This document shows positions 1 through 45,368 of a DNA stretch of 45,368 nt, one piece after another. The notes below the pieces were generated by a model, which saw only the letters and a program-made list of their open reading frames with translations, was not told the DNA's origin and made no database searches. The stretch covers positions 1-45,368 of IMG/VR virus record IMGVR_UViG_3300045738_000494; one strand, written 5' to 3'. The position numbers and the translations under genes were made by a program. This stretch comes from a virus. Position 1 is the stretch's first letter. Each line of letters starts with the position of its first letter.

Positions 1-2
1 CA

Positions 3-3000
3 GACATACAGAGAGCAGATACTAGCACGCAATTAATAGGTATCACTACCAGCGGAATTGTGTTCGACAACGGCACTGCTATTAGTGGTGCTTATCAAGG
101 TGGAAGCGGCATATCTATAAATGGATTCAATATAGATATTGGAAATGTGTTTAGCCTTGGTGCTAGCCCCACACAAAATATACATCAAGGAGACATTGTC
201 TTTGTAAGCGGCGTTAATGGTATAGCAACATCTATGGGGTCATTCCCAGCAGAAGCTGCTGGAACAGTAACAGTTACTGACTTTGCTGAACTAAACACAG
301 GCGACAAAGTTAATTTAATCGCTACTGATGGAACTAATTATGATTTTACAAACGGAGACCAAGACTCGGTAGCTGGTACTTGGGAGTCTGCCACAAGCAA
401 CGATCAAACTGCTACAAATTTGATGAACGTTGTTAACACAAGCAGTGGGCCTGCTGGAACCAGATTTTCTGCATCAGTAGTTGGGGCGGTTGTTACCATT
501 ACACAAAATACTGGAGGGGGAGCCGGAAACACAGCGATCACCCTCACGGACTCTGCCCCTGCCGGTCTGACTAAAACAGACTTTACTGGCGGAACAGACA
601 GAACTCATGCCGTTTATGTCGATCCAACACAGCTCTCTGGGGTTTTGAACGACAACATGATTGCGTCCGGGGTAGCTGTATCCGGCTGGGCGAGGGATGC
701 AATCTACAACTCAGGGGTTGCGATCTCTGGCTGGGCAGGGGACGCGATCTACAACTCAGGGGTTGCGATCTCTGGCTGGGCGGGGGACGCGATCTACAAC
801 TCAGGAGTTGCGATCTCTGGCTGGGCAGGGGACGCGATCTACAACTCAGGAGTTGCGATCTCTGGCTGGGCGAGAGACTGGACAAACTATACGTCTGGAA
901 CACTTAACGATGATATGATTGCGTCCGGGGTTGCCGTGTCCGGTTGGGCGAGAGATTATGTAAACTATACATCTGGAACGCTTAACGACGACATGATTGC
1001 GTCCGGTCTGGCTATTTCTGGCTGGGCGAGGGACTGGACAAACTATACATCTGGAACCCTTAACGATGATATGATTGCCTCCGGCTATGCAATACTTGCC
1101 GCCGCCTCCGAGACCGGGGAAGAAAACCAAAACGCATTTTCTTATATATCATCTGATGGTTACACTGTAGCCGCAGACGCCAAGACTGATACATTCATTG
1201 TAGCCTCAGGTCACGACAACTCTGTTTGGGTTTCTGGAAACGGCGTAGATACTATCACGATTAGTGGGGCTCACAACTTCTTCTTGCGTGGAGATAGCGA
1301 CGCTGGCGCAGGAGGCTCTCAAGTTCTTCATAATGATGCCGTTACCATGTCTGGTGGATATGGAATTACGACCACTAGGGCTGGAGATCTCGTTACTGTT
1401 GCGTGGAGCGGCAGCGATTATGTTGATGCGGGAGATGCTGCCACTGGCGTGGCTGCCAACGCTTACACCGACACTCGTGCGGCCGCTACCGGCGTGGCCG
1501 CGAATGCTTACACTGATACACGGGTCGCTGCTACTGGAGCGACCAACGCTGCTGCCGCTGCGACGAATGCTACTAATATCGCTGCTACTGGAGCGACCAA
1601 CGCTGCTGCCGCTGCGACGAACGCTACGAATATCGCTGCTACCGGCGTGGCTGCCAATGCTTACACTGATACACAGGTCGCTGCTGAAAATCTGACGATG
1701 ATTGCGTCAGGCGTGGCGGTTTCTGGCTGGGTTCGACATGGCTTTACATATGACTGGCTATCAGATCCAGCCAGCCTGACCGCTATGACTGAAACCACAA
1801 TGGAAGGCGATGATACGCTCATTATCTGGGACGAGGGCAATAGCTTGTGGAAGAAAGTTACCCTCACAGAGCTAGATGACGAGATTGGCGCTGGAGCAGA
1901 CGTTGGCGATCCAAATGAACCCTCCTTTAAGACGATCACAGCCGACAACGACGGAGTGCCAGCTTGGGGATATACCTATGGCACAACAGACATTCTAGCC
2001 ATCACAGACACGGATACATTAAATCTAGCCGGTAGTGGAGATGTTAGTGTTGTCACGAATGTAGCCAATAAAACCATCTTAATACATGATAATGGAATAG
2101 TTTCTGGAATAGCCGTCGCCGCTTCTAGTGACATTGCGCAGGTCTCAGGAACCTTAGATACACGAATCACCAACTCAGGAGTTGCGGTTTCTGGCTGGGC
2201 GGGGGATGCAATCTACAACTCAGGAGTAGCTGTGTCCGGTTGGGCAAGAGACTACACCCTAAAAGCTTCTGGCTACCTTAACAGTGACATTGCGCAGGTC
2301 TCAGGAACCTTAGATACACGAATCACCAACTCAGGAGTTGCGGTTTCTGGCTGGGCAAGAGACTACACCCTAAAAGCGTCTGGTTACCTTAATGATGCAA
2401 TCTACAACTCAGGGGTTGCGATCTCTGGCTGGGCGGGGGATGCAATCTACAACTCAGGAGTAGCTGTGTCCGGTTGGGCAGGGGACGCGATCTACAACTC
2501 AGGAGTTGCGATCTCTGGCTGGGCGGGGGACGCGATCTACAACTCAGGAGTTGCGATCTCTGGCTGGGCGAGAGACTGGACAAACTATACGTCTGGAACC
2601 CTTAACGATGACATGATTTCATCTGGGCTGGCTATTTCTGGGTGGGCTCGTGACAGCATGACTTCATTTGTGGATCTCACTCAGGTGTCAGGAACCTTAG
2701 ATACACGAATCTCCAACTCAGGGGTTGCCGTGTCCGGCTGGGCAAGAGACTACACCCTAAAAGCCTCTGGCCACCTTAACAGTGACATGATTGCGTCCGG
2801 GGTTGCCGTGTCTGGGTGGGCAAGAGACTACACCCTAAAAGCCTCTGGCCACCTCAACAGTGACATGATTGCGTCCGGGGTTGCCGTGTCTGGGTGGGCG
2901 AGGGACTGGACAAACTATACATCTGGGACGCTTAATGATGATATGATTGCATCTGGTACGGCTGCGTCCGGGCCCGGTGGCTATGCTACATACGGCAGTG

Positions 3001-4079
3001 TTCATAATTCTGGAATCGTTCTGGTTGACCTTCCCGCTGGTGATTACGGAGGCAGCACCGACGCCGGAAAGTATTTCCAGTTAAACAAGCACTGGTATCA
3101 GAAGTGGCCCGCGAAGACCCAGTGGGACTATGCCGACCCCGGCGAGATGCGGCCGGGCGTTGGGGGAATCAGTTACGATACGGATAATATGGCGCTTGGC
3201 TCTTTTGCGGACGCCTATCGTTATGGAAGCTACGACTGGGGAACTATATCAATAGGTGGATTAGCTGGAGCGTCCCCTGATGCTACCCGGAGAGCATCCG
3301 GTTCAACAAATATAAACATCGGCTACAAAGCGGGATACGATCAGTCACTACCTCCTGCGGCAGACGTTTACATGCTCGGTGGCGAGTACGAGTCTCAGTT
3401 TCTGGCTCCAAAGGATAGTATTAATATTGGCCATGAAGCGGGGTCGGAACCCAACCCATACGGACTCAACGCCCTCGTTTCAAGGAGGGGGAACATCTTC
3501 ATTGGGACTAGAGCGGGAAAAGGCTGCCGGGGCCACGGCACTTTATCCATAGGGGACTTCTATGCAGTGCAAGATTGGGTCAATGGAGCCGACCCCGGAA
3601 GCACCTTCGGCTCTGTCAACGACAGGTTTAATATAGCTAACACCATTTGTGGAAAGTCGTCACCCGGTTTTAATAGAGTTGCAATCGGCTCGATCAGCCT
3701 CGCGTTTGGGAAACAGATAGCAGCTACGCTTGAGCTAAGAGGAGCCGGAACATTGGCTACCGCCTCCACCTTCCACATAGCGCAAAGCGATAGCACCACT
3801 GACGGATATCAGACTGGATCACTGATGACCACTGCGGTTCCAGCCACCACCGCAAGAAACTGGGCATTCAACGGATCATCAACCAATATGAAAAACGAGA
3901 TTATTAATAGGGAAGGATTCCTCAGGATTCCTATATTTGATTCAAAAAATGACCTGAAAGCATTGCATTTCGCCTCTGATAGTCCGGGAATGGTTTGCAT
4001 AGTTAAAGACGGTGGTGTTAGATATATAGTTATTTCAGATGGTGCCACTTGGAAATCTGCTTGGCTAAACAACCTCTAA
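3..4079 (+). CDS. Repeat-rich phage fiber protein, 5' end cut off by the window
   Basis: The reading frame is open to the left edge, so the GTG at 60 is probably internal; 1358 residues are visible. Nt 265-595 encode a small beta domain of a kind common in phage tail proteins (ATDGTNYDF ... GAVVTITQ ... GNTAITLTDS). Two blocks follow (about 646-1088 and 2118-2960) built from SGVAVSGWARD, GDAIYNSGVAISGWA and NYTSGTLNDDMIASG units. Between them lies an Ala/Thr-rich stretch (1438-1690), plausibly a trimeric coiled coil. Nt 3310-3700 encode INIGYKAG, INIGHEAG, IFIGTRAG and VAIGS motifs like the head repeats of YadA-type trimeric adhesins. The C-terminus (YIVISDGATWKSAWL) resembles phage fiber tips. 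The likely role is a trimeric surface fiber. Its place just before the neck genes, rather than after the tail tip, suggests a head or neck fiber, but that is inference. Confidence 0.72.
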   Translation, partial: DIQRADTSTQLIGITTSGIVFDNGTAISGAYQGGSGISINGFNIDIGNVFSLGASPTQNIHQGDIVFVSGVNGIATSMGSFPAEAAGTVTVTDFAELNTGDKVNLIATDGTNYDFTNGDQDSVAGTWESATSNDQTATNLMNVVNTSSGPAGTRFSASVVGAVVTITQNTGGGAGNTAITLTDSAPAGLTKTDFTGGTDRTHAVYVDPTQLSGVLNDNMIASGVAVSGWARDAIYNSGVAISGWAGDAIYNSGVAISGWAGDAIYNSGVAISGWAGDAIYNSGVAISGWARDWTNYTSGTLNDDMIASGVAVSGWARDYVNYTSGTLNDDMIASGLAISGWARDWTNYTSGTLNDDMIASGYAILAAASETGEENQNAFSYISSDGYTVAADAKTDTFIVASGHDNSVWVSGNGVDTITISGAHNFFLRGDSDAGAGGSQVLHNDAVTMSGGYGITTTRAGDLVTVAWSGSDYVDAGDAATGVAANAYTDTRAAATGVAANAYTDTRVAATGATNAAAAATNATNIAATGATNAAAAATNATNIAATGVAANAYTDTQVAAENLTMIASGVAVSGWVRHGFTYDWLSDPASLTAMTETTMEGDDTLIIWDEGNSLWKKVTLTELDDEIGAGADVGDPNEPSFKTITADNDGVPAWGYTYGTTDILAITDTDTLNLAGSGDVSVVTNVANKTILIHDNGIVSGIAVAASSDIAQVSGTLDTRITNSGVAVSGWAGDAIYNSGVAVSGWARDYTLKASGYLNSDIAQVSGTLDTRITNSGVAVSGWARDYTLKASGYLNDAIYNSGVAISGWAGDAIYNSGVAVSGWAGDAIYNSGVAISGWAGDAIYNSGVAISGWARDWTNYTSGTLNDDMISSGLAISGWARDSMTSFVDLTQVSGTLDTRISNSGVAVSGWARDYTLKASGHLNSDMIASGVAVSGWARDYTLKASGHLNSDMIASGVAVSGWARDWTNYTSGTLNDDMIASGTAASGPGGYATYGSVHNSGIVLVDLPAGDYGGSTDAGKYFQLNKHWYQKWPAKTQWDYADPGEMRPGVGGISYDTDNMALGSFADAYRYGSYDWGTISIGGLAGASPDATRRASGSTNINIGYKAGYDQSLPPAADVYMLGGEYESQFLAPKDSINIGHEAGSEPNPYGLNALVSRRGNIFIGTRAGKGCRGHGTLSIGDFYAVQDWVNGADPGSTFGSVNDRFNIANTICGKSSPGFNRVAIGSISLAFGKQIAATLELRGAGTLATASTFHIAQSDSTTDGYQTGSLMTTAVPATTARNWAFNGSSTNMKNEIINREGFLRIPIFDSKNDLKALHFASDSPGMVCIVKDGGVRYIVISDGATWKSAWLNNL
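702..881 (+). repeat. 45-bp tandem repeat, array 1, in the fiber gene
   Basis: The unit beginning ATCTACAACTCAGG starts at 702, 747, 792 and 837, so the period is exactly 45 bp (15 codons, in frame). It encodes IYNSGVAISGWAGDA. The units are nearly identical at DNA level, so they look recently duplicated or homogenised and could change copy number without breaking the frame. Confidence 0.92.
1527..1634 (+). repeat. 54-bp tandem duplication in the Ala/Thr-rich stalk
   Basis: Two adjacent 54-bp units begin GCTGCTACTGGAGCGACC at 1527 and 1581 and differ at only a few bases. They encode AATGATNAAAAATNATNI, 18 residues each. Flanking GVAANAYTDT units at 1447-1526 and 1640 onward are related, so the stalk appears to have grown by in-frame duplication. 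Confidence 0.9.
2400..2579 (+). repeat. 45-bp tandem repeat, array 2, in the fiber gene
   Basis: This is the same 45-bp unit as in the array near 702-881. Copies begin at 2400, 2445, 2490 and 2535, and a single related copy begins at 2211. The units alternate between GVAISGWAGD and GVAVSGWAGD. The two arrays lie 1.7 kb apart in the same orientation, so recombination between them would delete the central part of the fiber in frame. Confidence 0.9.
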
Positions 4080-4080
4080 A

Positions 4081-4137
4081 CGTTCGTAATAAGAAAATAG
4101 CATTTATTTAATTAACTAAACCTTAAAAACTGGAGAG
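4081..4137 (+). promoter_or_regulatory. Leader of the 67-aa gene, with a weak copy of the shared promoter/leader pattern
   Basis: This 57-base stretch between the fiber gene and the 67-aa gene reads CGTAATAAGAAAATAGCAT, then CCTTAAAAACTGGAGAG before the ATG at 4142. It loosely matches the better-conserved elements at 6467 and 44014 in the AAATAG and CCTT...GGAGA parts, but lacks an intact TATAAT. GGAGAG at 4132-4137 is a good ribosome binding site. Promoter activity is uncertain. Confidence 0.3.
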
Positions 4138-4141
4138 TAAA

Positions 4142-4345
4142 ATGAGTTGGGATGTAGCAACCTCTGGTTCATATGCAGTCACCACGTACAATAATGGCGC
4201 GGCGATTGTATTCGTAACCAAGACTGGAGAAGTCCACAAGATAGATCCAGAAATCAATTCTGTGATGTCCTCTGGTGTGATGCACGCAAGGTGGAATACC
4301 AGATTCGACGACCCAAGATATTACACCGGTGATGCCACGACTTAA
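4142..4345 (+). CDS. Small 67-aa protein of unknown function before the neck genes
   Basis: A 67-residue protein starts with MSWDVATSGSYAVTTYNNG and ends RYYTGDATT. The ATG has a strong GGAGAG site five bases upstream. I do not recognise a family. Short hydrophobic strand-like segments (AIVFVTKTGEVHKI) suggest a small beta-rich fold; there is no signal peptide or membrane helix. It sits between the fiber gene and the head-closure-like gene, with only 10 bases before the next ATG, so it is probably a minor structural or assembly protein of the head-neck region. This placement is the only functional clue. Confidence 0.7.
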   Translation: MSWDVATSGSYAVTTYNNGAAIVFVTKTGEVHKIDPEINSVMSSGVMHARWNTRFDDPRYYTGDATT

Positions 4346-4355
4346 GGAGTGAGCA

Positions 4356-4841
4356 ATGCCTATTAATGTTCCACAGAGTGTTTTCGATAAATACTTTGAC
4401 GTGATTGATTCCACGTTTACCATTTTTGGTATTACGTGTCAGTTGGTCTACGTGGAGAAGGTGGAAGAGATTTCGTCCTCTTTCGATAACTTCCCCACTA
4501 TCAACTCAATCAGCGCTCATAGACGAGGGCCGGGAGCGCCCGCCTTTTCTAGAGCAGGCAGTGTATTTAGAGAGGTAGAAACAATAGAAGACATTAAGCT
4601 TAAGGTTTATTGGGACAGCAGATCGTGGGTAAAGGTTAGTCAAGACATAGTAGCTCCAGACAACTCAATACAGACAATAGGATATATGACAGATTTGCCC
4701 AAAATACTAAGGGCAAAAGAATTAATAGTTCACAAGGACATTAAAGATTACGGCGAATTAAGATTCAAACGGACTGGGGAACACTTTCCCGTTGGCCTAA
4801 AACAAACGAGATATTTTGCGTGCTTTTGGGAGCGCGTATAA
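4356..4841 (+). CDS. Putative head-closure / head-tail connector protein
   Basis: This 161-aa protein is preceded by an AAGGAG site. After an N-terminal helix (VPQSVFDKYFDVID), the sequence looks like a small beta-barrel. The strand IKLKVYWDSRSWVKV is followed by DNSIQTIGYMTDLPKIL, then RFKRTGEHFP, and the chain ends RYFACFWERV. That pattern (a barrel with a TxGyxTDLPkil turn and an aromatic-WERV end) and the length fit small stopper or head-closure proteins that plug the portal-adaptor channel. Gene order supports it, because a gp10-like gene, a terminator-like gene and a tube gene follow. The stop codon overlaps the next start by one base (TAATG), implying translational coupling. The assignment is by pattern and position only. 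Confidence 0.55.
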   Translation: MPINVPQSVFDKYFDVIDSTFTIFGITCQLVYVEKVEEISSSFDNFPTINSISAHRRGPGAPAFSRAGSVFREVETIEDIKLKVYWDSRSWVKVSQDIVAPDNSIQTIGYMTDLPKILRAKELIVHKDIKDYGELRFKRTGEHFPVGLKQTRYFACFWERV

Positions 4842-5488
4842 TGGGCCGCATAACGCTTAAATTGGTAGATTCAATTGCCAAGATTAAAAAAGACGTAAAT
4901 GCGGCTATAGCAAGTCATATAAACGAGGCGGTAGAAAAAGGGAAAGGGTCATTAGTAAGTCGGGCTAGACCGCTAGTGTCTAAATGGATTTTAGAACAAC
5001 CTGAGGTTCAATCCCTTATAGACGGAAGTCCGGGTTCGCTGGCGGCCGAAGTTGGAATTCCTCACGGAAAAAACAAAGGAGTAGTTGACTACCTTGTAAG
5101 CTCAATCGTGTCGGCCACAAGCGTTAAGTTATATCCGTTTGATGCCGGGCTCACAAGGGGCAGGCTTGAATTGAACTTTCAGCCGATAGACTTTAGCAAT
5201 TTGCTAGACACGGCAATGTTTGATATATTTACAAAAAAAGGAGTAAAGCTTGAGTGGCTGAGATGGCTACTTGAAGAAGGGGCAAAGCCAATAATCATTG
5301 GGTATGAGTATACACCAACTAGCGGAAGAGGTAGATCCAACGCAGGAACAATGAAATCTGGTATCGCTTGGAGGATAAGACCGTCCTTTGCTGGCACAGT
5401 GGAAAATAATTTTATTACTAGAGCATTTTCTTACAGACAAAGAGACATAGAAAAGCTTTTTGCTCAGGTTATTGGAGGCTTGAGATAA
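4841..5488 (+). CDS. Putative neck / tail-completion protein (HK97 gp10-like position)
   Basis: The preferred start is ATG 4841 (215 aa, MGRITLKLVDSIAKIKKDV). It overlaps the previous stop as TAATG and has GGAG at 4829-4832. A GTG 21 bases upstream in frame is less likely. The N-terminal half is helical and charged. The C-terminal half contains WRIRPSFAGTVENNFITRAF followed by a helix (RDIEKLFAQVIGGL). An ending of the type 'NFITRAF plus helix' is typical of gp10/neck proteins, which sit between the head connector and the tail. Position between the closure-like and terminator-like genes agrees. No catalytic motif is seen. The next gene begins two bases after the stop. Confidence 0.5.
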   Translation: MGRITLKLVDSIAKIKKDVNAAIASHINEAVEKGKGSLVSRARPLVSKWILEQPEVQSLIDGSPGSLAAEVGIPHGKNKGVVDYLVSSIVSATSVKLYPFDAGLTRGRLELNFQPIDFSNLLDTAMFDIFTKKGVKLEWLRWLLEEGAKPIIIGYEYTPTSGRGRSNAGTMKSGIAWRIRPSFAGTVENNFITRAFSYRQRDIEKLFAQVIGGLR

Positions 5489-5489
5489 C

Positions 5490-6461
5490 ATGGGACAATT
5501 TTCTCTAAAAGGCTTTGATAGTGTTTTTTCTGCAACCCTTAATAATGAGTTGCAAGATAATTTAGTGGAGTTTTTTGATTGGGCCCTGCTAGAGAAAGGT
5601 AACTACTTTAACATATTCCTTGGTGAATTGTCTCCAGATGGGTATGATTATAGTAAATTACGTCTCTCTTCTGATCCCAACTATACTTCAGGACAGGTCT
5701 GGGAAGGCTTTAGGTCTAACTGGGTATGGCAAAGCGGCGTAAGTTACAGCCCTACCCCAACGGTGGGATCAAATGCGCTAAAACCGGGTATATCTGGTGT
5801 CTATGTAGACAGCACGTTTTACCCTACTGACACGACAGGAACGTATGCACACCACGTTAATTACTTTGATGGGCAGATCATTTTTGACTCTGCGATACCA
5901 ACTGGTAGTGTGGTTCAGGCGGAATATAGCTATAAATGGATAAATGTTGTTTATGCAAACAGCATACCTTGGCTTAGGGAAGTCCAATACAGGTCTCATG
6001 ACCTTGGTGCTGGGTTTTTCCAAGCTGGGAAGGGCGATTGGGACACCCCTCCAGAGACTAGACTCCAGCTTCCGGCGATAGCTGTTGAAATAGTTCCAAG
6101 GAGGTTTAGCAGAGGATACCAGCTTGGTGGCGGACAATGGATATATACTGATGTATTGTTCCACTGTATAGCTGAAGACGAACTAACAAGGAATAAGCTT
6201 GTAGATATCGTTTCTTATCAGGCTGACAAAAGGATAGGAACTTTTGATAGCAATAAAGTCGCTGAGAGTGGTGATTTTCCCATAAACTACCAAGGAATAC
6301 CCGTTTCTGGGGCATTATCTTATCCAGATTTGTCCGAAAGGCACGAAGGAAGGCCAGTTTGGCTAATAAATCCCTCTGTTCAGGGAATGGACATGATAAA
6401 TAGCAATCTTTACGGCGGAATCGTAAAGATGACCACAGAAGTAATTAAAACAAACATGTAA
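5490..6461 (+). CDS. Putative tail terminator / neck protein
   Basis: This 323-aa protein has an upstream GGAGG site inside the end of the previous gene. The N-terminal region (FSATLNNELQDNLVEFFDWALLEKG) is helical. The middle, up to about residue 150, looks like an inserted beta domain. The C-terminal half has PAIAVEIVPRRFSRGYQLGG and QWIYTDVLFHCIAEDELTRN, then a helix. The pattern 'PxIaVE...yQLGGG.w...d..fHc.Ae' recalls tail terminator proteins, which cap the growing tube and dock it to the head. The gene immediately precedes the tube gene, the usual place for a terminator. It is longer than most terminators because of the central segment. This is inference from motif and order. Confidence 0.5.
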   Translation: MGQFSLKGFDSVFSATLNNELQDNLVEFFDWALLEKGNYFNIFLGELSPDGYDYSKLRLSSDPNYTSGQVWEGFRSNWVWQSGVSYSPTPTVGSNALKPGISGVYVDSTFYPTDTTGTYAHHVNYFDGQIIFDSAIPTGSVVQAEYSYKWINVVYANSIPWLREVQYRSHDLGAGFFQAGKGDWDTPPETRLQLPAIAVEIVPRRFSRGYQLGGGQWIYTDVLFHCIAEDELTRNKLVDIVSYQADKRIGTFDSNKVAESGDFPINYQGIPVSGALSYPDLSERHEGRPVWLINPSVQGMDMINSNLYGGIVKMTTEVIKTNM

Positions 6462-6466
6462 ATTTT

Positions 6467-6485
6467 GTGTATAATAAAATAGACA
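6467..6485 (+). promoter_or_regulatory. Promoter-like element before the tail tube gene
   Basis: GTGTATAATAAAATAGACA lies just after the preceding stop codon and 27 bases before the ATG at 6513. An almost identical element (GTGTATAATTAGATAGACA) sits before the gene at 44057. The TATAAT core is intact but I see no -35 hexamer, as in many phage late promoters. The following leader, ACCTT.TAA.TAGGAGA, is also shared. Confidence 0.6.
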
Positions 6486-6512
6486 TATACCTTCTAACTA
6501 GGAGAGAATAAA

Positions 6513-7694
6513 ATGGCTGCTAATAATAGAATTTTCTACGCTTGCCAAGCGGTTGGTTTGAAGCCGATGGGAAGCCCCATAGCTCAATACGCTACCGCCC
6601 ACGGCGTTCAGAGCGTAGGCATCACTACTAACTTCAATCTTGAGCAGGCTTTTGAGCTTGGTCAGATCCAGATTTATGAAAACATCGAAGGTTTGCCCGA
6701 TGTAGAATGTACAATGGAAAAGGTGCTTGACGGCTATCCATTGCTCTATCACTTAGCCTCACAGGCTGCTACCAGCCCCGGATTGGTTGGTAGAAGCAAG
6801 CAAAGGGCAGACGTAGCCCTTGGCATCCACAGTGACGAACAAGACTCCGTAAATGACGGCCAAACTGAACCGGGCGTTCTTGTTTTCATGTCTGGTATGT
6901 TTATTAACAGTATCAGCTACACTGTTCCTGTTGATGGAAACTCAACGGAATCAGTTACCCTTGTTGGTAACCATAAAGAGTGGTTTGAGGGATCAAGTAC
7001 AGACACTGTTTATGTGTCACACAAGAAATTTGTTGTTCCGGCGGCCACCTTTGGTGTTGGCGATGGATCAGCAGATTATCCAAAAGCTTACGACGGTGCC
7101 AGTGGCGGTGTTCAAAGGCGCGAAAACGTACTGTTGAGCAAGTCAATCATGCCACGAAGTATGTTTGGTAACCTCGCTGGTGATGTCCTTGGAACTGAAG
7201 GCGTAGGTAACGCCGAAGATGCTGAAGGAATTCCTATTCTGCATATTCAGAACTTCACCACAAGCACAGACTTTGGGCGTGAAGACATTTTGGAATTTGG
7301 AAGAAAAGCTCCTTATACCAGAACGCCTACGTTCCCAATCGAAGTCTCCACAGAGCTTGAAACAATCGCTATCTCTGGTGACTTTGTCGGTGCTTATGAA
7401 GAAGGTGACCCAAACCTGTTTGAGACAAACGCTTCTGGCGACAACACTCAGGAAGAGCAAATTGTTCTGGTCATGAGGGGCGGAATGGCTTTCGACCTCG
7501 GGACTAACAACAGGCTTTCTTCTATAGCTTACGGTGGAGGTGACGCTGCTGGTGGCAACGCAACCATTACCTACAGCTATACCAACTTTAATGAGTTAAC
7601 CGTGCTTGATAGTGGTGACCCAGCCCTTAATGACAATCTCGGACTTGGCAGCATGCACTACTCTGCGGCGCAGTCGGGCTACCTAGGGATGTAA
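6513..7694 (+). CDS. Probable major tail tube protein
   Basis: This 393-aa protein has a strong AGGAG site. The N-terminus (VGITTNFNLEQAFELGQIQI, then ENIEGLPDVECTMEKVLDGY) has the alternating strand-rich, acidic style of phage tail tube proteins. Ig-like or extra beta segments follow (VLVFMSGMFINSISYTVPVD; VEVSTELETIAISGD-like strands), with no signal peptide or cysteine cluster. A major tube subunit must be made in hundreds of copies, which fits its separate promoter-like element and excellent ribosome binding site. It lies after a terminator-like gene and before the chaperone-position genes and the tape measure gene, the canonical tube position. An alternative is a major capsid or decoration protein, but the order and strand pattern favour the tube. 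No sheath gene is adjacent. Confidence 0.65.
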   Translation: MAANNRIFYACQAVGLKPMGSPIAQYATAHGVQSVGITTNFNLEQAFELGQIQIYENIEGLPDVECTMEKVLDGYPLLYHLASQAATSPGLVGRSKQRADVALGIHSDEQDSVNDGQTEPGVLVFMSGMFINSISYTVPVDGNSTESVTLVGNHKEWFEGSSTDTVYVSHKKFVVPAATFGVGDGSADYPKAYDGASGGVQRRENVLLSKSIMPRSMFGNLAGDVLGTEGVGNAEDAEGIPILHIQNFTTSTDFGREDILEFGRKAPYTRTPTFPIEVSTELETIAISGDFVGAYEEGDPNLFETNASGDNTQEEQIVLVMRGGMAFDLGTNNRLSSIAYGGGDAAGGNATITYSYTNFNELTVLDSGDPALNDNLGLGSMHYSAAQSGYLGM

Positions 7695-7713
7695 ACTAAC
7701 TAACTAGGAATTT

Positions 7714-7762
7714 GCGGCGCAATTTGCGATAGCTAACAAGGACAGCGAGTGTCTTGTGCCGC
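7714..7762 (+). promoter_or_regulatory. Imperfect RNA hairpin downstream of the tube gene
   Basis: GCGGCGCAA (7714-7722) can pair with TTGTGCCGC (7754-7762), giving 9 bp with one G-T wobble. The loop contains a smaller GACA/TGTC stem (7741-7753). The heptamer CTAGGAA flanks it on both sides (7704-7710 and 7762-7768). No T-run follows, so it is not a standard terminator. It may protect the abundant tube mRNA 3' end or act in processing. Confidence 0.45.
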
Positions 7763-7793
7763 TAGGAAGGATATAGGTCTATGATATACAATG

Positions 7794-7842
7794 ACTCCCC
7801 ATATGAGGTTTTGTGATGAAACAGCATATGCGGGAGTTTTTT
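7794..7842 (+). terminator. Terminator-like hairpin that holds the next start codon in its loop
   Basis: ACTCCC-CATATG (7794-7805) pairs with CATATG-C-GGGAGT (7825-7837), giving 12 bp with one bulged C. TTTTT follows at 7838-7842. An upper stem of GTTT (7808-7811) with AAAC (7819-7822) leaves a 7-base apical loop TGTGATG carrying the start codon at 7816. GAGG at 7805-7808, the ribosome binding site, lies in the paired or bulged part. The shape fits an intrinsic terminator or attenuator that would also limit translation of the next gene. Confidence 0.6.
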
Positions 7843-8856
7843 GTATCTAGACTAAGGACGGGCCTTGTGTTTATTAGGCGCGACGATAGAGTTGCGATTG
7901 TTCACTCACCAACTCTCCTACAGAGCTTGGTGGCCAACCAGTTTGCTGCTGATGCATACGAAGAGGCTGAATTTAGCGGTGTTATGTCTAAAGATGAGAT
8001 GCTGGAGTGGATGATCGAGAAGGAAATGTGGGGAGAGGAAGACGAAGAGCGGATAGAAGGATTAACAAAAGACCTTGAAAAGCTAAGAATAGCAATATAT
8101 CACAACAGGGAAAATGACTTCCTAAGGGAAGAGATAAGGAAAGGCATTAGGGCGGGAGAATCGCAACTATCAGAAACCTCCGCCAAAAAATCAGAATATG
8201 AAATAAACACCTGCGACGGCATAGCCTTGCTCTCAAGATATAGGTGGATTGTGGAGAATTGCTGTACATTTGAAGACAATACGCCTTATACTTTTGAGGA
8301 CATGAGTGCGGAATACATTATAGCAGAGTATCAAAATTCGTTTCTTTCAGAGAAGCAGCTAAGAGAACTAGCTAGAACTGAGCCTTGGAAATCACAATGG
8401 TCTGTATCCAAAAACTCGGGCAAGAGCCTGTTTCTCGACCCGGAAAGCGAGTTAACACAAGACCAAAAGGGAATACTAATATGGGCGTCCATGTACGATA
8501 ACATCCAAGAACACATGGAGTGTCCTCCAGATGAAGTCCTTGAAGATGACGATGTGCTAGATGGATGGTTCTTGGTACAACGAGAAAAGAGGAAGAGGGA
8601 AAAGCTAGAACAAGAATTTGAGGACAAAACAAGCGATAAAATTAAAAACGCAAACGAGGTGTTTATAGTTGGCGATCTCAAGAAAAGCCAGAGCAAGGCA
8701 GACGCCATGAACGACCCCACGGCGACGATGCACAGAAGATCGAGAGAAGCACAGATAAAGAGGAAAGGCCATGTCCAACAAGGAGAGTTTTTTGATGAAC
8801 AACTGGATATGAGGAAACAGCAAAGCGATTCGTACAAAAATAAGTTTAGGAGCTAA
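7816..8856 (+). CDS. Tail-assembly-chaperone-position protein A (paralogue of the gene at 9242)
   Basis: 346 residues from ATG 7816, with GAGG at 7805-7808; a GTG directly before it and an ATG at 7828 are alternatives. The protein is very charged and helical. From about residue 60, SGVMSKDEMLEWMIEKEMW, a coiled-coil segment, then NTCDGIALLSRYRWIVENCC and TFEDNTPYTFEDMSAEYI match, in order, DGIMTKKELEKFMEESGVW, a coiled coil, and SDNAKFDFLVANCTF...DVYYTSVEDY in the gene at 9242. The two genes are therefore diverged paralogues. The C-terminus is rich in Lys/Glu/Gln and probably disordered. Position between the tube and tape measure genes suggests tail assembly chaperones, but no frameshift fusion is evident. 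Translation starts inside a terminator-like hairpin. Confidence 0.55.
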   Translation: MKQHMREFFVSRLRTGLVFIRRDDRVAIVHSPTLLQSLVANQFAADAYEEAEFSGVMSKDEMLEWMIEKEMWGEEDEERIEGLTKDLEKLRIAIYHNRENDFLREEIRKGIRAGESQLSETSAKKSEYEINTCDGIALLSRYRWIVENCCTFEDNTPYTFEDMSAEYIIAEYQNSFLSEKQLRELARTEPWKSQWSVSKNSGKSLFLDPESELTQDQKGILIWASMYDNIQEHMECPPDEVLEDDDVLDGWFLVQREKRKREKLEQEFEDKTSDKIKNANEVFIVGDLKKSQSKADAMNDPTATMHRRSREAQIKRKGHVQQGEFFDEQLDMRKQQSDSYKNKFRS

Positions 8857-8877
8857 TAGGAGGCAATAAGGATTAGT

Positions 8878-9249
8878 ATGGATAATTTTAATGATATGTT
8901 GAGAGAGGCAACGGACTACAAACAGAAGAGGGAGGAACAATATAGGTCTGACTCTAAAGACCGCCTTGCGAAGATTCTTAAAAAGAAAATAGAAACTACG
9001 ATGATTGGCGCTTTGAGCAGTATAGAAGAACACTTTGGGTTTTTGTGGAACCAAGAGGCAGGATCTATGACAGATGAGCAAATTTTTATGAAAGATGCTT
9101 ATCAAAAGATTAGGTCTGAGATTTTAGACAAGGGAAATGCGCAAGCCAGAAATATAGACGCTGAGTTATCTCAGTATGATGTTAAGTGGCTTAAGTATAC
9201 GATTAAGATACCTGTTATTAAACAATTGGAGGAAGGAAATAATGGCTAA
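8878..9249 (+). CDS. 123-aa helical protein of unknown function in the tail-chaperone cluster
   Basis: This 123-residue protein starts MDNFNDMLREATDYKQKREE. It is preceded by AGGAGG (8858) at a long spacing and AAGGA (8868) at a closer one. It is almost entirely predicted helix, with a basic coiled-coil segment (RLAKILKKKIETTMIGALSS) and the ending YDVKWLKYTIKIPVIKQLEE. No catalytic motif or membrane segment is seen. Its stop overlaps the start of the next gene by 8 bases (ATG 9242, TAA 9247-9249), which suggests coupled translation and a joint role with the flanking paralogues, perhaps as a third component of the tail assembly chaperone system. That role is inferred only from position. Confidence 0.6.
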   Translation: MDNFNDMLREATDYKQKREEQYRSDSKDRLAKILKKKIETTMIGALSSIEEHFGFLWNQEAGSMTDEQIFMKDAYQKIRSEILDKGNAQARNIDAELSQYDVKWLKYTIKIPVIKQLEEGNNG

Positions 9250-10207
9250 GAATAAAAACGATAAAGTAGTAGAGGTTAAGCTAGACAACGGAGAAACTAT
9301 TAAGGTTATAGTTAAAAGACCGTCTAATAGAATTAACGCCAACGCGCAGAGAGTCGCGGCTAAAGTTTGGACTGATTGCGTTAGGGATGGAATCATGACC
9401 AAGAAAGAGCTTGAAAAATTCATGGAAGAGTCTGGCGTATGGACTAAAGGCAAGATGAAATCTCAAGACCAGATTGTTACGGATATTCAAAGCCTTGAGA
9501 GGAGGCTGTATCTTGGTAAAAAGGGCTCTAAAATGAAGGTCTCTGCGGCTAAGGATATAGCCCTTGAGATGAGGCAGAAGAGACAAGACCTTAGGGACTT
9601 GATTGGCGAGCGGATTGAGCTTGAGACAAATTCAGCAGAAAGCCTGTCTGATAACGCAAAATTTGACTTTTTAGTGGCAAATTGTACATTTAAAGAAAAC
9701 GGCGAAGATGTGTATTATACTAGTGTAGAGGACTATGAAAGCCTGAGCGAAGATCCCGTCGCCTTTCAGGCGGCTTCTGCTTTAGCAGAGATGATTTACG
9801 CCGTTGATAAAGACTTTGAGGCAAAATTGCCGGAAAATAGGTTTTTGAAGCGAGCCAATCTTGTAAATGAAGACCTTAGCTTGGTTGACAAGAAGGGCCA
9901 GAGGGTTGACGTTGAGGGTCGCCACATAAATGACATTGGTCACTATCTCGATGACGAAGGCGGCAGGGTAGATGCTGATGGGCACCCTCTAGACAAAGAT
10001 GGTAACTATATTCCACAAATGACGTATACTGCGGATAATGGCAGAGCTATCAAGTTTGAGGAAGACGAGGAAGAAAAGCCCGCTGAGGCAGAGAAGCCTG
10101 CTGAAGAAGAAGCCAGCGAAGCGGAGGAACCTGCTGAAGAAGAATCCAGCGAAGCGGAGGAACCTGATGTAACAGAAGAATCAACAGAGGGCGAAACGGA
10201 AAGCTAA
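9242..10207 (+). CDS. Tail-assembly-chaperone-position protein B, with acidic tail
   Basis: 321 residues from ATG 9242, chosen because GGAGGAAGGAAAT lies just upstream; an in-frame ATG at 9176 lies deep in the previous gene and lacks such a site. The N-terminus (DKVVEVKLDNGETIKVIVKR) is a small beta segment. A coiled-coil core follows, then SDNAKFDFLVANCTF, shared with the paralogue at 7816. After that come Gly/Asp turns repeated every 7-8 residues (DVEGRHINDIGHYLDDEGG, then RVDADGHPLDKDGNYI), and a Glu/Ala-rich acidic tail. Acidic tails are common in assembly proteins that must keep hydrophobic partners soluble. It precedes the tape measure gene by 34 bases. A role as tape measure chaperone is inferred. 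Confidence 0.58.
   Translation: MAKNKNDKVVEVKLDNGETIKVIVKRPSNRINANAQRVAAKVWTDCVRDGIMTKKELEKFMEESGVWTKGKMKSQDQIVTDIQSLERRLYLGKKGSKMKVSAAKDIALEMRQKRQDLRDLIGERIELETNSAESLSDNAKFDFLVANCTFKENGEDVYYTSVEDYESLSEDPVAFQAASALAEMIYAVDKDFEAKLPENRFLKRANLVNEDLSLVDKKGQRVDVEGRHINDIGHYLDDEGGRVDADGHPLDKDGNYIPQMTYTADNGRAIKFEEDEEEKPAEAEKPAEEEASEAEEPAEEESSEAEEPDVTEESTEGETES
10097..10162 (+). repeat. 33-bp direct duplication in the acidic tail coding region
   Basis: Two adjacent 33-bp units begin CCTGCTGAAGAAGAA at 10097 and 10130 and differ at one or two bases. They encode PAEEEASEAEE and PAEEESSEAEE, followed by a third partial start (PDVTEE). This is an in-frame expansion of a disordered acidic tail. Confidence 0.88.
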
Positions 10208-10241
10208 TGGATAGCGTGTAGTCACAGTCAAGGGTTAATTA

Positions 10242-13200
10242 ATGTCCAAATTTGTACTGACTGCACAATTACAACTTCAGGCACCTAATAATGTAGGCGC
10301 AGTTGTAAAGCAGATTCAAAGCCAACTTAAGTCCGTAACCGTTAGCGTTAAAGCTAAGAATGCCGCACAAGCTACAAAGCAAGTGCAGGGGCTCTCAAAG
10401 GCTTTAACTCAAGCGGACAAGGCTTCGTACAAACTAGGCAAAACCTTTACATCTTCGCTAAAAAGATTTGCTGCGTTTTCCGTTGCTACCAGAGCTGTAA
10501 GTCTGCTGACTCAAGGCCTTGGTGGAGCTATAGCTGAAGCCATAAGCTTTGAGCGTGAGCTTATGAAGGTAGCTCAGGTTACTGGTAGAACGTTGGGACA
10601 GCTTAAGGGCCTGACCGACGAAATAACCAGACTTTCAACCACCCTTGGGGTTAGCTCAAAAGAGCTACTTGGCGTCACGAGGGCCTTGTCCCAAGCTGGC
10701 TTTAGTGCGTTTGAGGCCAAAGTAGCCCTAGACGCCCTAGCAAAATCTTCCCTTGCTCCTACCTTTGAAAATATGGGGAAAACCGCCGAAGGCGCAATCG
10801 CCATCTTCAATCAATTCGGAAAAGGCGCAGAGGCCCTTGAGGGCCAGCTTGGCGCTATCAACGCCGTGGCCGGTCGGTTTGCTGTAGAGGCCGGTGACTT
10901 AATATCTGCGGTTCGTCGTACTGGTGGTGTCTTTAAGGCTGCCGGTGGTAATCTAAACGAACTCATTGCCCTCTTTACATCTGTAAGATCTACGACTCGT
11001 GAATCCGCCGAGTCTATCGCTACGGGTCTTAGAACTATCTTCACACGTATCCAACGCCCCAGAACTATCAAGTTCCTCAAGGAGATGGGCGTCAATCTAG
11101 TAGACCTTGAAGGTAAATTCGTTGGCCCTTATGAAGCGATTAGACGGCTGAGTGAGGCCATGAAGAACATGGAGGCCGGTGACTTAAGATTTGTCAAGGT
11201 TGCTGAACAATTAGGTGGATTTAGGCAGATTGGTAAGGTCATACCCTTAATACAGCAGTTTGCCGTTTCCCAAGAAGCCCTAAACGTTGCTATGGGAGGT
11301 ACAAGCTCCCTAGCTGATGACGCGTCGAAGGCGCAGGGAGCCCTAGCCGTAAAGGTGCAAAAGCTCAAAGAAGAGTGGCTTGCCCTAATAAGAGGCTTCT
11401 CTGATAGTACCGGCTTCAAGATTATGATCAACTCCGCACTAGGTCTAGCTACCGCTATAGTCAAAATGCTAGATGCTCTCAAAGATGTCCTACCTATCAT
11501 GATGGCTATTGCTGGCGTTAAGATGTTCAGGGGGATGGGCGGCTTCATGGCCGGAGCAAAAAGCGGAATGGTGTCGAGCGTCCCAAAGATGGCTTCTGGA
11601 GGGATGGTTCCCGGCAGCGGCAGCGGGGATACCGTTCCAGCTATGCTCACGCCCGGTGAATTTGTTATTAGAAAGTCTAGCGTCAAGAAGATGGGCGCTG
11701 ATAACTTGAATAGCATGAACACTAGGGGATATGCCTCCGGTGGAACGGTTAAGCTAAAGGAGAATAAAATTGGTGGCTTCTTCCTTATTCCAGAAAAAGG
11801 AGCCTCAGATAAAGCGTTCAAATATAAGCCAAGTAAGCTGAAAACTGTAACAAACCCTCACGCGGTTGCTGATTTTACTACCGGAGCTGGAACCGGATCT
11901 TGGGCCGGGGCGGGCAAGGATGGTGAAAATTCTGACCCCTATTCGTGGGGGGGCGGAAAATCCGCAGAAACATTTGGAGAGGCCGGGGCTGCGGAAGCTT
12001 TTTCGTCTTTACCTAGAAAGAAGCAGGACTCGATATTAGAAAGACATGGAATAACGCACAGCCAAACTAACACAGGTTCAAAAATAAAGCTTAACCAGTT
12101 ATCTTCCTCGCTCCCTTCTAAGATGGTGGGTGAGTTAGCAACTGAGGTAAAGCCTACCAGCTTGCAAGTTGATGCTACCGCGCCTAAGATGAGGGCATTT
12201 TTCTTGGGACAGGGAAACAAAAAGACATCTGGAAAAGTAGCGGAGGCGGTTACTAGACAAACCGTAAAGGGGCTAAAGAGCATAGTTAACGGTCTGATGA
12301 AAGACGAGGCCGATATCAAAGCTCTCAGTAAGGGAAAAGGGGCTTTAGACGTTGATGAGAAAAAGGTAAAAAAGGCTTTGAATAGTCTCTATGACAAAGA
12401 TGAGGAGGGGGGAGCAGTACAATCAATAGAAGGATTTGCTAATGAAGGCTTGATTGGAAGCCTGACTGGGGCTATAGTTGGTGGTGGCGGGACTGGCTTT
12501 GACTTTCCAAACCTTAACACGCAAGCCGACGCCAAAACACGCCTCAAGGCTCTATATGGCGAAGATGGGGTTAATGCGCTTCTTCATGCGGACGCCAAGA
12601 GAAGCCTTAAGGGTTCAAATGAGAAGATATTCCAAAAAGCCTTTAAAAGCTTGGAAAAGGGACAGAACGCATCAGACTATAAAGCGATGTGGGATTTCAG
12701 CCCCAATAAGGTAAGGAAAAAGGCTTCTGGTGGCCCAGCCGGAACAGATACAGTTCCCGCTCTTCTCACTCCCGGTGAGTTCGTTGTTAATGCGAAATCC
12801 GCACGGAGCATCGGACAGGCTAATCTTAATAGAATGAACAAAAGGGGCGTTGCCGGATTTGCGGCTGGAGGCCCCGTTCAGAGGTTCGCAGGAGGCGGAG
12901 GGGCCCAGCAAGTAGGAATGGGTGGAATGGGCATATTGATGGCCCTTCCCATGATTCAGGCTGGGTTTGAAAAGATAGCAGGTGAGTCTGAAACGATGAG
13001 CGATGCCTTCTTGGGCATAACTACTGGCGTAACTTCTTTCATGGGCGTTATGATTCCCATGCAGATGATCATGTCTAGATGGGGTTCTTCGGCTAAAGAC
13101 GCCGCCGATGAAACGGACGAACTGGCCGCCGCTGCCGCTGCCGCTGCCGACGCAGCGGAAGCCGATATACAGGCCGCCACTATAAACATCACTGCCACCT

Positions 13201-16200
13201 CGGTTGTTATCAGCGGTGGTGGAGGCGGTGGTGGGGCCGAGGGGAAGGACATAGCCGCGATAAAAATCTTACAGTCTGCGCAGAAAGATGGCGATAAGAA
13301 GATCGTTTCGGCAATCGACCCGATTGACGATGAGATTAAGAATCTCGACCTCGGCGGCGGCGGAGACAGCAAGAAGGGTGCGCCCGTGGAAGAGCGCGGA
13401 ATGATCGTCAGCGATACCGATAAGGTCAAGCCAAGCAAAGGCGGTGGCAAAGCGGAAGCTGCTGTTCAGACTATGGCTGTGAAGGTAGACAAGATGGCGG
13501 TGATTGCCAACAGCGTGCAGTTGATGGTTAAAGGCGCTCCTAAAGAAGATAGAGCAGAACCTCCTAAGGCTTTGCCAGCACCAGAAGTTCTCAAGGGCTT
13601 GCCAGCACCAGAAGTTCTCAAGGGCTTGCCAGCACCAGAAGTTCTAAAGGGCTTGCCAGCACCAGAAGTTCTCAAGGGCTTGCCAGCACCAGAAGTTCTC
13701 AAGGGCTTGCCAGCCCCTGACACCAAGAAAGCCGACGCAGAAAAGGAAGAGAAAAAGCTGCGCGGTATTGAACAGGCGAGAGTTGGTTCGGCACAAAATA
13801 AGGAATTTGCGGCGATGGATCGAGGCAAAGTCGCTCAGGACGCTCTCGATCAAGCAGACACGGCGCTGGCGACCGCTCAAACTCCAGCCCAAATGAAAGC
13901 CGCTATGCCCGGCACCAAGACTCAAGATGAAGAGTTGATGGCACTGGGGAAACAAGCGGGAGCCGCTGCGCACTTTGGAGGAAAAGTGGATGAAAGAATG
14001 GCAAAGAAGGAGGGGAAACTGGCAGAAGCCGACGAGGCAATGCAGAAAGGGCTGAACGATGAGTCAAAGGGATCGAGAGGAATCAAAGCTGGCAAAAAGA
14101 TGCAAGACGAGGGCATGGCAGATCTTGAAAGGCTGCAAAAAGAGGAAAAGGCTATAGCGACTCGTCCCGGAGTTAAGACCACCGGGGCTCCGGGTTCTGA
14201 AGAATTCAAAAAAACCAAGGCTGCTGGAGAGGTGTTTGAAGCTCAACGAACAAAAGAGCTTGAGCAAAATACGGCGGCCACCCAAGCGTCAGAAAAGAAG
14301 GTCTCGCAGGGGATGCAGCAGGAGGAGGCCGGACGAACGACACTGCACGCCGGTCAACAGCAAAAATTCGATGCTCTTACGCAACAGGAGACACTTACGG
14401 CGGGGGTGGGTCGAGACAAGCAGAAGAAGGCTCAGTATGATCAGGAATTGTCTACGGCCCAAGAAGGCATTGAAGCAAACATGGGCGCTAGAAGGGCGGT
14501 TATGCAGGAGAAGGTCGTACAGGAGTCGCAGGTGGAAGCTGGACATATGCTTGCAAAAGAAGGACACGCTGATGCCGCACTACAGCGTAGGGCTGCCGCC
14601 GGTGATCAGGAATCCCAAAGGGCCATTGCCAAGAAGGCAGCCTTGAAGGGTGAAGAAGGCATCTTGCCTTCACAGAAACCCATTACGGCTGGCCCCGGCC
14701 CAGCGGCGGGTGCAGAAGCTGATGTAGCGGCGGCGGTGCCGGAGAAGAAAGCTGTAACCCATTACGATACTCTGGGTGTTGATCCATCCGCCAGCCCAGA
14801 AGAGATCCAAAAGGCTTATAGAAAACAAGCGAGGAAGGTTCATCCCGACGTGAAGGGTGGATCAAAAGAGGCGTTTCAGCAACTCGGATCGGCCAAAGAT
14901 GTTCTTGCAGACCCAGCTCGGCGGGCGAAATATGACAAAGATCTCGCGGCCAAGGCGGATGCCGCAGTACCGTCAAAAGACGTTCCGCCAACAGGCCCGC
15001 CAACAGGCCCGCCAAAACCGCCGGTTCTGGGTCTTCCGGCCCCTCCAGCGCCGCCGGAGGACGAACCGCCAAAACGCCGTCCCCCAGCCAGCGCGCAAGA
15101 TCGACAACGGCTTGATCAAGATACCCGTGGCGCGGGCGCAAAGATAGCGGACGCTATGGACAAGATTGCCGTACAGATTGACAAGAAGGTTAGGGGCAAG
15201 ATCAAGAAGATGGAAGAAACCTTTGCTCAAGGTGCCAAGAACCTCAAGAAAAAGTGGAAGGACGCTGGGGGGGCAGTTGGGGTAGGGGGAAGAATGATGA
15301 AGGGGAGCTGGAAGATGACGAAAAATGTCATGATTAAGGGCGCGCAACTGGTTAAGCAGGGGTGGAAGAAGGCCGCAGACGCGGTCAAATCAGGTGCCAA
15401 GATGGTCAAGAAAGCTTGGAGTAAAGTGAAGGGCGCACTTGCCAAGATGGGAGCCAGCAAGGCGGGCATTGCCAAGCTCGGCGCAGCAGGAGTGGCCGCA
15501 GCTAAAGGTGCGATAGATGGGATGAAGGCTGTTATGGACAAAACGTGGCAGAAAGCCCTAAAGGCAGGATCACTGGATCTTGCTGACGTTGATGCTGGGG
15601 CGACCGGCTCTGACGTTTCTGGTACTGAACAAATGATACGAAGCAAGCTGCAAATGGACATGATGGCCTCAAAGGCTGGCGGAGCCGCGTCTGGCATGAT
15701 GGCCGGTGGTATGCTTGGGCCGGTAGGAGCAATTGCTGGAGGTATTATAGGAGCCTTTGGTGAAGAGATAACGGCTGGACTTGGCTCAATGTTCAGTGGT
15801 GGAAGTTTTGCTGAGGGCGTGGCGGATGTGACGGTAAAGAAGAGACAAAATCTTGAAGCTGAGATAGGACAAAAGCAGCTAATGGATTTCTCGACAGACT
15901 TTGGTGATATGATGAAAGATATCAAGGAGTCTAAGGGTAGCGCAGAATCTCTGGAGGCAGTAACCAAGGGCTTCAAGACGGCCGCAACAGCTATTACAGC
16001 TATAGAAAAAGTTGATCCAGAAGCAGCAAAACGAGCGACGAAAGACCTCGACAAGAGGGCGGTCAGTGCTGCGGAAGCGATTGGTAGCTCTGTAAGAAGT
16101 CAGGCAGAACTAGATGAAAGAATACAAGCGTTAACCTCTGCATACGGCAATAATATAGAAGCGGTTAAGAACGCCGCCAAGTCCGCGTTTATAGCAGCGG

Positions 16201-18197
16201 AAGCACTGAGAGCTGTGGCCGACCTAAAGGCCGATGTTTTAGTGGTGTCTTCTATATTTGGTGCGGCTGGAGTAGCTGTTAGTAATTTCACCAGCAGCCT
16301 AGTAACCGGGGCAAATACTATGACTGCCACGGTTAACACTCTCAAAGAGGCTCAGAAAAACATTGCGATGGGCAGAGGCGGCACAGCGGCCGTAGAAAAA
16401 GCAAGAAAGGAAGTGATGGAGAGAAGCGGAATATCCGCTGACAGCGAGGCGGGCAAGGCAATAAACAGGCAGTTCGATACCCTTGGTCAAGCCGCCGATG
16501 TTACCGCACGTCTTCCGTCATTTCTCAAGGATACTAAGATTTCAAAGGGAGACAACCCAATCCAAGTCAGGGATCAGCTTACAGAGGGTCTGGTAGACGC
16601 AATGGGCATAGACCAAGACAGCCAGATGGGCAAGGTAATCGCTGGCCAGATTGGGAAATTGACAGACGATCAAATACGAGACATACAAGAGGAGAAACTT
16701 GACTTATCAACAGCCCTTGCATCGCTCGGCCCCGAGATTGCAAAGCTTGGTGAGGGAGCACTCAAGGCGGCAGAAGCGCTTCAGAAGCATGAAGCAACCA
16801 TGATCAAGATGACACAGCAGAGAATTAAGATGGAAGGCAACCTTCTTAAGGCGCAGCAAAAAGCCGTTGATTTGCAGATTGAAGCTGCCAAGATAGCCGC
16901 AAAGCATGGTGGCAAACAGGTTACCGCCGCACAGAAGCGGCAAGCCGTTGTTGACAAGGCTAACCTGCAAGCAGGTCAAGCCGGAGTTAGAGGTCTCGCA
17001 GGAACATCCGGCGGAGACATACGGAGTATGTCGGCCCGGATAACACAAGCGTCTGGTATGCAGTCATTTAGGGCGCAGCTTCCCGGAGCATTTGGCGGAA
17101 CTAAAGGTCTTGATGCTGATAAAAGAAAGGACTTAGCGGCAGCCCAGCAAGCACTCATTAAAACCACAAAAGAGTTGATCGCCATTGAAAAAGAAGAGCT
17201 TAAGATAACCAAGGAAAAGAATAGACTAGAAAGACAGTCTCTTGAGTCTTTGCTTGGCGGAGACGTTGAGGGATACTTTAAGCAGCAGGGCGCAATGGGG
17301 GCCACAGCCGCCGTGGCAAGTGGAAGCCAGACGCTAATGTCTATGTTCGGAGCGGATGAAATGGCTGGAGCGTTCAAGAATGTTCAACAAATGGAAAAGG
17401 CTGGAGTTGGGCAAGTTGGAGGAATGGACATAAATACCCTTGTAGGTCGTACTGGTGCAGCGGCCTTGGGGGCGAGGGGTATAGATGATCCTAGGGCTGC
17501 GGCTGTGCTGACTGGTCAAACCGCCGAAGAGCAAGATTCAAACAGAAGGATAAGAGATCTAGCGGGCGGACTTGGGGCTATTGGTGAAGGCGCTGCCCAA
17601 ATGATGGAGATGGAGGTCAATACGGCCAACATTAATATTAGCAACGCCAACGTTAAGTTTAAGACTGAACTTGGTAGAGCCGCAGAACAGTTTGTCAGAG
17701 GTGGGCCAGTCTACGCAAACGCTGGACTGTTTATCCCCAAGGGTACAGACAGAATTCCTGCCATGCTCACTCCGGGTGAGTTTGTGATAAACAGAGCGTC
17801 TGTCAACAGGGGCAACAACCTACAGATACTTAGAGCAATCAACAGTGGAACTTCTGCCGGTGTCGCTCAAGCCATGAGCGGGGGAGGTCAGGCTGGGTAC
17901 TACGCAGGCGGTGGAGCAGTTGGAGGAGCCCTAAGCAGTGACTTAATCAACAAGCTGTCCGATAGTCTCAGGAGCTTTAATGCAAACCTAAAAGAAAACA
18001 TAGATAGATTACAAAAAACCAAGTTCCAAATCAAATTAGATAACACCAATGTCACTGTAAATCTCAAGAGCGGCGGGTTCCTAAGAAAGCTTAAGAAACA
18101 GGTTAAGGATGAGCTTCTTGCTGAGGTTGGAGATCAGATTAAAAACCTTAAATTTAATGATGCTGGAGAAGCCTCTACCGATAATAACGTTTTATAG
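10242..18197 (+). CDS. Tape measure protein with embedded J-domain
   Basis: This 2651-aa protein sets tail length and normally leaves with the DNA during ejection. Residues about 97-300 show the TP901/PhageMin-type core (FERELMKVAQVTGRTLGQL; LGVSSKELLGVTRALSQAGF; RESAESIATGLRTIFTRIQ). GDTVPAMLTPGEFVIRK-type motifs, frequent in tape measure proteins, begin near residues 463, 836 and 2503. Between the first two is a nuclease-like motif set (E730/E735, D754, D784-x-K786). Residues 1111-1159 are LPAPEVLKG repeats; 1507-1567 form a J-domain with HPD at 1534-1536; a Pro-rich linker follows. Residues about 1650-1766 are Lys/Trp/Gly amphipathic helices, and 1813-1843 a glycine-zipper hydrophobic segment. 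The C-terminus is coiled coil. The start has a modest AGGG site. The middle third looks like a mosaic inserted between ordinary tape measure parts. Confidence 0.9.
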   Translation: MSKFVLTAQLQLQAPNNVGAVVKQIQSQLKSVTVSVKAKNAAQATKQVQGLSKALTQADKASYKLGKTFTSSLKRFAAFSVATRAVSLLTQGLGGAIAEAISFERELMKVAQVTGRTLGQLKGLTDEITRLSTTLGVSSKELLGVTRALSQAGFSAFEAKVALDALAKSSLAPTFENMGKTAEGAIAIFNQFGKGAEALEGQLGAINAVAGRFAVEAGDLISAVRRTGGVFKAAGGNLNELIALFTSVRSTTRESAESIATGLRTIFTRIQRPRTIKFLKEMGVNLVDLEGKFVGPYEAIRRLSEAMKNMEAGDLRFVKVAEQLGGFRQIGKVIPLIQQFAVSQEALNVAMGGTSSLADDASKAQGALAVKVQKLKEEWLALIRGFSDSTGFKIMINSALGLATAIVKMLDALKDVLPIMMAIAGVKMFRGMGGFMAGAKSGMVSSVPKMASGGMVPGSGSGDTVPAMLTPGEFVIRKSSVKKMGADNLNSMNTRGYASGGTVKLKENKIGGFFLIPEKGASDKAFKYKPSKLKTVTNPHAVADFTTGAGTGSWAGAGKDGENSDPYSWGGGKSAETFGEAGAAEAFSSLPRKKQDSILERHGITHSQTNTGSKIKLNQLSSSLPSKMVGELATEVKPTSLQVDATAPKMRAFFLGQGNKKTSGKVAEAVTRQTVKGLKSIVNGLMKDEADIKALSKGKGALDVDEKKVKKALNSLYDKDEEGGAVQSIEGFANEGLIGSLTGAIVGGGGTGFDFPNLNTQADAKTRLKALYGEDGVNALLHADAKRSLKGSNEKIFQKAFKSLEKGQNASDYKAMWDFSPNKVRKKASGGPAGTDTVPALLTPGEFVVNAKSARSIGQANLNRMNKRGVAGFAAGGPVQRFAGGGGAQQVGMGGMGILMALPMIQAGFEKIAGESETMSDAFLGITTGVTSFMGVMIPMQMIMSRWGSSAKDAADETDELAAAAAAAADAAEADIQAATINITATSVVISGGGGGGGAEGKDIAAIKILQSAQKDGDKKIVSAIDPIDDEIKNLDLGGGGDSKKGAPVEERGMIVSDTDKVKPSKGGGKAEAAVQTMAVKVDKMAVIANSVQLMVKGAPKEDRAEPPKALPAPEVLKGLPAPEVLKGLPAPEVLKGLPAPEVLKGLPAPEVLKGLPAPDTKKADAEKEEKKLRGIEQARVGSAQNKEFAAMDRGKVAQDALDQADTALATAQTPAQMKAAMPGTKTQDEELMALGKQAGAAAHFGGKVDERMAKKEGKLAEADEAMQKGLNDESKGSRGIKAGKKMQDEGMADLERLQKEEKAIATRPGVKTTGAPGSEEFKKTKAAGEVFEAQRTKELEQNTAATQASEKKVSQGMQQEEAGRTTLHAGQQQKFDALTQQETLTAGVGRDKQKKAQYDQELSTAQEGIEANMGARRAVMQEKVVQESQVEAGHMLAKEGHADAALQRRAAAGDQESQRAIAKKAALKGEEGILPSQKPITAGPGPAAGAEADVAAAVPEKKAVTHYDTLGVDPSASPEEIQKAYRKQARKVHPDVKGGSKEAFQQLGSAKDVLADPARRAKYDKDLAAKADAAVPSKDVPPTGPPTGPPKPPVLGLPAPPAPPEDEPPKRRPPASAQDRQRLDQDTRGAGAKIADAMDKIAVQIDKKVRGKIKKMEETFAQGAKNLKKKWKDAGGAVGVGGRMMKGSWKMTKNVMIKGAQLVKQGWKKAADAVKSGAKMVKKAWSKVKGALAKMGASKAGIAKLGAAGVAAAKGAIDGMKAVMDKTWQKALKAGSLDLADVDAGATGSDVSGTEQMIRSKLQMDMMASKAGGAASGMMAGGMLGPVGAIAGGIIGAFGEEITAGLGSMFSGGSFAEGVADVTVKKRQNLEAEIGQKQLMDFSTDFGDMMKDIKESKGSAESLEAVTKGFKTAATAITAIEKVDPEAAKRATKDLDKRAVSAAEAIGSSVRSQAELDERIQALTSAYGNNIEAVKNAAKSAFIAAEALRAVADLKADVLVVSSIFGAAGVAVSNFTSSLVTGANTMTATVNTLKEAQKNIAMGRGGTAAVEKARKEVMERSGISADSEAGKAINRQFDTLGQAADVTARLPSFLKDTKISKGDNPIQVRDQLTEGLVDAMGIDQDSQMGKVIAGQIGKLTDDQIRDIQEEKLDLSTALASLGPEIAKLGEGALKAAEALQKHEATMIKMTQQRIKMEGNLLKAQQKAVDLQIEAAKIAAKHGGKQVTAAQKRQAVVDKANLQAGQAGVRGLAGTSGGDIRSMSARITQASGMQSFRAQLPGAFGGTKGLDADKRKDLAAAQQALIKTTKELIAIEKEELKITKEKNRLERQSLESLLGGDVEGYFKQQGAMGATAAVASGSQTLMSMFGADEMAGAFKNVQQMEKAGVGQVGGMDINTLVGRTGAAALGARGIDDPRAAAVLTGQTAEEQDSNRRIRDLAGGLGAIGEGAAQMMEMEVNTANINISNANVKFKTELGRAAEQFVRGGPVYANAGLFIPKGTDRIPAMLTPGEFVINRASVNRGNNLQILRAINSGTSAGVAQAMSGGGQAGYYAGGGAVGGALSSDLINKLSDSLRSFNANLKENIDRLQKTKFQIKLDNTNVTVNLKSGGFLRKLKKQVKDELLAEVGDQIKNLKFNDAGEASTDNNVL
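12423..12620 (+). other. PD-(D/E)xK-nuclease-like motif set within the tape measure protein
   Basis: Residues 728-793 read SIEGFANEGLIGSLTGA, GGGGTGFDFPN, then HADAKRS. Conserved-looking acids E730/E735 and D754, and D784-x-K786, have the order and spacing of the PD-(D/E)xK nuclease fold. The segment lies between the first two GEFV motifs. Activity is unproven, and a structural relic is possible. Confidence 0.35.
13572..13721 (+). repeat. 27-bp tandem repeat in the tape measure gene
   Basis: Five 27-bp units beginning TTGCCAGCACCAGAAG start at 13572, 13599, 13626, 13653 and 13680; a sixth partial unit starts at 13707. They encode LPAPEVLKG five times, then LPAPD. Only a single base change (CTA for CTC) is visible among the full units, so the array is young or actively homogenised. 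Confidence 0.95.
14757..14946 (+). other. DnaJ-type J-domain encoded inside the tape measure gene
   Basis: Residues about 1507-1567 read HYDTLGVDPSASPEEIQKAY, RKQARKVHPDV, then FQQLGSAKDVLADPARRAKY and D. All J-domain landmarks are present in order: the Y-x-x-L-G start, helix II with basic residues, HPD at 1534-1536, helix III, and the final RxKYD. No glycine/phenylalanine or zinc-finger DnaJ regions follow; a Pro-rich linker does. Confidence 0.9.
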
Positions 18198-18211
18198 ATT
18201 AAGCGAATACA

Positions 18212-21200
18212 ATGACAGACTGCTTGTGCGTAAAAAGGGCGGATAGCATCTTAGAGGGTGCTGGAGGAATAGCTGTTGCAAAGCTATCAGCAATTGCAGC
18301 TATACGCACTAATATCGTTGGCGTTGGGTCTATCAAGGCAACGATGATTAGGGAGAGAGGGGCTGCCGCGTCCCCCACGGCAGAAGCCAACCTTTATTGG
18401 AAAGGAAAGACCGGCAGAGGTATCATCGGCTCCATTGGGGTAAGGGTGGGCCCCAAGCTGGCAGCAGACATAGTTCTTGGGGGCTTGTGGCACCCGCCGG
18501 ATTTCTTCCTTTCATATGGGCCTTATTCTGAAGTACCTGAAGTAACCCATCTAGGCTCCTTCTTTACGATGACCGCCGAGGGGGATATTAATCACGGCCT
18601 TTCGGTTTCCAACAATTTAGATATTTCTCTAATTGGCAGCGGTAATCTTCTCATACCATTTACAGATAAGTTCGCAGGCCCCTTTGCGGACTTTGGGTGT
18701 GTTCAGAAACAGTATCCCATCAGTGACATAACCAACATCAACTTTGTAACAGAGCAGAATAAGCTAGAAAACTTATACCAAAGCATTGATGAAGGCTTGT
18801 TTACTGGGAACTATCACACTCACGGTCTTGTTAGTGATAGAATCTCTGACGATAAAACTACATATATACAGCCTTCCTCCGTGCAGACGGAAGGAACTTT
18901 TCTCTATAAATGCCAAATAACCAAACCCACTATTACTGGCAAGCATAGTAGAGTGTTCTTTAGGGCTGCTGCGCCGCTCAAGAATTATGACGCAGACATT
19001 CCAGCAGAATACACAATAACCAATATCAAGATAGAAGATCCGGGCGGCGGACTGATAGCCTACTACAAAGATATTAAACTAAAAGGTGACGCCAATTTTG
19101 ACGACCCAGATGGCTATGTGAACTTTGCCACCTATGCCACTGAGCCAGAAGTCAACAAGCTAGAACTCTACCAGTGGCAGTCTGGCTATCCAGATATGGA
19201 GCAATCCACTGGCTATAGCCTCACGTTCCAAGTTTTGGCGCAGTCTTTTGATGATCCTTTCGATGATGGCTTTGACATTGGCTTTGAAGAAAATTCTGAT
19301 GTCTATGAGTCATTTTCCGACGACGGTGATTATCTAGCACTTGAAGGGGCACCTCTTTCTACGCAGGGGCAAAGATACTTAAATCCCTCTAATTCTATTA
19401 GGATATCAGCCGTAGAGATATGCAACAGTGGTTCTACGGCGGGCCTCCTGAAAGAACAGTATGTTCCTATATTCCTAGAGGTACGCCCAAGTGGCGACAG
19501 CCTTGAAAGAAGGCTCAGGCCCACGCAGTTCCTTCTTAATAGCTTTGACTCTGGGATATTCCCCTTAGCCAGTAGCATTTGGGAACTACCTTCAACCAGC
19601 AAGAATAACACTACGCTTGCCGGAGCAGACAGCCTTCTAAACGCGTTGGCCTATCTGGACGACGATTACTACGTCAGGCTTGACTCCGTTGATTCAGAAC
19701 ACCTTGCTGATTCTGGAAAGCTGATGCTTAAGTTCGGATTGTCAAACCCAGAGGAAGTCCTCTTTACCCGAAGAGGAGAATTTGGATTTGGTCACACTAA
19801 GAAAGAATTTAATGTAGGAGACAAGAAAGAAGTTGATACATTCTTTACAGTTAACAGGGCTACGTTAAGGGTGAGGGCTAAGAAAGAGGCGGGAACTAGG
19901 GATTACGCGCTGGATGTTGTTGGCTGGAGCGACGACAAGCTTCTCCATGTAACCCCTGCGGTTGGAGGGTTTTTACAGAACGAAGAGGGCGTTGGTGATT
20001 ACCCTGTCAGTTCAGGCTTCAATACCACAGACTATCTCGCCTTTGATGGCGAGCCCATGTCTGATCAAGACCAGTTCTATAGTGGCATACTCCCAAATAA
20101 CGCCGGTGGAGACCACTACGTGTTGTCAACAGTGCCGGTGGTCACAGGCACAACGTTTGAATGGTATGAGATACCTCTTAGGATTTACGAGGACAACGTG
20201 GATCTTGGTAAGTCAATAGACTATTCCATGAGTTCATATTTTGAACACCTATATCTAGACATCCACCCTCTGCCGTCTGGGGCACAAGTCTCCTATATAG
20301 AACTGTGCTTGAAATATAGTCCGTCTACCGCAGTTAAGTTGCACACTATTGGCTCAGAAACTATAGGTCATATAACAAGCGAGAGGTCTGAGGGTAGAAT
20401 ATATCCAACAAGCAGGCAGTCGGGCGACAGCGTGATCAATGCTGGCTCTGGTTTTGCCCCGCTCTCCACTATAGAAAGCATACCACACGCATTTACAACT
20501 CCAGATAGTATTAAAACAAATTACTCCAGACGGTGGAGAGGAATAAACGGATTAGTAAACGGCCCATTTGACCCCAACATGTTTGGATTCGGTTATGAAA
20601 ACCCTCAACTGGATTATCCCTTCACTTCCGGCTTCTTTGACTTTGCTGATGCTACAAATGGGGTAGCCACTATATCCTCCAAGACATTAGGGGACGGCCT
20701 AGTTCCCTTAACTGGAACTATATCCACTACATACACGGACTACCTATTTAAGAATGTTGGGTGGAGATTCAAAGATCAAGACATATTCACAAACGAAAAG
20801 CCCGGCTGGACTAGCAACTATAAGACGACCGACTGGACATCCTTAACCAATGGCGCAGAAAACTTTACGGATCACGAGCTTTATGGTCAGATAGCAGATG
20901 CGTTTGATACAGTTATTAGAATATCGGGCCACAATTCAAGCGTAAACTTTGGGGCCGCATCTCTCAACGACGCTTTTGCTGTTTATACTAGATTTGCTCC
21001 AGACATCTCTGTTAGTGGGGCCTCCCCATCCTTCAATGGCTTTTCCTCTGGCGTACTTGTTTCCAAGTGGGACGCTGGCGAAGACCTCGAATTTGCTTTG
21101 GGCTATGAGGGCGGCTATCTTTGTGGTTTTGCGAATACAAACGCAGGAGACTTGGTTAAAGTCAAGGATACAGTCCCTTATAGTGGCTATCAATTCCCTC

Positions 21201-24200
21201 TATCTGTAATGCTGACCTATAACGACAATGATTCACAAAAACTCAGGCTATATGCTGACAACGAGATTAGTGGCTACTGGAACCCCGGAAGCTGGGACAC
21301 CCTAAGAGCAACTTCTGCCACGTTTACCAGAAATACTGGTACAAGCAATCTCGTGTTGGGATACTCTAGCGGATCTGGCGTTGGAATGAATATGTTTGTT
21401 AGTGAGTTTGGTGTTTCAAACAGTGGCAATGTTGTATACTCAGACGCAGATTTATTGTACAAAGAAGTTGTAGCGGACAAGTTCTTAGAAAACACTAGAG
21501 TTAAATTCTGGGAACCCGACGAAAGCTACACCAATGACTCCTATAAACTGTGGGATAGAATAGACGAAACCACTCTAGATTGGGATTTGGGTGCCTTTAA
21601 GCATTGTCAGTTTGGGGTTGGCTATGACGGCTGGACAAAACGATCAGGAAGAGATTCCATATCATTTAACCTGAACCATGCCGGAAGCGGATATTCTCAA
21701 TACGCAACAAAAACTATGCCCGCTACAGTCGATAGCGACCTTGCTTATCATACACAGATAGAAAACGACTTCCTTAGGTTCAACCTTAGCGATGCGTCTG
21801 ATAACTTCTACGCCGTTGCTCCCCGTATATCAAAATCGCTACCTCGCGGCTATGATTTCTCAGAAAGAGCAATGGTTGTTGAGACTGTCTTAAGCCACAC
21901 TTCCGATACAGACATTTCTTGGTCTGGCGGTAAAGTTGGGCCTAAGCTAATTGTTAGCCTCTATACTAAAAATCAAGAGCCAGCAAGTTACGCTACAACC
22001 AATTACGGGCTTATTAATAGGTCAATCCACTATCTTGAATCGGGGTGCATTTATAGGCTAGACAGCACCTTTGACTTTAATAATTTTGTTGATGAATCGG
22101 AGCAGTGGGCACTATTCCCGTACACAAGAAGGTTAACGGAATTCAACCATAAGTATTACTCCAAAGACATTGACGATATGTTCTTGCAGTACGACTTGGT
22201 TTATCCGTCTGGCGGAGCCTTCAAATCTAGGATAGATATACACACAGCACATGTCAGGCTAGACAACGCCTTTGTTAGCGCCTCACCACACAGCGGAACG
22301 CTTCCGGTGTATATGAGTGGAGAACTGCGAGCTAGGGACTCTGTGAGCCTGCATATGGTTAGCATAGACTCGGTAACCAATCTGTCTGGAATAAATCACC
22401 TTGGTCAGTGGGAGGCTATACCAAACGGATTAAGTTTGCATACAAAGTATGATCCGACTCAGACAACTGCTAACGTAAGCTTACATACGGAAGGTTTGAA
22501 GTATACAACTGCAAGTATGCCACTGTCTCTTAGGAACCTCGGAATTATAGACAGCACGATTGGGTCTTATAGCGGGGTTTCAATATCTACTAGTGGCGGC
22601 CTCCCCGTTGGCACCGGCAATATGCCTCTTGTGACCTACCAAGTAGACTCCATGACACCATCAAGTGGTAGCTTGCCGCTGTTTAGCTTTGCCTCAACAG
22701 TTGGCTCGCTGGGATCTTTTGCAGTCTCCCCGCTGTACTTATACAGTACTCCCACTGGCAGAACGGTTGGATACTCAAGCGGTTCCATGCCCCTGAATAC
22801 CATTGGCTTAGGAGCCCCATTTGACTCCCTCCCTGAAGCCAGCATGAGCCTGTTTGTCAGGGCTCCCCACACGCCAAGCTCCATATTAAACCTGTACACA
22901 TTCAGCCAGAATGTTCCCGTGGTAATGTCGGGAACTTTGGGGCTTCACACCGTTAGCACCAGACTAACAAGCGGGCTGGCGTCCTTCTATTGGACTAACA
23001 AAAACGCAGGCTCTCCGATAGATGTAGACGATAACCTAGGTGATGTTTTGTTTGCTAAAGCAGACAATGATGAGATTAGAGGTGTAGATTTAATTTGCTT
23101 TGCTGATTGTTCTATCGGTGGATGTACAGAAAAAGCCCTAGTTACACACGACACAACTTGGAGAGAGCCCGAATGTGTTGACGGCGGAATCTTTAGAGCC
23201 AAGGCAACTTACACAAATCTCGACTATAGTTATAGCGGCGACTTCTATGGCATAAGAAAGTTTACTGGCCTTGAACCCGGCACGCGGTATGACATAACAA
23301 TTAAGGGCAAGACCGGAAACGACAAAGGCTTAGTGCCCCCAAGGGAGTGGGAAGAGTGGGAATATGGATCAACTGATACTATTAACTTCTCTGGGTTCAA
23401 GCTAATAGGTGATCATCCTTACGCTACTTCTGGTAGAAACGACAGCGTAAATGATAGCTATGGACGGGCGGTTTCCATTAAGGGCGACCTTATGTTAGTT
23501 GGAGCCCCCAACCACCACTGGAACGCCGAGGGAAGCGGTTGGTTGCCAAACGCCGGTGCTGCGTTTGCCTATAGAAGGATAACCCCCACAAACAGTGGAG
23601 GAAAATACTTCTGGGACTTTGAGCAAAAAATAGTACTGCCTTCGGGATTCAGGTCTGATAGCTATGCACACAAGGGCGACGTAAGCTTCTTTGACGGTCT
23701 TCCCGCTATTCCAAAGAGGAAGTGGAACGTTGGCCAAGAAGGCAGGCAGTTTGGATCTTCGCTGGCAGTCTGCTCCAGTGGAGCTAGAGAAATCGCCGTA
23801 GTTGGCGCGCCCAACGCGGAGTTTAGCAGAGACTTTGATTCAGACGTTGTCACTAGAGACGTGCCCATACTTGCAATAGTTGTCACCGATGAATTTAAAA
23901 CCGATGACACGCTAACTAGCCTTGCGGCGAACATATATAATATCATACATACGAATAATAATTTATATAAATACTATGCAGAAACACCAGCCAAACTTTC
24001 CATGAAGCTGCTCATATGTGACGCTCCCCCGCACACAGACGGGGATAAAGGTCACGACTTTCTCACACACGCAAAAATAGACAGAAATAACGTTGGGGGA
24101 GCGACCACGCTTGAAATATTTAGTGGAATACAAGATGGGTTCTTAAAGGCTTATCCATATGACACCAGCAAGCCATTTAACAACATACCCGTCTTAATGG

Positions 24201-27200
24201 GAGTCTTCATTGACCCAACTCCTTCGTTTGGCAGGAAGAGCGTTGAGCCAGCGATAGACCACTTCATTCAGTACTATAAAGATTATGGTGCGGTCAGCGG
24301 CGTTACGGATGTAAATGGGGTTGCGGATTCTGGGGGCGTTTATGAATACAGACTAACCGGAGAGGAGGAAGATCCAGAAGATTGGATCGAGATTAGCAAC
24401 AGGCTTCTTGGAGGACTGCTGGACACCGGAAGGCTTATAGATGAAAATGAAATGCGGTTTATAACTACAGAGATAGGCTCTGAGCATGTCAATACCGACC
24501 TAGAAGCGTTCAACACAGTTCCAGATAGTGGCGGCAGGGTATATGTCTTTGAAAGAGAGAGTGGCATATGGAATTTAATCCAAGAGATCAAGTCTCCCTC
24601 AGAGTCAACGCTGCACCCTCCAGATAGATTTGGTCACGCTGTAGATATTAGTTACAACTCAGATGTCATAACTATAGGTTCGCCATATATAGAAGAAGCC
24701 TGTTCTGTTTATGAGCATAAGCCGGACGAGCGTAAGAAGATGTATGAGACTATCTATGCATGGGTGGTGGAAAACAGTGAAAGGCTCGATTCTGACTATG
24801 GGGCATACTATAGCAGTGGAGTGCTTGAAAACTTCAACGACTATGAAAGAGCATATGGGGCAGCCGTAGCCAGAGAAAGAACTTATCATGAGCTTAACCC
24901 CACAGAGAAATTTAATCTCAGGATTGACAAAGACATTAATGAATACAAGAAGATATATAGATATAATTACTCGGACATAAATTACACTGGAAGTTGGGGG
25001 TTTATTCCGGCGATGGAGGCAGGAACTTCTAGGTTAGGCTGGAGCACTTCTACCAATGAAGATGGAAGCATCGTGGCGTTTGGAGCGCCAACGGACAGCC
25101 TCAATGAATTTGACGATAGCAATGTCTTCTATAGAAAAGGTGGATTTTACGGCTTTGGGGACGAGCCCCCTGCCGCCCATGTGGCTTCTGACGGGTGGGC
25201 CTCTACCTGTAACGCCGGAGCCGTAAGGTTATTCCAGTCTAGAAAATACTTCCCACACAGTGGCGTTGTCGAATACTTTAAGTTTGGAAACTTGGACAGG
25301 AATAGCCATCCGTCAGAAAGAGACGATGGAAAATACGAGACAATAAAAGACGCGTTTACTGATAGGCCGTTCACAAGGACTCAATTTGTTGACGTTGATA
25401 TACCAAAAGATGCTGGTTTAGCATTTATCATTACTCCAGAAGTTGACGCCGCCAGCGATGAGATATTACAAAATATAAAAGATTGGTTATCCCTTGGGGA
25501 TAGAACCTTGGTGTTGGTTGGAAACGATCCAGTTTGGGAGCAAGATGGTATATATGAAAAGTCTAATGTCGTAATAAATAAAATACTGTCTAGCCTCGGC
25601 TCTCGCATGAGGCTGCGACCGGCGAGGAATAAATATGAATCTCTTCCAAGCTGCTCTGCTTCTGGAGTTCCCAACGCAATCTCTTCCAGAAACCCGCGCT
25701 ACACAAGGCAAACCGCCATTACTAGGGCTGATATGTACGCCAAGGGTGTAGCAGATATACGCATGGAGTTCCCAGAGTGGAACGACCTTTTGTCTGCCGC
25801 CAAGATGTCAGAGTATTACAACACAAACTGCGACGACGAAAACCCAACGTGTGTTTTACCACTTAGCTCTACCGGAGACCTGAGAGCCCAAAAGCAAGCT
25901 AAACTAGCGAAAGAGGTAAACCTAGGGCTTGTTGAGGTTATAGAGAATTTCACTTGGGGATTCCAGTTTGGCAACGGAAACGCAGGTGCGGACTTCCCGG
26001 TTCCACCGCCTCAATTAGTAAATAAGCCTAACAAAGAGCCTAAGCCAGTAATAGCAGCGGCAGAATATTCCCCTGAGATAATTAATATTTTACCAGCTTG
26101 GGAAGAGAAAAAGCTTGTTCCAATATATAACACGCGCATAATCAAGAAGAACGTAGAGAAAACCACATACACCTTTGATGATAATCATTTCAGCAATAGT
26201 TCGTTTATTTTGAGCGACCCAACAGTAGCAGGGTTTACTCATGTTGGTATAGCTAAATACATCAACCCAGACCCTTATCTAGATAGAGACGCCGTAAGGC
26301 AGGCTTTAGGCACAACGAAAACAAAGGTTAAAACTGAAGAAAAGAAAGTTAGCAATACGAGCGTATATGTGGCCGAGCAAGAGATTTCCACAGAGACAGA
26401 AGGCTTGAATTCTAGGGTTGTTATGATAGCTGGTCTAACCCCAGAGAGGAAGGAAAACATCTTGGCTGGCGCAGATGATAATGTCCTGTTCTATCTGAAT
26501 CTTGTTAGACAAGCGTGCCCTCTTGATGATGCCTATATTTTGCAGCTTGGTGGGTGGACGGGCAGAAATAGCTTTAAGGCCGCATACGACAAGTCGCATC
26601 TTAAAGAGTTCTTTGCCTCGAAGGGTGTGGAAGTTTCAGAGAATCACACTGGTCACCTTTATAGCAGAAACAACATCTGCTGGATAGCGAACCCGAACGG
26701 TCAGCCCAGCGATTCGGAGATCCAAGCCATTTTGGGGTGGCTGGGAACTGGCAATAAGACATTGGTGATGACCTATGATGAAACCCAAGATTCAGCTAGG
26801 AATATGTTCAAGCTTTGTTCAAGCTTAAACATTGCAATTAAACCCCTCTATCTGAATGGTAGATCTAAGTTTGCAAGCAATGTTGATGATTTATTCCCAT
26901 CGGTAACCAATGGCAATCAGACTCTGAGCTATAACAACCCAATAATTAAAGGATGCTCAGAAAGAGGCCGAGTGGGCAAGCTCTACTTGAGATACGACGA
27001 ATACATGCGAAACAGCGACGAATTTAATACATTTACGCCCATTGAGTTTGATAAGGATGACACATCCACTAGTAAAGTTGTTGACTACGCACTCCCCATC
27101 GGAGATGATATAGTAGTGTCTGACACATTCTGGCAAATAAAAAGCGGTGTTGCTAAAATGTCCATACCAACAGTCGCCGGGTCTGGATATAGATTGTTCT

Positions 27201-29860
27201 TCAGTTGGGTTTCTGAGGATGGAACCGAAAACCATCCAATAAGATTAGTGAGCAACAATGTTTCCTTGTCCCCCGACCTAAGAGACAAACTCTCGGACAC
27301 CCTGAACCCCCCCCTGAATGACTATGACGACGACGACAATCCTTTCACAGTTGCAGAAAACGTACAATACACAAGGAGCCTAGAAAGGACTGGCCGGGGC
27401 GACATTGCGTCTGGCCATGTAGATATTAGATCTCCTGTAGAGTTGCTAGGTAACATGGATTGGTATTTGGATGCAAATAATCTAAGAGCCGGTGATCCAA
27501 AAGAGATAGACTACAGACCAAAAACAACAAGGCTTGTTGCTCTGTCGGGGGCTATGCTGCCTATCAATAAAGAAGTGAAGGTTACTGTCAAAGAATACGA
27601 AGAAACCTATTTAGTTGGCTATAAAGAAGTAATAACAATTCATCCTGAAGTTGTTACTATTATACCGCCCAAGCTAAGAGAAATAGAAACAGACGACAGC
27701 AAATATTGTCCAGACAATACAACGGTATGTACCGCGACAGGTATAGCAGATGGCCCAGTTATTGTAGCTGAAGAGCCTGAGCTGTTCTCTCCGTTTAGAT
27801 CTGGTAGAGAACGATCAAGGATAGTTTTGCTGTCAGACTCAAGCTTGGTGCAACAAGGCATATGCGAGGATCACTACTTCACCCTCAACGCCGGGTTTAT
27901 CAAGAGCTTGTACCCCAAGAGTCTTGATGCCCTGCGTGACAATGTAAACAACATGTCCCAAGACATAAATCCTTCGCCATCCGAAGGTACTAATAGCACA
28001 ATAGAAAGCCTTGTAAACGTTGATGGTGGAAGGCAATTCGCTTTCTGGCAAAAAATAATTGCTCCAGAGCAAGGGTCTCCCCAGAGGTTCTATTCTGCAA
28101 GCGGCATGTCTGCATTAACATCACGGTTCGGCTCTTCAAACTCCCAACGTCAAGAGAGTGGCGTGTTCATGGGTTACAATATGGTTAACCCAGACAACGT
28201 AGATAGACCAGCGCCTCCAGAGACGGAGAAAAAGAGAAAGAAAGAGAGAGGAATCTTTAGAAGCAGGGCTCATTCATTCGCTGGGGCGTATGTCAAATTT
28301 AGCGGCGTTTTTGACGGGGTCAAGTACTCTGACGCGACTGCGGGGGGCGGCCTGCCTGACCTCATAAAATATCACGGTGTAGACTACTTGGATACTGAGT
28401 ATTTTGCTTCGGGCTATCCGGGAGACTTGTTTGGATATTCTATAGGCCTGCAAAACAACCAAATCATCGTTGGTGCCCCGTATAATGCTTATGATAGCAG
28501 CGGAGTTATTTATTGGGACACAGACGTTTCTTACGACAAGCAAGATAATGTTTCTGGAATCAAGCTTGGCGGAAAAGGTGGTGCTGGGGCAGCGTTCTAC
28601 TTTGAAAGAACAAACTTGGGGATCGACGCAAGGGGGACGCTCACGCCTTGGGAATTCAAGCAGAAGATTAAGCCCATTAGTAGCATAGACGTTGGCTTTG
28701 ATGGACACGGCAGCGTTACTAGCTTGTCAGAATTTAATGCACATTATGGATCTAACGATTACACTGTAACTGACATAGCTGACAGTATAATGCCAGATCA
28801 ATTTGGTGAGTCGGTAAGCATTGATGCAGACTTTGTTGCAATCGGAGCGCCGGGGCACGACTTTGAAAACTACCATGAACACATATATGCTACTGGAGCC
28901 TTCTTAAGAAAAGAATTTGACGGTGAGTTTGACATACCGCTTCATAATGTCTATGACTTGGGCGCGTCGGGTTTGCGGTCTTACGATCTTAGCGGTAGCG
29001 GTCAGGTTGTTTTGAACAATGGAGCCGTGTACACCTTTGAGAACAGGGTAATAGATTGGCCCAGATTTATAAAAGAGTGGACGTTTGCGGAGAAAATTAT
29101 ACCTCAGGGCTACAAGTCTAGATTGCAAAAAGATTATGACGGAGTTACCGCCGTGTCTGGATCTGAGAATGACCACTTTGGCAAGGCTGTGAGTATAGAC
29201 AGGGCTCGTAGGACAGATGGTGATTATACGCTGGCGGTTGGCTCGCCAAGCCACATGTTCTCCACCAGCGGCGAACACCCATATTCAGATGAAATCGTCT
29301 ATAAGGCAGGAGCGGCCTATACTTATGATGCGATGCTAAGGGGGCAGCCACCTCAGTCTGGAAGCCCGGATGCGTTTATTGACTCAAACGTGTTTGGGAA
29401 TTCTGGCTATAAGGTAAATCTGCTAGTTGAGCAAACGCAACCTAGTGTAAACTATGTTTCCTCTGGCGTTGTGTATACAAACTTGCAAGGTGAATTGTTC
29501 ATAGAGGCTTCTGGTAGGGACTCTGCAACTATGGGCTTTATACAACATAGACCATATATAGAGTCTGTAGTTGGCACGCATCCTAGTGGAGAACTGGTTT
29601 TTGCGTCTTTGCCGCTGCATACAGAGGGTTTAGTGCCTGTTTCTAGCGGTGATATGAACATGTATTTGTCCGGCCCAAGCATGGCAAAAGTGTATAATAC
29701 AGTGAACCTTTATGTAGATTCGCAATATAGGTCGTCTGGAACATTAAATCTTACTACCGCCGGAGTCACTGGAGTTACCATTGGCAGCGGATTGAATCTA
29801 TATACCAGCGGAACAATATTAGCGTCGGACAACCTTAACTTAAATGTCAGGGGTAAGTAA
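18212..29860 (+). CDS. Giant 3882-aa tail protein with LamG-like region and seven FG-GAP-type motifs
   Basis: At 11.6 kb this is a quarter of the window; I know no close named relative. The start (MTDCLCVKRADSILEGAGG) follows the tape measure stop by 14 bases without a clear ribosome binding site. Residues about 900-1080 resemble a LamG/concanavalin sandwich (FAVYTRFAPD; LRLYADNEISGYW). Residues about 1360-1585 and 3743-3882 carry short SGxLxLyxxG strand repeats (SGTLNLTTAG, GSGLNLYTSG). Seven FG-GAP/integrin-alpha-type motifs occur near residues 1750, 1846, 2140, 2273, 3406, 3529 and 3654 (YGRAVSIKGDLMLVGAP; FGYSIGLQNNQIIVGAP; FGESVSIDADFVAIGAP). Long alpha/beta insertions separate motifs 2-3 and 4-5. 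It is likely an adhesive tail-tip protein contacting the host surface. The stop overlaps the next start (TAATG). Confidence 0.8.
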   Translation: MTDCLCVKRADSILEGAGGIAVAKLSAIAAIRTNIVGVGSIKATMIRERGAAASPTAEANLYWKGKTGRGIIGSIGVRVGPKLAADIVLGGLWHPPDFFLSYGPYSEVPEVTHLGSFFTMTAEGDINHGLSVSNNLDISLIGSGNLLIPFTDKFAGPFADFGCVQKQYPISDITNINFVTEQNKLENLYQSIDEGLFTGNYHTHGLVSDRISDDKTTYIQPSSVQTEGTFLYKCQITKPTITGKHSRVFFRAAAPLKNYDADIPAEYTITNIKIEDPGGGLIAYYKDIKLKGDANFDDPDGYVNFATYATEPEVNKLELYQWQSGYPDMEQSTGYSLTFQVLAQSFDDPFDDGFDIGFEENSDVYESFSDDGDYLALEGAPLSTQGQRYLNPSNSIRISAVEICNSGSTAGLLKEQYVPIFLEVRPSGDSLERRLRPTQFLLNSFDSGIFPLASSIWELPSTSKNNTTLAGADSLLNALAYLDDDYYVRLDSVDSEHLADSGKLMLKFGLSNPEEVLFTRRGEFGFGHTKKEFNVGDKKEVDTFFTVNRATLRVRAKKEAGTRDYALDVVGWSDDKLLHVTPAVGGFLQNEEGVGDYPVSSGFNTTDYLAFDGEPMSDQDQFYSGILPNNAGGDHYVLSTVPVVTGTTFEWYEIPLRIYEDNVDLGKSIDYSMSSYFEHLYLDIHPLPSGAQVSYIELCLKYSPSTAVKLHTIGSETIGHITSERSEGRIYPTSRQSGDSVINAGSGFAPLSTIESIPHAFTTPDSIKTNYSRRWRGINGLVNGPFDPNMFGFGYENPQLDYPFTSGFFDFADATNGVATISSKTLGDGLVPLTGTISTTYTDYLFKNVGWRFKDQDIFTNEKPGWTSNYKTTDWTSLTNGAENFTDHELYGQIADAFDTVIRISGHNSSVNFGAASLNDAFAVYTRFAPDISVSGASPSFNGFSSGVLVSKWDAGEDLEFALGYEGGYLCGFANTNAGDLVKVKDTVPYSGYQFPLSVMLTYNDNDSQKLRLYADNEISGYWNPGSWDTLRATSATFTRNTGTSNLVLGYSSGSGVGMNMFVSEFGVSNSGNVVYSDADLLYKEVVADKFLENTRVKFWEPDESYTNDSYKLWDRIDETTLDWDLGAFKHCQFGVGYDGWTKRSGRDSISFNLNHAGSGYSQYATKTMPATVDSDLAYHTQIENDFLRFNLSDASDNFYAVAPRISKSLPRGYDFSERAMVVETVLSHTSDTDISWSGGKVGPKLIVSLYTKNQEPASYATTNYGLINRSIHYLESGCIYRLDSTFDFNNFVDESEQWALFPYTRRLTEFNHKYYSKDIDDMFLQYDLVYPSGGAFKSRIDIHTAHVRLDNAFVSASPHSGTLPVYMSGELRARDSVSLHMVSIDSVTNLSGINHLGQWEAIPNGLSLHTKYDPTQTTANVSLHTEGLKYTTASMPLSLRNLGIIDSTIGSYSGVSISTSGGLPVGTGNMPLVTYQVDSMTPSSGSLPLFSFASTVGSLGSFAVSPLYLYSTPTGRTVGYSSGSMPLNTIGLGAPFDSLPEASMSLFVRAPHTPSSILNLYTFSQNVPVVMSGTLGLHTVSTRLTSGLASFYWTNKNAGSPIDVDDNLGDVLFAKADNDEIRGVDLICFADCSIGGCTEKALVTHDTTWREPECVDGGIFRAKATYTNLDYSYSGDFYGIRKFTGLEPGTRYDITIKGKTGNDKGLVPPREWEEWEYGSTDTINFSGFKLIGDHPYATSGRNDSVNDSYGRAVSIKGDLMLVGAPNHHWNAEGSGWLPNAGAAFAYRRITPTNSGGKYFWDFEQKIVLPSGFRSDSYAHKGDVSFFDGLPAIPKRKWNVGQEGRQFGSSLAVCSSGAREIAVVGAPNAEFSRDFDSDVVTRDVPILAIVVTDEFKTDDTLTSLAANIYNIIHTNNNLYKYYAETPAKLSMKLLICDAPPHTDGDKGHDFLTHAKIDRNNVGGATTLEIFSGIQDGFLKAYPYDTSKPFNNIPVLMGVFIDPTPSFGRKSVEPAIDHFIQYYKDYGAVSGVTDVNGVADSGGVYEYRLTGEEEDPEDWIEISNRLLGGLLDTGRLIDENEMRFITTEIGSEHVNTDLEAFNTVPDSGGRVYVFERESGIWNLIQEIKSPSESTLHPPDRFGHAVDISYNSDVITIGSPYIEEACSVYEHKPDERKKMYETIYAWVVENSERLDSDYGAYYSSGVLENFNDYERAYGAAVARERTYHELNPTEKFNLRIDKDINEYKKIYRYNYSDINYTGSWGFIPAMEAGTSRLGWSTSTNEDGSIVAFGAPTDSLNEFDDSNVFYRKGGFYGFGDEPPAAHVASDGWASTCNAGAVRLFQSRKYFPHSGVVEYFKFGNLDRNSHPSERDDGKYETIKDAFTDRPFTRTQFVDVDIPKDAGLAFIITPEVDAASDEILQNIKDWLSLGDRTLVLVGNDPVWEQDGIYEKSNVVINKILSSLGSRMRLRPARNKYESLPSCSASGVPNAISSRNPRYTRQTAITRADMYAKGVADIRMEFPEWNDLLSAAKMSEYYNTNCDDENPTCVLPLSSTGDLRAQKQAKLAKEVNLGLVEVIENFTWGFQFGNGNAGADFPVPPPQLVNKPNKEPKPVIAAAEYSPEIINILPAWEEKKLVPIYNTRIIKKNVEKTTYTFDDNHFSNSSFILSDPTVAGFTHVGIAKYINPDPYLDRDAVRQALGTTKTKVKTEEKKVSNTSVYVAEQEISTETEGLNSRVVMIAGLTPERKENILAGADDNVLFYLNLVRQACPLDDAYILQLGGWTGRNSFKAAYDKSHLKEFFASKGVEVSENHTGHLYSRNNICWIANPNGQPSDSEIQAILGWLGTGNKTLVMTYDETQDSARNMFKLCSSLNIAIKPLYLNGRSKFASNVDDLFPSVTNGNQTLSYNNPIIKGCSERGRVGKLYLRYDEYMRNSDEFNTFTPIEFDKDDTSTSKVVDYALPIGDDIVVSDTFWQIKSGVAKMSIPTVAGSGYRLFFSWVSEDGTENHPIRLVSNNVSLSPDLRDKLSDTLNPPLNDYDDDDNPFTVAENVQYTRSLERTGRGDIASGHVDIRSPVELLGNMDWYLDANNLRAGDPKEIDYRPKTTRLVALSGAMLPINKEVKVTVKEYEETYLVGYKEVITIHPEVVTIIPPKLREIETDDSKYCPDNTTVCTATGIADGPVIVAEEPELFSPFRSGRERSRIVLLSDSSLVQQGICEDHYFTLNAGFIKSLYPKSLDALRDNVNNMSQDINPSPSEGTNSTIESLVNVDGGRQFAFWQKIIAPEQGSPQRFYSASGMSALTSRFGSSNSQRQESGVFMGYNMVNPDNVDRPAPPETEKKRKKERGIFRSRAHSFAGAYVKFSGVFDGVKYSDATAGGGLPDLIKYHGVDYLDTEYFASGYPGDLFGYSIGLQNNQIIVGAPYNAYDSSGVIYWDTDVSYDKQDNVSGIKLGGKGGAGAAFYFERTNLGIDARGTLTPWEFKQKIKPISSIDVGFDGHGSVTSLSEFNAHYGSNDYTVTDIADSIMPDQFGESVSIDADFVAIGAPGHDFENYHEHIYATGAFLRKEFDGEFDIPLHNVYDLGASGLRSYDLSGSGQVVLNNGAVYTFENRVIDWPRFIKEWTFAEKIIPQGYKSRLQKDYDGVTAVSGSENDHFGKAVSIDRARRTDGDYTLAVGSPSHMFSTSGEHPYSDEIVYKAGAAYTYDAMLRGQPPQSGSPDAFIDSNVFGNSGYKVNLLVEQTQPSVNYVSSGVVYTNLQGELFIEASGRDSATMGFIQHRPYIESVVGTHPSGELVFASLPLHTEGLVPVSSGDMNMYLSGPSMAKVYNTVNLYVDSQYRSSGTLNLTTAGVTGVTIGSGLNLYTSGTILASDNLNLNVRGK
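23451..29262 (+). other. Seven FG-GAP/integrin-alpha-like blade motifs with large insertions
   Basis: Motif cores lie at about 23451-23510, 23741-23825, 24626-24700, 25023-25100, 28424-28495, 28794-28865 and 29169-29262. Each has an FG/YG start, a short loop and a GAP/GSP end. Seven is the blade number of the integrin alpha propeller. The classic DxDxDG calcium loop is not clear in any of them. About 1100 residues separate motifs four and five. Confidence 0.65.
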
Positions 29861-31716
29861 TGCCTATTTCAATTAGATACAAAAACGACGCTACTCAAGA
29901 GTGTGTTCTTAGGCCAGCGCCTCTTGTTTCTATTAGCACAGTCGTAAACAAGGTTGGCGATGAGACCATAGGCGTTACATATGGCATCACCCTTACTGGA
30001 TCGTTGCTGCCGGACTTAGGGTTCCCGTATGCTAGGGATGTTGGCGGCACCTTTTTCAAGGCTTGGAAAGACGGGGTTCTCGACACCCTTGATACGCACG
30101 GCGCAGCTACCGCTGACTTTAAGGGGCCATATAAATCATTCGACTCTACAGTAAGCCATGTGGGAGTGCTAGGCCCATTAGAACAGTCAATCCCGAATGA
30201 TTCCACGCTGGACGCCATCTTCTATAAACAAAAAGTGCTGCGTGCGCTATTTGCTTTGGACGGACAAAGGATGGAGATCATACCTATTCATGGTGACGCT
30301 CCAGCAGTTATATGTTACCCGAGAGTTACTGCTATAGACTTCGCAGAAGGAGCTTATATAAACAGAGCCGATTACACAATTACCCTAGAGGCCGACACAT
30401 TAATTAGCGCCTCTCCCGATGGCGGGGAAAGAGTGCAGGACGCGGGTAACCCACTGTATAAACAGGGCTACGGTGATCTGTACGAATCACAGATAGCAGC
30501 GCTTAGTGGGGCGTATATTAGCTCTTTTACCGATGGTTGGACTATGGAGGTGGATGAATCGAGAGGGGAGACAGGTGGCTATCCGGGGCTTATACCGAGG
30601 TCTTATCGCATAACACACAGCATGGCTGCTACCGGGCGAACTCATTACGAACCCAATGACGCTGGGGCGGAGGTAAAGAAAGTTTCGGGCTGGAAAAATG
30701 CCAAGAAGTATATTTTCTCCAACCTTGTGTCAAGGATGCAAGACCCTTCTGCCAGCGGGATACACTCTTATCCAAACGAAGGCGTATACCCCACGCTGTC
30801 AAACGACCAGTCAGGCCCACATTTGTCAGCACCCATACTGCCGGGGCAAACACAATTAGGGGCAGGTGCCCTTGCATTAATCGGTGAATACAGAGGTTTC
30901 AACCACGTAAGAACCGAGGAGGTTGATGTAGCAGGTGGAAGCTATACGCTAACGGACACTTGGCTATTAGCTAGCGGTAGCGCATACGAAGCCTATAGCA
31001 TGTCTATAAGCAGTTCTAATGATGGCCCATTTGTGGACGTGAGTATTGATGGCACTGTTACTGGATTGACTGAACAATCTCCAAGCGGTGAGTTCATGGG
31101 TGGCGTATACCCAGAAGATGAAAATTCAGCTTACGGAAATGCCATAAGAAAGTTTCACGAGATTAGCAACAGTGGTAAATACGGGGTTGCGTGTGATATA
31201 TTCAAAAGGGCCAATAACTCTGTTGCGGTTCCCCTTAATTCGCAGCCCAAGAGTATTTCTTTAGGTCTTAACGAATTTAACGGAGACATAACTTATGCGC
31301 TTTCCTTTGATAATAGGCCTACCAATGTAATATCAGGAGTATTATCAGAGACTATATCTGTTGAGGACACATATCCCGGCGACGTGTTTGCAGTCATTCC
31401 CGTGCTAGGCAGGAAGACTGGGCCAGTGCTTCAATATATAGGAGGAAGATCGGAGTATAAAAGATCTCTTAGTTTAGAGTTAGTAATGGACTACACAGAC
31501 TTGGGATATGGATCTGATAGGACTAGCCTGATGCTGACAAAGCCAAGTCTTGTAGAGCCCACTAAAACCCAGATCAAAAGTTTAATAAAGGAAATGAGCC
31601 CAGAGCAGGAGCCGGGAGTGAGGAAATATTTTATTGATCCCCCCTCGGAAAGCTGGTCTCCCAAAGAAGGTAGATATAGTTTTAATATATCTTGGACATA
31701 CGAACTGGATAGATAA
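29860..31716 (+). CDS. Putative tail-tip/baseplate protein
   Basis: This 618-aa protein starts within the previous stop (TAATG). The N-terminal 190 residues include YKQKVLRALFALDGQRMEII, CYPRVTAIDFAEGAYINRAD and YTITLEAD, a strand-rich segment like proteins that ring the tail tip or hub. The middle (VKKVSGWKNAKKYIFSNLVS; FNHVRTEEVDVAGGSYTLTD) and the end (YSFNISWTYELDR) are also beta-rich. There is no signal peptide, catalytic motif or cysteine cluster. Its place after the tape measure and giant propeller genes, and before a hub-like gene, fits a distal-tail or baseplate ring component. I cannot assign a precise family. The next gene begins two bases after the stop, so it is in the same operon. 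Confidence 0.5.
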   Translation: MPISIRYKNDATQECVLRPAPLVSISTVVNKVGDETIGVTYGITLTGSLLPDLGFPYARDVGGTFFKAWKDGVLDTLDTHGAATADFKGPYKSFDSTVSHVGVLGPLEQSIPNDSTLDAIFYKQKVLRALFALDGQRMEIIPIHGDAPAVICYPRVTAIDFAEGAYINRADYTITLEADTLISASPDGGERVQDAGNPLYKQGYGDLYESQIAALSGAYISSFTDGWTMEVDESRGETGGYPGLIPRSYRITHSMAATGRTHYEPNDAGAEVKKVSGWKNAKKYIFSNLVSRMQDPSASGIHSYPNEGVYPTLSNDQSGPHLSAPILPGQTQLGAGALALIGEYRGFNHVRTEEVDVAGGSYTLTDTWLLASGSAYEAYSMSISSSNDGPFVDVSIDGTVTGLTEQSPSGEFMGGVYPEDENSAYGNAIRKFHEISNSGKYGVACDIFKRANNSVAVPLNSQPKSISLGLNEFNGDITYALSFDNRPTNVISGVLSETISVEDTYPGDVFAVIPVLGRKTGPVLQYIGGRSEYKRSLSLELVMDYTDLGYGSDRTSLMLTKPSLVEPTKTQIKSLIKEMSPEQEPGVRKYFIDPPSESWSPKEGRYSFNISWTYELDR

Positions 31717-31718
31717 TA

Positions 31719-33374
31719 ATGACGCTCAATTCTGATTTTTTTCATGGGTCTGGCTATCGCCCGCTGACTGCACAAGAGCAGGTAGCTACGTCAGGTTATG
31801 ACCGTTATCTTGGAGGTGGCGGCCCATTTGAGTATTATGTTATCGTCCCATCAGCAGAGGCGCACTTTTTTGATTTCTCACAGTCTAGGGAAGAAAACAG
31901 CCTTGTTTTTGCTAAGGGGTACAGCGCTGTATATGGAATTAATTACCTTTATCCTATAGAAATAGGGCCGCCAATTCAGGAAGTGAACCCTTGGGAGGAT
32001 ATAGAGTTTTTTGAGATATCTGGTGTTTATTTAAGCTATCCATCAAATTATACAACACAGGTAAGAGACGATGCAGAGCAATTAAGGATAAGCCCTAAAG
32101 ACATTGATACAACCGCGCGTATGTCGGACTCGATAGTTGGTGCTGACGGATTGGACTCAAATTTTTCAAACGCTTCCAAGTCAGTGCCAAATAATATCAT
32201 AGATAATTTTACCGCCTTTGCGGGGTATATTCACTATATGAGAGATCATAAGAATATGCCAATTGAGCTAAATTATAAGGATTTGCTATATCAAGTTAAC
32301 GAAGAGCCGTATAATAGTTATGTTGGGAATTTAAAAAATAAAAAGAATTTTTCAAGTAGTGATGAGTACTTAGGGATGTCAAATCATAATTTCAGAGCGG
32401 ACTTGGCTGGGTCTGGGTGGTTTTTAAACCGTCAGCCTTGGGGGCCGCCGCCACCTCCGCCGCCGGAAGATCCAAATACCTCCAAAAACCCGCTACTTGA
32501 AGTAGACCCATGCCCCGGAAGCATTGAAAGGGACGGCACTGGTGGTACAATCGAGGTTGACAAAGGAAAGACTAAAGCTATTCTGTATAGACTTTATGGT
32601 AAGCTTAGAGCTAGTGATATTATAGCCGTCTATCCAACCAACAACACTATATTTACGGTTTCACATACGATTGACGAGGAGAATGTCGTACCGGGTGGTG
32701 AGTTTGGGGGCAACCTGCTCATTGTTGTGACGGGTAAAGCAAGTGGCAGCGCGGAGATTCAAATATCGTATACATCAACTTGTGGAAAAGACGAAAACGC
32801 CATTGAGTCTTATTACAAGAATTTCCCCAACTGGACAGGCGATACATTTTTGTCCAAAGTGGAAGTAACGCCAGTTAGGGTTATTGATCAGCCCGGCGAC
32901 GAAGAGGAGGACGGAGAAGAAAACGGAGCTTGCACTACATACGCTACGGCCTTACTGCGTGGAGAGAGTGGGCTCGCCAAAGTGGGGGTTGGCAAAAGAT
33001 TGGAGACGTATTCGTTAATTCCGTTTATCGAATCTATCAAGTCGGTGGCCTCGTCATCAATCGGCCTTACGCTGGAAGATTGGGGAGAGGCTGGTCAGGG
33101 CGGGCAGCCTAGCTACTGCTTCGACTGCGGCGGTGGCCTTGGCGGCGGAGGCACGTTCGTTAAAGGGAAGATGTGGAAAGTTGTCTGGAAGGTTCGGGGG
33201 GTCACCGCTGGAACATACCAAGTTGATTTTACCGTAGCAGCTTATTGTTACGATAAGTCCAAAAAGGGTACAACAAATAATTTGTTAGATGAGAAGTCAG
33301 CCAGAATAAAAAATAGCGACGGTTCTTATAAAACAGTAGAAAAGATATACACTAATAGCGTGGTAGTAGAATAA
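31719..33374 (+). CDS. 551-aa tail protein of unknown function with Pro-rich linker and Ig-like segments
   Basis: I do not recognise the N-terminal 235 residues, which have many aromatic residues and look globular. A linker with seven consecutive prolines (PWGPPPPPPPEDPN, about nt 32438-32480) follows. Next is a probable beta-sandwich with DPCPGS at its start and TSTCG at its end, suggesting a disulfide or a paired-Cys brace. An acidic stretch (GDEEEDGEENG) separates it from a second segment with CFDCGGGLGGGG and the Ig-like ending GVTAGTYQVDFTVAAYCYD. The layout (globular base, stiff linker, two sandwich domains) suits a tail-tip accessory protein projecting outward. There is no clear ribosome binding site, and spacing to both neighbours is only 1-2 bases, so translation is probably coupled. 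Confidence 0.55.
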   Translation: MTLNSDFFHGSGYRPLTAQEQVATSGYDRYLGGGGPFEYYVIVPSAEAHFFDFSQSREENSLVFAKGYSAVYGINYLYPIEIGPPIQEVNPWEDIEFFEISGVYLSYPSNYTTQVRDDAEQLRISPKDIDTTARMSDSIVGADGLDSNFSNASKSVPNNIIDNFTAFAGYIHYMRDHKNMPIELNYKDLLYQVNEEPYNSYVGNLKNKKNFSSSDEYLGMSNHNFRADLAGSGWFLNRQPWGPPPPPPPEDPNTSKNPLLEVDPCPGSIERDGTGGTIEVDKGKTKAILYRLYGKLRASDIIAVYPTNNTIFTVSHTIDEENVVPGGEFGGNLLIVVTGKASGSAEIQISYTSTCGKDENAIESYYKNFPNWTGDTFLSKVEVTPVRVIDQPGDEEEDGEENGACTTYATALLRGESGLAKVGVGKRLETYSLIPFIESIKSVASSSIGLTLEDWGEAGQGGQPSYCFDCGGGLGGGGTFVKGKMWKVVWKVRGVTAGTYQVDFTVAAYCYDKSKKGTTNNLLDEKSARIKNSDGSYKTVEKIYTNSVVVE

Positions 33375-33375
33375 T

Positions 33376-36300
33376 ATGCCTCACGATGAACAAAATTTAG
33401 AATACGGAATTGTGCCAGCAACCGGCACAACTGTAGATGATTTCGATATGCAGAAGGATGTTGCTATACCAACGTCCTATTCCGCTGGTGGCTGGACTTA
33501 TGGAAACGAGGGGTTTGCACAGCAAACTTTTCTTGGGGCCAGTATACGTGACTTTACCCTAAACGCAGGGTTCAATAATACTAGCTCTACCCTAAGCGCG
33601 AACCTAGTCGCTGACGAATACAACCTCAGCGATAATACCAGAAGGGGCTTTGGCGACGATGTATATCATAGCGGAGCTTGGGCCAGCACCGGCGTGGGCG
33701 GCGATGTGTTTTCACCTCCCGTTGTTGGGTCTCCTGTATTCTTTAAGTTTGGTAAACATCACGCTACAGTAGAAGAAGCGTTCAGGGTGGTATATGATTC
33801 TATATACATAGACCCATTTACGGGCAAAAACTACAATACAGTTCCGGTCACTAACCAGAGAGTTAAGGAAGCCATAAAGGCAAAGAGTCGGGGGCAAGGC
33901 GGCATTTCCAATATGGATGAACTGGAAGAAACCTCAGAGAGCGACCTTCCCAAGTATGAGAGTCCAGATGAGCCTATAGAAGTTTTCTTTTCTGGCGTTC
34001 CATCTGAACTGGGTAAATATTATCCGGGTGATCCAATATTGTCAACCACCGACCCAACTGCACGCAATCAGGTTGTTGACAAAAGTGAGTTTCTTAATAC
34101 AAATATTAGGGGCTCTGGGCACATCTCTTTTGGTGGTATACTACAATCATACACCCAAAACAGGGGAGGGGAAGGCAATCCTACCTATGCAGTATCTATG
34201 ACTGACCCCAGAGAGCTACTTGGAAATGTAGAACTGATATTGGGAAACTATGCTGGCAGCACGTTTAACAACCCCAATATGCTAAATATATATGGGTTTC
34301 TAGAGCATAACCCAAGTGACGCCCTACGCGCCGCACTTGAGAATTATTATGATAATACAATTGGCGACGGCATGGGCGGCTTAGTGCAGACTATAGACGA
34401 GCCACCAAAGAGAATAAAACCTGTGCTGTTCACAGATCCTAGGCCGTTAGTAGGGAGCTACCCAAAAGGCGGAGAGCTATACAAGCTTGTTAATTACAAC
34501 ACTGGTGCCATCACGTTTGTAGGTGATGACATGTGGTGTAAAGACCATGTGTATCCCACGCAATACATTCAAAGCCCCGGAATCATAGACGGGCTTCCAA
34601 GGACAGAGTTTCCAATTACGGGGACTGGGTTCTCAAGAAGAAACGAAGAGGGTGTCCCAATATATCGAGTTGTTCAGGCGATGAGAGCCCTGATGAACTA
34701 TGACGGCAAGACACCGGAGGAATATATAACGGCCGGTTATGGAGGCCCAATAAACTTTAGGGGTTATAATTATGTTGTCGATCTAACCGGACTTCCCATA
34801 GCCGCACTATCAAAGTTCTACCGCCTAAATTATGAAAAGACGACGCTTCTAGAGTTTTGCCAAGAAATATGCGAAATCACAAGTCACGAGATGTTTGTTA
34901 GTTTGTTCCCCGTTATTGACCACCCAGCCTGCGGCTTTGTTAACGATTATAATAATTATTTGTCAAAACACAAGCCCCTTGGATGGCAGGGCAAGATGGT
35001 TCAGGGTGTTATACGTGTAGAGGGGATAAGCAAGACACAAAAGCCTGAATATGGAACAGTAAAGGCTTTTATAGATAGATTGACGCTTGGTGACAACAAC
35101 GTTAGCAACAGCGACGTTGGGTTTGAACTGTCTAATGTAGTTACAGACAAGTTTGTGGTTGGCGCACAAGAAGTTAAGATGTACTATTTTTCTGATAATA
35201 GGGACAGAGATCACTTACAGATTAGAAAGGCTTTATGTGGGTTTGGCAATAGAGCTAATTCACTAATGTCTGAGCAGTGGTATCACTGGAAATCACTACA
35301 GCAACAAATAATTCCTTTCTACGGCCTTCTCGGAAAAGACGCAACAACAATACCCCGTGGATGGGGAGCATTTCAGCAAATACTCCTAGACGCCTCCTCT
35401 TGTGACGCCGTGGGGGTTGGTAACTATTACATTGCTACGGAGTTGGAATTACGGGCTGCCGCTGTTTCGTACAGTAGATGGTCTCAATTTCTGATTAGAT
35501 ACAACAGCGAATTCATGGCCTCTATGGAAATTAATGACGCCCTAGAGGAGTCTCTGCTGTCAACGACAGTTGCCCCCCCATCAGGCCTCGCTGCTATGAG
35601 TGGCCTCCAGCCCCTAGATCCAAAAATCTCAAACAACTTCGGAATATCTGTTCCAAGATGCGTATTTATGTCAGACAAGGACTTCATGGGTTCGGATAAT
35701 CTTCCAGCCAGCCCATGTAGCCCACCCTTTGGATATCCGCTGTATTATAAGAGAGCCGAAAAGATAGGTATCCCAGAAGCGGGGGTGGTAAAGGTTATTA
35801 ACTCAATAAATGATATTATCACCAATCTAGGAACTCTACAGGGCAAGTTCAAAGACGGGGCTCAGGCGGAGCAGATAGACATGGGCGAGTTTACTGCCAT
35901 GAAGGCAGAAATAATAAAGGAATTGACGGTGTGGCTGAGTGATAGCAACGCGGAGGGCTGGAATGATCAATCATCTGCCTTTGTTATGACTTTTATTGAT
36001 GAACTGGGTAACACTAAGGCTTCAAATTTATCTGAAATTTTGGATCAGATAGAGCTGTTCACTATTGAATCGGCGGCGGCGATTGAGTTTTCCTCACTAG
36101 TTAAATTGCACACTGTCACCGGCGAACTCGAAGCCACACAGGATAGAAATGAGGCCGTGGCAGATCAAATAGGACTACTTAAGGAGAAAATAACCAACAA
36201 CATAGGATTGATAAGGAATAGGAATAGACTCGGAAAGCTGTCTATGGAAAACGCCAGAAAGGTTTATAACTTTGTAAAGGGCGTTTCTGACAAACATCTG

Positions 36301-38766
36301 GGAAAAACATTTTTAGTGAAGCTCCCCAAGGACACCAACGTTTCATACGCCGACGCAATTATCCATAGCAAAGCAGGGGGAACCAAGTCGTCCTTTGTGG
36401 CAGAGATTAGCGCTGGCCCCTTTGGGTTTAGGCCGGAGCCTGTGAATTATCAGTTTGGGCATTATTACAATAAAACCTTTCAGTCTCAAATGATCGCACT
36501 TGCCTCGATGCACACGGAGCCTTTCCACTTTTTAAATGCGGGCACTAGACCTAACTCTAGCACTGGCCCAAGGCAAAAGTCACAGTTCTCCGCCGGGGCC
36601 CTGAAATCAAATTATAATTCCATTGATAACAAGTGGCTTCATAACTATGAACCCATGCCAGAGGGTGGATTTCATGACTACTCACAGATGCCGCAAACAT
36701 ACGGGTATGCAGATATCAGAAAGGCTATAGCCACAGCCGGGGCTAGCATGTTACCGCCCTGTGTTAGATATAATCTTTTTCCAGTGGACTTGACTAATTT
36801 TGTAGAATCAGATGGAAGAATGAAGGCCTATGTTCGGTATGATAATAGCCAATACCTAAACTTCCAAGGTGTCTCCAAGGAAAGGTTATCGCAGCAAGTA
36901 TTGACTTTTGGTGGGACTTTTATTCCAGATCTATTGGAACAGCTTGACAACATAAAGCCTGACAAATTTACTTCCTTTGGCTCCAAGAACAGGCTTCAGG
37001 GGCACCGCCTCCGAAGATCCGTGGCGTTTGTTCAGGTTGATTTAGATAAAAAGCTATACATGCCACCTATGTCAGATGTTCATTTAGTTGATGTGTTTGG
37101 ACGCGTTCCCAAAGATATCGGCACTATAGTAAAGCCAAGTATAGTATTTGATAACGAAACCTGTGATTTCAAGCCTAGCTATGGGTTTTATAGAAGCCAC
37201 TGGGTTCCCGGTAGAAACGGAGGCAAGGGGGGAGGCAAAGCTAAAATAGTTGACTTCCTGAGAACCCAAACGCCGCTTGGTAATATAATAGCTACTGATC
37301 CGGTCAATTTAGATGGAGATAATATTTATGCGATGATAACTGTTCCGGGATCAGTTAAGTCCACCGTAGACTCAAGGTATGCAGATGGCCCCATGCAAAA
37401 CTTTAACCCCGCAGATATTAAGAACTTTCTGACTATGGATACAGTAAAAATTCCTGAATTTAGAGCGCCCACGGTAAGGGGTAACCCCACAAGCATAGTG
37501 GAAGACTTGTGTGTATCCGACGCTGGCTTCCCCGCGACGAACGTACAACTGCAACCAGACCAAATTCTCCGCGCGGTCAAGTCTGTTACGGATGGCTTCA
37601 GGAATGTCAGCATGGCTAGCCCAGAGAGGTCGCTCCAGTATACAACAAGCTCTCCAATTTATCCAAACTTGGTTGCGTTGCCGCTAATGTCTAAGGAAAG
37701 GTGCTACGGCCCGTGGCTTTCCTCCTCATATGACACCGACGACCCGATGGCGATTAGGTATCTAGGAATAGGAGGCAAGATGGAATACACAAAAGACGAG
37801 GAGCTTGCCCCTTGGAATTACGGAGGATTTGATGTATTAAACGCCGCAGGAACCGTAAAGGCATCCTTTTCCAATAGCGAGTTACTATTCTCCGAGAGAG
37901 GAGGAATAGTCTTTGCTGGAGCCCCAGAGGGAAATGCATTGGGCAGGAATTTAGACGCGGTTGGGCCACTGGTTACCAGTGTCAGTGTTAATGTTGGGCC
38001 GGGAGGCGTAGAGACAACATATAAGATGGATCTCTATACCCCTAGATTCGGGAAGCTACAAGAACAAAAAGAAAAAGCTATACAGAAATTTGGAAGAGCC
38101 AGACAGCAACAAATTGATGAACGAAATAAATCTCTTAGGGGTTCGATTAAAAAGGGGATGACGGGCTCGGTAAACATTTCTTCCGAGCTAAGTCAGTATA
38201 ATAGTCTTATCGAAGCCGCAAAAAACAGTTCTGATTTTCTGAGCGATTTTGAAAAAGACTCAACTTCTATGGATCTGTTATTTGGGAGTGTCAATACGTC
38301 AGAAGTAACTACGCATGACGGAGCAGGAAACGAAATAGCAGTCCTGCGACGTGGCTATGACATTTCGTTTCAGGACACGAAAAAACACCAAGAAGCCTTG
38401 GCTGCGCTACCCCAAGAAGTTAGGGATAGAGTTATGAAAAATACCGCTGGGGGGCAGCCCCCGTGGGCTCCGGTGTCCTTGGACGTTTTTCACAAGGAGA
38501 TGGCATCGGCGGGATACCACCCATACAAAGGTAGTTTTTATGAACAAGGAAACCCCGGAGAGGTAAGGGTTGCGCAGGACGGACTCCCAACACGCGCTGG
38601 GGAACTCGGCTTGGGTCACGAACCGGGTGGTGGTGCCGTGGGTGGCTTGGTCTTTGACCTCAGCATTGGGCCGGGGGATAGTACTAACTACAACCTTGGG
38701 GCCGCTGGCGGTAGGGATGGTACTGGTGGAATGCTTGGAGGGATGGGCGATGGTGCAACTAGTTAA
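33376..38766 (+). CDS. Putative tail hub protein, extended to 1796 aa
   Basis: Residues about 40-150 contain LGASIRDFTLNAGFNNTSST, LSANLVADEYN and then VGSPVFFKFGKHHATVEEAF, which looks like the first beta-barrel of a phage hub. Residues about 430-520 contain YVVDLTGLPIAALSKFYRLN and LLEFCQEICEITSHEMFVSL, as in hub proteins that clamp the tail tube end. A central helical region (residues about 835-1000, GELEATQDRNEAVADQIGLL) may form a coiled coil, and the C-terminus is glycine-rich (GGRDGTGGMLGGMGDG). The hub normally nucleates tube assembly and carries the tip. At 1796 residues it is far longer than usual hubs, so much of it is probably host-facing extension. No peptidase or lysozyme motif was found by eye. 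Confidence 0.55.
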   Translation: MPHDEQNLEYGIVPATGTTVDDFDMQKDVAIPTSYSAGGWTYGNEGFAQQTFLGASIRDFTLNAGFNNTSSTLSANLVADEYNLSDNTRRGFGDDVYHSGAWASTGVGGDVFSPPVVGSPVFFKFGKHHATVEEAFRVVYDSIYIDPFTGKNYNTVPVTNQRVKEAIKAKSRGQGGISNMDELEETSESDLPKYESPDEPIEVFFSGVPSELGKYYPGDPILSTTDPTARNQVVDKSEFLNTNIRGSGHISFGGILQSYTQNRGGEGNPTYAVSMTDPRELLGNVELILGNYAGSTFNNPNMLNIYGFLEHNPSDALRAALENYYDNTIGDGMGGLVQTIDEPPKRIKPVLFTDPRPLVGSYPKGGELYKLVNYNTGAITFVGDDMWCKDHVYPTQYIQSPGIIDGLPRTEFPITGTGFSRRNEEGVPIYRVVQAMRALMNYDGKTPEEYITAGYGGPINFRGYNYVVDLTGLPIAALSKFYRLNYEKTTLLEFCQEICEITSHEMFVSLFPVIDHPACGFVNDYNNYLSKHKPLGWQGKMVQGVIRVEGISKTQKPEYGTVKAFIDRLTLGDNNVSNSDVGFELSNVVTDKFVVGAQEVKMYYFSDNRDRDHLQIRKALCGFGNRANSLMSEQWYHWKSLQQQIIPFYGLLGKDATTIPRGWGAFQQILLDASSCDAVGVGNYYIATELELRAAAVSYSRWSQFLIRYNSEFMASMEINDALEESLLSTTVAPPSGLAAMSGLQPLDPKISNNFGISVPRCVFMSDKDFMGSDNLPASPCSPPFGYPLYYKRAEKIGIPEAGVVKVINSINDIITNLGTLQGKFKDGAQAEQIDMGEFTAMKAEIIKELTVWLSDSNAEGWNDQSSAFVMTFIDELGNTKASNLSEILDQIELFTIESAAAIEFSSLVKLHTVTGELEATQDRNEAVADQIGLLKEKITNNIGLIRNRNRLGKLSMENARKVYNFVKGVSDKHLGKTFLVKLPKDTNVSYADAIIHSKAGGTKSSFVAEISAGPFGFRPEPVNYQFGHYYNKTFQSQMIALASMHTEPFHFLNAGTRPNSSTGPRQKSQFSAGALKSNYNSIDNKWLHNYEPMPEGGFHDYSQMPQTYGYADIRKAIATAGASMLPPCVRYNLFPVDLTNFVESDGRMKAYVRYDNSQYLNFQGVSKERLSQQVLTFGGTFIPDLLEQLDNIKPDKFTSFGSKNRLQGHRLRRSVAFVQVDLDKKLYMPPMSDVHLVDVFGRVPKDIGTIVKPSIVFDNETCDFKPSYGFYRSHWVPGRNGGKGGGKAKIVDFLRTQTPLGNIIATDPVNLDGDNIYAMITVPGSVKSTVDSRYADGPMQNFNPADIKNFLTMDTVKIPEFRAPTVRGNPTSIVEDLCVSDAGFPATNVQLQPDQILRAVKSVTDGFRNVSMASPERSLQYTTSSPIYPNLVALPLMSKERCYGPWLSSSYDTDDPMAIRYLGIGGKMEYTKDEELAPWNYGGFDVLNAAGTVKASFSNSELLFSERGGIVFAGAPEGNALGRNLDAVGPLVTSVSVNVGPGGVETTYKMDLYTPRFGKLQEQKEKAIQKFGRARQQQIDERNKSLRGSIKKGMTGSVNISSELSQYNSLIEAAKNSSDFLSDFEKDSTSMDLLFGSVNTSEVTTHDGAGNEIAVLRRGYDISFQDTKKHQEALAALPQEVRDRVMKNTAGGQPPWAPVSLDVFHKEMASAGYHPYKGSFYEQGNPGEVRVAQDGLPTRAGELGLGHEPGGGAVGGLVFDLSIGPGDSTNYNLGAAGGRDGTGGMLGGMGDGATS

Positions 38767-38792
38767 AATGGATCACAAACAAAGGAAAAATA

Positions 38793-41700
38793 ATGGTTAG
38801 CAAATCTATTGATGAAGCTGTAAAAGACCTCTTGACAGATCAAAAGGAGGTTAATTACGTCATAACTACGGACGACCCAACTTTTAATGAGCTTGGTCTG
38901 TCTACCTTTACGAGCGGACAGTTGTTGCAGTTCCTGTATGCGGACTCAGCCGCAAAATCGTATCAAGGTGCAGGCACGCTACAGATACCTATCCCCGGTG
39001 GTGAAGCGGGGGACACTTTCCGCCACGCTGGCGACGGTGGCAGTTTTCCCGAGGAGATTGTGGAACACATACTGAAAGCGAACGGCCACAACCACTTCAC
39101 GGCTGGCCCTATCGGTGCCGATCAAACGGCCGAATTCATACGGTTTGATGTATTGACAAAACTGGATGTCCTTGAACAATGGGGCTACTCCACCAGCGAG
39201 TGGGACAGGGAACGATATCCGGGCTGCGACTACGTGGAATTCGGACGCATGATCCCGATACCCGACGAACTCGGCGGTGGTTCTTTACCTGAGTACTCTG
39301 CCTCCTATCCAATTCAAATCGTTGTCGCTGTGAACCAGTTGTCAGTTGAGGGTAAGCTTGAAGTAAATCTAGGAGACGATAGCGAAGAGGCCAAAGAAAA
39401 GGTTGGCAGGCAAAACCTTTTGAACGATATAAGAACATCCATGTCCGGTTGCGTTAGTTGGAAGCAGTCTATGGCGTTTAATTTTGGAGGAGAATGTTCA
39501 CCAAGCGGGCTTGTTAATTTCAAGCTTTTTGTTTTCGATAAATCTCTGCAAAGAAATCCAGACCGACGAATTGCCCTGCGTGGCAGCCCTCTTATCGTTG
39601 GTGTGCCAACCACGGCTCATGGCGTCACCTTCGCGGGTGGACTTCCAACCACGGATGGAGCCAAGGGGTCATACCCGCCCGTTCAGTTTGGTGGAGATAC
39701 AAACCCAAATAATACAATAACCGGAGAGCTAGAGACTTCTTATAATCCTAATACCGGTAAATTTGAGGCTGGCACAAGACAAATACTTGCTCGCTTGCTG
39801 ACGGACGTGGAAGGGGTTGCCCTTAATAAGATCGGCGGAGGGGGTCACGCCGACACGCTGACTGAAGGTATGCTCTCCCCGACAGGAAATTACGCCTTGG
39901 GCAACTTTACGGTTGGAGAGGCTATGCCTATGGGCGTACACAATGGGAACCCATATGATTTTGGCCCATTTTTTGTAGGAAAAGCGTGCGAAAAAGATAA
40001 GAAGCACAAGATCCGCGTTGTCAACAGGGCTCCCAAGTCATTTCCAGTAGGCCAGATTGTCCTATGCTCCAAGATAGATAATGAATGGATCATACAAGAC
40101 TTTGGCTATCAGGACACTGATCCTCATTTCTTTGACGCTGGAAACTGGCGTTTTTGCACAATGATAGCCAATAAAGACGCTTACTTCAAGGACGAGAGAC
40201 ATACATACGATGCAATTGACGGCGACACGTTCGGGGGCACACTAACCGAAGTGAAATATGAGTATGCCTTTAGGTGGCAATACTGGATGTCGATAGCACT
40301 AGGGGTGGCCCCAAAGCCCCATCAATCGCCATTCCAGCCGGTGATTGCCTACTGGCCGGTGGCGAGTGGACACGGCACGACCCACGAGGGGGTGGATAAT
40401 CAAATAGAGATGAAACGTAATCTTTGGGATGAAGCTAATATGGTCAACACGGCGGTGGATGTAGTGAATTGGGATATATTGGAACTCAATGGAATTACAA
40501 AGATGGACGCCGCATCTTCTAATTTGACTTTCAAGGAAAACCCAAACGTGTTTGGGAGTAGAAGATATCATCAAGTCAGTTCCTTCGACTTCATGAACGC
40601 TGGAGGCGGGGGCTTTCGGGATCGTAGTCTAATCGGTAGATGTAATCCATTATTAGACCTTAACAACGAAGTTCCCGTCGATCCCGCCGAACAGGATGCG
40701 CAGGAATTCTTTCCCATGTTTGGGCCTATATTTCCTGATGGTTTTGATAAGACTCAGGTCGCTGCCGCCGAAAGCCTGCCACTAGTAAAGCGGGGAATGA
40801 ACCCAATTTTCTACACGCCTGCTGAAGCGGATACTGCCCTGATAAACTTTAGCGACGTAGACCCCGGCGACCCCGGCTTCATATCTGACCCCCAAGTGGC
40901 GCTTGGTCTGATGCCTATTGATGGGGGTGCGAACCGGGGCATGTTTCGGGCTGACGACATAAACGCATCCCAGTTGCCAGCGGACGTAGGGCATAATGCT
41001 AAACCATATGCAGACGACGGAGCCCCGCTTGAAGACCAAAACATGATGTTGCAATTTTGTAACGTGGTAACCAATAGAGTATATGGCGCGCAGCTTGATG
41101 AGTTTGGGAAGGAGACGGGAGAAGTAGCAGAGATCGGCGTTCGGGGGGGGGCACCGGACTTGCTCTGGCATGGAACATCGATTATGATGAGCCATGTCGC
41201 CGGTAGCATTAACTGGGGTGAGGGCAGTTGGGCGTCCGAGAAGGCCAAGCACAAGGGGCGTCAGCAACCCCGCTGGCAGTGGTTTGCTAGAGGGATGGAT
41301 GACGGATCTCCCCCAACGCAAGAACTTAATCAGTCAGCTTGGGGGCTTAAGCCAAATAACCCAAGGAGGATTGCGTTCATGCCTCTTAATTTGGAGCATC
41401 TGACTTCATTCGATTATACAATCGGAACAGGTATGTATTATGCGAAGGCCCAAGGTGTGGCATCTAGTAAAGCGTGCGAATTGATCCAAGTCACCAGCGT
41501 AACCCCGCACCCTGAAGTTTTGAGATCCCATCTTAATTCCCTCCAGCATTATCAAAACAATGGCGAAGGTCAGTTTCCGAATAAAGAATGTGGGCCTTTT
41601 AGCGGTAAAGGGCAGTTTGACTTTGCGTACAATAGACTCGGCACCATCTCCCCGGATAACTTCTGTTTACATCCATTGGCTTCCGCGCCGAATGGTATGT

Positions 41701-44003
41701 TTGATCATCATGAGTTCTTGTGGCCAGTCCGCTCTCTGTATAGAAATTATGTCAATCGGCAGAGCTGGGAGGAAGGCTCCCCGCCGGTAGACCCCAAAGG
41801 AAATACTCGCGGTCACGATTATTGCACCCTAGCCTCTAATTATCCCATGCGCCCGATGGACTTTCCAGAGGGTGCCTATCAAGAGTTTATGCACTGGGTT
41901 GGGGGCGGACTAAGGCAGGAGTTTGTTGACTCTATCACCACCTGCTGCGACTGCCCAAACAACGAGAGCGGCGACCCGCATCCAGACTGCGGTGATTGCA
42001 TCGAGGACGACCACACATGTGGCGACGGTGCCGGGCCGGACGGTGGGATGTGCATACATGGGCAGCCAATGAAAGAGGATTTTACGATGGATAACAGTGC
42101 GATGCTTGTGCACGACGCAATCCCCTGCCGATATCTCTGCGAGGAGACGTATGGCCGTATACCGATGAATTATGATCATGGATGTGAAGTGCGCGTCGAA
42201 ATGACCGATGAGGAGTTCATGAAGAAGCAACCAGAACCTGAGGGGGACGGCACCTACGACTCTGCAACGATGTGTACGAACTGCTGCGATTATCCAGATC
42301 GCTCATCTGATGCAATCCCACCCCCCACGAAGCAAACATGCAGGCCCCAGAGCTTGGCAGAGATCGCCCTATGGGGATTCGAGGAGACATGTTGGCGAGT
42401 CGGAGGGATGACGAATGAAGAAAGGGAGGCGTATGAGGCTTGCGCGAATGAAGTCAATGCGTCAGTGGAGGAATGTGAACATGCCGCTCGAAACTGTGGG
42501 ATGGCGGGGGTTGCTATTAATGATGATGGGTGCAGCGGCCCGTGTGCGCCATCGCAAGAGGTTCTTGACGCCGCCGCAGAGCACGCGTATATGGATGTGC
42601 TAGAGCCATCTAAAACCATACATCGGGGGTTTCCCTTTGGTGTCTATGTTCGGGATCAGCATGAATATGGAAATTACCCGATAGACGCCCACCCAGATGG
42701 AACCGAGGGAATGGAAACCGTTGGCATCATAACGGGGAAAACAACCATTAGGGTTGGAGGTTTTGAAGTAGGCATCGCGTCTAATAGCTATACGGGCCTT
42801 CCTAGGGTTGAGTCTACCTCCGCCGCATTGTCTCAAGCATATGGGAACTGGGGCGTGAAGTCAGATTCAATATCAAGCATGGCTACGACAGCGACATTCG
42901 CCAAGATGTATGACGCTTGGCCAGATGAACAGACGATATTCGATCCGAGATACTTTGCGGTCATGCATTTCAACGAGGGGCAGCTTGGCACGATTCCCAG
43001 CGGAGAAATTAGAGGCGTGTCGTCCGATCCTTCAGGAGAGCAGCCATTTATGTGGGTTGATGCCCTTTCAACCGCTGTTGACCATAGGGTTCCTGTCTTA
43101 TACGGAGAAGTTGCTGGAGACACCCCGGACTTAGACCCGCCAGAGCCAGAAAATGGATTTGAGGTTTTTTCTTACTCGGAGGATTCTGAGGAGCCTCTAG
43201 AAGACAGAATAAGGCCAGATATAGCCGACTGGAAGGTGGCAACACATAGACGCGGCCAGCTATTGCCGTACTCTTATTTCAGGAAAACAGTTGGTTTAGC
43301 CTACGACAGAAATGCTTATCACATGGCTGTCCCCGGAAAGGGATATAAAATAGGAGATTTATTTAAGGTTGTTGGCGGTCAAGGAGCCGGAGCCAAGGTG
43401 GTGGTATGCGAAGTTGAAGACGATGGAGCCATAAGGAGGTTTTCCCTTGGAACAAACTCACGCACCCTTATGTTCAATGACACGAGAACCGACCCTGATC
43501 CAGATCCGGGCTGGCCTTCTAACTACCCACGCGGATTCAATCAATATCTAGACAAAGGTAGGGATTTTGGCCCAACAGACTTTGTGACTATTGAAGAGTA
43601 TGAAGCAATAACAGACGACGAAGAGGCGACGCTTGTTCTCAAGGCTCCATCTCTAATGCTAAAAACAATAGATCGCCTCGATGGTGGGGCGACCACCGGC
43701 GTTGGGGCTGTTATATATGTATTATGGGGTGAAGTCTATTCATACCAGCAGGACGACCTTGGGCCTAACAAACAGTGCCCAACCACTAGGGTTAGCGCGT
43801 CTAGCAACAATGGACTAAATGGCTCCCTTGATGGGCGAGAATACACCGTTAGATTGCCCATATTTGACCCTAATGAGGAAGGCTATTACGATATATTTAC
43901 GCATTTTCACAATGAAATTTCACATACGACTAGCGATTCTTATGATACTAGGTATACCCTTGGACGCCAGCAGTTTGTAACGCTAGAGTTAAGGGGTATG
44001 TAG
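38793..44003 (+). CDS. 1736-aa tail-tip protein of unknown function with a 20-cysteine segment
   Basis: ATG 38793 has AAAGGA upstream. I recognise no family. The N-terminal third is soluble and beta-rich (SYPIQIVVAVNQLSVEGKLE); a possible barrel lies near HKIRVVNRAPKSFPVGQIVL. Residues about 1050-1255 hold 20 cysteines in patterns such as CCDCP, CGDC, PCRYLC, CTNCC and CSGPC, whereas the rest of the protein has few. After that, beta-rich sequence resumes (GYKIGDLFKVVGGQGAGAKV, a segment resembling short domains seen in phage fibers). The protein follows the hub and precedes a promoter-like element, so it is probably the last tail-tip gene of the operon. The cysteine segment could bind zinc or be disulfide-bonded outside the cell; neither is proven. 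Confidence 0.6.
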   Translation: MVSKSIDEAVKDLLTDQKEVNYVITTDDPTFNELGLSTFTSGQLLQFLYADSAAKSYQGAGTLQIPIPGGEAGDTFRHAGDGGSFPEEIVEHILKANGHNHFTAGPIGADQTAEFIRFDVLTKLDVLEQWGYSTSEWDRERYPGCDYVEFGRMIPIPDELGGGSLPEYSASYPIQIVVAVNQLSVEGKLEVNLGDDSEEAKEKVGRQNLLNDIRTSMSGCVSWKQSMAFNFGGECSPSGLVNFKLFVFDKSLQRNPDRRIALRGSPLIVGVPTTAHGVTFAGGLPTTDGAKGSYPPVQFGGDTNPNNTITGELETSYNPNTGKFEAGTRQILARLLTDVEGVALNKIGGGGHADTLTEGMLSPTGNYALGNFTVGEAMPMGVHNGNPYDFGPFFVGKACEKDKKHKIRVVNRAPKSFPVGQIVLCSKIDNEWIIQDFGYQDTDPHFFDAGNWRFCTMIANKDAYFKDERHTYDAIDGDTFGGTLTEVKYEYAFRWQYWMSIALGVAPKPHQSPFQPVIAYWPVASGHGTTHEGVDNQIEMKRNLWDEANMVNTAVDVVNWDILELNGITKMDAASSNLTFKENPNVFGSRRYHQVSSFDFMNAGGGGFRDRSLIGRCNPLLDLNNEVPVDPAEQDAQEFFPMFGPIFPDGFDKTQVAAAESLPLVKRGMNPIFYTPAEADTALINFSDVDPGDPGFISDPQVALGLMPIDGGANRGMFRADDINASQLPADVGHNAKPYADDGAPLEDQNMMLQFCNVVTNRVYGAQLDEFGKETGEVAEIGVRGGAPDLLWHGTSIMMSHVAGSINWGEGSWASEKAKHKGRQQPRWQWFARGMDDGSPPTQELNQSAWGLKPNNPRRIAFMPLNLEHLTSFDYTIGTGMYYAKAQGVASSKACELIQVTSVTPHPEVLRSHLNSLQHYQNNGEGQFPNKECGPFSGKGQFDFAYNRLGTISPDNFCLHPLASAPNGMFDHHEFLWPVRSLYRNYVNRQSWEEGSPPVDPKGNTRGHDYCTLASNYPMRPMDFPEGAYQEFMHWVGGGLRQEFVDSITTCCDCPNNESGDPHPDCGDCIEDDHTCGDGAGPDGGMCIHGQPMKEDFTMDNSAMLVHDAIPCRYLCEETYGRIPMNYDHGCEVRVEMTDEEFMKKQPEPEGDGTYDSATMCTNCCDYPDRSSDAIPPPTKQTCRPQSLAEIALWGFEETCWRVGGMTNEEREAYEACANEVNASVEECEHAARNCGMAGVAINDDGCSGPCAPSQEVLDAAAEHAYMDVLEPSKTIHRGFPFGVYVRDQHEYGNYPIDAHPDGTEGMETVGIITGKTTIRVGGFEVGIASNSYTGLPRVESTSAALSQAYGNWGVKSDSISSMATTATFAKMYDAWPDEQTIFDPRYFAVMHFNEGQLGTIPSGEIRGVSSDPSGEQPFMWVDALSTAVDHRVPVLYGEVAGDTPDLDPPEPENGFEVFSYSEDSEEPLEDRIRPDIADWKVATHRRGQLLPYSYFRKTVGLAYDRNAYHMAVPGKGYKIGDLFKVVGGQGAGAKVVVCEVEDDGAIRRFSLGTNSRTLMFNDTRTDPDPDPGWPSNYPRGFNQYLDKGRDFGPTDFVTIEEYEAITDDEEATLVLKAPSLMLKTIDRLDGGATTGVGAVIYVLWGEVYSYQQDDLGPNKQCPTTRVSASSNNGLNGSLDGREYTVRLPIFDPNEEGYYDIFTHFHNEISHTTSDSYDTRYTLGRQQFVTLELRGM
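41938..42560 (+). other. Cysteine-rich segment within the 1736-aa tail protein
   Basis: About 205 residues contain 20 cysteines, arranged as close pairs and triplets (TCCDCP, DCGDC, CTNCCD, GCSGPC) mixed with acidic and histidine residues. The base composition also looks more GC-rich than the surrounding gene. This suggests an acquired, independently folding domain. Confidence 0.7.
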
Positions 44004-44012
44004 CCCTTATTT
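43990..44012 (+). terminator. Weak terminator-like hairpin at the end of the 1736-aa gene
   Basis: TAAGGG (43990-43995) pairs perfectly with CCCTTA (44004-44009) across an 8-base loop that includes the stop codon; TTT follows. The stem is short and the T-run minimal, so any termination would be partial. It lies immediately before the promoter-like element at 44014. Confidence 0.3.
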
Positions 44013-44013
44013 C

Positions 44014-44032
44014 GTGTATAATTAGATAGACA
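44014..44032 (+). promoter_or_regulatory. Promoter-like element before the 246-aa virion protein gene
   Basis: GTGTATAATTAGATAGACA matches the element at 6467 at 17 of 19 positions. The downstream leader (ACCTTTAATTAGGAG, then ATGGCT) is also nearly the same. No -35 hexamer is visible. Both copies lie in short intergenic gaps directly before genes with strong ribosome binding sites. Confidence 0.6.
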
Positions 44033-44056
44033 ACCTTTAATTAGGAGATTAAAACA

Positions 44057-44797
44057 ATGGCTCAAATACAATTTTATGCCCAAGGCGTCGATTCTGCCGA
44101 TAATTCAGACGCGGGTAAGTTAAACATAACACACGGGGCTGGCTCAGGAATTGGATTCTATGGGTCGTCTTATGGCGTTTCTGTGCCCGTTGGTGACTAT
44201 AACACTACTACATTCCATACAAATGGGGACGGTACGGCCACAAATCAGTCGCAGATGAAAAACACAAAATGGGCTTCAGCTACTACTGTGAACCCCGGAA
44301 CAGCTTCAGCTATTAGCATGAATGAACTGCCAAATCACATGGCACCGCTCAACATTAGATTTACGCACGATGAGGCTGTGGCAGTTCAAAACTGCAAAAT
44401 TCGCATCTTTGATAGAAGTAATATAGAGCAGTCTGCCATTGGTGTAGACACGTTTGTTTACGAGTGTAGGCATCCAATCACCACAAATGGCTCCACTTAT
44501 CAGCTAAATCTTACCGCTGGAGAAGGAAGCTCTTATGAAACAAACTGGTTCCAGCAGGCTGGTAGAGCTTCAGCCGGTACTCTCGTGCCCACTGATATGG
44601 TAGTAACTTCAGGCCCCGGAATGAGCGGGTTAAACACCAGTGCTGGTGATAACCTAGCCCTCAAGGGTGCCACGACAGAAGAAGGGGCAACCCATAGGGC
44701 TGATAGACATGACTGGTTTTTATCTATGTCAGCTTCCCCAGATTCTATTGGAAGCAAAACAAGCTATGGTCTCTATTTTACGTGCGAATATCTGTAA
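44057..44797 (+). CDS. Probable abundant virion protein, 246 aa, function unknown
   Basis: ATG 44057 has a strong AGGAG at 44043-44047 and the promoter-like element 25 bases further up. The protein is beta-rich and polar, without signal peptide. Recognisable stretches are PLNIRFTHDEAVAVQNCKIR, IFDRSNIEQ, RHDWFLSMSASPDSIGSKTS and the end YGLYFTCEYL. These look like a recurrent uncharacterised structural protein of aquatic phages, but I base that on memory of style, not a search. Because it shares promoter and leader with the tail tube gene, it is probably made in large amounts, perhaps as a repeated tail-tip, decoration or tube-associated subunit. It is followed after 14 bases by the protease gene, so both may be co-transcribed. 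Confidence 0.6.
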   Translation: MAQIQFYAQGVDSADNSDAGKLNITHGAGSGIGFYGSSYGVSVPVGDYNTTTFHTNGDGTATNQSQMKNTKWASATTVNPGTASAISMNELPNHMAPLNIRFTHDEAVAVQNCKIRIFDRSNIEQSAIGVDTFVYECRHPITTNGSTYQLNLTAGEGSSYETNWFQQAGRASAGTLVPTDMVVTSGPGMSGLNTSAGDNLALKGATTEEGATHRADRHDWFLSMSASPDSIGSKTSYGLYFTCEYL

Positions 44798-44811
44798 TCG
44801 GAAGGTTTACA

Positions 44812-45368
44812 ATGAAAAATAAATTTTTAGCAGCAGCTTTATTTATTGGGCTGCTTTTCCAAGCGTCTGCAACGAAAGCCGACAATGAACTTTATGAACA
44901 TCTACAGAAGGTTTCTGTTACCATCAAGGCTAGCTATAGCGAAGGTTCTGGGGTTATCATAACCAGAGATGTAAAAGTTGGCCCTAATAAGACAGAAAAA
45001 ATCAATTTTGTTTGGACTGCCGGGCATGTTGTAGATAGCTTGCGTTCTGTGAGAACCATTATCGTGAACGGTCAGCAAAAAAGGGTAGTTGAGTTTAAAG
45101 ACGCCCAAATAGTGCAAGAGCTAACAGAAAATGGGCGCAGAGTTGGCGAACTAAAAATGGATGCGAAGGTAATAAAGTATAGCGATTCTGACAACGGCGA
45201 AGACTTGGCTATACTCATGGTGAGGAAAAAGAGCTTTATCAATGAAGATACAGTGTTTTTCTTGGGTGGGGACAAGATTACGCCTATTGGTACAGAGTTG
45301 TACCACGTTGGCTCTCTTCTTGGGTTGCAGGGCGCTAACTCTATGACCCGTGGAATCATGTCCAAGGT
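44812..45368 (+). CDS. Secreted trypsin-like serine protease, 3' end cut off by the window
   Basis: The frame runs from ATG 44812 (GGAAGG just upstream) to the right edge without a stop; 185 residues are visible. Residues 1-23 form a signal peptide (MKNKFLAAALFIGLLFQASA, cleavage likely after TKA). The mature part begins like HtrA/S1-family proteases: VSVTIKASYSEGSGVII, then FVWTAGHVV with the catalytic His at residue 72, and NGEDLAILMV with the catalytic Asp at 131. GSLLGLQGANSMTRGIMSK leads toward where the serine motif should come, beyond the window. It would cleave proteins outside the inner membrane or at the cell surface. It could serve entry, lysis, superinfection exclusion, or tail-protein maturation. 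No PDZ domain is visible yet. Confidence 0.85.
   Translation, partial: MKNKFLAAALFIGLLFQASATKADNELYEHLQKVSVTIKASYSEGSGVIITRDVKVGPNKTEKINFVWTAGHVVDSLRSVRTIIVNGQQKRVVEFKDAQIVQELTENGRRVGELKMDAKVIKYSDSDNGEDLAILMVRKKSFINEDTVFFLGGDKITPIGTELYHVGSLLGLQGANSMTRGIMSK

Follow-up and report, generated by a model that had tools for sequence, protein, structure and literature searches.

A J-domain in the middle of a phage tape measure protein

The window, which is the whole 45,368-base stretch of DNA analysed here, is an IMG/VR fragment from an uncultured aquatic phage. Its tape measure protein, of the kind that determines the length of the tail and normally enters the host by ejection, contains a complete J-domain with an intact HPD tripeptide, in frame in the middle of the chain. 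This had been proposed in the original prediction, and is borne out by a match over the full PF00226 profile, together with PF10145 and phrog_28 matches of the same protein. J-domains and tape measure proteins are both known families; what appears new is their fusion, which is known from one sequence, that of this uncultured phage.

14757-14936, + strand: J-domain, residues 1506-1565 (PF00226, E 1.4e-18; predicted fold; Foldseek)
14841-14849, + strand: HPD tripeptide, residues 1534-1536 (sequence)

The segment 14757-14946 is translated into THYDTLGVDPSASPEEIQKAYRKQARKVHPDVKGGSKEAFQQLGSAKDVLADPARRAKYDKDL, in frame within the 2651-residue ORF at 10242-18197. The search with the Pfam DnaJ profile, suggested along with the original prediction, gave a significant match that covers profile positions 1-63 of 63 with a score of 67.1 bits, compared to a cut-off of 27.8, and a match by chance is ruled out. 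The domain had been placed at 14757-14946; its start is correct, but its end was set 10 bases too far, as the profile match stops at 14936. The closest PDB sequences found by phmmer are also J-domain proteins, including DNAJA1 (PDB 2lo1, E 2.7e-14).

For the structure prediction, AlphaFold2 was given the J-domain segment of the window together with related J-domains from six viral sequences. The model has four helices (44-48, 56-70, 79-93 and 95-111 in segment numbering), with the HPD at 71-73 between helices II (56-70) and III (79-93), so that the predicted fold contains the helix II/III hairpin, the lack of which would have counted against the original prediction. The pLDDT is ~73-84 for the core and low for the flanks. 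In a structural similarity search with Foldseek, 15 matches reached E <= 0.001, every one of them a J-domain. The best matches include PDB 3ucs at 1.6 Å, and the DnaK-bound J-domain of DnaJ (5nro_B) was matched at 2.1 Å with E 3.3e-3.

All landmark residues of the J-domain are kept, including the hydrophobic core. Alignment against E. coli DnaJ showed that R22, R36 and K48 are replaced by Q, V and Q, respectively, at positions that presumably contact DnaK. A Pfam scan found no G/F region and no zinc or CTD substrate-binding domain after the J-domain, and the protein is not a type I/II DnaJ. Moreover, the whole 2651-residue chain has no cysteine.

Identity and architecture of the tape measure protein

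Profile matches, homology and gene order together identify the ORF at 10242-18197 as a tape measure protein. It matches phrog_28, annotated as ‘tail length tape measure protein’, its two ends are homologous to >80 ORFs of equal size with the same upstream genes, and it is a long ORF placed between two tail-assembly chaperone-like ORFs and putative distal tail genes, neighbours named from their position, an order found in the relatives as well.

8878-9249 and 9176-10207, + strand: overlapping pair of ORFs, tail-assembly chaperone-like (conserved ahead of the tape measure gene in 76 loci)
10242-18197, + strand: tape measure protein gene, 2651 residues (PF10145, E 8.9e-26; phrog_28, E 7.3e-23; 121 distinct homologous ORFs)
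10242-11741, + strand: conserved N-terminal block, residues 1-500, with PF10145 at residues 126-312 (matched in 83-87 of 87 long relatives)
11601-11756, + strand: first DTVPAMLTPGEFVI motif, residues 454-505 (kept across tape measure relatives)
12237-12779, + strand: segment with conserved E...FDFP...DAK, residues 666-846 (nuclease-like signature by eye)
12708-12887, + strand: second DTVPALLTPGEFVV motif, residues 823-882 (sequence)
13572-13706, + strand: five LPAPEVLKG tandem repeats, residues 1111-1155 (sequence)
13722-14711, + strand: charged rod, residues 1161-1490 (composition; matched by zero relatives)
14946-15116, + strand: proline-rich linker, residues 1569-1625, 32% Pro (composition)
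15207-15422, + strand: 18-residue cationic repeats with periodic Trp, residues 1656-1727 (sequence)
15681-15761, + strand: glycine-zipper hydrophobic segment, residues 1814-1840 (sequence; Gly-zipper Pfam hits in relatives)
16689-18194, + strand: conserved C-terminal block, residues 2150-2651, with a third PGEFV motif at residue 2511 (comparison of relatives)

The J-domain is preceded by the charged rod, which is probably helical judging from its composition, and followed by the proline-rich linker, the Trp repeats and the glycine-zipper, a possible membrane segment. Each of the 18-residue cationic repeats has its Trp at the same position. The three copies of the DTVPAMLTPGEFVI-type motif (11601-11756, 12708-12887 and 17721-17846) belong to a motif that the tape measures of this lineage conserve and that T4-like cyanophages have in some of their proteins. 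Between PGEF motifs 1 and 2 lies the E/FDFP/DAK segment, conserved across 26 relatives, which by eye looks like a PD-(D/E)XK nuclease; Pfam and PDB-profile searches gave no usable match for it.

The genes at 4356-10207 are conserved upstream of the relatives’ tape measures. The two ORFs at 8878-9249 and 9176-10207 are called chaperone-like from their position; they overlap in different frames, as do those of the relatives, and a programmed frameshift between them is possible. Downstream, 18212-29860 encodes a 3882-residue ORF with FG-GAP repeats, which has homologues in the loci of 30 relatives.

A J-domain in one of 121 homologous tape measures

Relatives were gathered by scans with the region of the PGEF motif, with an N-terminal alignment and with the adjacent chaperone-like gene, while single-sequence scans with the tape measure N-terminus and the 618-residue downstream gene found no relatives. 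Isolate phages gave weak matches to the 45,368-base record. The MAG contigs retrieved by a scan of a genome collection are from scattered taxa, and the top one is labelled SAR202 (66%); these contigs may be misbinned, and their labels thus provide no host identification.

Every open frame of the relatives was searched with a J-domain profile made from 20 sequences, a mixed J-domain alignment having been dropped as scan query for its excessive diversity. Only one of the 121 distinct homologous tape measures has a J-domain, namely that of the window itself. Both ends are present in 83 of the 121, including the J-domain-bearing one, and the profile search found no J-domain in the other 82 complete proteins, some of which are much longer (up to 3925 residues). 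Likewise, 49 whole relative records contain no J-domain above the Pfam cut-off, with three weak hits in stop-containing frames.

Besides the N-terminal block, most of residues 2150-2650 is matched in 58-84 of the 87 long relatives, compared to 0-2 of 87 for the centre at residues ~1000-1750. By sequence comparison, the J-domain is placed mid-way in a hypervariable centre. As it has no counterpart in the 82 complete relatives, it looks like an acquired module, one that would hijack a host chaperone. A mosaic make-up has been suggested for tape measures (PMC10684548).

A Pfam scan over the centres of 76 relatives’ tape measures gave weak or generic hits, apart from ADP-ribosyltransferase families. 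In a targeted search, the tape measure of relative L060 (ORF at 7296) matches PF03496 at residues ~919-1033 with E 1.5e-7 and 24.9 bits, above the cut-off of 23.4, whereas that of L085 (ORF at 6493) scores below it at residues ~850-1000 (E 1.0e-5, 20.5 bits). Both domains carry the STS and ExE signatures and lie between PGEF motifs 1 and 2, in contrast to the J-domain, which comes after motif 2. ADP-ribosyltransferases require NAD+, which is cytosolic, so that these domains, if active, would work after delivery in the host cytosol. They are the strongest hint of host-acting cargo in the tape measure interior of this family, and because two relatives carry them, the variable interior appears to be a site of foreign modules.

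Comparison with known phage J-proteins and tape measures

A close counterpart is Rki (gp057w) of phage RB43, whose J-domain binds host DnaK and stimulates its ATPase in an HPD-dependent manner, an activity abolished by H38Q (PMC3486835). Both are phage-encoded J-domains with an intact HPD and neither zinc nor G/F region. However, Rki is a separate 237-residue protein with an N-terminal J-domain, whereas the present one is internal, starting at residue 1506 of 2651, to a structural protein expected in the virion. Jumbo phages and others encode stand-alone DnaJ/CbpA-like proteins (PMC12619734, PMC7824862) of the same J-domain family, with 33-58% identity to this one. Stand-alone phage J-proteins whose length was read have ~200-370 residues, with the J-domain near the N-terminus in nearly all, and no tape measure is found among the annotated ones.

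We considered whether such a fusion already exists in other annotated phages and rejected it, as the J-domain hits by tblastn name no tape measure. With two J-domain queries against 50,697 phage records, no such fusion was found at the sensitivity of tblastn; all hits with a known ORF or gene length, which cover part of the unannotated records, are separate short proteins. Similarly, no fusion of a J-domain and a tape measure was found in the literature, the search covering open-access papers.

Tape measures with built-in enzymes include, as cited elsewhere, those of TM4 with a peptidoglycan hydrolase motif and T5 with a zinc carboxypeptidase (PMC12619734, PMC11445458). They share with our protein a functional domain within the tape measure, but the domains there are enzymes, one hydrolysing the cell wall and the other a peptidase, whereas a J-domain works via cytosolic Hsp70. 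For phage HK97, work by Cumby et al. in 2015 reportedly connected the tape measure and a periplasmic host chaperone in genome injection. The likeness is the link of a tape measure to a host chaperone, which is periplasmic there, unlike the cytosolic DnaK; we know of no J-domain involvement in that case. Tim14/Pam18 are J-proteins of the import motor type, and would have a like role if DnaK pulls a membrane-crossing chain, a resemblance of role only.

A possible role of DnaK recruitment after ejection

J-domains trigger ATP hydrolysis by Hsp70, thereby clamping it on nearby clients. Our leading, tentative inference from sequence, model and published precedent is that the J-domain is functional, enlists host DnaK once the tape measure has been ejected and not while tails are assembled, and has the tape measure as its client. 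The working J-domain would be a module inserted in the variable interior of a protein that would fill the tail, be ejected at infection and reach the host membrane and cytosol. There it would stimulate the ATPase of DnaK, which would be locked onto unfolded chain close by, most likely that of the tape measure; DnaK might then pull, hold or clear the tape measure, aiding DNA entry or early takeover.

The kept landmark residues and the predicted fold are what selection for DnaK binding would lead one to expect. Action after ejection is consistent with the ADP-ribosyltransferase-like domains that L060 and L085 have inside their tape measures. It is also in line with the lambda tape measure, which TurboID-ManZ labelled during injection at the entry complex of the inner membrane (PMC13190303). 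Both observations concern action in the host rather than DnaK recruitment as such. In addition, the location of the J-domain in a hypervariable centre, the glycine-zipper after it, the precedent of Rki and the proposal that the JBD30 tape measure is ejected and possibly forms an entry channel (PMC11445458) favour the same reading. Against it stand the singleton status of the J-domain, some altered positions among the presumed DnaK contacts compared to E. coli DnaJ, and the different place of the ADP-ribosyltransferase-like domains. DnaK being cytosolic both at assembly and at entry, the compartment does not separate the two.

The main rival, somewhat unlikely in our estimate, is a role in assembly, in which the nascent tape measure would recruit DnaK through its own J-domain and be kept extended until the tube subunits polymerise. 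The 2651-residue chain does have repeats and hydrophobic stretches, type III J-proteins engage Hsp70 via the J-domain alone (PMC3486835), and jumbo-phage J-proteins have been proposed as aids in folding and assembly (PMC7824862). Host entry and solubility during tail assembly had both been offered in the original prediction, as inference. The latter is weakened because the 82 complete relatives without a J-domain share the same upstream chaperone-like genes, and a general need in assembly is disfavoured by those that are longer.

A delivered effector aimed at host physiology or defence, and not at the tape measure, is unlikely. It would divert DnaK, for example so that the heat-shock factor is stabilised or a defence relying on DnaJ is upset. 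Rki binds DnaK and stabilises sigma-32, but its toxicity depended on a second domain and overexpression (PMC3486835). The defence protein bNACHT25 requires host DnaJ for sensing phage coat protein (PMC12169576), and the ADP-ribosyltransferase-like domains would also fit an effector. Nevertheless, the JBD30 tape measure is a trimer (PMC11445458), and a virion would probably carry few copies against abundant DnaK.

Still less probable is that the J-domain was captured and is now passive or in decay, adding length or bulk and having no DnaK function. Its occurrence as a singleton within a hypervariable region and the changed positions in helix III would agree with this, but neutral drift would erode the HPD, the hydrophobic core and the other landmarks, which are all intact at 67 bits. 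Finally, it is highly improbable that a bacterial dnaJ fragment was chimerically joined into the phage contig, for although the flanks at residues ~1050-1700 have no homologues for comparison, the 2651-residue reading frame runs unbroken through the J-domain and its flanks, the flanks are low-complexity linkers rather than dnaJ sequence, and the G+C of the domain (0.517) agrees with that of the whole gene (0.511), as does GC3, so that composition does not point to a chimera.

The passage of tape measures and DNA through the inner membrane is not well understood. A J-domain in an ejected protein would name DnaK as a specific host partner, and the HPD histidine would give a one-residue test of this partnership. 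With a J-domain in one tape measure and ADP-ribosyltransferase-like domains in those of two relatives, it seems that tape measures can bring in host-acting cargo other than enzymes that degrade the wall. A bolder version, which we regard as rather doubtful, is that this lineage uses the interior of its tape measures as a delivery bay for modules acting on the host. Here the J-domain would make DnaK an import motor for the tape measure and the DNA behind it, an Hsp70-driven step of phage genome entry.

A J-like segment in a structural protein of T4-like phages

The N-terminus of a structural protein of marine T4-like phages has an HPD and J-like helices (L028, 3-110; L030, 2570-2800; L214, 5179-5412), and is suggestive, in sequence and model, of a second case of a J-domain in a structural protein. 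Pfam makes no J-domain call in L030 or L028. The J-domain profile scores 22 bits for L214 and L028 and 14.6 for L030, with 11 as the best of 4000 shuffles, and hhalign of the segment against the J-domain gives a probability of 33%. The top Foldseek hits of the L214 model are J-domain proteins, below significance. A close relative, L215 (1314-1538), has the same protein without the HPD, and the Bellamy homologue is located after the baseplate hub genes.
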